Source: Ephemerocybe angulata (taxonomy: Eukaryota; Basidiomycota; Agaricomycetes; Agaricales; Psathyrellaceae). From it: DNA of 64,000 nucleotides. The stretch covers positions 744,001 to 808,000 of the forward strand of contig JAACJK010000004.1 of assembly GCA_013368325.1 (NCBI GenBank), written 5' to 3'. A program made the translations under genes and the position numbers. The notes under the pieces are model-generated. The model was given only the letters and a program-made list of their open reading frames with translations, did no database searches and had not been told where the DNA came from. Position 1 is the first letter of the stretch. Each line of letters begins with the position of its first letter. Positions 1 to 64,000 of the stretch are shown here, piece after piece.

Positions 1-444
1 GAGAGATTTGCTACATCTCTATCTTCATCAGAATTGATCATTTTCAAACCTGCAAGGCATGACTCCGCCGTGGCGTCCCCTGAGCCAGTGGGGATTAGTA
101 CAATGGATGCAACGAGCGCGAGGCAAAGGAATGTGTTCTGTTCACTGGGATGTTTCCGAGTGCTACAGGGTGAAGGCCAAAGGAGATTAACACCGCGGCG
201 CCAAACTGCCTATGTGTCAGTCATGAAACGGTGGGGGCGGGAGGTAGACTGGAGTATATCACCTGTTTGTACAGCTTGAAGAACTTGCTCCTCGCTGTAG
301 CCACCTTTATCTCATTTCTGCGAAATCTTGTTGCCGCCGTGTACCGTGTATGGTTGAAATTTGCGGGGTCATACTACCGGTTGAAACGGCCATCCACAGT
401 GGCCAATTTTGCATACTCTTCTTGGTTGTGATGGATAATCAGGT
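1..444. other. no gene recognised
   Basis: Two short overlapping open frames without recognisable motifs. I see no repeat boundary or RNA gene here. Confidence 0.4.
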
Positions 445-1737
445 GAGTACTTCACACTCCCTCACCTGTTTGCGTGGACTCCACGTGGACTCCACAAAGA
501 ATCCAGTGGCATACCAGTAGACTGGAAGCCAAATTTTTAGCAGGGCCCCTGCCAAAATCAGTCCATGAACAGTCCATGAGCAGTCCATGCCCCCCTGCCA
601 GGCTCTGTGGAGTCCATGTGGACTCTGATTGTGGACTGAAGCCACTGGACTCCTGTGGACTACCACTAGACTCAAACTACTGGACTGAATGTGGACTACT
701 GCTGGACTGCCACTAATGACTATTTTTGGTCCCATCATTTTTATTATATAATACAGTTATCATTGTTTTGTAGTGTTGATGCTATAAAATAACTAAGCAA
801 TTGGTTAAAAACTAGTCTCACAATCTGCAAAATGATTTCCAAGCATCGACTTTGCAATCTAAAAATAGGATATAGTATAGGGTATAGCCTAATTACAAGG
901 TAAAATATATAAGACCAGATAGCCTAGTAGGTACACTCACAGCAAAAGCTTAGTAATAGCTATTTCCTAAGGTCTCAGGTTCAATCCTGGGGCATGCCAT
1001 TTATTTTCTTTCTGTCAACAGTAGAGATCATAAGAGTTCACATGGACTCCATATGGACTCCACTGGCTTGGGAATGGATATAAACTTTAAGTCTGATGTG
1101 GACTGGCTGTGGAAGGGGGGTGGACTGATTGTAAAGAGGGTATGGACTCCACGTGGACTCCACAATGAGTCTACTAGTCAGAGTCCATAAAATCTGTAAT
1201 TCTCAGTCCCTCACCTGTTCATGTGGACTCCACGTGGACTGCTCAGACTCCGCAGGTTGACCAGTAGACTCTGGTCTTATATATTTTACTTTGTAATTAG
1301 GCTATACTTTATATCATGCAAAGTCGATGCTCAGAAATCATTTTGCTGATTGTGAGACTAGTTTTTAACCAATTGCTTAGTTATTTTATAGCATCAATAC
1401 TACGAAACAATGACAACAGTATGATATAATAAAAATAATGGGACCAAAAATAGTCATCAGTGGCAGTCCAGCAGTAGTCCACAATTAGTCCAGTGGTTTG
1501 AGTCCAGTGGTAGTCCACATGAGTCCAGTGGCTTCAGTCCACAATCAGAGTCTACATGGACTCTACAGAGCCTGGCAGGGGGGGGGGGGGGGTGTGGACT
1601 GCTCGTGGACTGTTTGTGGGCTAATTTTGGCAGGGGGCCTGCCAAAAAATTGGCTTCTAGTTCACTGGTATGCCACTGAATTCTTTGTAGAGTCCACGTA
1701 GAGTCCACGCAAACAGGAAGGGGAGTGTGAAGTACTC
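445..1737. repeat. foldback (long inverted repeat) element rich in GTGGACTCCACGTGGACTCCAC
   Basis: The segment 445-920 is the near-perfect reverse complement of about 1268-1737. Both arms begin with GAGTACTTCACACTCCC, continue through arrays of GTGGACTCC/GGAGTCCAC units, then a shared AT-rich part (TTATTATATAATA, a TAACTAAGCAATTGGTTAA block). Long arms around an about 350-bp centre are typical of foldback or large MITE-like elements. The centre (1020-1250) repeats the same GGACTCCACGTGGACTCC motif. I see no coding capacity. I could not identify a convincing target-site duplication at either end, so the exact termini and superfamily are uncertain. Confidence 0.75.
916..998 (+). other. tRNA-like Pol III promoter unit (SINE head or tRNA relic) inside the foldback element
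   Basis: TAGCCTAGTAGG at 920-931 fits the tRNA A-box and GGTTCAATCC at 978-987 fits the B-box, 46 nt apart, followed by TGGGGCATGCCA. The 5' side has no matching acceptor strand, so this is a tRNA-derived sequence and not a working tRNA gene. It sits at the inner edge of the left arm. Confidence 0.5.
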
Positions 1738-3297
1738 TCTCAGACCCATACATGGTTACTCTCCCAATAATAACTCCACATGACGCAATACAGACTGAGT
1801 TTGGCATCATTCAAAATGCACCTCTTTAGCGTCTGATTGCTCCCTTCTGGCTTTCCCTCACAAACATTTCAGCTATTTTCATCTTTACTCTCGTCTCCAG
1901 TATCAAGTGGGGGATAGTTAACAGGTGCACTCTTCCTCTCTCAATCTCTCCTACATTTCAGCTGAAAAACAGACTTCGCTTCTTCCAGCAAGTGGGTCTT
2001 GAAAGCGCAGTGGTTGAGATTAGCACAGGTGCAGAAGCCAGCCTCTGCTAGGTTGCTGCAGATATCGAGATTTGAGACAGCAGATGTAGTTCATGCCTTC
2101 GTGTTTGCCACAGTGCTGGCTGTTGATAGTTGGGAGCAGATTGTTGCAGTCTGGCTTCCCAGAGCAAGGACAACTGACAGTAATCCTGTCAATCCCAACA
2201 GATTGAACATATTGGTGATCTTAAGTCTAGACTTAGTCTCGCAGCCTTTAATTGTAGAATCAATGTACGTGCCTCCCAATTTATCCTTGGTTATTCAGCA
2301 GCACAGTTCCCATCCGTGATTACACTCAGGCTGGCCTGTACCAACATATCAATAGTTCTGCCTCTTCAAGCCTTGGGAGATGTGTATGGCATGGCTAGGT
2401 AGTCATGATTGAGCTCCAACATAATAAGCTAATTCTAATAGGTTAGCTTTACCCAGGTCTTTACTAGCTTTTATTTTTGCCCTGCTCTTTTTTCTCCTTC
2501 TCATCTTTTTCATTTTTCTTCTTAATATATTGCTGCTTTTTTGCTTTTCTAAGGGCAGTTTAGCCTTGATCTTCTGCTTTTCATTTACCTACAATCTTTT
2601 CATTTACCTACAACTTTTCCACAATCAAACTTAAAGGAGTATTGCAAATGCTCCTTCTGCGGTATAAGGGAGGGGGGTAGTGTAAGTCTGTCTGCCTTTT
2701 TCATCATCTTGAAGCAATCCTCACTCTAATTGGTAGTCTGAGTGGAGTCAGCCGAGAAACGAGTTGCTCCTTACTACAAAAGAGAACAATAAGCCCTTGG
2801 TGATACCTCTTTGAATTATCTGAAACTATTTTAGAATAGAGACATCATGATATCTACAAAGGCATGAGATAAAAGTAGAAACTGCAGAGGGAGAGGATAG
2901 GCATGGTCATATATATTTTAGAGGTTATTTCCATAGAAGTGCATGGTGAACCCATAGAGAAGAGGAACAGCAGTTTGCAATTTTGAAGTAGAGGCTAGGG
3001 ATACTGGTCAAAGAATGAGAGAAGAAACAAGAATGGGAGGTGGGACAAATGGGAAATTACAAAGTTTGTGTTATGTGATGAGACCTAAGGGGGGCTTAAG
3101 ACAATCTTGCAATGTGTTCTAGTTATTCAGAATGTGTGTATGTATATATGTATCTTAGTATGTTACATTATTATTAAGAGTTCAGTTTGGGTTAGAGTAC
3201 CTTGGAAAACTTTTTGCCTTCATTAGAATGTGCACTAGTTGGCATGTGTTATGACCATCATCAACAGAGGTGGGCTAGTGTCTGTCGATGGCTGAGT
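1738..3297. other. gene-free stretch
   Basis: Only short frames without motifs. A two-copy 20-bp direct repeat (CTTTTCATTTACCTACAA) lies near 2577-2617. Nothing else is supported. Confidence 0.4.
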
Positions 3298-3300
3298 TGA

Positions 3301-4571
3301 CACTGTAAGCCATCAGCCCGTCACTCACTCCTGGGTGACTCCTGGGTGCTCCCGGGCAACTCCGGGTACTCCTGGGCAGCTCCTGGGTGATGCTGGACTA
3401 ATGCTGGGTGCTCCCGGGTGCGATCCTTGGGGGGTTTCCAGACTGGGATTTTCTGCTGGGTATGCCAGACGATGGCCATCTGTGGGCCTTTGGTGTACTG
3501 AGCCATATGGGAGCTTGCCAGGTATTTATACCTGATCCATAATAGGGAAACTAACCAAAAATAATATCAATTTCTCGCCCCTAGACGTGCGAGAGGCTAA
3601 TAGTAGAGATGGTCTTCCCGAGTTTGCGATCAAATAATTTCGCAAGTCCATTTGAGCAGAGCTTGAACTCAGGTATAAGAGGTGGAAGGAGTGATCGACT
3701 TCCAGCACCAATCCTTTCCTCCCTCCCATCATGTTACCATATACCGAGGAGGGTAGAAAAAGGCTCCAGACTCGAGCTAGACTATGAGCGGTTACTCAAA
3801 GTATGTTTCTCGTACAACGCCATGAATCTTATTGACCCTTTTCCTATCTCCTGATTTGCTACAGTTCTCGCTTCTACTCAGTGGCTTTTACCAGGAGGAA
3901 AAGGGTGTAGGGCGATGGAAATGGAGTAACAGGTGTGTTTTATAAGGCCGCCTTTGACAGATCATCTCTGACATTCCATTTGTCGCCGCTGTTCGGTGTT
4001 GACTGCAGGTGTACCGGCTGCCGCTGCGCAATGCGCGCTCGCCATATGTGGGGCCGGGGTTCCAGGGCCGCCAAGGCTTAATGCCCCTCAATCAACCCTC
4101 AATTTCGTCACTGAGTGGCACATCTATTTGTTACTCACTAACCTCCCATCTCCATGGCTGCCGTTCACTTTGTTATTTTATTTCGATTGCTTTGTTACTA
4201 TCTACCTTGATACCCATGTATATGTATAGTAAAGGAATACTATTACCTGATTTACCATTCATTTACGAGCATTTCAACCGCCTATATGACCGAAATAAAC
4301 TGCTGGGCAGCCTGTTGAATACCCCTGGATGAATGTGGAGTTACTCCTGGTCAGCCCAGGATTTAGCCCCGGATTCGCCCTGGAGTGTCATTATGGCTGC
4401 CCGGGATATCGCACAATTGGCCAGGATTTCCTCCCAGATGCTTCCAATGGCGTAATCCGGGAGCAAACCCTGGCCTACCAAGGCCCTTTCCGGGAGTTTA
4501 GCGACAGGTAGGCCGGGAGTGTCTCCCGGGCACCAAACCGGGAGAAACCCCCGGTTTGATGGCTCACAGTG
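3301..4571. mobile_element. CACTA-like non-autonomous DNA transposon (1,271 bp)
   Basis: The left end reads CACTGTAAGCCATCA and the right end is its reverse complement with one difference (TGATGGCTCACAGTG). The element is flanked by TGA at 3298-3300 and TGA at 4572-4574, the 3-bp duplication expected of the CACTA (CMC/En-Spm) superfamily. Both subterminal regions carry many short CTCCTGGGTG / CTCCCGGG-type repeats (3330-3430 and 4310-4555), a known habit of CACTA elements. No transposase is visible, so the element is non-autonomous. Confidence 0.65.
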
Positions 4572-4574
4572 TGA

Positions 4575-6027
4575 TCAAGTGACGATGAGCAAGCGAGGTG
4601 GCACTCGCAAGTCAAAAGAGAAAAGGGGACAAGGGGTTGAATAACCAATAACAAGCTAAGGTACAGGACTGTAGCTACTGGGTATAAGTACTAAGGTGCA
4701 CATGAGTAACTATGAGTCAGAAGTAGTCAAGGCGCAGCAATAAGGCTGCGCGTCGTCATACATGAGTCGAAATGAGTCGAAGCGCAGTTGCTGTGCAACT
4801 GCGCACTAAAAATAGTCTAAAACAGTCACTACGAGTTGATACGAGTCACAAGAGAGAAAATTGTGGAGCAGAGCATAACAGTATGCAAGCAAGCTGTGAG
4901 TTGAACAGTGCTACAACCTCCCCTTCTTCTACTTATATACTGTCCAAGTTGTGCCTTGGCTGTGCTATCTCTTTAAAAAGCATCCTAGCAGGTAATCAGT
5001 AATGTGACTTGAAAGTCAAGACAAAGCTGTGAAAGTGAGATCCAATAAGAGCTAATTTTGAGGTATCTGAATCATGTGAAGTTTCGGTGCATAACCCTCC
5101 CTTTCTGTTGGTGTGCCTCTTTGTTGTAGCGCAGCGTAAACTTGATAATAATCTCGGTCTTATCATTAGTGCCTGGATGGTTAAGGTAGGCAAGGTACAA
5201 CATTGTGGTCAAACTCCCAAAGTCCAGGAGAGTTGATGTATGCCTCCCTGAGTGAGCCATAAACTTGTAATAGGTGAGTGGCAGCAGTTGCTTACTTTTT
5301 CAAATAGTCAAGTAGAAAAGAAGCAGCAGGAGAAGAAAAAAAAGAGGGGTAGGACCCTAGGCAGCCTTTGTATTTGTGAGGTTAATTGGTTGCAGAGTAT
5401 TGCATCACTAAACAGGAAAGCTAAGAACTAGCCAATCAGGAGCTCCATTTAAAAATTCCAGGCAAAAACAGAGTAGGCAATCATAACTGCATAGCTTTGA
5501 GATGCAGGTCATTGAATGAGTGTGTGTGAGCCTGCTTGGCAATATGCCTTTCCATCATGATGGTGCTGTGCACCTTGGTGCGGTGCCACTTCTTGGCACC
5601 TGCATACTGTTCCGGGGTAGGATTTTCTGGTAACATCTTATAGACCTCCCTCTTGGCTGGTTCATTGATTCTAATGGAAGGCATGGTGGGATGGTGAATG
5701 TAGTATGTGATGAAGAAATCCAGCAAAGGCTGACAACTTAGCCCAAGCAAGAATCATAACAAATCTAAACAACTTGAAAGCCTGTCATATTCTCTCATGG
5801 GTTGCCCATCACGACTTCTGCTGGTTTTTTTCGTCTTGGCCCTGGTATGTATTTCAATTCTCTTATAATAGAACTCAATTGGACATCTTTGAGGGCTGGT
5901 TGCAGGGTATCTAGGTAAGGTTGTAGACTTTGGCACTGTTCCACCTTCCGCAGTATGGATTGGCATGGATGGCTTGACCTGTCATTGCATGACATGAGTG
6001 GGGGGTTTTATGTAAGGGCATTAACAG
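4575..6027. other. gene-free stretch with degenerate frames
   Basis: Short minus-strand frames around 5481-5966 may be remnants of the relic to the right, but I recognise no family. Purine-rich low-complexity sequence lies near 5320-5350. Confidence 0.35.
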
Positions 6028-6431
6028 ATGTTTAGGTTATTATACATGAGAGCAGTGTGGAATTTAAGATCAATCATGTCTGGTCAATCCTTCTCCTTCT
6101 ACCATTCCCCAAGCTCGAATGTGATCCTCACGTTAGGGTCTTTATCTTCTATCCAACGCCTGTCAGTAATGGTGTCTCAAAGTCTTTCAGCTAAATTCAT
6201 ATATGGGACTGCATTTGCAACAATCATTGAAAGATCTGCAAGCTTATCCATCATCAAGTCAATATTATTGTCTGCCAGCCAATGCTCTCTAAGGAATCGC
6301 ACCAGTGTCATTGCAGGAACAGCATCCCAATGAAGCTGCATGGTCAAGGAGAGCGCGATGTTTTGAAAGGCTGCAAGGATCTTGGCTGCATTGACACCTG
6401 CTATTCCTAATACCCACTGCTTCTGACACAC
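6028..6431 (-). pseudogene. degenerate Ulp1-like (C48 protease-type) transposon gene fragment
   Basis: On the minus strand a frame reads ...TLVRFLREHWLADNNIDLMMD..., followed by a continuation (KDTITDRRWIEDKDPNVRITF) that is interrupted by stops near 6080. The FL..WL.D..I...M pattern recalls the start of Ulp1/SENP-type cysteine protease domains carried by fungal transposons. The His-Asp-Cys catalytic set is not visible. This family call is an inference from a short motif; the fragment is clearly broken. Confidence 0.3.
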
Positions 6432-8029
6432 CCATTCCTTTCCTCCTATCTACAGGTCCTTCTGCTCTACAATCACGGTCATCTTCTTCCAGTATGTCAA
6501 AGCACATAGAAATAAGCGGTCCTGTCTGTCATTGTACTGAAGATTTGAAATTGACACATTTCCATCTAACCAAGCTTGTACAATGCTTTGGTGAGGAGCC
6601 ATAAAATTGCCTTGGGAGCTGATATCTAGCTCGGAAGGACCTCAAGGCTTGTAGGTCGGTCGGTCTTTTGTGAACCAAGCCCTAATTTTTGTTATATTCA
6701 AGCTGAAGGACAACATAGGTGTAGACATATGTACCTTGATTTCTATCGTATTCGAGCCAGAGGACAATTGAGGCATAGACATATGTATCAACCTGGCTAT
6801 TTTTATTGTTGGTGGTAGTATATATGAGTTGAAATCTGCTGGGATGCGGAATGCTGCATCGTGAGAAGAGCGCAAATGGAGTGGTACATTTCGAGTTGGA
6901 TACTTCTTTCCTGCGCCAATGGGCTAAATCCTGTGGTCTAAAGCTAGCATAGGGCCATCATTGTCAAGCTCAATGATGTGCTTATCTCGGATATCATTGT
7001 TGTTGAATGAGCAAGGCAAGAGTTGAAGCTTGAAGGCGGAGTAGGTGTTCATAATTTTTTGATACATTGGGATTGAGAAACAGGGACACATCCTCTAATG
7101 CGGATTGCTCCAAGCAGCAACAAGCACTGCAAGAAGCACTGCAAGCACGTGTCATAATCAGACCCTTCTTTCTCTTGCCTATCTGCATTGCAAATTCTTA
7201 TCTGGGTAAAGTAGTCTTGGGCCGGTGAAAAGGTGTGTTCGTTTAAAAGCAGCACTTACGGACCTTCAACTGGACAGGATCATGCTAGACAAGAGAGCTC
7301 ATTGTTTAAAAATTAGTGATGACCAAGCTCATCCTTTCTATGGACAAAGAGCTTAAATGGTACCTCAAGAAATCACCCTCTAAGGTAGGGATCCTTTATC
7401 ATTGATTACTAAACTAACTTGGGAACTTTTCATCAGAAAATGGTTGATGCTCACTTGGAGAGGGACAAGAAACTGCACAATACCTGCATTGGCAAGCGAG
7501 GGGTCAAATATACTGCCCCCTTCAACCCACCAGAGCCGGCCAACCATAAGGCCAACCCTTACCAGGACATCTGAAAAGGTGAAAGTCACAATCTTCCAAA
7601 AAAGGTCGTCAATGCCATAGCTACATTGAGGACTTCGCACTGCCCATTCCTGTAGGAGTTCAGGAGGAATTCCAGTGACTTTCTGAACTTCCACTAGAAT
7701 TCCACTGAACTCTCCTACCAAATTTTGAGCTCTGATTTTCTACCAGAATTCCTAAAATTCCTCAGGTTAGCTGGAAAATTCAGCAAGACAGTTTCTGTAG
7801 AACAGTTTTACAGGACACCAGCAAAGAAAAACATGAAGATATTTTTACAGAAATAGATAGCCATCAATGCTGATATTATCAAAAACTTACCTAATATATT
7901 AAGAAATGGTGCCTGCAAAATAGACTAGTTCTGAAATATGAGTGTGAGAATATTATGAAAAATGCTGTCGAATTAATCTACTATCAGTCCAGCAAGAGTT
8001 TACTGGAAGTCCAGTGGAATATCGGGTAA
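6432..8029. other. gene-free stretch
   Basis: Several short frames on both strands, none with a recognisable motif. The minus frame at 7380-7721 (113 codons) is open but matches no family I know. Confidence 0.35.
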
Positions 8030-8555
8030 AGCACTGAGAAATATGCTGTTTGGATAGCCACAGCTTCTTTCAGTGCACTCTACCATTGAGACCCTTCTAT
8101 ATTAGCATTCTATAGACTGTGGTAGGATGAAGCTCAGGGAAAAGCCTTTGCTAGAGGTCGGTTGCATCCCAGCACTCATGGGAGGTGATGGCCCAGCATG
8201 CTCTTTGCTCTGCATGGAGGATTATTAACCTTGGTCTCTCTGAAATTGAAGTCTTGGCATAGAAGTCAGGGTCGGAGCCCTGCCTCTCAAGCTTGTTGAA
8301 GTTCCTAGAGACAACCGAAGGGTTGAGATTGAGGATATTGCCAATTTTGGTAAAGATTTTCCTGTCATCCCTTTGGTAGTGCCAAATCCAGGCTCTCTTG
8401 ATGGGTGTGCAGCTGACTATTTGATATATCATAGAAAAATTGGTTATAAAGAGGTGTGTTGAGTTTTGGAGTTTAAAGGTGAGTAAGAGACAAGTTAGAG
8501 TAAAGACAATCCTGCCAATGCTCACCAAGGTAAACCACCACAGTCGAGTTCCCAT
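8030..8555 (-). pseudogene. Tc1/mariner-like transposase relic (N-terminal helix-turn-helix part)
   Basis: The minus frame contains a helix-turn-helix-like stretch (IGNILNLNPSVVSRNFNKLE) followed by a PRL linker in the position of the GRPR motif between the two DNA-binding subdomains of Tc1/mariner transposases. Downstream, after an in-frame stop, the pattern ELHPTTVYRML...GLNGRV...KKLWL fits the second HTH of Tc3-type transposases. Two or more stop codons and the absence of a DDE/DDD domain show it is a decayed fragment. I see no terminal repeats. Confidence 0.45.
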
Positions 8556-10138
8556 GGTTGTCCAGAAAAGATGTCATAGCACCTTGCCATCCCATTCTCT
8601 CAATGTCCATATGTACAGAGTTTCAGAAAAATTAGCTTGGGAATGTATGAGTTAAAAGACAGTCTTGCAAGACAAGGCTTTATTATCACAGGCTAGCCAG
8701 TAATAGTACCATTTCCCATCGATGTTGACTCCAGCATGCTGCTCAAACTCTGCAAAAGAAAGAAGGCAGGGGCAGAAGGCTAGTATAGAGTTGGTGTCCA
8801 TAAAATGGGCAGCAAGATCCTTCGCCTGCTTGAGTCCAGACCCTACCGTCAAATTTGAGCAGGCTTTTTTTATTGACAACGTCAAGAGCTCTTGGAAGCC
8901 ATGGGTCATTGGTGTCATCCCCTCAAACCCTTAGCAGGCAGGTGACAATGTTTTTTTAATGGCAAATGCAATTGTTTACCTCCTAAGACACCTTCAGTAG
9001 GCTCAGCTGCTTTGTCCTTGTCCTCCACCTCTACCTCTGCCTCCACCTTCACCTTTAGTTAAGTGCCCACCCTCCATGCCAATGTGCTGGCTGCTAACAG
9101 ACATGTGCCCCACCCATTAACAATTGACCTTGCAGCAGTCACCCCTGCCCCGCCATTGCCTGTTTGTCTTGGAATTATCCTCAACCTCGTCTAGTCTCTT
9201 GAAGCAGGCACCTGTAGCTTGCTGCATGCTCTACCTGCCCACCTTCATGACATTTGATTCAGGTGTCATGGAAGCTGATGGAATACAGATGGGGCCTGCT
9301 CCCAAACAAACTCAGGCTGTTCCTTCAATATTCACCTCAAATTTTGCAACTGCCCTATTTCCCACACTGCCTGTTCCTGTCGGGCCCTCTAGTCAAGCCC
9401 CATTATTGCCTCTGTACATGTACTATGCTCCTCATGGGCATCAATTTTCCTTGTGGATGTCTGCATCTCCTGTCTCAGTGCCCTTGTCTCAGAATCCAAT
9501 AATGAACGTGATTCATCGATTATGGAGGGCTTTGCCAGCCTAGCACCTCAGCAGAGTCTATAGAAAAATGCAGAGACCTGCACCCCAGCACTTGAAGCAG
9601 ACTTCCTGCTTCTCCAATTCTTGTATTGATAGAGTGCTTTAAAGAATAGATTGTTCAAAATTACCTCTAGTAGTACATATGGAGGTAGAGAGGGTATCAA
9701 AAAGAAAGAATGCAATGATTTTTGTTGTATTATGAGAGTGGTGGAAAAAAAAAATACTGAGAAATATGAAGAACATGAGTTGTGATGCAGACTCAAAGAA
9801 GGCAGCTTGAATACTTTTCAACTATTGCAGAGCTATCAGATAACAGTGAGCAAGAGATTGAATAAACAATGCACCTCAGCAAGTTCTGCACCTTCAGCAG
9901 CGATTTTGATCATCTCAGCAGTAACTTGTATGCCAAACAGAAGAGTTGCTCTGGTTGCCTGGGCAGCGAAGGCTTCTAATCTGGGGAGAGTTGTTAAGGC
10001 CAATTATCTGTGGTATCAGTTAAGAACATGCCTAGAACTGACCATAGGTGCATGCAGAGTACCTCTACTCCCCCTGCTATCCCAGATCTCTTCAGTAGCC
10101 ACCCTTTCACATATAAAACTGGTAGCAAGAGAGAACAG
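8556..10138. other. gene-free stretch with low-complexity pyrimidine-rich sequence
   Basis: A C/T-rich, Pro/Thr/Ser-encoding stretch lies at 8990-9250. Open frames at 8652-8918 (minus) and 9124-9543 (plus) have no recognisable domain. I do not call either a gene. Confidence 0.35.
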
Positions 10139-10244
10139 GAGCTGGATGATAAAGGACCTAGCTTCAGTGTCAGGGTGCAAGATGATAATGGGAGCTGGAT
10201 GATAAAGGACCTAGCTTCAGCATCAGGGTACAAGGGGTAATTGT
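10139..10244 (+). repeat. two-copy 53-bp tandem repeat
   Basis: GAGCTGGATGATAAAGGACC starts at 10139 and again at 10192, each followed by TAGCTTCAG..TCAGGGT.CAAG. The copies differ at a few positions, so this is a local duplication of moderate age. Confidence 0.7.
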
Positions 10245-10667
10245 GTGCATGGATGATAGTGACCATTCCAGAACCAGATAAGGTAAAGAAAGGTGGGAGA
10301 TATGTTTCAAAATAGTTAGCTATGGGATGCATTGCAATAGATAGAAAGACTAGAACAGAGAAGAGTCAGTTCATCGGATTATTTCTTCTTGCATTTTTCA
10401 TTGTTACTGAGGTTGCTAAGATTGCTTGAAGCGTTTTTATGGCTCTAAGAGTCAAAGTCGATGAGTTTTACAGTCCAGCATATAACTGGAAAGTCAAATA
10501 TATGATATTTAAGACCTGCTTGTCTCAGAACCTCTATAGCCAGTTATTGTTGAGATCTACCTGCATCAAAGCTATGTGGAAACCAGGGGACAATCAAGAA
10601 CAGGACATCAGGGCAACATCAGGGTGATGCCAATGCCTGTGGCTATGATTCATCAAGGTGTGCGGAA

Positions 10668-13600
10668 GTGGATCATCCTCAGTACGACACCTATGCTTTA
10701 GCTCTTGACCCGGAGAGGCGCTCTACATACGTACCTCACTTCATCAGCCCATCCCTTCAAAGAAGAGATACGGGTGATAGGGAGGAATATTGTTGTGCAA
10801 TGCTGACTTTATTTCACCCATGGAGAACCAGTATTGATCTAAAATCATTGGAGGGAACCTGGGAAGAAGTGTTTGATCAGCACCAATTTTTGGAAAGGCA
10901 GAAGACACTCATGGCAAATTTCAATATGCCCTATGAGTGTTACGATGCCCATGACAACTACGGTGCCATGACGAAGGTCGCTTCGAAGGATGGCTCTGGA
11001 AACGATGATGATAAAGGTGTTTTTGCCGACAATGGCAAGAATGTTGAAGACAACGATGATGATCTGCAAATGGGAATCAGGAGAGCCGCTGCAAATCTGC
11101 GAAGATCAAATGAACTAATATCACAAGCTCTCTGAGCAGCAGGGTGGAGAGTTTATGGAGCTGTGCTAGGCGTGAAGAAGCAAGCACAAGATATAAAAGT
11201 ATATGAAGGGAAGGAAGGTAACGGCACCGGAATACCGGAGAGACAAGAGTGGTAGCGCAGCAGAAAGAGTACCCATTGGTCAAGGAAGAAGGCGCTAGAA
11301 GGAAGAAACCCTTGTAATTCTCTGTGGACTACAGACAAGTAGTTACTGGTTAAATACGCGGTGAAACATAGGAATAATAAGTAAGCATTCTCACAAGAAG
11401 TAAAGAAGAATGTCATATCAAAAAATATAGAAGATGAGAATAGTGAAGAGCATATGCAAAGAGACGATGCACAGCAAGAGAAGCGATGAATAGCAACAGA
11501 GGTCAAGAAGAGAGGTGTCCCAAATAGGCAGAAAACACATGACCAGATAAGATAAGATAACATCGCAATCACAGATTCCAACACAAGACCTCCCTAGAAT
11601 CACCATTGACGTAGCATTGAGATTGGCTGCATGGAACAATATTATTAAAGTGGAAAAACTCAGGCATGGAGACGTAAGATGGTGAGCTTTATCTCTACCA
11701 CCAACCCTACAAACGATGGTGATAACGAGCGCCTGGCAAAGGGCGAAGTCAGAAATGATGCATATGTTGTATCATCAATGTACCTCTCAAAAGATTTCAA
11801 ACCGAAGGAGGAGAAATGGTCGATCACAATGGACAGAGTGATTGGCATGTTTCGTTTGAACGAAGGACAGGAAAAAGCCTTCCGAATTATCGCAAATCAT
11901 TCCTGTAGTTTGAGACCTCAGCAACTACTCATGCACCTCAGGGGCATGGGAGGTACAGGAAAATCAATCATCATCTGTGCTCTGTGTAAGTTCTTTAGTG
12001 AAAGGGACGAAGACTACCAATTTGTATTACTGGGACCTATGGGCACATCAGCGGCTCTGATCGGTGGATCAACGTATCATACTTACCTCAGCATTAACAG
12101 CGGCAGAAACATGGGTGGTAGCTCCACAGCTAAGGTGGAGGAAGTTCGCAAGCGGCTCCTCGGAGTGGGATACACAAGGGATACATTCTGATAGATGAAC
12201 ACTCAATGCTTGATTGCAGAGCACTAAACGCCATCGGCTCTCAATGCTGTGAGTAGACAGATGTTTTCGACTTACCATTCAGAGACTTGAACGTCATCTT
12301 GTCTGGCAATTTCGTGCAGCTCCCACCCGTAACTGGCCATAGTCTCTACAGACTACAGTAGGAAGGTTGACATGCATCAATTCCCTGAGGCAGAAAGTTT
12401 GGGAACAGGAAAATACCATTGGGAAACACATTTGGCTTCAATTGATGACCATCGTGATCCTAACAGAAAATATGCATCAGATCGACGATAGACCTAGCGT
12501 TGGCGGGAGCTCCGTGGCAGAAATTACTGCGCGCATGATCTCCGTTTCCATCGGACTGTTGAAAGAACTCGATATGAACCCCATAGACCTGACGATTGGA
12601 GCTCAATAGGGACATTAATAGGATTATATACTCTTATAAAATGGTGTCCACACACTCAGGGGACCCCAGAACCCCATTTGAGCAACAAATGGTAGAATGG
12701 GAGCATTCATGGGGAGGTGGGGTCCCTAATTGGATGGTTTTGGCGCTCTAAAGGCTCTTATCCCTAAATTTACACCCCAAAAACTTGTGTGGTTATTAGA
12801 TACCACCTTGACTACCTTCTCCGAGCTTCTGGGACTCACAATAGAGCTGGAGAGGTCAGGAAATGCTGAAGAAGCTGTGCTTTGCATCGCGGGAGTTTTT
12901 TGAGACTCCACTTCGGAATCCTCCAAAAAGCCCCTAACTTTTGTCTTCACCTCCAGAGGGCTTTCTGGCCTTATTCACACCCTAAAAAGACACAGTAGCT
13001 GTGTAGTAGCACAGATATCACCTTTAAATTGCCATATCTAGGCAGGAAAGTGCTAGAGAGACACTCTGGTTTTGCCCCACATCACGTGCGCGGGACAATT
13101 TCTGCCGTGAAGCTCCCACCAACCTTAATAGACCAGACGAAGTCGCCTTTCGATGAGCCCTCAACAACTTATGGTAGAGGAATTGTGACTCGAATGATAT
13201 CGCCCTTTTGAGGTCCAGAATCACAGGATCTACCAAAAACTTGTCAGTAGACGCAGAAGGGTTCAAAAATGTGTCAATAATTACCCGCTTAACAAAGACA
13301 AAGACCAGTTTAACCATGCTAACAGCGTTCATTTCACTGTGGAGGCTGGACAAAAGTTGGAAGACTTTTATTCGTTTGACAAATTGAGTAGCACAGAGCC
13401 CAAAAGAAGAGACCCAAACAAACCTCATCGCATTTACTCGACAGCCAAAAGCATCTCCAAATCAGCGCAAGTTGGTCTCTGGGATCAACCTCCAAATACT
13501 AGCGAACAGATCCCTGGCAAGCTAAGTCTTTGCATCGGTATGCTGGTGATCATTCAGTACAGCGAAGCAACTGAGCTCTGCATTACGCGAGGCCAAGAAG

Positions 13601-14696
13601 CCCGTGTTGTTGGATGGTCAGCTCTCAAATACCCAAAGTGGCCTGGTCGTAAATACCTTGACGTACTATACGTCGAGTTGACCAACTCCCCACATTCTGT
13701 TAAACTGCCCCACCTGATAAGAATTACACAATGATTATCGTGCAACTCGTTACGATGAGTGACCTTGGGAAAAGAAATGACCAGACTTGGGTTTGAACCA
13801 AGGACCTGTCCAATCTAGGGGAACACTCTAACCACTGAGCTATCCAGGCTTGTAAACCCAGAGTGCTAATTGGTGTTAGACCCAATTAAGTCGTAGACTG
13901 CTGTGAGCTACACTGCTTACACGTAGCTTGTCTGTATGACTGAAGGTTGATTTGTAAAGTGGGTTACGTAATCTTCCAACACCACCTTCCCAAAAATGTT
14001 GTCCTGCTGACAAGGAACTTAGAGTCGATAGAGGCACAGCTGCCAAATGACGAGTACATGTGGATTTCGCGGTCTCAAATTCCAGTGCTACCAAACTTTT
14101 CTATGACGGATTATTCTTCTCAAGGTAAAACAAGGGAGTGGAACATTGTGGATCTCACTGAGTGTAGGTCGTTCCAAGGCGTGTATACCTGCCTATCTTG
14201 TGGAACTTGTCTCGCTCACACTCTCATAGTACGGGACTTTGAAGATAGTCTGCTGAAAGGTAATTTAGACGGAGCACTGCGACAGGAGTATCGTAAATTG
14301 GACTACCTGACCACGATCACGATCTCCGATACTACAGCATACTCCCACTGGAAATCATGCAATCTACGAGGTGGGAAACAATCAGACTGTATAGACATTG
14401 GAAAAAGACGGCTGGAATGCAAATCACAGACGCACCTGCTTTTGAAGACAATGATATTGTCCCACCTCCCAATGAAGCCATCGTCTACGAAATTGAAATA
14501 TTAACTGTGTAGAGGAAATGAAAAGTTCGTGAAATGAACGAGAAAATCCCTCCAAAAAAGAAGCGCCGAACGCTCGCTGTGCGTGAACCAATCCTTGCAA
14601 ATGCAAGTTGGGCTTCACCGCCCGGTCTGATATGGGCCACAGCAGACTGGAGTTGTGCCTACGATTCAATCACCTTCATCCTACACACACTGTGGG
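10668..14696 (+). pseudogene. Helitron helicase (Pif1-like) pseudogene
   Basis: Successive frames read as parts of one Helitron RepHel C-terminal helicase. 10668-11135 holds the region before the helicase (DREEYCCAMLTLFHPWR). 11679-12191 holds Walker A (LRGMGGTGKS, about 11,940-11,966). About 12,186-12,240 holds Walker B in a shifted frame (YILIDEHSMLDC). 12,270-12,330 has FRDLNVILSGNFVQLPP. 12,367-12,480 has the IGKHIWLQL...LTENM block. 13,206-13,715 and 13,988-14,504 hold the C-terminal helicase motifs. The final part (PPGLIW...WSCAYDS, 14,608-14,696) ends abruptly at the LINE. Frameshifts, stops and three disruptions (about 12,600-13,020, the 272-bp insert, the LINE) show it is dead. The HUH Rep nuclease part is not found upstream. 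Confidence 0.8.
13716..13987 (-). mobile_element. 272-bp tRNA-derived (SINE-like) insertion with 6-bp target duplication
   Basis: CCACCT occurs at 13710-13715 and again at 13982-13987, and removal of one copy plus the intervening sequence restores the helicase frame across the junction (...KLPHL / PKNVVL...). Inside, on the minus strand, TAGCTCAGTGG (13842-13832) and GGTTCAAACC (13799-13790) are A- and B-box matches. The 13779-13851 part folds roughly like a tRNA, but with a mismatch in the acceptor stem and a poor anticodon stem. The tRNA-like part is internal to the insert and not at its end, which is unusual for a SINE. Confidence 0.65.
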
Positions 14697-16079
14697 TGGG
14701 ATTCCACCCGCTGGGATTTCTGGCACCTCGACATCCCCCGTCCCAACCTGCAGAACTGGCAGTGGAAGCAGGTATATGTCGAGACGAAAGTTGTACGGAA
14801 TCCCCACGCCGCCCCATCTGTGTCCTTCGGAGCAACCAGACACCCTGATGAACACCACACGGTCCAAGGACGTCTCCCTACCAGCCTCCAACAGACCCCA
14901 CACAATGCTATGGCCCTAGCCATCCTCTGCACCCTCGAATCCGTGCCAGATACTGAAAACATCAAGATCAGCCTTGAGTCACGCCACATGATCAACTCCC
15001 TCACCTCGAAGCTAGAACGGTACGAGGACAAGAACTGGGTGGAGCACGACTGTGACAGCTACCTCATGCAGTCCCTGGTGTCCGTGCTACGCCGTCGGAA
15101 GGGCCTGACAATCCTCATGCAATTCAGCCAAGGATCAGACCGAGATGCTCGAGTGAGAGCAAAGTCGAATGCTGTGCGAGCCCAAACACACCCGCCCCCG
15201 GACGACGAGCACTTCATTGACACCAACGGGTCCCAGCTTGTGGTCGGTGCGAGACTGAGCTCACTGACTCAGTCCCAGATATATCGAATCCTCCTGCACG
15301 AGAAGGCGCGGAAGACAAAAACGCGACCCCAGACAAGAACCTACCTGAACCTAGCCAAGGATGCGGCAGGCACCAGGACTGGCACACGACCAACAGATGA
15401 GGAGCTCTGGCGATCGATACGCTCCAAGCAGATCACCCACAAAAATATTCGGGCTTTCCTCTGGCGCACCATGCACAACGTGCTACTGTGTGGCCGAGTA
15501 TGGCCTAACGACCCCCACCCAGAGAGAGTGCTGTGCCCAACGTGCGCCGGCCGCAAAACCCCTGACCACATCCTGACAGAATGCCCTGACAATGGGCAGG
15601 AGGAGATCTGGAAACTAGCTAGGGACCTCTTGGCTCGGAAAGGGATCAAAGTAGGGGACACCATCACCCTGGGCGACATCCTATCCTGCAGCCTACCATC
15701 GGGCAATACCCCTGATGCCGGCAAGGACCACCTTTTCACAGTGGTCATATCCAAATCGGCATGGCTCATCTGGACCCATCGCTGCAAGTGGATTATGGAA
15801 GATGAGGGCTCAGCGGAGAAACGAGTCTCCTCACCTGAGGCCAACAACCTGTGGCACATAAGGCTGAACTCCAAGCTCACATTCGACCTCTTAGCGACAA
15901 ACGCGCGAAGATACAAAAAGAAAAAATTCGACAAGAAGCTTGTGCATGACACTTGGACATGTGTCGTGGATTCCGAGCCTGAGCTAGCAACCTCGCTGTC
16001 CACCAGCCAAAATGCAGGGGTTTTAGTGGGTAGGACTGAAGGTCAGGGCCGCCCTTGCGGGCGGCACCGACTTGTGTGA
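14697..16079 (+). CDS. LINE ORF2 C-terminal fragment: RNase H-like domain plus RT zinc-binding domain
   Basis: About 460 codons are open without a stop. The RNase H part lacks a clear second catalytic acidic residue (SLESRHMIN where DSKYVIN-type residues are usual), so it is probably inactive. The zf-RVT-like part keeps its Cys/His pattern. With the reverse transcriptase missing, the product cannot mobilise itself. The frame is contiguous with a short Helitron-derived leader from 14,655. A transcript would have to start in the Helitron relic. Confidence 0.6.
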   Translation, partial: WDSTRWDFWHLDIPRPNLQNWQWKQVYVETKVVRNPHAAPSVSFGATRHPDEHHTVQGRLPTSLQQTPHNAMALAILCTLESVPDTENIKISLESRHMINSLTSKLERYEDKNWVEHDCDSYLMQSLVSVLRRRKGLTILMQFSQGSDRDARVRAKSNAVRAQTHPPPDDEHFIDTNGSQLVVGARLSSLTQSQIYRILLHEKARKTKTRPQTRTYLNLAKDAAGTRTGTRPTDEELWRSIRSKQITHKNIRAFLWRTMHNVLLCGRVWPNDPHPERVLCPTCAGRKTPDHILTECPDNGQEEIWKLARDLLARKGIKVGDTITLGDILSCSLPSGNTPDAGKDHLFTVVISKSAWLIWTHRCKWIMEDEGSAEKRVSSPEANNLWHIRLNSKLTFDLLATNARRYKKKKFDKKLVHDTWTCVVDSEPELATSLSTSQNAGVLVGRTEGQGRPCGRHRLV

Positions 16080-16281
16080 GTCCCACACTGTCGGTCTATA
16101 AACGACCAGCGGCTCGTCCGTCAATGGATTTCCTCTGGGTGGGGGCCCTCACGGCCCCGTTTCAGTCTTGGTAAAAAGTAATAGATTATTATCTGAAGCC
16201 GGCTGAAGGGGTCACCACCGTTGACCGCTGGAAGCTACATACAGGCACCACCAAAAAAAAAAAAAAAAAGAAAAAAAAAAA
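14697..16281 (+). mobile_element. 5'-truncated non-LTR retrotransposon (LINE, probably Tad-like)
   Basis: The open frame 14,655-16,079 contains, from its N-terminal side, a diverged RNase H-like domain (ALAILCTLESVPD ... SRHMINSLT), then a zinc-binding RT-associated segment (FLWRTMHNVLLCGRVW, then CPTC..RKTPDHILTEC giving a C-x2-C..H-x4-C cluster) and a basic C-terminus. The 3' end is an A-tract at 16,253-16,281. The endonuclease and RT domains are missing, as in most 5'-truncated LINE copies. The start lies near 14,697, where Helitron homology stops. The first residues of the frame belong to the Helitron. No target duplication was recognised. Confidence 0.7.
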
Positions 16282-16285
16282 TGCG

Positions 16286-17920
16286 ATGGAATCAACCAAT
16301 GAAGACTACACGCTGCCTAAGTGTTGTCATGAATCTGATACCAAATCTGATGTTAGCTGTCTGTACAACACAGAGGGCAATGAAATTCTCACTAATACAG
16401 ATAGGGCAAAGCTTCAGGTATGTTCATTTACCCCAATCCCCTTGATTTGCTAATGAGTGGTGGTAATCACAGGCTGCACGGCACAAGAAAAAGAAGACCT
16501 GGTTGGAGAAGGAGAAGGAGGAGGGGGTCTCCAGCTCTTCGGATGGGGAGCACCGATGCAAAAAGAAGAAAGGAAAGAAGAAATGGAAGGTGCACATTGA
16601 CCATCCCATACAGGACAACATCACGCTGACCCATTCCGCCACACAGAACGACACTGCCCTCCCTGTTATTATATCTGATGATGAGTCCGATGGTGAATCA
16701 GCTCTCAGGGCGATTGAGGATGCAAAGAGTCACACCCGTGGCCCTCAGAACACCAGTCGAAGCCACTATAGCGAACTGAGTGCACTCAAAAATAAGCACA
16801 GGAACTGGTGGGCTTTCAAGTGCAGGTATTGCGGCTCTGTTCAGACCGTCGCCCGTACATTGGAAGGCAGTGACATCTCCTTCGACCAAGAAGACCCCCA
16901 ACCTGGCCTACAGAACCTTGCGACACATCTCAAAAAGTGCCAGAAGAAACCCAAGCCTGGTGATGATGTGATGGGAATAGCTGATACAGTTGAGGAGGGC
17001 ACGAACTTCAATCTAGAGGCAAGTATCAAGATAATGGAGAACTTTTTGAAGGAGGGAAAGATCAACCCAGAGATCATCGCAACACAGAAATTCTACCGAA
17101 TCTTTGCCGCCTGGATTCTCGATGAGAGTCTTCTGTGGACAAGGGGGAGTCTCTCTCACTCACCACCCTCTTCAAATACCTCAACGTCAGGTTCCTCCTT
17201 CCCTCTGACACCACCCTGCACAACTACCTCGCCCATATCTTCACTGAGCTGCACGAGACTGTGGTTAATGAGCTCAAGGCTAGTGCATCTCATCTTGATA
17301 ACATATAAAATGACTCACCCGCTATTCATATAGGCCATTAAGTTGAAGATTTCCTATGCAACTGACTTGAACACCTGGACCACCAAGCAAATGGTGCACA
17401 GCTTCACGTGCACCATGGCCTTCTTCATTGATGATGACTGGTGCTTGATCAAGAGGGTCGTCAATTTCCGCCCATTGGAGAGCAAGGACCATGAGGGCAT
17501 CAATTCAGTGAAGGTATTCATTCAGGGTAGTTGGGAGCATGGAAGCTTGAATAAGATAAGTAACAGCCTTCGTGATAGATCAATATGAAGTACTTACCTC
17601 GCTGCTAGCACTTCATGAACCTGACTACTAACAATGCCTCAGTCAATGATATCCTTGTTAAAGAAGCCACCCATGTGCCCCTCTCGATCTACGGTGTTGG
17701 GTTCCACATTGATAACCAGGTCCGATGCATGAACCACGTCTTCAACTTGGTTTTCCAGTCAGTCCTTGCTGGCATTGGTGAGGCTGAAGATCCTGACAAT
17801 GATGATGACTTCTTGCAGTCGAAGGATGCCCCTCTGGCATATGATGCTCAAGATGACCCAGACCAGGCTGAGCTAGAAGCACTGCGGGATAGAGACATGG
17901 CGGAGAAGCCCTGCATGTAA
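16286..17920 (+). pseudogene. hAT transposase pseudogene with BED-like zinc finger
   Basis: Exon 1 is 16,286-16,417 and exon 2 starts at 16,473 after a 55-nt intron. Exon 2 carries a Lys-rich stretch and a BED-type finger (FKCRYCG ... LATHLKKCQ). A frameshift near 17,145 separates ILDESLLW from the continuation (SLTTLFKYLNVRFLLPS). Later pieces match the hAT core: ISYATDLNTWTTKQMVH ... MAFFIDDDWCLIKRVVNF (17,343-17,520) and NNASVNDILV ... VRCMNHVFNLVFQ (17,615-17,790). The C-terminal dimerisation region is absent: homology stops at about 17,912, where a different element begins on the opposite strand. The 5' end abuts the LINE A-tract. Confidence 0.7.
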
Positions 17921-19495
17921 TCCTCCTCCTGATAATCCTTCGGTTTGTAGAGTCCATCAGCCGCCTTCAAGCACTGCGATAAGAGGCTTCGAATGCCCCG
18001 ACCGTGCCGAAGCCCCAGCCTGATGATTCGGTCGACCCGCTCGACCTTCTTGCTTGCAACAGCAGAGAGAAAGTGCGTGTGATTATCGAGGGCCCTCGCT
18101 TTTGTCAAAAGCTTTCGAGCTTGGTTGAGCGCGCAAAGTCGGTGGAACTCGGCCTTCTTTGCCTTGAGCCGCAGGGATTTCTGTAACGCGTCCATACCAA
18201 GGTAAGCATACGCCGTTCCTTCAAGTATACCTTCGTGCATTCGCTTGACAATTCCCTGTAGAATGTTGTTTCGTTCGAGGCAATAGCAGAACCGACATGC
18301 CGACTCGGACACGCCAACGGTTTGCTCGCAACTCTTTGAAAAGAGTGTCATTGTGCCGTTGTGGATCGCGAAGTTCCACGGGATATCCTTCACGTCATGG
18401 AGCTTGAATGGGTAGATGGCGTATGGCGATACACCGGGAGGGGTTTCAAGCTTATGCCCAGAACACTGGGCTCGTTCACCCGACAGCTTCACGGATGATG
18501 GTATGTCGACTTGCGCAGGTTCAGATTGTCCAAGTTCACCGTCTGACAGTATTTCGATTGCCTCGGATGTCATCATTTTCGTATTCAGGTCGTTTTCAGC
18601 TGCTGAAAGCGGCGGTACACTTGCTACAGCAGTACCAGGACTCCCGCCAAGGACACCCCTTCCTCAAAGCGTAAGTATTGCGTCGTCAAACCAATCGCTC
18701 ATGCATACTCACCATTTTTTGACACCCTCGATCAGACGGCTAACCCTCCCTTCGAAAAGCCCACTCTCGAGCCCACGTACTTCCACAAAGTACTCGAAAA
18801 AGCACACCACTCCTCGCAATCGCTCCGGGCGCAACCCCACTACTGTCTCCCGAGTCAATTCATCCCCCCATCCAAAGGCTCGATGAAGAACCGAGTTTAA
18901 GCTCTCCTCCCAAAGCTCGTCGTTGGTCATTGCTGGGTTATCGTAGCTCTCGGGCGGGACATCGAATTCAGCGAGGTAAGTGCTCGACATGTCGGTGGGT
19001 TGTGGGAGTCTCGACGCAAGTGTTGATAGTTCATCCCAGGTCCGCGGTTGTCTGCTTGGCAACTCTGGTGGCTGCTGCACCGTAGCAGTGGGGGAGGGTG
19101 AGACTGGTGTCCTGGTAGGTGTAGGATTTGTCTGTAAGACAGCAGGAGGCGCTGCAGTTGTTGGTACGAGGGTAGACTTCTTCTTCGCTCCAAACCCAAA
19201 CCAGCTGCGCATCTTGTCAGCTTTCTTCCGCTCATCCTTTTGCCGTTTTTCTTCGTCTTCTCATTTCTTCAAGATCTTGTCGCAAGTAGGGGTACCGTAG
19301 TGTACCTTTGTTAGGATAGACATCCCGATCTTGCCTAGGTTGACATGCTTGCCGCATCGTGGACATATCGGCCAGCCGTCCTCGTTATACTTCAGAGCCT
19401 GGGAGCAGGTAAGATAGACATAGCGACCAAGATGTAGGATATGTCTCACGTACCTTGATATCAATACCTGCTGGGTTATTACTGTCATTGGCCAT
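17913..19495 (-). pseudogene. N-terminal part of P-like transposase, copy 1 (premature stop, truncated)
   Basis: The start codon is at 19,495 with a 14-codon exon 1 (MANDSNNPAGIDIK), and a 55-nt intron precedes exon 2 at 19,398. Exon 2 has the same zinc-finger layout as copy 2 (CPRC ... H-x5-C) but an in-frame TGA at 19,261-19,263 right after CDKILKK; the frame then continues with matching sequence to KKW at about 18,713. Exon 3 (about 18,658 to 17,913) aligns with copy 2 over SKARALDNH, KKVERVDRIIRLGLRHGRG and YKPK. The catalytic core is missing. The product is non-functional. Confidence 0.75.
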
Positions 19496-19755
19496 TGTGA
19501 TCTTCGAAGCAATGTGTGTCGTTACGTCTCACTGACATTGGGCGATGGAGCAGACAAATTTGGAGCGGCCCGGAATATCTCCGACCAGCCGCCAGGGGCG
19601 GGATTACTTTATTGGGCATTTGTGCGGATTCAAGTTCGAGGGTCCATAGCTTTGCGGGGGTGAATAGACACACTCTACATAGCATCTTTCAAAGAAATAG
19701 AGTCACGGGAGCTCATTTCTGGCAATTCTGAGCGGGTTTGTACAGGGGGTCGGAT

Positions 19756-20280
19756 TCAAGGGGGGACCGGACTTTAAATTACCGACCGGTACCTACCTAG
19801 TTAGTCCAGCCCTCGGGCTGGAAAAAAAAAATCAGACCCCCTATAGAAATACCCTAAAATAGCGCAAATTTGAGGATATACGGGCTCATCTTGGTCTGGA
19901 AAAGCATCTTATGGCCTCAGGCAGCTGTAGCTGACATTACAGTCCCAAAACAGGTGCATGCTGACGTTGTGCCACCTCTGCAATCAATATGAGCCCAATA
20001 TAGGCATGCCCCTAACTACCATTTTCAGAAAGCCAAGGTGTCACGACATACGGCGGCGGACCACTACTACCTTGCACCTTCAATCACTCCCTCAGAAAAC
20101 ACTCACCACGGTCAAGAAGAATAAAAACAGGTGGTCGGGCAAATAAGTGCCCAAGGCTATGACATATTATTACTATATTTGGAAATGCCCCTGATTACGT
20201 ACTTAGTTAGTCCACCTTGCGTTTGGCCTAGTCAAAATTCCGACCCTAGGTTTTTTTTCTGAAGTCCGGCCCTCCCTTGG
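19756..20280 (+). mobile_element. 525-bp non-autonomous derivative (MITE) of the P-like family
   Basis: The ends are TCAAGGGGGGACCGGACTT and, inverted, CCAAGGGAGGGCCGGACTT. They are flanked by TCGGAT at 19,750-19,755 and 20,281-20,286, a 6-bp duplication. The left 80 bp match the 5' leader of copy 1 (AACTTAGTTAGTCCAGCCCT-type block). The right part matches the 3' end of the large element (ACGTAATCAGGGG..TATA.. block at 20,592-20,630). It is therefore an internal-deletion derivative, inserted in opposite orientation into the leader of copy 1. No coding capacity. Confidence 0.75.
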
Positions 20281-21039
20281 TCGGATTTTTTTCCCTCCAG
20301 CCCGAGGGCTGGACTAACTAAGTAGGTTGAGGTCGGCTATTTAAAGTCTGGACCCCCCTTGGACAAAGCGATGGGGGATGGCCAGAGGTGAGTGCAGAGA
20401 TCGAGGTCGCTTCGTCGATTTCGTCGTGGCAAACACACAGCTCCGTGTGCATCGTGGGCTGCGTCGTGCGAGCGAAGGCGAGTTCAGGGCCAGCGCAAGG
20501 CCAGCGTTGTCCAAGGGTGGTCCGGTCTTCAGAAAATAGACCTGGGGTCGGAAAATCCTGGGGGAGCGATCCACGGCCGACCAACCACCCACGTAATCAG
20601 GGGTATTACTATATAAGGTAATATTACATCATCGGTCACCGTTTCCAAATAAATTAGCCCCTATTTTGCGCGTCTGGCAACCTTGGTTGGATTCGACGCC
20701 TCGCATGACTCGCATTTCCAGCCTCGAGGCCTCTGTTCAAGCCCTACACACTCAAGATGGAACTTGAGGTGAGATATATCAGCTTCTCGCTGCCCATTTA
20801 CTACATGCTCACTTACCCAAAGAGTTTCGCAGCCATTCCCACTACACTTGATCGATCCCGCTGAATGGGCTTCAACAACAACGTCACACCCGGTGCATCC
20901 CCCTAGAAGCGCTCTCCAACTTCGCTTTGACGCACGGCGTGTACCCTTGAGGCTAGATTCGCCCGCAGGCTCACCCTGAACAACGTTCATGGAGGGATCA
21001 ACAGAATTGCTGGACTGGGGCTTATCTGCAGGGACGCGC

Positions 21040-22426
21040 TGATGTGCGGCTACGGGGCTAAGAGCCAAACACGCCTCTAACCAAAACAACAAACACAACA
21101 CACAACACACACACAACCACACTAGGGTAGCTGAGGGGCAACTCGCTCGAGGTAGAGCGGGCAAAGTAATGTATTGGACTAGAGGACTAGGTCGACTCTA
21201 AGGTACTCGCAACTAGCAAGTTTGAAGGGGAGTTCTAGACTCGACCGCGCTTCGGGGTGATATAGGTTCTCGATGAGAGGGTGGGGTCTCGGGAGGACGA
21301 GGTCGCTACCACGAGAGGGCTTTCACTAGGCTCGAGAGCTTCGCAAAAGGAACAGAAAACTTAAAGACAATTGGCACGACGACCAGACAGACAGACAGAC
21401 AGACAGATAGCGCGACGGCTAGACTTTGGACTTTGACTTAGAGACTTGAAAGATGAAAACTGGGGGGTAACTGATTTTCTCTAAACTACTCGCGAGACTT
21501 AAGTACATGCCGAATATTTACAAACGAGCTCGAAGACAAACAGATGAAAAACACATGCGATCGCGATACATTCCGAAACAGTCCAAGTGAAACATAGAGA
21601 TAGGAGGGAAGACCTCTCGAGGTTGAACTCAAGGCCAATTAGCGCCCGGGTAAATACCCAAGACTGTGCCGTTGCCACCAACCGACTTCTTCGTACACGC
21701 CGCGCCACCCGTCTCGTGTGGGACGACCTATTCTTATCTCTGATTGTGGTTCCCCTCTGATAGAGTGGAGCCGCGGATAATCCATCCGATATCCGGGCAA
21801 GGGAATCATGGGGCGCTTAAGTTGTGCCGGTTCCGCTTCCCCTGTGTTACACGCGGGTGCCTGTACTGAGTTTTCCCCTCAGCCGATGGCGATCCCAGAA
21901 CTTTCCCGAGACGTGGTTTGATTGCGAACATCTCGAGGTGTGATCGACCTCTCGACGTGCCACCTCTCGTGAAGATCAAGTCGCGCGGGAGCTATACTCC
22001 GGCGCTTATCAGGGGCTCGGGTGCAATCCCTCTCGACTACTGATGTCACGGTGATCTCTCGACTCTGGGTGTGGCGAGAGTGTTCTCGCGAGATACGAAG
22101 GGATGGGTAGGGGGCTTCCCATTGATACGCACTACTCTGCCTATGTCCGTTACTTGCCAAGTCGATCCCATAGTTGTCCCGCGCGTGTCTCTTCAAAGTA
22201 GCAAGTGTCTCGCGAAGGTAGGTCTTACCCGCTTGAGGCTACTCGTCACTTCTCGTAGTCCCGCGCGTAGGTCAGAGAGGCTAAGTCAGCAGCTCTGGGC
22301 TCGGCTCTGACTCTCGTTCCCCTTTACGTTGGTGCAGGTCTTTTGATAGATGATATGCAGTGGGAATCGCGTATTTATTAAGGTAAATCGCGATTTTTAG
22401 TGGGTAGACGCGCTGAAGGCGCATCA
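21040..22426 (-). repeat. 3' LTR of the Gypsy element
   Basis: 1,387 bp, starts TGATGTGCGG and ends GGCGCATCA on the plus strand. Compared line by line with the 5' LTR I find one difference (C at about 22,000 versus T at about 35,580). It contains a CA-rich tract near 21,085-21,120 and a (CAGA)n tetranucleotide run near 21,385-21,407. The small open frames inside are not genes. Confidence 0.9.
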
Positions 22427-22439
22427 TCTCCCCCCAACT
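22427..22439 (-). other. polypurine tract next to the 3' LTR
   Basis: On the element's coding strand this reads AGTTGGGGGGAGA directly before the LTR, the expected primer site for plus-strand DNA synthesis. The same 13 bases recur at 27,247-27,259. Confidence 0.7.
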
Positions 22440-22850
22440 GAAATCTAGACTGTCCTCAGTCCTTTTGATACCGCTACCCAACTTCGTTCTTGTCCTCTCG
22501 CGAGTTCACCGACCTGTCTGCCTCGCCTCAGTCCTTTGCCGCGAGGTCCCCGGTTCATTCTGATCCCGAGACGTCCTAACAACCCTGTACCCTCGACTCT
22601 ATTGATTCTAAGTTTTTCCCGGTGCTTGCAGGATTAGCCCGCGTCACATCCTTCTCGCGTAGTTCTCAACATGTCATGTCATTCGAAGCGCGTTCTGAAT
22701 GTTCTCCCAGGATTCTTCTGCGTTATCCATTCCCGGGCTCATGTCACAAATGTCACATTTGTCTTCACATATAGCCCGGCCTTCTTGGGGACTTTCTGAC
22801 TCGCGTTCCGCCTCTCTTCGTACTCTCTTCTCTCTTCTCTCTCTATACAG

Positions 22851-24899
22851 ATGGCCGATCCCTCCCTTGGTATGGCAGCCGACATGGTAGCTGCGCTTCA
22901 GGCGGCGACGGCGTCCCCGGACTGGAGTCCTCAAAAGCTAAACGCCTTCTACGATGAGTGGATCCGCGTAGTGGTAAGCTGCCTCTCGTCTGCTCTACGA
23001 TCGGACGCTAAGAGTTCTTTCTTTTCTCGATCCACAGCAACTCATCCATACCAACCCTCTGCTAACTCAGCATCCCAACTTCCCCGCTTTTCGCAACTAC
23101 ATGGCGTACTACCTCGGCCAGGCCACTTCTGACAAGAAAATCAAACGCTCCCTTTCGTCGGCGCTCAATCCTAAAGCTCAGTGGTCCGCGCCCCTCTTTC
23201 CACCTAATCCTCCGCCCTCCGACTGGCCTACTCCAGCTACACCCCCTTCGTCCAAGGCCCCTTCCTCGGGTTCCTCTCGGAAAGCTCAAGGCACGGTGTC
23301 CGCGCCCCTTGCCCGGTGCGTAGCCTCGATGCTCATTTTGGCGGTGTACTCACATTCTTCTCCAGCGTCAACGCGCACATCTCCAGTTCCAAACCCTCAA
23401 CTTCGCGTCCGAAAGCTTCAGACACCCGAGAGCGGATTGCGACGCAACCGGCGCCTATCTCGCTCGGTGAGGTCAAGGACGTCGGTCGGCGCCATCAAGT
23501 GGCTGGCCTTAGTTCTGCTCGTCCCGCCGAGGTTCCATCCAAGCGCAAGTCCTCTGGTGACACTGGGGTACGTCGCGTTCTCTCCGTTCCTCTCGGTCGA
23601 CTTATCTGAACAGTTCTTGGGCGTGCAGCCGCCTCCCCTTAAGAAGATCAAAGTCGAGCCGACTTCGTCATCCCGCGGTGCTGGTCCCTCCTCGTCTACC
23701 AGAACTTCGTCTTCGAAAGGCAAGGGCCATGCCGCGCAGCCTCCACCCTCTCTGTACGCTGCCCATCAACTTCGCCCTCCCGTTCCCAAGACCGTTAGGA
23801 CTACGATCGATGTCGAGACCTACGATCCTGAACAGTCCGACGATTCCGATTCGTCTAGCGACTCTTCTAGCATTACCGGAGACTTCGTTGGAGACGCTGG
23901 GGGCGACGCTGAGGATGCTGGAGGCGACGGCGAGGGTGAGGTCGACGAGGCGCAAAGCCGCAGGCAACTTATGGCTGCGAGACAGGCCGCCGCCTTTCAA
24001 GCTCATCAGCTCGCCATAGCCGAGGTCCTTCAGCACTTAGTGCCGCCCTCCCAGCTCCTCTCGTCTCGTTCCGACGTCAAGCTCCTCAAGCGCGTCACCA
24101 CTCCTCCTCCTAGGGTTGGTCCCTCTTTCTCCATTACCACTTTGTTACTCACCTCTCGATCCCAGCCGCCTCCTCCGTGCGGTCGATGCATCGCTCGAGG
24201 TGCACTTCCGGAGTGCGTCGAGGACCCTAAAGACCCCCACGGGAAGTGCTTGGCTTGTAAGACCTCGAGCCAGTCGTGCTCGTGGGCTCCTTCGATACGC
24301 CCTCCTCGCGTCACCTTACCTCAAGTCCGGGAGATGGAGTTCCTCACGAGTCAGGCGCCGAGCGTCAACAGTACGTTCTACCCTTCGCGCCATCCTGGTT
24401 CCGTTTTACTCACCTCCCCCATTCTCTAGATGCTAATCGCGCTTTCCAAACGCTTGTCGTCGAGCACGCCATGTACGACGAGATGCGCAAGCTTTGCGAG
24501 TTCCAGGCCCTCAAGGTCGACGCCGCTCAATCGTTCCTCGCGAACATCTTAAACAGCACTCGCGACTGTGGCTCCGACGAGCTCATCAAGAGCATCGCTT
24601 CCTCCTCTTGGTACGCCGCCGCTGAGAACCGAGGAACCAGTCAAGGCACCGTCGCGTTCCCCGTCGTCAACCCTGCCAACTTCATTACTCCGGCCTCCAA
24701 TCCACTTCCTTCGTCGTCGTCGCCTGCCGCTCCTCAAATCGTGGTCCTCCCTTCGTCAGGTTCGTCTTCGCAGGTCGAGGACGACCACTCGGTCGAACAG
24801 GAGCTGGGAGGCGAAGTTCGTGACGGGGGTGTTCCCATCGACGAGGAGGAAGAAGGCGAAGCGGCGTTGGATGCGCAGGACGCTCCTCCCGTTGCTTAG
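22851..24899 (+). CDS. antisense cargo gene A: zinc-cluster-like protein of unknown function
   Basis: Exons: 22,851-22,973; 23,038-23,315; 23,366-23,567; 23,629-24,114; 24,166-24,370; 24,430-24,899; all GT..AG with matching phases, giving 587 aa. The protein has an N-terminal helical part (SPQKLNAFYDEW), long Ser/Pro-rich and acidic low-complexity stretches (about residues 200-330), a six-cysteine cluster (CGRC..EC, then KCLACKTSSQSC, spacing C-x2-C-x8-C-x10-C-x2-C-x6-C) that resembles but does not exactly match fungal Zn2Cys6, a helical stretch after it, and an acidic C-terminus. It has no signal peptide or membrane segment, so it is not envelope-like. It runs opposite to gag-pol, so its introns are retained in the element's RNA genome. 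A DNA-binding or nucleic-acid role is possible but unproven. Confidence 0.65.
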
Positions 24900-25481
24900 G
24901 CGCTCGGCTTCCCCTTTTCTTGGACTCTTCTCTCTCAAACAGACACTGACTCTTACGTATCACCTATACTTCTACACCACTACTATGGCTTCCATGTACC
25001 TTCCCATTCACGTCTCAAATGTATTGCGCTCGTATTTTGACGTCTCGTAGCTCTTTGATTGGTTTCGCGCATTTTAAGCGCCCGTGTGAAGGTGTGCAGT
25101 TCCACCTCTCGAGGTAAGATTTCTCTATCTCTCGGCTTCACTTTCTTGGTATCATGGCGGAGGATCGACAGGGGCTCGACCTTGTCGATCGCACCTCTCG
25201 CCTGGAACCTTCGTCGTAGTCACGGTCCTCGAGATCTCGGTTTAGCCGTTAAGCGCCCCCCTGTTTGATGGCGCGCGGGTGCAATTACGCTCCCCTTCCA
25301 TAGCGTTTCACGCGTGCAATTCCTCTCAGCTTCGCTGCCGCGCGATATTCCTCGCGCCGAGCTATTCTGGCATCCTATTCCACGCGCTACCTCACATGTC
25401 GCCATCTCTGGGTGCCGGACTCCGAGACCCAATGCTAGATTATGACTTAGACCCCTGTTCCCGCTCCAGTTCTCTCTCGAG

Positions 25482-25487
25482 TATAAA
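25482..25487 (+). promoter_or_regulatory. TATA box of antisense gene B
   Basis: GAGTATAAATACTGG is centred about 60 nt upstream of the ATG of gene B. A pyrimidine-rich stretch follows (25,498-25,541), as in many fungal promoters. Confidence 0.5.
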
Positions 25488-25543
25488 TACTGGGGAGTTT
25501 TCTCTCCTTTTCAGCATCGATTTACTCGACCTTCTCTCTCTCA

Positions 25544-27054
25544 ATGCCTGTCGTTCCTTCCCCTTCTCCTTCTCCTCCTCCTGAGGCTGCTGCTCCGGCG
25601 TCTCCCAGGTCTATCCTTCGCACTTTCAATGAAGGTGCGAATGACCTTGAAGACCACCTCTTAGGGACCAGCATTACGTCCCTCACCCAAGTTCGCAACG
25701 ATTGCCTCAAGCACATCCTTCCTGGTTCCAAGACCTTGAACCCTCGTGCCGCCAACGCGGTTAGTCGCGCCCAAGAGGGCTTGTTTGACCTCGTTGTATG
25801 TTCGGTTCTTACAGATCTCCTTACCCCGCGACTGACCCTTCTCATAGGAGCCACCTGCGGTCGAAGCCGTTCTTAAGCACAACTCTCGTCACCGTCGCAT
25901 CGTTGGGAAACTCCATGCCGCGTTGACTGCTCACCAGGCCGCGTTCTCTTCTCGCGAGGTCACGCCTCCGGATAACGAGAAGCTCGAGCTGGTTCTCAAG
26001 TACCTGGGCGAGTGCCGCGAAAGTTACGGTCCGCGTCAGGATACCCCGATGCCTACCGCTGCTTCTGCGGCTACCGCGGCCGATGGCGATGCCACTGTTC
26101 GTGCCGCGAAGTCTACCGCGTCTTCCTTGGCTCGTGCGTACTCTCCTTCATCGTCTTATCTTCTCTTCTCTGATTCATCCTCTCCCTAGGCGTCTTGTTC
26201 CCTGTCGCTGAGTCCGTTACTCCGGCTGAGGAGAGTGCTCCCTCTAAGGGTAAAGCTAAGGCTAGTGCTCCTGCCCCTGAGGACATTGAGGTACGTATCC
26301 TATGTTTCTCTCCTGTAGCCCGTTGCTTACTCTCGCGTTCTCTAGGAGATCACCTTCTTGGAACCTCAGGATGTGGTCATGGCCGATGCCTCTGCCAACA
26401 ATGCTCGTCGTGGCCGTTCTGCTCGCGGCGGTGCTGCTGGGGTATGCATCTTTCTTTCTTCCCACTTTCTCCTTCTGACTTCGTTCCTAGGGCTCTCGTA
26501 CTCGTCCCACTCGTGGTGGTAGCACCAACTCGTCCGGCGGAGTCCGCATGTTGGACCACTCTCAGGTTCCTAACATGGACACCGGTTCTCCTATGTTTAT
26601 GAAGGCCCAGCAAGTTAACAACAAGAGGTCTCGCCAGGGAGAGGTTCATCGCGAGGCTCAGGCTTCTGGTTCTCGGGGCTCTGGGAACCGTCTTTTCCCT
26701 GACGGTAACCTTGTCGAGTACAGTGCGCCTTCTCCCTTCGATTTCCTTATGTCCTCGGGCTTACTCTCTCTTGTAGTCGATGATCGCGCGATCTCTAACC
26801 AGTACGTTCAGGGAGTGGTCTCCAACTCGCTCAAGTTGGTTCGCGACTTCGCCAACCAGACTCAGAACGAGGAGAACCTCCGTGTTATTATTGGCGAGAC
26901 CCGCGGCGTCATGTTGCAGGTTATTCACAAGCTTCAGATCTACACTGGTTTCTGGCAGATCCTCAACGAGGAGTACACCACTTTGAAGGCTTCTCTTCTT
27001 TCTCTCAACGACAACTCTGCTGCTTCTTCTTCTGCTCCTTCTACCTCTACTTAG
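25544..27054 (+). CDS. antisense cargo gene B: protein of unknown function
   Basis: Exons: 25,544-25,795; 25,848-26,133; 26,190-26,290; 26,346-26,441; 26,491-27,054; introns 49-56 nt, all GT..AG, phases consistent, giving 432 aa. The N-terminus is Pro/Ser-rich. A helical segment with HHR-like basic residues follows (LKHNSRHRRIVGKLHAAL), then Ala/Thr/Ser-rich linkers and an RGG-like stretch (NNARRGRSARGGAAG..RTRPTRGGS) suggestive of RNA binding. The C-terminal about 110 residues (SPFDFLMSSGLLSLVVDD ... FWQILNEEYTTL) look like a folded helical domain. I do not recognise a family. It lies downstream of gene A in the same orientation, both opposite to pol. Confidence 0.65.
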
Positions 27055-27246
27055 GTTCGCTTTAGTAGTCTTGGATCCGCTGAATCAGCTTTAGTCTAAT
27101 CGCGTAGTCCCTTCGAACGGTTTTTGCTCTCTAGTTTTCCGCTTTCGATGTCAATATGATTCTCGTTTGGACCTTTCTCTAAAATCGCAAAATTTCGGAG
27201 TAAGATAATCTTTATGTTAAGTATTGAGTTCGGGTAGTACCCTCTC

Positions 27247-27259
27247 TCTCCCCCCAACT
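27247..27259 (-). repeat. duplicate polypurine tract downstream of pol
   Basis: Thirteen bases identical to the PPT at 22,427-22,439, located 40 bp past the pol stop codon, where a compact Gypsy element would normally have its PPT and LTR. The two copies bracket the 4.8-kb block with the antisense genes. Confidence 0.65.
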
Positions 27260-27299
27260 AAAAAATCATCGTCCTCGATGACTCTGCGAACCTCTCGAC

Positions 27300-30200
27300 C
27301 TAATCGTCGTCTTCCTCAGGGTCACCTCTCGGCATTCCTTTAAATGCTAAGTCCTCAATGTACCCTGTTTCCGATTCTTCTTCCATCTCTTCCAGCGTGG
27401 ACGGCTCTATGTCGATGAAGTCATGAATTGACGCAGGGAGAGGAATGCGTTTCCTCGCGTGATATGGGATGACTCTGAAGGCACCAACGGCGCTCTGTAG
27501 GACAGCACCATCCATTTCTGCGAGAATGTACGCTCCTCCCTTATTACGTGCAATCACCACCAAAGGGCCTAAATACCGCGGCTTCATTTTCTTGTCGAGG
27601 CTTTTCTCAATGCTCGTATTGCGCATTAATACTAAGTCCCCGCGTTTGAATTTGAAGTCTCGGATTGTCCTTGCATACTCCTTTTCGTACTTCACGACGC
27701 GTTCTCTCTTCTCCTTATCAACTCGACTCCTCATGTTCTCGACTAAGTCCCTATGCTTAGCTAAACCTTTCGCGTGCTGCGCCAGAAGCTCCTCTGTGGT
27801 CATAGGACCGCTTGGAGGCTCGACTAGCCAAGTTGCCTCCTGGATGTCTAATGGCAGAACTGGTTCCGCGCCGGTGACCATGAAGAACGGAGAGACTCCG
27901 AATCGACGTCGTACCGTAACGCGGTCCGCCCACATAATGTGTTGGAAGTACCAGTACCATTGTTTCGCGACTCCATTGGTTGCTTTAAACAGCATGTCGC
28001 GGACGTCGTAGTGGGGACGCTCGATCTGACCATTGGCTTTGGAGTTGTACGGCGAGATCTTAATTCCCTTAATGCCATACTTGTCCTCAAGCCATTTTGT
28101 CGCTTTCACGAACGCGCCTCCATTGTCCGTAACAATCTCCCTCATGCATCCCCATCTCGTGATGATCTCCAATAACCACGCGCCGATCTGTGCGCCTGTT
28201 TCTTCTTTCAAGGGCTTGCCCTCCATCCAAGAAGACAGCGCACACCGACCATGCACAATGTACTTGCAGCCGTTGCTTGCGGGAGTCATTTGCAACACAT
28301 CCGCGTGCAACACTTGGAAGATCGACGGAGTATCCGTGACTTGAGGTGGGATCTTCAACAGTAGCTTCGTCCTCAGCTGGCAAACGTGACAGGTCTTTAC
28401 ATACCAGTTCACATCTCCTTCGAGTTCAGGCCACCAGAAGCGCTTCAGTAGAACCTGAGTGGTGGCCCACGCGCCTCGGTGTCCAAGTGCGTCGTGTGCG
28501 GCCCTCATCATGTACATACGATTCTCCTTAGGCACAACTAGCTGTGGGTGCCCAGTTTGTCTTCGATACAGCTTTCCTTCTTTTTCGAAGTAATGGCTGC
28601 ACTCTCGGACCCACTTGCCCACATCTGCCGGCTTTAATCCCTCGGGCGCTTGTAGCGGCCCCTTTAGCCACTTAGCTATTTTGGGTAGGCGCTCGTCTGT
28701 GTCCCGCGCTTGTTGGGATCGTCTCGCGTCATCGTACGCCTCTATCTCTTCTTCATCCATTTTTAACTCTGCATCTGGCAACATCTCGACGTTGACCAAC
28801 TGTGCTCGCGTCGCCGTCCGGACATGTCGCGAGACACCAGTCAGAACTCTGTCATCCTCAAAATCGGCTTCAGGGATCGTGACATTGAGGAGATATCCTC
28901 CTCGCGTGTCAATCTCATGTTTGAAGTCCTCAAAGTCGAGCGGATCCGGATCCTCCGGGTTAGGTTTCGAGTATCCTCTCAGTCCGTCGCCCGATTCTCC
29001 TTGGTGGTCGTAGGGCTGGTGCGGCGGATCCTCTGGCATGCGATCACGCCTGGAAAGTCCATCCGCGGCAAAGGTCTTGCCTGCTACGTGCCGTAGCTCG
29101 AAGTGATACATTAGAATGTTCTCAATCCATCGGTTAATGGTAGCGTTAGGACCCATTTCCGGATTGTTGAGCATTCCTTTAATGTATTGAGCATCGGTTT
29201 CTACCACTAGACGTCTGCAGCCAATGAGCCAGTATTTGTTCTCCTGCAATGCTCTCATCAATCCGAATAACTCTCGTTTTGGTTGGGAGTAGCGAGCCTC
29301 GCGCGGAGTCATGGTAGTCGAGCCAAACCGCGCGTACCACCACTTCTTAAGGTCTGCAACGTCTTGTTGACTTATGTACCAGCCGATCGCTTTGTAGGAC
29401 GTGTCCACTGAGAGCTTGATCTCGGTGTTAACATCGTAGTCCAGGGATCTTAGGCATGGTGCGTCTCGGACTGCATCCTTTAAGTCTCGCATCGCGGCGT
29501 CCTGAGCTTCTCCCCACTCGAAGGGTTGGTCAATCCTTGTCAGCTTCTGGATCGCGTCTGCGCGTTTAGCATAGTCACGGATGAATATTCTCATCGTCCC
29601 CACTGTTCCTAGGAAGGCGCGGACATCGCTGACAGACTGACAAGGTCCCCACCTCTCGATGACGCCTACTCTCTCTGGCAGTGGCTTCCGACCTTCATAG
29701 GTACATAAATGGCCAACCACCACAAACTCGTCTGCGCACAGTACGGACTTCTTTCCTGAGAATGTGCCGCCACTGTACTTCATTCTCTCCACTACGCGGT
29801 TGAGATTCTGGAAATGTTCCCATACAAATCTTCGGATACCAGGGTTCTCGGGTATAGTCTCGTACGTACCGTCGGCTTTCTCGTATCTAGTACGAGGTCC
29901 ACCTACGGGCACATCATCCAAAAACGGCCAAGTGACTTCTGGTATTTCTTCTTGTAAGATATGGGTGACATCGTCGTGGAAGATGGGCACGGAATTGGTC
30001 CATCCCATGGGTAGGGTTACCAATCTCATCGCGCCGAAGGGTGTTTGGAATGTGGTGAGGTCTCGCGAGGAGGGTGATAATAACCTCTCGTCGTATCCTA
30101 CATATAAATCCAGACAGCCTCCACACGACCTTCCTGCGAACTTACTCGCCAACTCTTCCGTTGCTGGGGGCACTCCCGAGTGAGCGATTGTAACTGCGTT

Positions 30201-31063
30201 CAGCGGCTCTAAGCTGTGTACAATCCTCAGACTCTCTCCATCTTTCTTCAACACGCAAAACCACCTCGACCTGTACGATGAGTTCGAAGGCTCGTACACG
30301 CCGGCATCTATTTTGCTCTTGATCATGGCACACACGCGATCATACAAGCCTGGGGGAATAGGAATGTTTCTAAGCGCCCAAGGGGTGTGGGGGGTTGTGG
30401 GTATCTCGACTGGCGGGAAGAACTCTGGTTTAAAGCTCCCCCTTTCTGAATCGTCCCAAGCGAAGCCTTCTTCATGTATCGAGACGAAGTTATGTAATAG
30501 TTTCCTTTCTTCGTCCCACAAGAAGTCCCCTTTATGCAGCTTGTCCATGTCCTCCTTCCTTTCTTGTGTGTAGCGCCCAGTGGGTTTGAACTCCGAAGGC
30601 CTAGTCGGTAGCTCAGGGAGGTTCGCGGGCGGGTCACCTTTAATGTCCCTAATGATGCGAAACCTCTCGTCCAAGTGCCCCATAACCGGTTTGACTTTAT
30701 CAGCCACCTTCTTGTATTTCGTGCCCTTCGAGACTCCCTTGACCTTGGCTTTCGCTTTCTGATCTTGGGAGGTCATCGCTGGTTGCGTCTCCACGACTAA
30801 CTGTACTCTCTTTTCACTGTCTGGGTTTTCTATGGTCGAGAGGTAGTTTTGAAATACCTCTCGTCCTTTTCTGTCATCTTCGTCGCCTTCTGGAGTTCCC
30901 TCGAAGTACGACTGCAGATATGCTCTCTGTAACTCTTCTTGGCTGAATACGCTCTCTGTGGGTCTCACGACTTGGGTTAGGCTAATTTCGCCAGTCCTGT
31001 CATCTCTCTCGAGGATTAGACCCACTTCCCCCTGATCACCGTTGATCAGATCCTCGAGGCTCG
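27300..31063 (-). CDS. Gypsy pol: reverse transcriptase, RNase H, integrase
   Basis: The frame is open from just after a stop near 31,080 to 27,300, about 1,240 residues, with no start codon of its own needed if it is reached by -1 frameshift from pro. RT (about residues 190-470) has the catalytic FLDDV in place of the common YxDD. RNase H follows (KLSVDTS ... ELFGLM ... VVETDAQ). Integrase has the HHCC zinc finger (HDALGHRG ... CHVCQLR) and the D, D, E core (LHADVLQM, EIVTDNGGAF, NGQIERPH). A GPY/F-like stretch (KPRYLGPLVVI) lies near the C-terminus. No chromodomain is seen. All key residues are present, so the enzyme is probably functional. Confidence 0.9.
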
Positions 31064-32431
31064 AAAATTTACTTCTTGAGCATCAAGCATCTCTTTTCTA
31101 ACGTGCGGGGGTGGTTTGCCTCGAGGGCTGGTGGCAATGGTAATCCTCTTGCCCGTGTTGGGGTCGCAGAGTGTGATCTGCTGCTCGCCGCGGGTGTTGT
31201 TCTTGACTTCGCTTGACATAGCGACGTCGAAAGGTCTCCCGAGAAGAACATCATACGCTGGACGACGAATGATGTGAAGCTGGATATATGCCGTTACTCC
31301 ATCGAAATCGAACTCGATGTTTCTAGCTAGACCTAGAGTCTTTTCTGTCGTTCGGTTTGCGGACTGGAGGTGAATGACGATATCTGGATCGAATGAGATT
31401 CCCAGACGTCTCGCCACATCTGCATCCATGGAACAGATCTGGGAGCCCGTATCCAAGAGGACTTCTACCTTACCCGATTTATTGATACTCGGATAGACAG
31501 TTCTCAGAGACACGGATTCGCGCGCTACCAGAATTGGCCGCAGCTCTTCCCCATCTTCCAATGAATTTAGATACTGCTCCACGGGGTCACTAACTACGAA
31601 GGCTCCGTCGGGTACCGATGGAATTCCTTGTGCCAGAAAGACTTGCGCGGGAGGCAGCTCTTCCAACTGCATGAAGACTTGTTCAACTCTTACAGTCCCG
31701 GGTTCTTCCTCTTCTTCTCTTTCAGGATCGGGGATCTCCATTTCGCCCAACTCCTCTTCTGCCTCTAAGATGTTGCACATTTGTACCGCGCGAGCTTTGT
31801 ACTCAGTAGACATCAAGTCAATGAGAGCGATGATTTGGTACTCGAGATCTGAGGCTTTTTCCTTGTTATCAATCGCAATCTTCTTCTTGGTTATCATCTT
31901 TTTCAAGTACTCGCGGGCGGGTGCCGAAATGCTTGCCAAGTCCTTAAGACTCGTAGTGAACCTCGTACTCAGTAACTCCTCCATAATGCGGCTCAGCGAC
32001 TCAGCTTCCTCAATAGGCGCCTTATGCTGATACGCGGGTCCCTTCTTCTCTAAGCGAGGCAACGCTGCTTTGGGGTCAGAACGACCTTCTCTCCCTTGCT
32101 GGGCATCCTCGCGAGGTGTTGTTTTCAACGGAGTCGTTTTGAGTGGTGGTACTAGTACAAAGGGCCGGTCTTTCAACTTAGGCGCCGCTTGACTTGTTCC
32201 CCCAACTTCTACCGTTTCGAACCGCACTCCTCGAGGTGCTCGCGGATTAAAGACCTTCTTCACTCCGGACGGCGGCCCTCTTTTTATTGGCTCCTCATCC
32301 TCACTGTCTTCCTCATCCTCTACCGTGGCTTTTCTGCTGGGTTTGTTGTTACGCACCTCCGGACTTGCCTTGTCGCGACCAACGGTTCTTTTCGCGACGG
32401 CAGTGTCCTTCACTGGTCGCTGAGAAAACCC
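31046..32431 (-). CDS. Gypsy protease ORF (retropepsin)
   Basis: About 455 residues in a frame -1 relative to gag. The aspartic protease active site is LLDTGSQICSMD, with ILGRP-type flap partner YDVLLGRPF about 80 residues later. The N-terminal 200 residues are basic, then acidic, and of unknown role. The frame has no convenient ATG near its start and overlaps the end of gag, which suggests translation as a Gag-Pro fusion through frameshifting. It ends at 31,046 inside the overlap with pol. Confidence 0.8.
   Translation of the reverse strand, partial: GFSQRPVKDTAVAKRTVGRDKASPEVRNNKPSRKATVEDEEDSEDEEPIKRGPPSGVKKVFNPRAPRGVRFETVEVGGTSQAAPKLKDRPFVLVPPLKTTPLKTTPREDAQQGREGRSDPKAALPRLEKKGPAYQHKAPIEEAESLSRIMEELLSTRFTTSLKDLASISAPAREYLKKMITKKKIAIDNKEKASDLEYQIIALIDLMSTEYKARAVQMCNILEAEEELGEMEIPDPEREEEEEPGTVRVEQVFMQLEELPPAQVFLAQGIPSVPDGAFVVSDPVEQYLNSLEDGEELRPILVARESVSLRTVYPSINKSGKVEVLLDTGSQICSMDADVARRLGISFDPDIVIHLQSANRTTEKTLGLARNIEFDFDGVTAYIQLHIIRRPAYDVLLGRPFDVAMSSEVKNNTRGEQQITLCDPNTGKRITIATSPRGKPPPHVRKEMLDAQEVNFRASRI
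31064..31070 (-). promoter_or_regulatory. putative -1 ribosomal frameshift site, pro to pol (A AAT TTT)
   Basis: In the pro frame the codons read gtA AAT TTT cga, an X XXY YYZ heptamer. It lies in the only short window (about 40 nt) where both pro and pol frames are open. A -1 slip joins ...QEVNF to the pol frame (..SSLEDLING). The downstream structure was not evaluated. Confidence 0.6.
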
Positions 32432-34398
32432 TCATCATCCTCGCCACCTTGGTTCGCCCCAGACCGCGTCTGCAAAGGGAATTGATTCCTCCCGACCATC
32501 GGGGTAAGTGCCGCGACTAATTGGGACATCAATTGATTGCTCCGCTTCTGCTCCTGCTGGAGCTCCTTCCAAGGCTCGACCACTGGTTTCTGTACGAACT
32601 GGGCCTGTGGCTGCATGCTCTTGGCTCGCGCGGACGATCCTTGTTCCCTTAGGGAACTCAGATGATAAATCTCGTCTCGCAGAATGTTCATTTCGTCCCG
32701 AGTAATCATTTCTGATTCCTGGTACGGCGCTTGATGGAACTGGTCGCGCACATAGTCCGCACTGTCATCATAGTAGTGCTGGACGTTCTGGCTAGCCGTG
32801 GGCATGGGCAGTTTGTCTACTACCTCTTTCAAGGAGGTGCGAGGCATATTGCGCAGGCGATTCCCATGTTTGTCGAAGGTCCCATCCGGTCCCGATACAA
32901 TCTTGCCTTCGCTGATATGCTTCTGCTTGGCTTGACAGTCGTTCGCGAAGTGACCCTGTCCATTACAGTAGTAGCAAATCGACCCCGCGCTAGGAGGTGG
33001 TCCTCTCGTATTGTTTCCGAATCCAAAGCCCCCTCTCGAGCCTGGATTGTTCTGCTGGGTTGCAACCGCGAAGTTGTTGGGCTGACGCATGAACTTGTCA
33101 GCGCGTCCTTGACCAGCGCGCAACTCCTCGAGTTGAGTCTCCATGTAGGCATCCCGAGAGATCATCTTTTTATCGATGGCACTCAATTTCTGGTCTAGCA
33201 AAGAACTCACTCCTTGCAGAACTCGGTGTTCGAGGTCCTCGTACTCGACTTTCACAGTGGGCTCGTCGTTCCAACCGGGCTCGTACAACTTAGATGGGGC
33301 CGCGGGAGTTACTGCAGGAGTGCTCGGGGTAGCAGAGACGACCGAGGGTTTAGCCAAGATACCTCCCTTCTTTCCTCCGAACCTTTCTCCAAAGCGTTCC
33401 CTCTGAACCGCCAACTTTTCAGCACACGAGATCCATCGGTCAAACGGAATGATCTTCTCTCCTGCAACGACTTCCAGGGTGTCATCCGTTTCAGCTTCCT
33501 TCGAGAGTACCTCCCATGCTTTCGTACGGAAAGGCTCATCTAACGCGCCCAAGAAAAGGTTAACCAATTCATTGTTGCTCATGAGATGTTTCTCGAGTTT
33601 GGCTGCCTCGGCCCTGAACTTCAGCGCGAACTGCAATAAGGTATGACTCGCGTCTAGACCTATCCCTTGGTGCCTCGCGCACAACAGCTGGATCCGGGCT
33701 AGACTGCCGCGGTTCTGTAGCGCTGCGGTAGGATGGTACAAGAACAGTTTCTCCTTGAACTCCGCGTAGGTACCCGTTTTATATTCAGGTAGCGTTGTCC
33801 AGAGACTCTGTTCCGACATATCGCGGAAGTGAACCAATGCCTTCTTCTTCAAGCGATCTGCGATGATTTCGCATGCGCTGATCACATCCTCTACTTGTCT
33901 CACATACTCTAGGAACTCCTCTGGTTTCGTAGAATCGTACTTAGGACGATTCGCGGAATAACTATTCGGGAAGTTTTTATTCGACATGGGGAGCCCAGGG
34001 AATCCTTCGCCAGTGGCATCAGGATCGAGGGCTCGGATTCGCGCTTGTTCGTCAGCCATGATAGGAGTCGTTGATAATTGACTGCTACTCGAATGTCTGC
34101 GGTTTCTACGGCGTCTGCGACTGGAGTTCGTGGATTGCGAACTTTCTCTACTTTCTCGTCTCGGATTGCGCGCGGGTTCTACGCGATTGGATTTCGAGGC
34201 TAGCGCGAGTGCGGTAGTTCGAGGTTTTCCTCTCGTGAACGGGGCGACTTGGCGGGTTCTGGTGGGAGGTACAGCCGGTGGTACGACTCTGCTGCTTCTC
34301 GCTTTCGCGTTCGTAGGTGCTTGGAAACTTGTCCCTGGTCTGGGATAGTTATCAAAGGCAACTAGTTCTGTTCCTGCTTCGGCAACAGCTGTTCTCAT
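32410..34398 (-). CDS. Gypsy Gag
   Basis: The open frame reaches upstream to 34,491, but the first in-frame ATG is at 34,398; a second candidate start is at 34,059 (MADEQARIRALD). The region before it is basic and Ser/Arg-rich. The capsid-like helical part (PEEFLEYVRQVEDV ... LWTTLPEYKTGTYAEFK ... LLQFALKFRAE) is followed by a CCHC zinc knuckle (CYYCNGQGHFANDC) for RNA packaging. The protein ends DDEGFLSDQ at a TGA that overlaps the protease frame. No internal stops. Confidence 0.85.
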   Translation of the reverse strand: MRTAVAEAGTELVAFDNYPRPGTSFQAPTNAKARSSRVVPPAVPPTRTRQVAPFTRGKPRTTALALASKSNRVEPARNPRRESRESSQSTNSSRRRRRNRRHSSSSQLSTTPIMADEQARIRALDPDATGEGFPGLPMSNKNFPNSYSANRPKYDSTKPEEFLEYVRQVEDVISACEIIADRLKKKALVHFRDMSEQSLWTTLPEYKTGTYAEFKEKLFLYHPTAALQNRGSLARIQLLCARHQGIGLDASHTLLQFALKFRAEAAKLEKHLMSNNELVNLFLGALDEPFRTKAWEVLSKEAETDDTLEVVAGEKIIPFDRWISCAEKLAVQRERFGERFGGKKGGILAKPSVVSATPSTPAVTPAAPSKLYEPGWNDEPTVKVEYEDLEHRVLQGVSSLLDQKLSAIDKKMISRDAYMETQLEELRAGQGRADKFMRQPNNFAVATQQNNPGSRGGFGFGNNTRGPPPSAGSICYYCNGQGHFANDCQAKQKHISEGKIVSGPDGTFDKHGNRLRNMPRTSLKEVVDKLPMPTASQNVQHYYDDSADYVRDQFHQAPYQESEMITRDEMNILRDEIYHLSSLREQGSSARAKSMQPQAQFVQKPVVEPWKELQQEQKRSNQLMSQLVAALTPMVGRNQFPLQTRSGANQGGEDDEGFLSDQ
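32425..32431 (-). promoter_or_regulatory. putative -1 ribosomal frameshift site, gag to pro (G GGT TTT)
   Basis: In the gag frame the codons read gaG GGT TTT ctc, an X XXY YYZ heptamer. It falls within the small gag/pro overlap: the pro frame has a TGA immediately upstream and gag stops 12 nt downstream. A -1 slip would give Gag-Pro. Confidence 0.6.
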
Positions 34399-34599
34399 TC
34401 GCGCGCGAACGGACGGTTGAGTTCCAACGGGTTGACTAGGGAGAACTGGGTTCTTCCTGGGTCGCTCTACTCCTTTTCCTTTATCAAGCACAGGTCTTCT
34501 CGACGCTATGTTGATAGAACTCGTTTACTATCTGAAACGGACAAACGGATCTCGCTCGAGAGCTTGATCACGAATGAAGCTTTGATCGATTCTGACTCC

Positions 34600-34617
34600 C
34601 CCTCGCGGTGGGCTCCA
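34600..34617 (-). other. primer binding site
   Basis: Two bases inside the 5' LTR the coding strand reads TGGAGCCCACCGCGAGGG, the usual TGG-starting complement of a tRNA 3' end. The tRNA species was not assigned. Confidence 0.5.
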
Positions 34618-34619
34618 GA

Positions 34620-36006
34620 TGATGTGCGGCTACGGGGCTAAGAGCCAAACACGCCTCTAACCAAAACAACAAACACAACACACAACACACACACAACCAC
34701 ACTAGGGTAGCTGAGGGGCAACTCGCTCGAGGTAGAGCGGGCAAAGTAATGTATTGGACTAGAGGACTAGGTCGACTCTAAGGTACTCGCAACTAGCAAG
34801 TTTGAAGGGGAGTTCTAGACTCGACCGCGCTTCGGGGTGATATAGGTTCTCGATGAGAGGGTGGGGTCTCGGGAGGACGAGGTCGCTACCACGAGAGGGC
34901 TTTCACTAGGCTCGAGAGCTTCGCAAAAGGAACAGAAAACTTAAAGACAATTGGCACGACGACCAGACAGACAGACAGACAGACAGATAGCGCGACGGCT
35001 AGACTTTGGACTTTGACTTAGAGACTTGAAAGATGAAAACTGGGGGGTAACTGATTTTCTCTAAACTACTCGCGAGACTTAAGTACATGCCGAATATTTA
35101 CAAACGAGCTCGAAGACAAACAGATGAAAAACACATGCGATCGCGATACATTCCGAAACAGTCCAAGTGAAACATAGAGATAGGAGGGAAGACCTCTCGA
35201 GGTTGAACTCAAGGCCAATTAGCGCCCGGGTAAATACCCAAGACTGTGCCGTTGCCACCAACCGACTTCTTCGTACACGCCGCGCCACCCGTCTCGTGTG
35301 GGACGACCTATTCTTATCTCTGATTGTGGTTCCCCTCTGATAGAGTGGAGCCGCGGATAATCCATCCGATATCCGGGCAAGGGAATCATGGGGCGCTTAA
35401 GTTGTGCCGGTTCCGCTTCCCCTGTGTTACACGCGGGTGCCTGTACTGAGTTTTCCCCTCAGCCGATGGCGATCCCAGAACTTTCCCGAGACGTGGTTTG
35501 ATTGCGAACATCTCGAGGTGTGATCGACCTCTCGACGTGCCACCTCTCGTGAAGATCAAGTCGCGCGGGAGCTATACTCTGGCGCTTATCAGGGGCTCGG
35601 GTGCAATCCCTCTCGACTACTGATGTCACGGTGATCTCTCGACTCTGGGTGTGGCGAGAGTGTTCTCGCGAGATACGAAGGGATGGGTAGGGGGCTTCCC
35701 ATTGATACGCACTACTCTGCCTATGTCCGTTACTTGCCAAGTCGATCCCATAGTTGTCCCGCGCGTGTCTCTTCAAAGTAGCAAGTGTCTCGCGAAGGTA
35801 GGTCTTACCCGCTTGAGGCTACTCGTCACTTCTCGTAGTCCCGCGCGTAGGTCAGAGAGGCTAAGTCAGCAGCTCTGGGCTCGGCTCTGACTCTCGTTCC
35901 CCTTTACGTTGGTGCAGGTCTTTTGATAGATGATATGCAGTGGGAATCGCGTATTTATTAAGGTAAATCGCGATTTTTAGTGGGTAGACGCGCTGAAGGC
36001 GCATCA
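34620..36006 (-). repeat. 5' LTR of the Gypsy element
   Basis: Same length and ends as the 3' LTR, with one visible substitution. In the element's orientation it should carry the promoter for gag-pol, but no core promoter motif stood out. Confidence 0.9.
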
Positions 36007-39000
36007 GCGCTTGGAAGGCACCCGGATCTTCAAGGTGAGGCCGGATTTGGAGCCTCTGAGAGGAATACTGTGAAAAGGATAGGAGATTCAGTAAGCGTGA
36101 AAAGGAAGGCACACATATTAACTAACCTATCCAGTTCTGAGCTCCCGGATCCTTCAACTCGCGCAACCGCAGCAGTGCTCGCAACCACGTCTACCACGTC
36201 TACCTCGGCTATGCTCGCAGAAGGGCTTAATACACTCTGGGGCGAGTCCGAGGAAAAAGGATTAGGCACAGAGTCACCCTCGCCATCTATATCCATTCCC
36301 CAGAACCCGTCATCCTCAAGCTCCTGTTCGAGCGAGTATGTTGACCGTCGAGTCGAGCTTGTAGAGCTGTGCACAGAGTGCTCGTCGTCGGATTCGGGCC
36401 CCTCTGCTTCGTCGTTGCTCTCTACCGGTGTGCCATCATCTTCGTCGCCGTCGTCGCTGTCGTCATAGTCATATCCTTCAGTTGGGCTATAGAATGTGTC
36501 ATTTGCAGTTTCAAGTTAGATAAGTATAATGGAGAACGTACATTGCAGTGTTGGATGATCTGTGAGAGTCGGAGATAGGAAGCTGGACACGGCTCGCCTT
36601 TTTTGCTGCGCTAGTAATTGAATTGTCGGCGCGATTCTTCCATCGCTTCTTCATCTCGAGCTTCTCGAAGTTGGTGATGTGCCAGAGGTCGGAGTACTCG
36701 GCTCTTCCCACCTGTGCTGGATGCGCCCGTATGAAGTGCGACTTCAGGTTATATTTCCAGACAGCGGGAGAGTTCTTGGGACAAAGCGGGCACACAAGAG
36801 GTGAGTTTGAGCATGGCGAGCTCGTTGTTGACTCAGACGCAACGTGGGCATAAAAGCGGATTGAATACTTGCATTCGGACTTGCGCCTGTCGACAGTAAG
36901 ATTCCCGTTGGCGCCTTTGCTTTTCTTCAAGTAGTATTTGCACAAAGGGAATGGGCGAAGGCAGAGTCCGCAAGGTTCGTCAGAGACCTTAACCTTTGGG
37001 TCATTGAGAATATGAGCCGCCATATGCTCGATGACGCGCTGGCTCTGCGAGACATCTAGCGTAGGTGGCGGGCTGCAGTATTCGCACTCGACGGATGTCG
37101 CACCACTGATTCCGTCGAGAGAGCGTTCATCTTCGGCTAGGAAACAGGCACGCCCTGTAAAAGGCATTCAGTACATTTCCTGAGTCGAATTTCGGGGTAA
37201 ATACTTACCTCCAACCTCACGGTAAGGAAAACTGGGGCTAACCGCGATTCGCGGCGCCAATTTGAGGTCCAAGACCGAAAGCCTGGCCAATAAACTCGCA
37301 GAGAGTGCTATAAGGAACGCACTGTCGAGGAGATAATAGACCTTCGAAGGGCTCGTCGAGTGCGAGGCCACAGTGGGGCTAATGAGCTCAACGAGTCGTC
37401 CAGGGACCGTGAAGCTATTCTCGGGAATCAGGTGCGTTCTCCAGTTGTGTTCTTCGTCGGGGTCGTCTTCAACAGTTGCAGGACGCAAGCCGGACAGCTG
37501 AAATGAAATGCGGACGGTATCTTCGACCAGAAGGTCAATCGGCACCTCGTCCACCGCCTTCCCATCCCACTTGATCGTCGTAATCTCCCCAACACAGAGC
37601 CAGAGCTTCTCATCGGACCACAAGAGAGTCGAGATGGGATCGTGAACAATGATAGACCTTGCTGTCGATGATTCCGGGTCAGTTATGTGCGTGCTGGGTA
37701 CTTCTGGGGTGGTAGGTCGTGCTGAGTATCGTTCTGCGTGCTGGACACGCTTGAGACGGTTGCGCGACGTGGGGAACGACCGGTGACGACCGTATATTGC
37801 GACTGCGCGAGACTTGGCCATGACCGAGCCATTCACAAGCATGGTCTTCTTGAATGACCTGCCACTTGAAGACCCACTTCCCGGTTCATCACCGTCTGCA
37901 TCTGCCAAAGTATCCTCGACTTCAACCCGCGCTGACACATTGTCCTGAGCGAGTTCCTCCACGGGCTGAACCTCGCTATCCTCCGACTGCACCACCTCTT
38001 CACCTGGCTCGGATTCCTCAACCTCGACCTCGATACATTCGTCGGCATCATCTGTCGATGGGTTTGCGGTGACAAGAAGCTTCCCGTTGGGTGAAAGGAT
38101 GTCGAAATCGGAACCAGGTGTGCATGCCACGATCCTCTGCACCTCGCATAGTTCCTCCTTTGCTCCAGGTATCTCGTTCTCAATCAAGCGTCTTCCTCGC
38201 ATCCAGGCTGTCTGTAGCGTGATGCCCTTGACCTTGAGGTTGCTCTTCCACGAGCGTGGCTTCAAGTGGTCTGTCGTTGATGGTAAAGCCTTGAGATTTG
38301 CGTCCAGCGCTGGTAAGGTGAGTTGACGGGGTGGGCGGTCCCAATGAGGAAATCGTGCAAGGATATTCGCGACTTCCGCGGTGCTGCTAAGCCTCCAGGA
38401 TATCTGGAGAAGGTCGAGGTTGGCGTCATTTCCAACCATGGTTCGGAGGTGCCCAAAGAGCTCTTCAAGCCGGTCGGTTCCAAGGAGAACTAACCAAAAC
38501 GACCCATCCAGATTGTCCACCTTCGTTTTAGCGACACAAAAGAACGTGTTCTTGATCATGATCATTATGTTGGTGTAGAGAAGGGTTGGCAAACCCTTGG
38601 TGCCGTCCGTGCGGTATAGGTACATCGCAAGGTGAGAGGCTGCGCTCAAATGCTCGAGTTGCTGGGAGAGGCTGAGCTCGACGTTGATGTATGGTGTGAC
38701 GAGGTGCTGGAGAAACTGCCCGAAAATCCATAGGGACTGTCGAGTGCGGAAGAAGCCTGGGGTCTCATTGGTGGTAGCGCGGGGAAGAGACCAGATAGTG
38801 CGCAACAGATCAAACGCAAGTTTGACATCCTGTTTGTCATCTGGATTCATGATTGAGCGGATGTGGTCAGCGCTCACTGACTCGGCCTGTAGGTGCGCTT
38901 TGAGGATTGCTGGTGTTATTCGAACACCTGCTACGACAATGCCGGACTCGCGAAGCAATAGATTCCGTAGTCGCTTAAAGACATGCTTCCAGTCTTTGTC

Positions 39001-39321
39001 TGCTGTGAGGTCGTCGTCTCCGACATAAAGGTTCATGAATGGGAGCGAGGAGAGAAGATGATGGATATCCGAGTCCGGAGAAAGCTTCTCTTTGAAGGTG
39101 AGCATGGTCATGGCTGCACCACGCCGCGATTCACCATCCGATGCGAGACTGACAATCCGTATGTTTGTCTTCGCCTTCTGGTCGTTTACGCCATCGATCG
39201 TCGCCTGCAAGACTTTGGCATGCTCTTCTCCCATTTCTTTCTTGCAATCTCCAGAGACTAGAACTCCTCGCGCACCATAGATGCGGTTATCGTCGGAAAG
39301 GAGACCGAGAGCGCTTATCAT

Positions 39322-39638
39322 TAGTGATAAGCAGGGGTTAACCCCGGGTTCAAAAGCGCCAACCCCCACCCGACCCGCGCCTTAACCCCACCCGTAACCC
39401 GCCGGGTTAACCCGTCAAAACAAGCCCAAAAACGTCCAAATCGGACGAAAAATGAGTAAGATATGGTGTTTTTGAGATTCTTTACTCATTTCCATCCTAT
39501 CTTGCTCAGATTTCATCCGTTTTGGACGATCTCGAGCTCGTTTTGAAAAGCGCGGGTTGGAGATTCCCAACCCGCACCCTACCCACGCCGGGTTCAACCC
39601 GTAACCCGCACGGGTTTTTCAACCCCTGCTTATCACTA
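39322..39638. mobile_element. 317-bp hAT-type MITE inside exon 4 of the P-like transposase
   Basis: Ends TAGTGATAAGCAGGGGTT and its inverse AACCCCTGCTTATCACTA, flanked by CTTATCAT at 39,314-39,321 and 39,639-39,646. The 8-bp duplication and the TAGTG start (YARNG) are hAT hallmarks. Subterminal parts are full of GGGTT/AACCC units. Removing the element plus one duplication restores the transposase frame (..AMIS / ALGLL..). Confidence 0.85.
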
Positions 39639-42212
39639 CTTATCATTGCCTGTAATTGGGGCGTGTGAGTATATTTGGTGATGGGAAACGGAGGCAAATT
39701 TGGTTCCATCCAACGTTGATCTCGTACCTCTCCCGCCAAGTGCGCCTTCCCCTCGTCCACTCCATGATACACCTCTTCTATGTCCTCCTGCGATTCGATT
39801 TCTAGCGGCACATTGTGCGCATGCTCACGACACAACCCCACTACGTGATTGGTGCTGGAATCGTAGCGCAATCGCTTCTCCGTCGTGATTTCGTCAAACA
39901 TGAGCACAGCGTGGATGTTACGAGCACCGGCTTGGGGTTTCATGGCTTCCTTGAGGTCTTCGAACGACATCTCGGTGTTCTTCGAAACTTCTTGCGCAGT
40001 TGGCTTGCCAGGAGATAGGTGGATTGGGGGAATACGAACTTGGTTCTTGAGTGTCGTGATCGAGGGGAGATCAAGCGAATGGTGCGCAATACTTGCAACG
40101 CGATTCCCGCCCAGTTTCCAGAGGACTAACCCTTTCATGTAGTGCTCCTCCTCGTAACTCTTTGGCTTGTAGATACCCTCTGCCGCCCTCAAGCACTGGT
40201 CCAACATGCTTCGAATACCCCGACCGTGCCGTAGACCCAACCGAATTATTCGATCCACGCGCTCGACTTTCTTGCTAGCCACGGCGGTGACAAATCGCTT
40301 GTGATCTTCGAGTGCCCTAGCTTTCGATACCAACTTCCGAGCTTGGTTCAGGCTTCGTAGGCGATGGAACTGTATTTGCTGGGTCTTGATTCGCAGAAGC
40401 TCTCGCATCACTCCAAGCCCATGGTATGCAAACGTCGTCCCCTCCTTCACTCCGTTCTGCATTCGCTCAACCACCCCCTTCAAGACGTTGTTCCTGGCCA
40501 ACGAGCGACAGCACCGGCACGTCTCGCCCTCCTTCCGAACAGTTTGCTCGCATAGCCTCGAAAACAAGCTCATCTTGCCGTTTTTAAGCGAGATATCCCA
40601 GGGAAGATCCATCTGGTCATGTAGTAGGAACGGGTGTGCTGCATTCGGTGAGTTGTTGTTTGGTATCACTAGCTTGTAGCCAGCACAACGTGTGGCCTCG
40701 GAGATGGAGTCAACGTCGATGACACCTTGGGCGGATTTGTTCGTTGGCGAGCATTTGCTGACGCGGTGTTCGTTTCTTAGGGGATCGGCTTTGTTCGCGC
40801 TGTCGACATCGATGATGGTGCCTACAAGGTCATCGTCGATTCTAGGACCGACTTGAAGGAGGGGTTTCTCAGGGGGAACATCATGGGGATATATCAAGTC
40901 TATTGCCGCAACGGGCTGGTCTACACGACTGAGGCTCCTCCTAATGCCACCAGTGAGTACGAAGTACAAGTCGTGCCGAGGATGTACTCACCATTTCTCT
41001 ATAGCCTCCACAAGCCGAGTCACTCTCACCTCGAGCAGTCCCTCCGCCAAGCCCCGTCCATCCACAAAGTGCGTCACAAACGCAGAGAACCCCCTTAGCC
41101 GTGCCGCCGTCAATCCGATAACCTTCTGTTGGTACGTCTCGTCGTCTTGCCCCCACCCAAAGGCGCTGTGCAACATGGAATTGATACTCTCTTCCCACAG
41201 CTCGTCGATAGATTTGGCCGGGTTGTCGTAGTGCGAAGGTGGCACCTCGAATTCAGCGAGGAATGTGTTCTCGGTGCCCGCCGGGGGGTCCATAAGCTGA
41301 AGCGCGATTTCATGGAGTTTCTTTCGCGCTCCAGATAGATGAGTTGTGTTGGGACTTTGGAGTGCCGCGGCGTGGCTGGATGAGGTCGCTATCAGGTTGT
41401 TCTCGATATCGACAGGCTTTTGGACGGGACGGGCAGTCTTCGATCGAATAGCTGGTGTTGTAATGATTAAGGGGGCGGTTGCAGTGCTGGGAATTGTCTT
41501 CTTCTTCTTTCCTAGGGAGAAAAAGCTCTTGAAGCCGAGTGCCGCTTTTTGGATGCCTTCTTGCTCCTTCAGCTCCTTCGCAGCCTTGTCACAGTTTGGC
41601 GTGTACATGTGTGTCTTGAGTATGTTTTTCGGACCCCCGGTGCCAGTGGGGTAAGCCTTCTCGCATCTAGGGCAAAGCATATGCCCAGCTTCATCGTACT
41701 TCAGTGACTATGGTATGTTGAGCCTTCTCCTTGTCAAATTTCAGTGCGTAAATGGACTGACCTTCATATATTGTGCTATCTCTTCATCTGTGATCTCATG
41801 ACTCTTCGGCACCTTGAAGCGTAAGGGTGCCATGGTTTCTAAGTTCTGATGAATAGGATTTGTGCAGTACAGTTGGCAAACGGTTGAGGAGGTTGAGTTG
41901 AATCAATATGAGATTTCCATGCAAATGTCGCGGTTGGCCAACGGTGTTGATCTATATTTGGCAGACGCCGAGCCGGTGCCCGGCCAAAGGGATCTATACT
42001 TTGGCATCGCATACGCACTGCAGCCAATATTAAAGCAAATATAAATGGTACAGAGGATATATGGAGGGTGTATCTAGTCTAAAACACCCAAAAATCGACC
42101 TCCCAGACCCATGTTTTTGGGTGGTCCAAAAATTTTTTTCTGGGCCTCCGGCCCCGACCAACCACCCAAGGTCCAGTCGGCTATTTAAAGACCGGACCAC
42201 CCTTGGCGTTGT

Positions 42213-42307
42213 CGGCTTCGACATGGCTAATGTCAATCCAAGCCGTGGACGGTGGCCGTGGCATGCTCGTCGTCGTAGTCGCCGATCTCGCAAGAGTCGG
42301 TGCCAAT
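42213..42307 (+). other. chromosomal sequence between two transposons
   Basis: Before the insertions, the sequence left of 20,511 was contiguous with this strip, and this strip with 43,741 onward. It may belong to a small spliced gene starting at an ATG at 42,222 (MANVNPSRGR..), but this is not convincing. Confidence 0.3.
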
Positions 42308-43732
42308 TAAGGGTGAAGACGAGTCAACCCACGAGTTGACCCGGATCCGCGATGCGGGTACCCACACACTAAGAATCCATACCCGGATTTGTATGGGTAT
42401 TTTCCCACGAGTGATCCGGAGCCGTGGGGTGAGTACCCATGAGTAGACGAGTAACCCGGGAACGGCGGGTATGCCTGAGTACTCACAAGTAACTCACAGG
42501 TCACCCGTCGTGGACTTAGCAAAATCCAACACAGAGTCAATCAATGTTATGAACAGCACAGGGAACTTAGCAAAATCACACAAAGGCAATGAAATCAAAC
42601 AAAGGAAGGGTCAATGAAACTCTGAACGGCACACAGAACACATTCAATTGGCGAGCAAGACAACTACAAACACCAGTACACTAATCAGCAATAGTAATGG
42701 CACTCGAGGTAGACGCTGAAGGGCTGAGACGAGCCTTCTTCTTCCCACTGTGCTTGGACTTGGCCTTGAAATGCTTGATGAGGTCATCAGTAGGGAGCCA
42801 CTGATCAGCATCCTGGGCCCAAGACCCAAGCACCGAGCCACAGCGTGTCGAGTTGTCGGAAGTTAGTATGTAGGATATAATTAGTCTGGTTGTTCTTGAG
42901 GGTTCGAACCCGTCGCAGGCCCTTTTCGCTTCACGTGAGTCTTTTGATGGACCAAACAAAGGCATTGCGTTAATTAAGAAATGCGTGTGCGTCAAGGTCT
43001 CGACTACTCCAGCTACATTTCCACCTGTACGAGACCTGTAGGATAGAAAATGGTATACAGAAGCTTTAAAAATGATCAGATCCAATTGGCAATACTTTGC
43101 CCACCACACCAGCTTACAACCCTCCCGAGGGCCGCGCAATGGTCAAAAAGATTCTGAACAACCACCGGAGCCCCCGATCCACCCTCACGACTATCAAACG
43201 GATGGAATCGTCGTATCTCTGGGCAGAGAATCACCTCTTGTTAGAGAAGCCATAGCCCAGAAGGTCTGAGAATGACAAGTATCCCAATTAAACGGTCGTC
43301 ACAGGTGAGCGCGAAATCCTCCAACGACGGGGATTTGAACTCGCACCTTCGCGGACTGGACAAACAAAATGGCACTGCCTCCTAAAATGCCTATATATGG
43401 TGATTTTGAAGAAGAAAGGGCCAGCGACGGGTTCGCGGGTGCGCGTGAAATCAGACTACATTAAAATGTAATGTCCCATGAGGTACGAATGCCAAAGACG
43501 ACATTTACATTTTTCGTCAGTCTTACTACGGGAGACTAGGATATAATACACTATTTTAGGCCTTTTCAGTGCAAGTACCTGGGCAAGTACTTGTAGTGCA
43601 GAAACCCAGACCCAGATCCGTATGGGTATGTTCCCACGGCTCACCCGGATCTGTGGGTCATGACCCAGACGAGTTATCCCACGGCTCAACCTGGGGGTAC
43701 CTGCAGGTATCCAATACTCGTCTTCAGCCTTA
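42308..43732. mobile_element. 1,425-bp hAT-type non-autonomous element
   Basis: The left end TAAGGGTGAAGACGAG is matched by the inverted right end CTCGTCTTCAGCCTTA, with GTGCCAAT flanking both sides (42,300-42,307; 43,733-43,740). TAAGG fits the hAT YARNG start and the duplication is 8 bp. The subterminal 150 bp at each end carry GGGTACCC/ACCCGG/CCGGAT-like repeats in inverted arrangement. The centre holds a minus-strand frame (42,681-43,139) that I cannot assign. No transposase is visible. Confidence 0.75.
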
Positions 43733-43740
43733 GTGCCAAT

Positions 43741-44480
43741 ACCCCAATCCCTGCAAAGGTAAGAGCCCGTCGCCCTCGTCTTATATCCGTCCGATTTCGG
43801 CTGACCGTGCCTCTTGCGTGCCTCCGACCTCCAGCGCCGTCGTTGCGCCGGACAAGCGCCGGATCGAAGTCGGCCATCGGTTTGGCATCATCTTGTCTCG
43901 TCGGAATGCCGGACGTCGGGATTGCGCGCATGCTGGGGGAGGCAAAGTCTATCGAATGGTAAGTCGTATGTTTTAAACTTTCAGCATATCATGGATGGAA
44001 AACTCACCTCTGACAGTTCTCGTGCGCTCACGGCCGTGCCCCTCCGCCTGTGCGCACGGCCGTATGCCGATACCCGCGAAGGTACGAGTCCGCGCTTTCA
44101 TCTCACACCCGTTTTACGTCGACTGACCGACCCTTCGACTTCCAGGACCCATCACGTCCCTCATCCCTCCCTCTGACCATCTACAGAGCGGTGCCGCCTA
44201 GGTCGCTCGCTGTTGTTGTGGAAACTGAAGTTTGACTGAAGTCATCCGCCGTGGTGCGCGGCCGCGGTCTCGGTTCTGCCCGTGCGTGCGTGTGCGGGGC
44301 TGCTATCGTTGTCGTCGTCGTCCGTATGCCCATGCCCGTGAAGCTAGCCAACAATCCTTCGATCGTTGTGTCAGTTGTGTCGCTGCGTAGTTGGTGGGTG
44401 GACTGGTTTGACAGCGAATATTCGGAGGTCGAGTTGTTTCTGGGACTGGGGTGAGTTTTTCGAGCACTTTGACAAGATAA
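43741..44480 (+). other. tandemly duplicated exon-intron-like units
   Basis: ATACCC..CAAAGGTAAGAG (43,739) and ATACCCGCGAAGGTACGAG (44,068) each begin a 65-76-nt stretch ending CTCCAG or CTTCCAG with an internal CTGACCG branch-site-like motif. A third CCCATGCCCGTGAAG lies near 44,328. This looks like duplicated splice-bounded units of an unidentified gene. No protein family recognised. Confidence 0.3.
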
Positions 44481-44825
44481 TTCACTTACAGTGCACCTAA
44501 TCGACTCTCCAAGCAGCCTGCCCACTCCGCCGGTTGGTCGTGCACCAGTCCACGCACAGCTGCGGGACGGCGGCGTTGACGTCCGCCGTCGATCGGTGTG
44601 TTGCATGTGTTGGAGTGAGTGGGCTGGGAGGGATCGCAGCGAACTGCTGACGGCACTTTGCACGTCGAGTCGTTTCTGGGATTCTGGTCAGCTGTCTGGG
44701 CATTTCCGCATGGCCGTTTACTTACCTCCGCGCGTGCGCCCATCTGGCTGCTCCGCTGAGCGCAGCGGGTCTCTGTATGCATTGGGTCCTCGTGCACTTG
44801 GTTGCAGACCTCCCGCCGCGAGATG

Positions 44826-45505
44826 TTTGCTCGTCGTGCGGTGAAGTCTGGGCAAGCCGGTAAGTCTAGTCATTCCGGCCCTCTCGCTCTATGAGCCCCT
44901 CCAACACCCTTCTCTAGGACTCGGGCCGTCTCTTTGACTTTCGTTACACGGACGAAGATGTGCGGAAGCAGATGATCATTCCTGGGACCAAGTCGGCGTC
45001 GTCGACGAGCTCTGCCCAGCATGCGCACTCCTCGCCGGACCATCACTCTATACTATACCCCGCACCCTCTAGGATTCTCCCACCTCGAACACCTCATCTC
45101 TCAGTGACATTGAGAGCCACCAGCCTCCAGCAAAGCGGAGGAGGGCCTTTGGCTCGGTCAGCTCGTCACTCTCCGACGCGGACGTAGACACGACACTTGA
45201 GAACGATGACGCGGAGGGGGATGATGCTGAGGGCGAGGAAGAAGATGCCGGCGACTTTTTTATAGCTAGCATTGTCCATTGTCCGTGCATCGACGACTAC
45301 AACGGCGCCTACGACGAGTCGGACACGGCCGATTCGTAAATCTGGAAAGGGAAGGGTTCACACCGCCATCCTCACCTGCTCCTCCATCCTCCCGCTCCTA
45401 CGCCGGGTCCAACCCCAACCTCTTCAAATTGACCTCCCACCTAACCGCAGCCCCAATCCGACTCATCGCCCATGCCCGTCAAAGCTCCCTCGCCCCAATA
45501 ACATC
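44826..45505 (+). pseudogene. fragment of an acidic hypothetical protein gene
   Basis: Three pieces can be read: FDFRYTDEDVRKQMI (44,935-44,980), an acidic piece following a CTCTAG acceptor at 45,071 (SLSDIESHQPPAKRRRAF .. DDAEGDDAEGEEED) that stops at 45,338, and, in another frame, EREGFTPPSSP..SNPNLFKLTSHL. The frame changes and the stop suggest a broken gene or introns I cannot place. No family known to me. Confidence 0.3.
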
Positions 45506-47189
45506 CGCATCTAAAACTGCATGCTTGAGCAAGTCGTCGAACAGTTTGACAGCACCCTCCCGGAACGCCTGTGGCGTGCGCGGGGCGGTCTCAATATTGG
45601 GCAGAGGCCCCGGAGTGAAGAGCGCGGGTGGAGCGTGCAGGAGGAGGAGCGAGGGGTAGAGGTGTAGAGGGAGAAGATCTGGTGCAGCTTCCTGCCCTCC
45701 TCCTTCCCTTCCATGACGCGTAGGTTTCTATTGTCGCGAAGCCAGGAGGTGACTGTACGAGTCGGTTGAATCGGAATGATGGATCACGGGCTAACGAGCA
45801 ACCCAATCTGATATTCCGCAATCAGCGCAGCAAGCTACACACACATCACTAAGCTGAAGCAAAAGAGTGTGTGTACAACTACAAGAACAGCGTAAGCCAA
45901 ATGAGTTGCTCATGGTAGAAAGCTGAGTGAATTCCAAGTCGCACACGAGTGGGACGAGATAGGGCCAGTGGCGGCGATGTAGTCTGGGATGGAAACGTTC
46001 CCAGTGCCAAAGCCGGTGACCTCGATCTGGGCGCAAGACACGAAGATCTCAGGAACACCGGCACCGAGATGAAGAGCGATTGTTCGATGCGGGCGAGAGA
46101 CACTATGTACGAGACATGGTCAGACATCGAGCTGGGGGGTAGGAAGGTGCGAGAAGAAGCATACCTCGCCAGGGTGAGTATTCTCGGGGACGGTGTGGTC
46201 TGAGTCATGAACTCGTTCAAGTTGTGGGACGAGAAATCGACGGGGTTATGTGACTTGACGCCAATTCTGCGATCTGAGCCCAAATCCAGGTAAGCATCGA
46301 CGAGACGTTCGCGGTAAAGTCTTTGACGTTGTTCCCTGACACGGGGGGTCGTCCAAGGTGTTCCAGCAGGGCTTTCCACATGGCGGGAGTCGTCGAGGTT
46401 GAGGTGTGTTCGTCGCCGTTGCCGTTCTAGTTCGACGCTCACGGTATCATAGCCTAGCTGTCTGATGTCATCACCGCTGTTGTCGTCGCCTCGATGGGCC
46501 GCATTCCTAACGAAGGTAAGCCAGGACACAGAACTCGAAACCCAGGGACTAACCTTATGGAATCCTAGACGCCATCCTCCGCGGTGAGGCGACAGAGTCT
46601 CGAGGACGTCGGAGGGCAGCGACGGTCTGCCGGTTGTGTTGCAGTGAGTCTTCCACTTAATCCGGGGTGTTCTGGGCGTTGTTCACGGTGTTCTCTTGCA
46701 GGGTGTTCCAGGCAGCAAGAGTCGGGGCGGTAGAGGCATCCTTCGACGTCGTAAGAAACGTGCGGTGACGATCAAGAGGACCTTGGGATCAGTGTTGGGT
46801 GCGTCGTAATCGGCGTCTGTCGGTTCTGGTGCTGAAGAGGTCGTAGTACTATTGCGATGTCGGAGGGCCAACGTGTGAGTTCAGCCTCGTTTCCTGCACC
46901 AAGCGGCCTGGAAGAAGGCATAGCGATCCGGCACGACTCGCGCACGCCTGGACCGCACAGACCCTGCCCCTACCCATCCTCCCGTTGGACGATGACCTCC
47001 GACAATCAAGGTCAAACAGACTTCCTTGCGCACCAGCGCTGTCAACCCGATCCCGGACGGGGAAGCCTACGGCACCCACCACACCCCCTCTTCCTCCACC
47101 AGCCTGGATGAGCACTGCAGGCTGCAGCCTGGCCGCGGCATACGACGTCACCGGTAGATGAAGGTCTGCTTGATCCATTGGACGGGTGT
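45506..47189. other. stretch without a supportable gene
   Basis: The minus frame 45,879-46,529 is open for 216 codons but has no motif and begins without ATG. Short plus-strand pieces bounded by GTAAGC..CTAG and GTGAGT..GCAG (46,492-46,780) could be exons of a small gene. I do not commit to either. Confidence 0.3.
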
Positions 47190-48047
47190 TCATGAGATCG
47201 TTGACGGAGAGGGCTGAGAGGCCATCGCGCATTGTTGTAGCAGTGCGGCCTCGGCTTCTAGAGCTTTTTGGGCCAGGCGGTCGCCATCGCGTTGGGCGCC
47301 TAGGGCGAAGGCGCGGTCTTGCTCTTCCCGCACGGCGTGCTCGAGTGCGCGCGTGCGTTGTTGTTGGTGGATGGTCTGGAGAAAGGCCGTTATGCGTGGG
47401 AGGAGGGTGTTTGTTAGGTGCGTTGTGAGGGTTTGGGCGGAGGTGGGGCTAGAGGCGGGAGAAGGGGAGGGAGGTTGCTGCGTGGAGTTTTTGAGCGGTG
47501 CTGTGGGCTTCGGGGGAGGAGACGTCGCCACCCCAGGTTAGGATGTGGATGTGGTTGGTGTGGAGTGTGCGGAGGAATGCGGGAGATGTTAGCGTTGTGC
47601 TGCGGGATTCGAGTGTTCGTGTTGGCATTGAGTTGATTGTGGGTATGGGAGGGGAGGTACGTACCGCTTTAACTCTGCAACGACGTCGTGTTCTTCGCTC
47701 ACTAACACGATACACGCAATGCGCGCTTCACGCTGGGCAATACGTACAGCCTCGTCGTATCCGCACAGCGCAAAGTCGGGTAAGATCAGGCGTCCGCCTT
47801 CCTCATCTCCAAAGTCCATCCCACCCTCTACTGCATACCCCAGGTGTGGGCCGTGGTGTAACAGTACTAGTGTTCCGGGGCCTAGGTCGACTTCTGAGTC
47901 GCCGATTTTGAATTCTCGCATTATTGCGGGGGTGCTGGGTGTCGCTGGGGCGGGTGCGGGTGTGGGCCCGCCGCCGAATATCATCTCTGATACTGCACGC
48001 TTAACGTCGAATGTCGTCAGTACAGTCTGCAACTCTAAACTAAACAC
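47190..48047 (-). pseudogene. UAS/UBX-domain protein fragment (FAF2/Ubx2-like), probably broken
   Basis: The first part reads GYDEAVRIAQREARIACIVL and VSEEHDVVAELKR. After an intron from about 47,666 it continues TLTSPAFLRTLHTN and ILTWGGDVSSPEAHSTAQKL, the thioredoxin-like UAS fold of FAF2/UBXD8-type proteins. These proteins act in ER-associated degradation with Cdc48. The frame stops after SLPFSRL. The expected next section resumes in another frame (TSAQTLTTHLTNTLLPRITAF .. REEQDRAFALGAQRD), implying a deletion or frameshift. The C-terminal UBX domain and the N-terminal UBA/membrane part are missing. Likely a duplicated, decayed copy. Confidence 0.55.
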
Positions 48048-48249
48048 AAGCCCTCTCCCCCTCTCTTTCTGCAGACTGCGTCTCCGTCCCGCCTTGCAAG
48101 TTCCCGAGAAGCAGGAAACCTGTCGGAGATGGGGGCACGGACGAGAGAAAGGAGAATGACTGGGCTAACGAAAGACTGAAAGTAAGAGACATCTAACACA
48201 CCTGAACATGCCAGTTGACTGCACTAAGGACGCCGACGGCGACGGGCTC

Positions 48250-49457
48250 GTACTTGATCTAGGGGCTTGCTTGTTCCGCCGACGCGCTTCCGTATGCGGG
48301 GGGCTGACCGTAACCTCCCTGGGCGGCGTGAAGACGTCACCTGGGGGGTTCGTACGGAGGAATGGGAGGTTTCTTCCTCCCCGCCCTCGCCTTCCCTACA
48401 CTCCCCACCGCACCTGCCTCAACACCCTCCTGAACATCCTCGTGGCTGGTACTCGGCCTGAACAGCCGCACCCTCAAAGGCGGAACGTGCTCCTGCTCCT
48501 CCTCCAGGTGCGAGTTCTGCACCAACTCTCTCCCTTTCCCCTTCGCTTCCCTCTACGGACTCGTATGAGCATCCCGCGCCCCAGACGTATAGCTAGGTCG
48601 AGTTGGGGACTCCATCTCCACATCCTGGTCGTCCCCGTCCAGATCATCGTCGCCTTCATGTTCAAACTGAGCCTGCCGCCGCACCTGCTTCCTCAGCCGC
48701 GGGTTAGGCGTCGCCTCGGCCCACCCACCCACTCCCGTCCCGGTTCCAGATATTGTCGAAGTAGATGCCACATCCCCTAAATTCCCTTCTAAATCCCCCT
48801 CCTCCGCCGTCGCAGGCAAGGCCGTCTTCGAGACCTTGGGTGTCGCGAGTTGTCGCTTCCGCTTCGTATTCTTGTTCGTCACAGGCGTCGGTTGGGCTAT
48901 CGCACCCATCCTCCTCCCCACATCATCATCAGCCAAAAGGCTGGGCGTAAACAGCGGCGGAAACCTCTACAGAGCAGAAAAAACATGTTCCCATGTTAGC
49001 TACTACTTATCACACGCCTCCAGACAACGCTCCCAAGAAATCCGAGAGTCGCACTCACCTGCTGATTCCTCCTCAGCATCTCCTCGAGGGGAGGGCTGAT
49101 AAGCTGCGTCCGCGTCGTATCGACATTCACAGTCAACGTCTGCCCAGCCTATTCCTCGTGTACCAGTTCGTGGTTGGAGTAACCCTGCGCGCCAGAGCCC
49201 GTACTGCCCGCGACATTGAACATCCTATCGCCAGACATAGGCTTCGGCTCCGCAATCACAGCGCTTGTCCTTTTCTTGAAAGGCGAAGAGTCGATCTTGT
49301 TCTTGTTGTTCTTGGAGCGGGGTTTCTTGAGGCTTGCGAGGTCGAGTTTCGGGAGCGGCTGCTGTTGCTGGGGCGTGCCGACTGTCATTGACGAGAATGC
49401 GGTCCGGATCTGGTAGGCCGAGTCGGGCTCCCCGCCAGGATGTCTGTTCTCCGCCAT
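48250..49457 (-). pseudogene. hypothetical protein gene with an in-frame stop
   Basis: From an ATG at 49,457 the frame runs MAENRHPGGEPDSAYQIR.. with a Lys-rich KKPRSKNNKNK stretch and a putative SPFKKR motif, to HELVHEE, then TAG. The same frame then continues (AGQTLTVNVDTTRTQLI .. LRRNQQ) to a GTGAGT donor near 49,059. A second exon (RFPPLFTPSLL.. KRKRQLATP .. acidic DDDLDGDDQDVEME) follows. Basic and acidic low complexity suggest a nuclear protein. No family recognised. The stop may mark a pseudogene. Confidence 0.35.
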
Positions 49458-49519
49458 CCTGGATCCTGAGTTCGTCGAGTTTGTGGTGGGAAGGTCCAAG
49501 CAGCACCCATTCAGTATTG

Positions 49520-50455
49520 CCAGAAGGCTCGCCAGGATGCGGAGCAGGCTGCTGCGGAGATTGAGAAGTGGAAACACATCAAACAAGGGAAGGAGAGGGA
49601 GTTGAATGAATGGCTATCTCGAGAGTCTGAACGGCTTTTGGAGGACCAGGAGAGCTTTCGAATTCTCTACGCGACTGTGCACCAGCCTCGATGCCATGCG
49701 GGAGGGTCTGAATGATAGCTGGGAGGGGAAGTTTGGGGACAACCCCGTTTTCTGGGAGCATCTCGATGGCCGTGTCATCAAGCCTGAGATACTGGCGCAT
49801 CCTGGAGATTGGGCGACGGCCATCGAGTCGTTCTATCAAACGGGGGTTACGCTCGCGCTGACAGGACAAATGGCCCAGTTCCACTCAACTGTGGTTCAGC
49901 GGCTTAAGGTCCGAGAGGATTTGGTCGAGCGGGAATGGAAGAAATGTGTTGAGGGTATCTTTCTGCCCATCCTTCCCCCACCCCCTCCCCCATTGACAGG
50001 GCATAATGGATATGTAAACGCGGTTGCTTTCTCCTGGGATGGAACGAAGATAGTCTCTGGGTCGGGGGACAATAATGTGAGGGTCTGGGATGCACTAACA
50101 GGCAAGGTGCAGACTGTCTTGGAGGGGCACAGCGGTGCCGCCATGTCTGTCGTATTTTCACCGGATGGGAATCACATCATCTCCGGGTCGGGCGATAGGA
50201 CGGTGAGGGTGTGGAGTGCGTTGACAGGCAGGGCTGAGAAGGCGTTTGAGGGGCACACTGGCTGCGTTAGGTCAGTTAACTTCTCGCAGGATGGGACACA
50301 GATTCTCTCGGGGTCAGATGATAAGACGGTTTGACAGGGACAGCGCACAATGTTCTGAAGGTAGACAGCCGTGTTTGGTCAATCGCAGTCTCAGGGGACA
50401 ATGGGGAACGTATTGTGACGGGGTCAGAGGACGGGGTGATAAGGCAATCGAGAGT
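49520..50455 (+). pseudogene. WD40-repeat protein fragment
   Basis: A coiled-coil-like piece (ARQDAEQAAAEIEKW.. 49,520-49,660) precedes, in another frame, an ORF from 49,606 to 50,334. The ORF's first 120 residues are of unknown family. They are followed by PPPPPP and three WD40 repeats: GHNGYVNAVAFSWDGTKIVS, GHSGAAMSVVFSPDGNHIIS and GHTGCVRSVNFSQDGTQILS, with VRVWDALTG-type closers. The frame ends within the third repeat (SDDKTV). A further decayed repeat is readable in another frame to about 50,455 (WSIAVSGDNGERIVTGSEDG). Basidiomycetes have many NACHT-WD40 genes with such high-identity repeats, and this may be a remnant of one. A beta-propeller needs about seven blades, so the product would not fold normally. 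Confidence 0.6.
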
Positions 50456-50524
50456 GTGTGCCGTTTTTAGGTTTTATATTACACTAGGCAATACAGATTG
50501 TAGCAGGAAAGAAGGGGGATGCGA

Positions 50525-51088
50525 TTAATCGAAGAGACCGAAGCCCTGCAGAAACGAAAGCAACCTGGTAAGCGGCAAAACAGAACGAATGGGCGCAGCA
50601 GACGTACCATGTCATCGTCTGACTCCTCCTTCTCCTCGACCTTCTCCTCAGCCTTGGGGGCCTCCTCAGCGGCACCGCCAGCGGCGGCAGGGACACCACC
50701 GGCAGCGGGGGCTCCTCCACCGGCACCGACGTTGGAGAGGAGATCCTTCACATTTTTGCCCTCGAGGGCCTTGGCGAGGAGGGAAGCCCAGATGGGCTCG
50801 ATGTCGACGTTGGCGGCGGAGGTGAGGGCGTTGATCTTGTCAGCCTGGAGTCGTATAGACGATTAGAATTTCTGGGTTTCGCTCAGAGTCCTGTGAGGTA
50901 CGCACAGTAATCTCGATTCCGTCGTCGGCGAGGATGAGGGCGGCGTACGTCGCGGCGAGATCGGTGGAGGCCTGGAAGAAATGAGTAAATTAGTTACATC
51001 CAATCTCCCACTTCTGCATCCATCGAAATCCTGCCCTCTGACTCCCCCAAAAGCCTGAATACGGTGTCAGGGAGGCGATACTCACCAT
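50525..51088 (-). CDS. RPP1: 60S acidic ribosomal protein P1
   Basis: Exons (minus): 51,088-51,086 (the ATG alone); 50,971-50,906; 50,844-50,608; 50,545-50,525. Introns are 114, 61 and 62 nt, all GT..AG, giving 108 aa, close to the usual size of P1. The N-terminal helical dimerisation domain starts [14 protein letters not shown]. An Ala/Gly/Pro-rich hinge follows, and the protein ends in the invariant SDDDMGFGLFD tail, split by the last intron after DDDM. P1/P2 dimers bind P0 to form the ribosomal stalk that recruits translation GTPases. P1 rather than P2 is inferred from the N-terminus. The start codon is separated from the rest by the first intron. A tRNA gene lies divergently 198 bp upstream. 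Confidence 0.93.
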
Positions 51089-51286
51089 TGGAACAGGGAT
51101 TTGGCGTAAACGCGGGGGTTGAGGCTGCTGAACGGGTCGTCGACGAGGAGCTTGTATCGAAGCGACCCAACGTCCGGGAATCGTCAGGACAAGTCACGTG
51201 ACCGGTGCCGGTAGCCCGGCACCGGTCACAATAAAATAAATAGACTATTCCCATGCATATTGCAATAAATAAGCTGCACCATACAA

Positions 51287-51358
51287 GCCCTTATAGCTCA
51301 GTGGTAGAGCGCTCCGCTCGTAACGGAGAGGTCGGTTGTTCAATCCAGCCTGGGGGCA
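51287..51358 (+). tRNA. tRNA-Thr (anticodon CGT)
   Basis: Acceptor GCCCTTA pairs with TGGGGGC (two G-T pairs), D-arm GCTC/GAGC, anticodon stem CTCCG/CGGAG around loop CTCGTAA (anticodon CGT, reads ACG), variable loop AGGTC, T-arm GGTTG-TTCAATC-CAGCC, discriminator A. 72 nt without an intron. Confidence 0.93.
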
Positions 51359-51361
51359 TTC

Positions 51362-51366
51362 TTTTT
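51362..51366 (+). terminator. Pol III terminator of tRNA-Thr
   Basis: A run of five T four bases past the tRNA end. Confidence 0.7.
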
Positions 51367-51532
51367 GCACATCTCCAAACCAATTTCTGGCGCGCAAGTC
51401 CAGGCGGCAATCACACACTCATCAACCCCCGCAATCTTTTTTACCAAACCCGCCGTATACCCAGCCCCAACCAACATATAATACACGCCCACAGAAATAC
51501 ACATATATCTAATCTACCTACTTACACCACCC

Positions 51533-52454
51533 CTACACCGTCTCCTTCCTCATAAACCACAACCTCGCCTCCCCAACCGGACTCTGCACCTCCACCCTCC
51601 TCCGCACCTCAAACCCCATCCTCTCATAAATCATAACATCGAGCTCCGTCGCGGTCTCCAGCACGAGCATAGCGCCGCTCTCCCGTGCGAGGGCCTCGGC
51701 GTGGGCGATGAGGGCGCGCGCGACGCCGCGTCTCTGGTATGTAGGCAGGGTGGCGAAGAGGTGGAGGTCCCAGGTTTGGGTGGGGTAGATGGAGGGGCCG
51801 CCGTAGATGGTGGGGTCGGCGGTATGTTTGATGAGGAGGGGGATGAACTAGGGAGGGATTATCGGGTGAGTGTGTGTTTTGGATGCGCGGGATGCGAAGG
51901 GAGGAAAGGACGCACGTAATCGTTCCACCACTTCCTCAACCCCTCACTCCCAGCCTGCATAAACTGATCCCACCCCACAGCCCTCTGTTCCGCCCTACAA
52001 CGCACACACACATCAGCTCTCATCCCACCCAACCACAATCGACCATCCGCACGTACGTGGAGTTGAGCACCTGCCCAGGGGCGAACCATACCGCCGCGCC
52101 CACAATCTCCTCCTCCTTTCCCTCCTCGTGCGGGAGGACGGCGACGTGGATTGTGCCGCCGATAGATGCGGCGCCGACACAGGCGCGGAGCTGGAGTTCG
52201 TTGAGGCCTTCGCCGTGTGAGAGGACGGCGCCGAAGTGGTCTCCTGGGAAAGGTGAGGTGAGTCAATGCTCGTGGTGAGGGAGGGATGGAGGGGGTGCGT
52301 ACCGTCGAAGGCGGCTTTGAAGAGGTCGACGATGCGGTTTATTTCGTTCTCTGGGATTGATCAGACTGAGTTGGTGCAAGGACGGTTGGGGAGTGAGCGT
52401 ACCGGTGGGTGGGTTGAGGTGCTTGATCTTAAAGTTGAGCGGGGTGGTGGACAT
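51533..52454 (-). CDS. GNAT-family N-acetyltransferase
   Basis: Exons (minus): 52,454-52,403; 52,350-52,303; 52,243-52,057; 51,994-51,916; 51,847-51,533; introns 52-68 nt, 226 aa. The C-terminal half has the acetyl-CoA-binding motif A (LFATLPTYQRRGVARALIAHAEALA, Q/R-x-x-G-x-A) followed by the motif B-like segment ending YERMGFEVR. The middle has a strand pair typical of GNAT folds (AASIGGTIHVAVL .. IVGAAVWFAPG). The substrate cannot be inferred; basidiomycetes carry many such small-molecule or protein acetyltransferases. It lies 118 bp downstream of the EF-hand gene on the same strand. Confidence 0.85.
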
Positions 52455-52572
52455 GGCGGTGTTATACAGATTTCAGATGGAGATGGATAGGATGATGGAC
52501 GAGAGGGAGGTTCTGGGATTACATAGATGCATGGGCGCTCGCTTTATGGTCGGGGAGCCAATACAGATGTCG

Positions 52573-53330
52573 TTATATCAGATTCGCCGTCGAAAGCATG
52601 CGTACAAAGTCGTCATAGGACACGCTTTTATCTGGGGAGTTCGAGAACATCTCCAGCATGTCGATAATCTGGACAGACTGTGAGTCGAGTTCGGCAGGAA
52701 CGAACGCGCACTCACCTCCTCCGGCTTGATCTTCTCCTTGAGCAGCCCCGCAACCCTCTGGATGTCCTTGATCATGATCCTTTTCTTCCGAAGGTCCTCC
52801 GGCGGGGTGTCGGGGAAGAACAGCGCGAAAGTGTCGAGCGCGGACTGGGCTTGACGGGCGCTAAGCTCCCCCGGCTCTGCGCGTGTCGCCTCTTCGCTGG
52901 CGCCAGTGGTCTTGCGTGTGCGTGTCCGGCGCTGTCCTGGTACGAATTCATCGCTGTCCTCCCCGTAGTCGTCATCCTCGCTCGAGTCCTCCTCTGCAAC
53001 GAATCCGCCTCCGTCATCCTCGCCCGAATCCTCCTCCGCAATGAACCCGCCTCCCCCATCCTCGTCGTCCTCCAGAAGCACCGCGCACACGGACCGCCAA
53101 TCCTCCAGGCTCACATACGCAGCACCCTCGCTTGCACCCGAGCCGTCCCCCGCCGTCCACCCCGTCGCCGCATTCCTGAACACAGCGAGCACGTCCTCGC
53201 TCTCCGGCAACTCGAGCCTCCTCAACGTCTCCGGCACGCGCTCCAACGGAATCTGGTCCTCCACCCCGAACGCCTCATCCACTCTCCTCCTCGTCGCCGC
53301 ATCAAGCCGCTTATACAGCTCGTCCGCCAT
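52573..53330 (-). CDS. EF-hand-like protein, centrin/calmodulin-related, function unknown
   Basis: Exon 1 53,330-52,716 and exon 2 52,677-52,573, separated by a very short 38-nt intron, give 239 aa. The N-terminal third (ELYKRLDAATRRRVDEAF ..VPETLRRLELPESEDVLAVF) and the C-terminal third (DTFALFFPDTP .. IMIKDIQRVAGLLKEKI .. IIDMLEMFSNSPDKSVSYDDFVRML) have the helix-loop-helix rhythm of EF-hand pairs, with a degenerate calcium loop (SPDKSVSYDDF). Between them is a repetitive acidic segment (EEDSGEDDGGGFVAEEDSSEDD) of low complexity. The start was chosen because MADELYKRL is the first ATG consistent with the divergent promoter. Family assignment is moderate. Confidence 0.6.
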
Positions 53331-53388
53331 CGTGGTTTGGGTCCAAGCAATAAAAGCGGCTAGCAGGCGTGAGAAAAGCGGCATCAGC
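53331..53388. promoter_or_regulatory. 58-bp bidirectional intergenic promoter region
   Basis: The start codons of the EF-hand gene (minus) and the aldehyde dehydrogenase (plus) are only 58 bp apart. It includes CAATAAAAG near 53,348-53,356, a possible AT-rich core for the plus gene. Transcripts may start within this strip or overlap. Confidence 0.5.
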
Positions 53389-55817
53389 ATGTCTCTGCAG
53401 ACGACCATCACGCCGCACTCGCAAGCGCCGTACGTCGAGCGCACCTACCCCACGCCCGCCGAGCTCGATGCTGCCATCGCCGCCGCCGCTGCTGCCCAGC
53501 CCTTCTGGGCCGCCACCCCGCTCGCACAGCGCATCGCCATCGGCCGCGCCTTCATCGTGCGCTATCTCATCTCCCCTGTTTCTCCCATCTAACGTCCTGC
53601 TGCAGAAAGAATTTGAGGCGATGAAGGAAGAGATCCCGCTCGAGCTGACGCTCCAGATGGGCAGGCCGGTGCAGCAAGGCCCAGGCGAAGTCCGCGGTCT
53701 CGTCGAGCGCTCCAACTACATGCTAGACATCGCCCCAACCGCACTCGCAGACGTCTCTCTAGCAGACACCGACAAGCCAGGCTTCAAGCGCTACATCAAG
53801 CGCGTGCCTATCGGCGTCGTCTTCGTTATCGCCCCATGGAAGTGCGTCGCTCCATCTCAACAACCCCTGTCTCACCTAATCACCCCACCCCACGCAGCTT
53901 CCCCTACCTAACAACCATAAACTCGCTGCTCCCCGCCCTCCTCGCAGGAAACACCGTCCTCCTCAAACCCTCGCCCCAAACGCCCCTCACCGCCGAACGC
54001 ATTGCCGCCGCCTTCGCCCGCGCCGGCCTGCCCCCCAACGTCCTCACCGTCCTCCACCTCGGCCCCGAGGGCGTCGCCCAGACCATCAACGCGAAGCAGG
54101 TGGGCTTCGTCAGCTTCACGGGGAGCGTGCCTGTAGGACGCACCATCGCGGAGACTGCGGCGAAGGCGCCTGGTTTCACCGGGACAGGACTCGAGGTGCG
54201 TAGGGTCCATCTACTGCCTAGTGTATAGAAAAGGCTGATGAGTGACCGTCCAGCTTGGAGGCAAGGACCCGGCGTACGTTGCGCCCGACGCTGACCTGGA
54301 CTTCACAGTCGCCGAGCTCGTTGACGGTACGCTACCTTCCTCGTCTCCCCGTTGACCCCGCCCTGAATCTTATGACGCGCAGGCGCGTTCTTCAACTCGG
54401 GCCAAAGCTGCTGCTCCATCGAGGTCGGCCCCCCCCCTCCATGCATACTCTGAGACACATCTAACACAGTTGCACAGAGAATCTACGTCCACGCGGCGGT
54501 CTACGAGCCCTTCGTAGCCAAGTTCGTCGCTCTCACCAAGGTATGTCCGTCCCCTACACACTCTCTCTAATCCACATCGAAATAGCTTGAACTAACCAAT
54601 CCAATGCACAGGAATACAAACTCGGCGACCCGACGACGGGACACACCAACCTCGGACCCGTCGTGAGCCTCGCGAGCGCGGAGCGCATCCGGAAGCAAGT
54701 CGCAGATGCCGGTGCGTCTCATTCCCCCATACCCAATAGGTGTTGACCACTCACCGATTTGTGTACCACCAGTCGCCCAAGGCGCGCGCTCGCTCGTGCC
54801 TGAAAACCTCTTCCCTGCTGCCAAACCGTACGTCCCCTTTTCAACGGCTGGCCGCCCGCTCTTCATCCCTGACTTTTTGATACAGAGGCACGACGTATGT
54901 CGGCCCGCAAGTTCTCGTCAACGTCAACCACAGTGTGTATATTGATCTGCTTGAATGAAAGAGACGGCTAACACGGATATGATGCAGCTATGGAAGTTAT
55001 GACTGTACGTGTTCCTCATTTTGATCTTTTTGGGACGGCCTTCTTTATCCTCTGGAGTGGAGGAGAACCACTTTCCCATGTCCTCGGGAACCCTATACTA
55101 ACCCCCTCCCAGGAAGAAACCTTCGGTCCCGTCGTAGGCATCCAGCGCGTCTCCTCTGCGACAGAAGCCCTCGAGCTCATGAACGACTCGCGGTACGGCC
55201 TCACTGCGAGCGTGTGGACGGACGTCGAGTGCCAGCCGCGTGAGTTCCATTCTCCCTTATAATCAATGCCTGCCTTTCCAGTTTAGCATTCAGTGGGGCA
55301 TTGCTAATGATTTTTTTTTTGGTGGGATAGGAGCGGACGAGAGCGAGTATATAACGCCGGCGGAGCTTGTGGAGTATACGGCGAAGGGCGAGGTTGGGGA
55401 GGGGCTGTTTGCGAGGATGGAGGAGGGGTTGGAGACGGGGACTGTGTTTTTGAATCGGTGAGTGGAGTTTCAAATTGTTTCGGCGGTTACGAGAGGGGGA
55501 GGGAGAGCGGCGGACGTATGCTGACTATGTGGTTTTTAGGTGTGATTATTTGGACCCTGCGCTGGCGTGGAGCGGGGTGAAGGATAGTGGGCGCGGTGTT
55601 TCGCTTAGTAAATTCGGTGAGTACAATTTTCCTCTTCTTTGTGTGGAGTGGATGCCTGGCCGGGCGAATGAGGCTAGGCCCGACAGTGGACCTGGGGAGG
55701 CATTCGCGGAGTTCTGTTTGTGGAAAGGAATGTATGCTAACGAACTGGATAGGGTATGACCAGTTGACGAGGCCGAAGAGCGTGCATATGAAGATTAGCT
55801 TGAAGACGAGTGTCTAG
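53389..55817 (+). CDS. NAD(P)-dependent aldehyde dehydrogenase
   Basis: Fourteen exons: 53,389-53,556; 53,606-53,841; 53,898-54,195; 54,254-54,326; 54,383-54,423; 54,478-54,540; 54,612-54,711; 54,773-54,827; 54,886-54,932; 54,988-55,004; 55,113-55,239; 55,331-55,457; 55,540-55,616; 55,753-55,817; all phases consistent, 497 aa, the normal family length. Key residues: IAPWN before the cofactor fold, VSFTGSVPVGR, the general base Glu at the end of exon 3 in GLELGGKDP (about 234), catalytic Cys in NSGQSCCSIER (about 268), and EETFGPVVG. It oxidises an aldehyde to the acid, with the substrate not inferable. Exon 10 is just 17 nt. Probably cytosolic; no clear targeting peptide. Confidence 0.92.
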
Positions 55818-58332
55818 AACAGGGCGATGCGATGCATCGCCTAAGGAGGACGAATAGACGGAGAGGAGAATAGAGAGGACGAAAGGAGGGTGTACTGTAA
55901 CCAATAGCCAAAGGGCCGATATTCCATGTTTATATTCGTGACTTCTCTCCTGTTCCTCGCACAGAGTCTGCAATGATGCTTCTGAAATGTGAACTGTGGG
56001 AGGAGGCCGGTAATAAATTAGTTTTGCGGGCATGCGACTCATCCTACTCCACCCCAAGACGCCTCAAGACGGTCGGTGAGAACTATACATGTGCACTTCG
56101 ACTTTCTGAGGCTGCCCACAGGCCTGCTTATCGGGTGCGGAAAACGACCAGGATACAGCGAAAGTCAGTGAACAGCTCAGCCTGAGTCCATTTCATGATG
56201 AGAGACTAATGGACACGAGGGCAGTGTCATGCTGCTGGAATTCGTTGAGAGTTACTCTGACAAAAACGCCGATCCCAGAGGCACACGCACGCGTTGCGCA
56301 CGCGCGCTTATCGCCTGAACGAATCGAGACCCGCTATAGTGGCTGAAGCCGCGCTACTTATGCCTACAGCTTTCGCCCGAAGAAATGAGCGATACTGGGG
56401 TGAATTAGAACGGATGCCAACCCGCTGCAAATGCGCCCTTCGTGCCTTTCATACTTTGGTCGCTAGGCCCTCGACTGCTTCGAGCCGTAAGCGCCCGTGT
56501 GCGCAAATATTGGTGCCCGGTCATCGGTGTTTGTCTGGGCCTGTCAGGCTCGAGCCTAGAAGGGCCTTCATCTAATAGCTTAGGTATGTCTTTAGTGTGG
56601 CACAGCTAACTTTATTACAGGGAGTTACAGTAGTACAGATTTTTGCCTGACTTATGTTTACTTGATGCAAACGAGTGACTCGAGCGATAAATTCCCGCAG
56701 TTCTATAGGACAAGATCCCAGTGATTTTAAGGCCTGGGCTTGGCCTGAAGCCGCCAGGCCAGGTCGGCGGGTTGTTTTGAGGTTTTGGCAGGGGATGAAG
56801 AACATTAGCAAGACACATATATTACTGGGTAAATTGAATATTTCTTACTAGAAGACTGGTCTCGAATGTGAGACGATGAACGTGTGACAGCCACGATATG
56901 ACGAGGCTTGAACTTGAAGGGGATTTCCACGCCCCCTCGACAACACAGCCCGCTCGGACTCTGTGACTTGATAGCTCGGAAACCATGGTTCCGAGCTACA
57001 CAACGAGTCCTGTACCCAAAGCAAAAGACTAGCAAACACCAGGGCCCCGCACGATCCCGTCAGGCCGAGTGCGTGCATAAGGCATTACTCTAGTGGCATT
57101 GCACTTCAGGTTGAGATGCGGTCGGGGCTCCCAAATAAACCGGCAGTCATGGCAGAGCCTGCAACGACTCCTGCAGCGAAGGTTTGGATTTGAAAGGGGG
57201 GCTAAGGGGCGATGCAGAGGGTAGATTAGGGGAGTTAGGGATGGCCTTCGATATTTTCTCGGATTCAAGGAGCGTTAGAGTCGCACCTGTGGGTTCACAA
57301 TTGTAATGTTTTGAACAGTATGTGCGTAGGTAATGTCTCTTCCCGACTGCGTTGCGTGCAGCTCCGATATGCTGAAATTCGAAGACCCGTCGAACAAAGA
57401 GCTCATAGGCGGTCCTGAAATCTCGGTTAGCTCATCGTTGGGGAAGGTGTAGAAATACTAGGCTTGCCGTGCCGGGGGCTTTCCTTCTTTCTCTTGGGCA
57501 TTGACTTGAGGGCGGGTTCTGAATAGCGAGAAAGTTATGAAGAAAGTTCAAGGTGCTTTATACCTTCTAACAGGAAGGTACAAGCATCGGTGTGAAGTCA
57601 GAAGTAGCGGGTCCGAGGATAGTGCGAGGATGCAGCATGCCATCGATCCGATCGAGGTGGCAGTCCGTGAATGGAGGACCAGAGCTGCTACTGCACGAGA
57701 GAATCCAATTATTGTTTTCCAGTGCATACAATGCATAAAACAACGCTGGTCCCAGTGCGCTGAGTGGCTGACGAAACCCAGAAGGCAAAAGGTGTGGGTA
57801 AAGGAAGAGTGAGAAGCACAGGTGCAACAGGAGGAAGGTGTGATGTAGTGCTGAAAACGGGTTGGAGAAGGAGTTTGAGTCAGATAGAAGTTCATAGAAC
57901 GGAGTGCTTCTAAATCTTGCGCTACCACCTGGCAAAGTATGCAGAAACTGGCGGCACAATCGCTTTGTAAAACGGAAACGACAACTGAAGAAGTACATCC
58001 CACAGATAAGGCGCTAACCAGGATATGACTCGTATGCTTGGAATAAATGAACCTCAAATATCGGTCATTACGGCGTTGAACGTTGACCGAAGAGGGTATG
58101 AGTGCCTACCTATGTCCATTGTCAACTTTCTTGGTGAGCCATGATAAGATAAGATTGGACAATGCAGACAAGCGCCGGCGGCAAATTTTGATCTTCTGAT
58201 CTAGGTACCCTTGAATCTTCCCCTCATCCTCCCCACATTTCCTGAGGTACACTCCACTTGTTCGTCCCCTTCAGTGACATGGGACGCAATATACTGATGT
58301 TAATTCACAACTCATAAGCTTAAATCAACAAA
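55818..58332. other. gene-free intergenic stretch
   Basis: About 2.5 kb. The open frames here, including a 169-codon minus frame at 57,548-58,057, are Cys/Ser/His-rich with no motif and are not called. No tRNA or repeat was recognised. Confidence 0.45.
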
Positions 58333-61300
58333 ATGGGCAGAGCAAACCGACGAGGAGGGAAAGGCGGACGAGGGGGCAAGGCCCGCGGGCCCCGCACAGA
58401 TCCGGAGGGTGGGGATGCAGCGACGGGAAGGACAGACCTTATCGAGAAGATGGACATGCACAACGAACGGTTCTCGAGGTATTACAAGATGCAGAAACTC
58501 TTCGGGGACACAGGGACGGTTGCTGTTGAGGGTGCCGTGGTTCTTGGAGCTGAGGTGGAAGGGGCGAAGGCGGAGGGGGAGGCAGAGATGGAAGCAGACA
58601 AGCCTGAGGGAGAAAAAGAGGAGGAGGAAAGTGGGGAGTTTGAAGAGATGCTGAGCGCGTTCCGGAGACACTTGCCAACGACATTCCGTATCGCAGGCAG
58701 CCGTATGACTGTGCACTCGCTGAACAAGACGATCGCAGACGTGCATGTCCCCGGGCTCAACGACGTCGTCTTCGAGGGCGAGCGCATCCCACCACCCGTG
58801 CGCATTGACTGGTACCCCGATGGCTGCGCATGGCAGTTCAACGTCCCCAAAAAAGTCCTGCGCAAGCAGCCTCAATTCAAAAAGTTCCACTCTTTCCTCG
58901 TCTTCGAGACCGAAGTTGTGCGTGCGCCTCCTCCACCATTCATTCCTTATCTCATTCTCCCTTAGGGCAACATTTCTCGGCAAGAAGCGGTCAGCATGAT
59001 CCCTCCCCTCTTCCTCGACGTCGAGCCGCACCACAAAGTCCGTTCCCTCCTCCCCTTCCCCATCGCATCAGACTCACCTGTTTCCTTTAGGTCATGGACA
59101 TGTGCGCCGCTCCCGGATCCAAGGTACCCATCCCTCTCCCTCCATTCATACCCCCCCTTGCTCAGACTTATCCCTCCTCAGACAGCCCAAATCCTCGAAG
59201 CCCTCCACGCTCAAGACACCTCCACCTCCAGTTCGATCCCCTCAGGCGTGCTCATCGCCAACGACAGCGACAACAAGCGCACCCACCTACTGATCCACCA
59301 GTCCGCACGCTTGCCCAGCCCCGCGCTCATGGTCACGAACCTCGACGCCTCCAACTACCCTGCGATCCGTGTGCCCCGACAGACCGCGGACGGAAAACCT
59401 GTCCCTGGCAAGATGGACACCCTGCTGTTCGACAGGATCCTTTGCGACGTGCCCTGTAGCGGTGATGGGACTATGCGCAAGAATATTGGCATTTGGAAGA
59501 GCTGGCAGCCGATGGATGGAAATGGTTTGCATATGTGCGTGCTTCCTCCTCTCCTGTGTGATGGTATAATGCTAACCACCATCCCCTCCTGTACATCACC
59601 ATTCCGCATCTCGATGCTCTTATCTACCACACATGTTCTGCCTTCTTGCAGCCTGCAAACACGCATCCTCCAACGCGGAATGAAGATGCTCGCCCCTAAT
59701 GGCCGAATCGTATACTCAACCTGTTCCCTCAACCCCGTCGAGAACGAAGCTGTAATCGCTGCCGCCCTCAAAGCCAACCCCGGTACGCCTTCTCCCCTTT
59801 TCTCTCTTTACACTCAACCAACCAACATCCTACCCAGAATTCCACCTCGTCGACCCCTCCGCGCACCTGCCCGCTCTCCACAGGCGCCCAGGCCTCCACA
59901 CCTGGCTCCCCAGCATCGATCGCACCGCCACGACCTTCGTGCCCACCTACGACGCCCTCATGGCCTCGACCACCATCGACGCCAACACCAAGGCACGCTT
60001 CGTAAGAAGCCAATGGCCCCCGAGTGCAGAAGAGGCAAAGGAGATGCAGCTGGAAAGGTGCATGCGGATTTACCCTCATCTACAAGATACCGGAGGTTTC
60101 TTCGTGGCCGTTTTGGAGAGGAAGGGAGAGCCTTCTGGTGCTGCCGTGGCTCCTTCCTCTGCTGCTAGTGATAGCGCGACTGCGACTACCGACGAGTCTG
60201 CAACAAGGTATGCCATCCTGCCCGATCCTCGCGCCTGACGCCTTGAACATGATCATCTCACTTAGGAAAAGACAAGTGCCCTCTGAGGAGGAGGACGTCC
60301 CCGAATCGAAGCGCGCCCGCATCGAGGACGCCGAGATGGATACCACGACCTCCATCCCCGCCGACTCGTCCATCGCCGCAGCCAGCGTGGCCGCCCTCGA
60401 AGAGGAGGGTGATGCCGAGATGAAGATAGAGGCTGTGGATTCGACGAGCGCAACTCCTGATGAGGTTTCCGCCGCGCCCTCTCCTTCCGACGAGGCAGGA
60501 CCGAGTAAGAAGGATGCAGGAGAAAAGAAAGTCGGCGGACATAATAAGAAGAAGAAGGGTGACGCGGGCGAGTTCAAGGAGAACCCGTATCATTACCTAC
60601 CAGAAGACCATCCGTTGGTCAAGACGTGCCTGTACGTATCGCTCTCCCCTTACATTTCTCGATCCTCTTTCTCTTGTCCGCCTCCAATCCGTTTGAAATG
60701 GTATATTGACATATCTGACCAAACAGCGCGCGCCTCCAAATCCTCCCCACATTCCCCTCCTCGACCCTGCTCGTGCGCAACCCTCCGGACCAGCCCATCC
60801 GCTCCCTGTACCTCTCCAACACCCTCGTGCGCAGCATCATCGGAAACAACTCGTACCAAAAGCTGCGCCTCACTGCCGCTGGCACCAAGATCTTCACGAA
60901 GCAGGAGGGTGGCCGCAGTAAGTCTCTTTCCATCCACATCTTAATCCACAGCTAACGAGGGACGAAAATATAGAAGACAAAGAGGAAGGCGTATCAGCGC
61001 AATACCGCATCCTGGGCGAAGGCCTACCTGTCGTCCTGCCCTTCGTACGCGAGGACGCCGTGCTGAAAGGTGACCTCGGGGTGCTCCGCGTGTTCCTCGA
61101 GAGTTACTACCCGCTCGTAAGGAACTTTGACGAGGCATTCAGAGAACAGATTGAGCGCGCCGCGCGCGAGCGTGCGGCCATGTTCGGAGAGGAGAAAGAG
61201 GGTGGAGAAGCAGAGGAGGGTACAGGGAGCATGGTCGTGCGGTTCAGCGCGGAGGAGCGCGATGGTGTTGTCCTCACGCACGACCTCGTGCTGCCCATCT

Positions 61301-61568
61301 GGAAGAGCAGCGTGTCGTTGAGTCTTATGATTGATAAGAAGGCGAAGAGGTTTGTTTTTCATTCTTATTTCTCTCCAAATCCTGACTGATGTCGTTTTGC
61401 AGCGCGCTGAGCCTGCGGTTGTTCGGCGAGGACCTTATGGCCAAAGTCACGAAGACCGAGGGGGACGGTAGCGGGAAGAAACCCGAGGCTGATATCCCTG
61501 TGCTGGATGCGGCGGATGCGGCAGAGATCGAGACTGAGGAAACGAGTGCTATTGTAGAGGAGAACTAG
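58333..61568 (+). CDS. TRM4: tRNA (cytosine-5-)-methyltransferase Trm4/Ncl1 (NSUN2 homologue)
   Basis: Ten exons: 58,333-58,917; 58,966-59,037; 59,091-59,123; 59,182-59,534; 59,652-59,782; 59,838-60,207; 60,266-60,631; 60,727-60,917; 60,974-61,349; 61,403-61,568; phases consistent, 650 aa. The basic Gly/Arg-rich N-terminus (RGGKGGRGGKARG) suits nuclear entry and RNA binding. RQEAVSMIPPLFLDV and VMDMCAAPGSKT form the SAM-binding start. The two RsmB-type cysteines are visible in DVPCSGDGT (about 322) and YSTCSLNPVENE (about 372). An acidic, poorly conserved linker in exon 7 precedes the C-terminal domain (NPYHYLPEDHP). The enzyme methylates C5 of cytosine at several tRNA positions. It converges on MSH2, with 180 bp between the stop codons. 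Confidence 0.92.
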
Positions 61569-61748
61569 AGAGGTTATTACTAAAGTACAGTGCGTGCGGT
61601 CTATAGAGGCAGAGAGAAGTGTCAATGTACATGATGGAACTTCGAAGAGAGTATGTGCAGCGAGAGAATAAAGCACAAAACAGAGAGGACTAGAAAAACA
61701 GAGAGCAATATGCAATGGGACGAAAACGACAACATAGGTAACCCACAT

Positions 61749-64000
61749 CTACCGGAAGTTGACCAACACTTCCTGCAACCATTTATTCCCTTGGATCTCC
61801 TCACCCCGGGCCTTGACGCACTCCACCAGCCGCCTGATTTCCTCCTCATAATCTTTCTCTTCCTCCTCGGCGTCCCCATCGCCCATCACAACATCCTCAT
61901 CCAAATCCTCGCCCTCCGTCCACGCCCGCAACACTTCCTCCATAATCCTCACCCCCTCCCTCGTCGTCTCCTCATCACATGCATCATCTCCCTCCATCTT
62001 CGCGTCCTTCGCATCCTTCCCGAAATCCTCGAGCTCCACCGCCTTGCGCTTTGCAAGCTTGATCACATTCTCGGGGAAGTGCGCGAGCTCCGCGACGTGG
62101 ATACCGAAGCTCTGGTCGCTCACGCCAGGCTCGACTTTGTACAGGAGCGAGATCGTGCGCTCGGTGCTGCCTTCAGCGGCGTCGGAAACGTGCGCGACGA
62201 CATGCAGGTTCTTGACATGCTTGATTTGCTGGTCGAGCGCGGTGAGCTCGTGGAAATGTGTAGCGAAGAGGCAGAACGCGTGCAGCTCCGAGGCTATGTG
62301 TCTATAGAGAGCAAATGATGAGCATAATGTTCATGAATGCATGGATGATGGAGCAATGAAGGGATACTCACTCTGAAATTGCCCATGCCAACCCAAACCC
62401 ATCATAAGTCGACGTCCCGCGCCCAAGCTCGTCAATGATAACGAGCGAGTCGCTCGTCGCACTCCGCAAAATCGTCGCCGTCTCGAGCATCTCTGCCATG
62501 AACGTCGACACGCCCTTGAGCTGACTATCGCCCGCACCCACACGACAGAGGATAGAGTCGAAGATCGGGAGCTCCGCCTCCGCGCATGGGACGAACGAGC
62601 CGATCTGGGCCATGAGCGCAATGACGCCTGCTTGACGGATGTACGTCGACTTTCCGCCCATGTTGGGTCCGGCTGGAGGGAGGAGCGTCAGACAAGAGCC
62701 GAGGGAAGATGAAGACGGGGCGACTAACTGATTATTTGGAATTCGGAGACACCTGTTGAAGTAGGGTCAGTCTCTCGAATTGAGGAAGGCTGCTATACAA
62801 ACCCACCTTTCTCCATCTCAATATCATTTGCCATGAAGATAATATCATCCTGCACTTCGAGACATGGGTGTCGGGCCTCCACAAGGTTGAATTTTCCACC
62901 GCCTAAACAAGTCGCTTCAGCATCGCAGCCCAGGATTACCAGTCAGCACACGCACCCTTCTGCAGCACCTTGGGCTTCGTATATGCAGTCGGGGCATGGC
63001 TCGCAACATGTGCAAAGCTGTGAAGTAACACCTATCAGCCCTCCTTCAACATCTTGAAGTCAAAGTACGCACCTCAGAATAACATCCAAATGCGCAATAA
63101 TGTCGTTCAAACTCTCCAAAACCGGAGTATACGTCGCTAACATCAACCCATTAGCCACCCTCCACACAAGGCGTAGAACATCCGAACTCACCAGCAATCC
63201 CAACCACCTGCTTCACAAGGTTCGATTGCGCCTTCGAATACGCCTGCGAATGATCCAAATACTGCTCCGCAAGCTGTTTCAATTTATCTGTTCGGAAGAA
63301 CACTCCACTCTTGTTCGTTGCAATCTCGGTGTATTTCTTTTTCTGACTGATGACTTTTGCGTCCTGGTATAATCCATTATCAGCCAAAGAGCAAAGTCGG
63401 ACAGGTGATTGAGGTGAGGGATACACTTACATTCTTCGTAAGGCGGAAACAGTACCCATGCGTCTGGTTATTCTCCATATGCAGCTTCTTGTCCAGCTCA
63501 AGACCTAACTCCTCCCCAACTTTCTCGTGCTCCTCGTCGAACCCATCGCGGAGCTATACCACCAATGAACCTCGTTAGCCAGCGAACAAAAACAATCCAA
63601 GCTGTCTGGAGTACCGACCGCAGCCATTTTGTCAGCAAGTCCCTGCAACTCCTCGTCATACCCAGGCTTGATAACATAGTTATGCCGGTCAAGCTCCTCC
63701 AAGTCGATCGTCTGTTCGACCATGTCAGAGTACTTGGACAAGCTCGCCTCGGATTCCTGCGCAGGTTGTCAGTTACCATGCTTGCTTCCGTACACTTGTA
63801 GTCCTTTCTTACCTTCAGAGGCTTGAGATACTGCTCCTCCACAAGCGCGGCAAACTCCTCCCTGTCCTCCGTCGCTTTCGTAAGTTCTTCAATCAGCCCA
63901 GGAAGCTGTGGCCGAGCTGGATAAGCGGGACAACGTTAGAAGGATTCGACAAGGCCTACCTTGAGAATCATTTGGTACACTCGCACAACGTTCTCCAGAT
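61749..64000 (-). CDS. MSH2: DNA mismatch repair protein MSH2 (partial; N-terminus beyond window)
   Basis: Exons (minus): 64,000-63,960 (partial); 63,905-63,813; 63,756-63,619; 63,553-63,431; 63,363-63,192; 63,136-63,073; 63,017-62,957; 62,902-62,807; 62,752-62,729; 62,672-62,372; 62,301-61,749. The readable part covers the MutS lever/clamp ([20 protein letters not shown]) and the ATPase domain: Walker [32 protein letters not shown], Walker [15 protein letters not shown] and the [11 protein letters not shown] switch. The C-terminal part has [15 protein letters not shown] followed by an acidic linker ([15 protein letters not shown]). MSH2 pairs with MSH6 or MSH3 to recognise mispairs. Exon 62,752-62,729 is only 24 nt. 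The mismatch-binding N-terminal domains are off the window. Confidence 0.93.

Follow-up and report, generated by a model that had tools for sequence, protein, structure and literature searches.

A probable P-superfamily DNA transposon in Ephemerocybe angulata whose transposase ends in a PHD finger

The stretch of Ephemerocybe angulata DNA analyzed here (the window, 64,000 nucleotides, C67:744001-808000) contains a long DNA transposon with a gene on its minus strand, split by two later insertions (Table 1). We are highly confident that it belongs to the P superfamily and that its protein has a PHD finger at the C-terminal end. Its perfect inverted repeat is 18 bp long, and the target-site duplication, GCGTTGTC, is 8 bp. 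A preliminary description of this DNA placed the element correctly to within one base and recognized its inverted ends, but gave these as 19 bp of perfect repeat beginning CCAAGGG, where the element in fact begins CAAGGG, and gave the duplication as the 6-bp CGTTGT because the neighboring base on each side had been counted into the inverted repeat. The 6-bp duplication was rejected, as a shift of one base per side yields 8 bp here and in 19 other pairs of ends.

Table 1. Features of the transposon, its insertions and a neighboring short element (positions in the window)
Feature	Position	Strand	Basis or remark
Window copy of the P-superfamily DNA transposon, including both later insertions	20512..42205	gene on -	Inverted repeats and target-site duplication; near-identical uninterrupted copy B
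Target-site duplication GCGTTGTC, left copy, 8 bp	20504..20511	.	End comparison
Target-site duplication GCGTTGTC, right copy, 8 bp	42206..42213	.	End comparison
Left terminal inverted repeat CAAGGGTGGTCCGGTCTT, gene 3' side	20512..20529	+	End comparison
Right terminal inverted repeat, gene 5' side	42188..42205	-	Exact reverse complement of CAAGGGTGGTCCGGTCTT
Subterminal 11-bp motif GACCAACCACC, candidate transposase-binding site	20579..20589	+	68 bases from left end
11-bp motif GACCAACCACC, direct orientation	42156..42166	+	40 bases from right end
Exon 1, start ATG	41762..41833	-	Exon model
Exon 2, N-terminal C2HC-like zinc finger CPRC...H...C from residue 36	40992..41707	-	Finger by own reading
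Exon 3, CRCC motif and first catalytic D612 (FDEITTEK)	39728..40940	-	Alignment
Exon 4, D730 (SLASDGES), helical insertion, D951/E954 (GTDRLEELFG), SH3-like barrel	37209..39649	-	
SH3-like (Tudor/BAH-type) barrel after catalytic core	37210..37875	-	Predicted structure, piece modelled alone
Exon 5, cysteine/histidine-rich zinc region, C2H2-like CPLC...H...H	36542..37154	-	
Exon 6, acidic linker	36127..36486	-	Gene 3' end deduced from copy B length
Exon 7, first part, cut off by LTR retrotransposon	36007..36067	-	
Exon 7, second part, first PHD half (CTGC...CSGNGCETLW)	20817..21039	-	
Exon 8, second PHD half (FHLECVGLEQRPRGWKCESC) and stop	20661..20762	-	
LTR retrotransposon, 15 kb, later insertion in exon 7	21040..36006	.	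Sequence comparison
LTRs of the 15-kb retrotransposon	21040-22426 and 34620-36006		1 difference in 1,387 bp
317-bp MITE, later insertion in exon 4	39322..39638	.	Ends TAGTGATAAGC; 8-bp duplication CTTATCAT
Short non-autonomous element, related subfamily, 523 bp	19757..20279	.	Duplication GTCGGATT

The gene was read on an uninterrupted copy, copy B (C67:734327-740724, 6,398 bp), rather than on a window copy with its inserts removed. Copy B lies 24 kb from the window copy in the opposite orientation, matches it at 99.4-99.8% identity in the aligned pieces, lacks both insertions, and has an 8-bp duplication of its own, AGTGCGAA. Read there, the gene has eight exons separated by GT-AG introns and encodes 1,823 residues and a stop codon, with no internal stop, which bears out the eight exons and 1,824 codons proposed earlier, the stop being included in the latter number. 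A seven-exon model of 1,849 residues was rejected, since the diverged copy on C22 and the homologues identify the 78-nt stretch that it retains as an intron.

The preliminary description was right in setting aside two later insertions. Exon 4 is interrupted by a MITE that we take to be hAT-like, the exon's 5' end being placed by our own reading, and exon 7 by an LTR retrotransposon with a GCGC duplication on both sides (its length again by our own reading). The window copy as it stands, split by the two insertions, is not autonomous; the gene is uninterrupted in copy B. By eye, the retrotransposon has pol-like sequence on the minus strand, and its plus strand has two more regions that look coding (about 22850-24900 and 25540-27055); 40 of 89 candidates were scored, and 37 of the 40 matches are LTR-type sequence elsewhere in the genome.

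Adjoining the element is a remnant of a more diverged P-type element (17906-20361; 76% identity over 224 bp), which has its own end at 20361 and in which the 523-bp element is nested. A further pairing of ends, with mismatches at 5 of 8 duplication positions, proved not to be an element, as it ran from the left-hand end of the 523-bp element (19757) to the point where the enclosing remnant stops. Abutting the P-type remnant is a coding remnant (16800-17900) that by eye resembles a hAT transposase with a BED-type finger. Rfam identifies two tRNA genes in the window, at 13778-13849 (-) and 51287-51358 (+).

We searched the whole genome (58.7 Mb in 232 contigs) for further members. The 18-bp end gave 69 and 63 matches at three or fewer mismatches, compared with 16 and 15 for a reversed control. 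Among 100 end matches listed there are at least 37 neighboring pairs that are candidate elements, 28 of them under 1 kb and 9 of 1.75-21.7 kb. Twelve short and eight long pairs were examined for duplications, the long ones being the window copy, copy B, the C22 copy, two on C231, and those at C117:3192035, C47:797786 and C98:396829; a perfect 8-bp duplication in 20 of these 20, drawn from 37 candidate pairs, is no chance effect. No clear target-site motif was found among 18 sites. The C22 copy (C22:366087-372319, 6,233 bp, duplication CATACCTA) is diverged. A search with the core exon returned 44 matches; over a dozen of these are additional coding places with 46-74% identity, and a few lie at about 30%. 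The two C231 elements (C231:45012-53417, 8.4 kb, and C231:101424-107911, 6.5 kb) have the family's ends and 8-bp duplications, gave no match to the transposase core in that search, and by eye contain hAT-like coding fragments in the outer 1.5 kb of their ends; these two are perhaps short elements that have grown through nested hAT insertions. The two near-identical copies and the many short elements suggest recent movement of the family.

The subterminal motif of the window copy recurs in copy B, where the two occurrences are in direct orientation at distances of 68 bases (gene-3' end) and 40 bases (gene-5' end); five of nine short elements compared have it at both distances. By eye, two further short elements keep the motif at 40 and differ from it by one base at the other position, another (L081) has a one-base variant near both ends, the 523-bp element has GGACTAACTA near both ends instead, and the C22 copy has GACCAACCACC at 40 and GACCAACCAAC at 68. 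Such parallel change at the two ends is in keeping with a transposase-binding site, and we regard the motif as a candidate for one.

The predicted fold of the catalytic core (modelled on residues ~200-725 of a homologue) matches the Drosophila P transposase (6p5a, 6pe2), so that the structure prediction proposed in the preliminary description has yielded an RNase H-like catalytic fold in the P-type arrangement. Alignments confirm the order of motifs described earlier (of the FDEITTEK, SLASDGES, LEELFGHLR type), with a triad of D612, D730 and E954 and a further Asp, D951, three residues before the Glu; these D, D, E and Asp positions are kept in 92, 93, 92 and 92 of 94 chosen rows, and passages of PMC7776569 supplied the P-element residue numbering for the comparison. 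A simple motif pattern scan missed many motifs visible in the alignment and was left out of the counts. The P-type transposase profile PF21787 scores 22 bits, below its cut-off of 24.6, and is a supporting trait rather than a defining one; 20 of 35 members reach E 0.1 or better with it. Terminal inverted repeats accompanied by subterminal repeats, a trait of the superfamily, are present as the 18-bp ends and the 11-bp motif. A PDB profile search with alignment A1 gave no match, and comparison of the core fold with viral structures gave nothing at E 0.001 or better. Because the fold, the triad and the 8-bp duplication agree, what had been called P-like can be strengthened to P-superfamily membership, while the separate clade suggested on the strength of a 6-bp duplication falls, the duplication being 8 bp as in P elements. 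We would nonetheless leave the transposase outside the narrow P element/THAP9 family, since no THAP model was among its Pfam matches and its N-terminus appears, by our own reading, to carry a C2HC-like finger.

Of 7,994 candidates scored in a protein search with the core, 305 reach E 1e-5 or better. The best 120 of the 305 are from Agaricomycetes as far as the names were recognized (Ephemerocybe, Mycena, Laccaria, Armillaria, Auricularia and others) and are named hypothetical or uncharacterized, several being PHD-type in UniRef. The search of basidiomycetes suggested earlier was carried out at the level of the protein, and the inverted ends and duplications were observed among the copies within this genome. 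At C125:3359900-3363700 (L083, 341-3799) lies one long open reading frame with about 30% identity to the core, identical over the query to the annotated hypothetical protein D9611_002091; it falls in another large lineage of mushroom proteins, which shares the D, D, E motifs, and may be a transposon or a host gene.

Beyond the core the protein continues with a predicted SH3-like barrel, then a block of zinc fingers, and ends in an ING-like PHD finger (about residues 1764-1811). The multi-zinc-finger layout proposed before, with N-terminal, central C2H2-like and C-terminal PHD-like fingers, is supported. The Cys4-His-Cys3 pattern is present in 13 sequences, and among solved structures the finger matches ING1 (9m4r) at E 4.5e-5; all 21 PDB chains at E 1 or better overlap the PHD stretch. 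Of 43 homologues with 1,500 residues or more, 29 have a detected PHD finger (12 of the 29 are in the profile); none was detected in 120 proteins of a sister lineage, of which only 9 are that long. A search for proteins sharing the PHD stretch of P0002 gave six candidates, the sole match being the query itself, and was uninformative.

The role that we would most readily assign to the tail is contact with histone H3, at roughly even confidence, and PHD-guided, chromatin-dependent insertion is plausible. About equally likely, in our judgment, is that in this same transposon the PHD finger and barrel do not guide insertion and act instead in stabilizing the protein, in self-regulation or in binding another protein. 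Residues of the ING cage include the first aromatic and an acidic residue after the third cysteine, and by our own reading of the alignments the finger lacks both. The barrel matches histone readers weakly, the PHD finger shows little conservation in its first half when copy B is compared with C22, and the target sites lack a clear motif. Foldseek on the barrel gave a best E of 0.099, to proteins taken as unrelated. Against this rival, the first half of the PHD finger is much better conserved than the linker when copy B is compared with C107, both of these comparisons being short with synonymous sites saturated, and the Trp located two positions ahead of the His, a residue that lines the cage in readers of H3K4me3, is W in 13 of 13 complete PHD fingers, 12 of them picked by a pattern that also permitted F or Y there.

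Most probably the transposase would bind both ends through the asymmetrically placed GACCAACCACC (68 and 40 bases), pair them, cut with its DDE core and insert with a stagger of 8 bp; it would also have moved in trans the short non-autonomous elements that share its ends (28 candidates, 12 checked). The enzyme may use GTP, D951 being the residue compared. The tail, in touching histone H3, might bias or license insertion according to chromatin state. We put forward as a tentative and rather doubtful possibility that in a mushroom lineage of the P superfamily the enzyme that cuts DNA has itself acquired a chromatin-reading tail (SH3-like barrel, zinc block and PHD finger), so that one protein cuts DNA and reads H3, in an arrangement like RAG1 plus RAG2 that arose independently, steers or licenses insertion, and aided spread through the Agaricomycetes. 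Confidence in it is kept lower because the constraint on the PHD finger is mixed and the sister lineage offers few long proteins.

It is very improbable that a KDZ (Zisupton-type) or hAT transposon has been mistaken for a P element; no KDZ family was among the Pfam matches of the transposase, and Pfam presumably holds KDZ-type models. Zisupton elements share the 8-bp duplication, hAT elements usually do as well, and Kyakuja begins CA and ends TG (from passages of PMC12730594). Scarcely credible is a domesticated host gene family with no transposon, which the long conserved open reading frames and the many homologues annotated only as hypothetical would fit. Against it, the gene is enclosed by exact inverted ends and target duplications in several places, near-identical copies occur twice within 24 kb of each other, and there are matching short elements.

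The family adds to the P superfamily a large branch in mushrooms; P elements of rust fungi were known, from the one earlier basidiomycete report that we found. Our literature search, with Repbase outside the comparison, listed no account of a PHD finger on a P-superfamily transposase and none of this Agaricomycete family, and the consulted sections of a Laccaria transposon paper do not name P elements (PMC3411680). If the PHD finger steers insertion, the family would provide a compact, testable DNA transposase with a built-in histone reader, for which the sister lineage, with no PHD finger detected, may serve as a natural control. The family also bears on the question of how, in RAG, a recombinase and a PHD finger came together.

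Compared with the Drosophila P transposase, which has a THAP domain where we find no THAP match and a C2HC-like finger, the protein described here has 1,823 residues encoded in eight exons and adds a C-terminal barrel, zinc block and PHD finger; the ends are 18 bp long as opposed to 31, and the subterminal motif is in direct rather than inverted orientation. The rust elements P-1_PSt and P-1_MLP, reported in 2011, are alike in belonging to the P superfamily, in occurring in Basidiomycota, in their 8-bp duplications, and in having autonomous and non-autonomous members; the parts of that report consulted mention no PHD finger, and the two families are set side by side by description only (PMC3164196). 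In RAG1/RAG2 and the RAG-like transposons, which belong to a different superfamily, the PHD finger is on a second protein and here it is on the transposase itself, the RAG2 finger, as treated in passages of PMC8355894, being the parallel. The cysteine-rich domain of PiggyMac/piggyBac is likewise a C-terminal zinc domain on a transposase relative and weakly binds histone H3 (according to portions of PMC8086355), but it does not have the PHD fold and belongs to another transposase superfamily.
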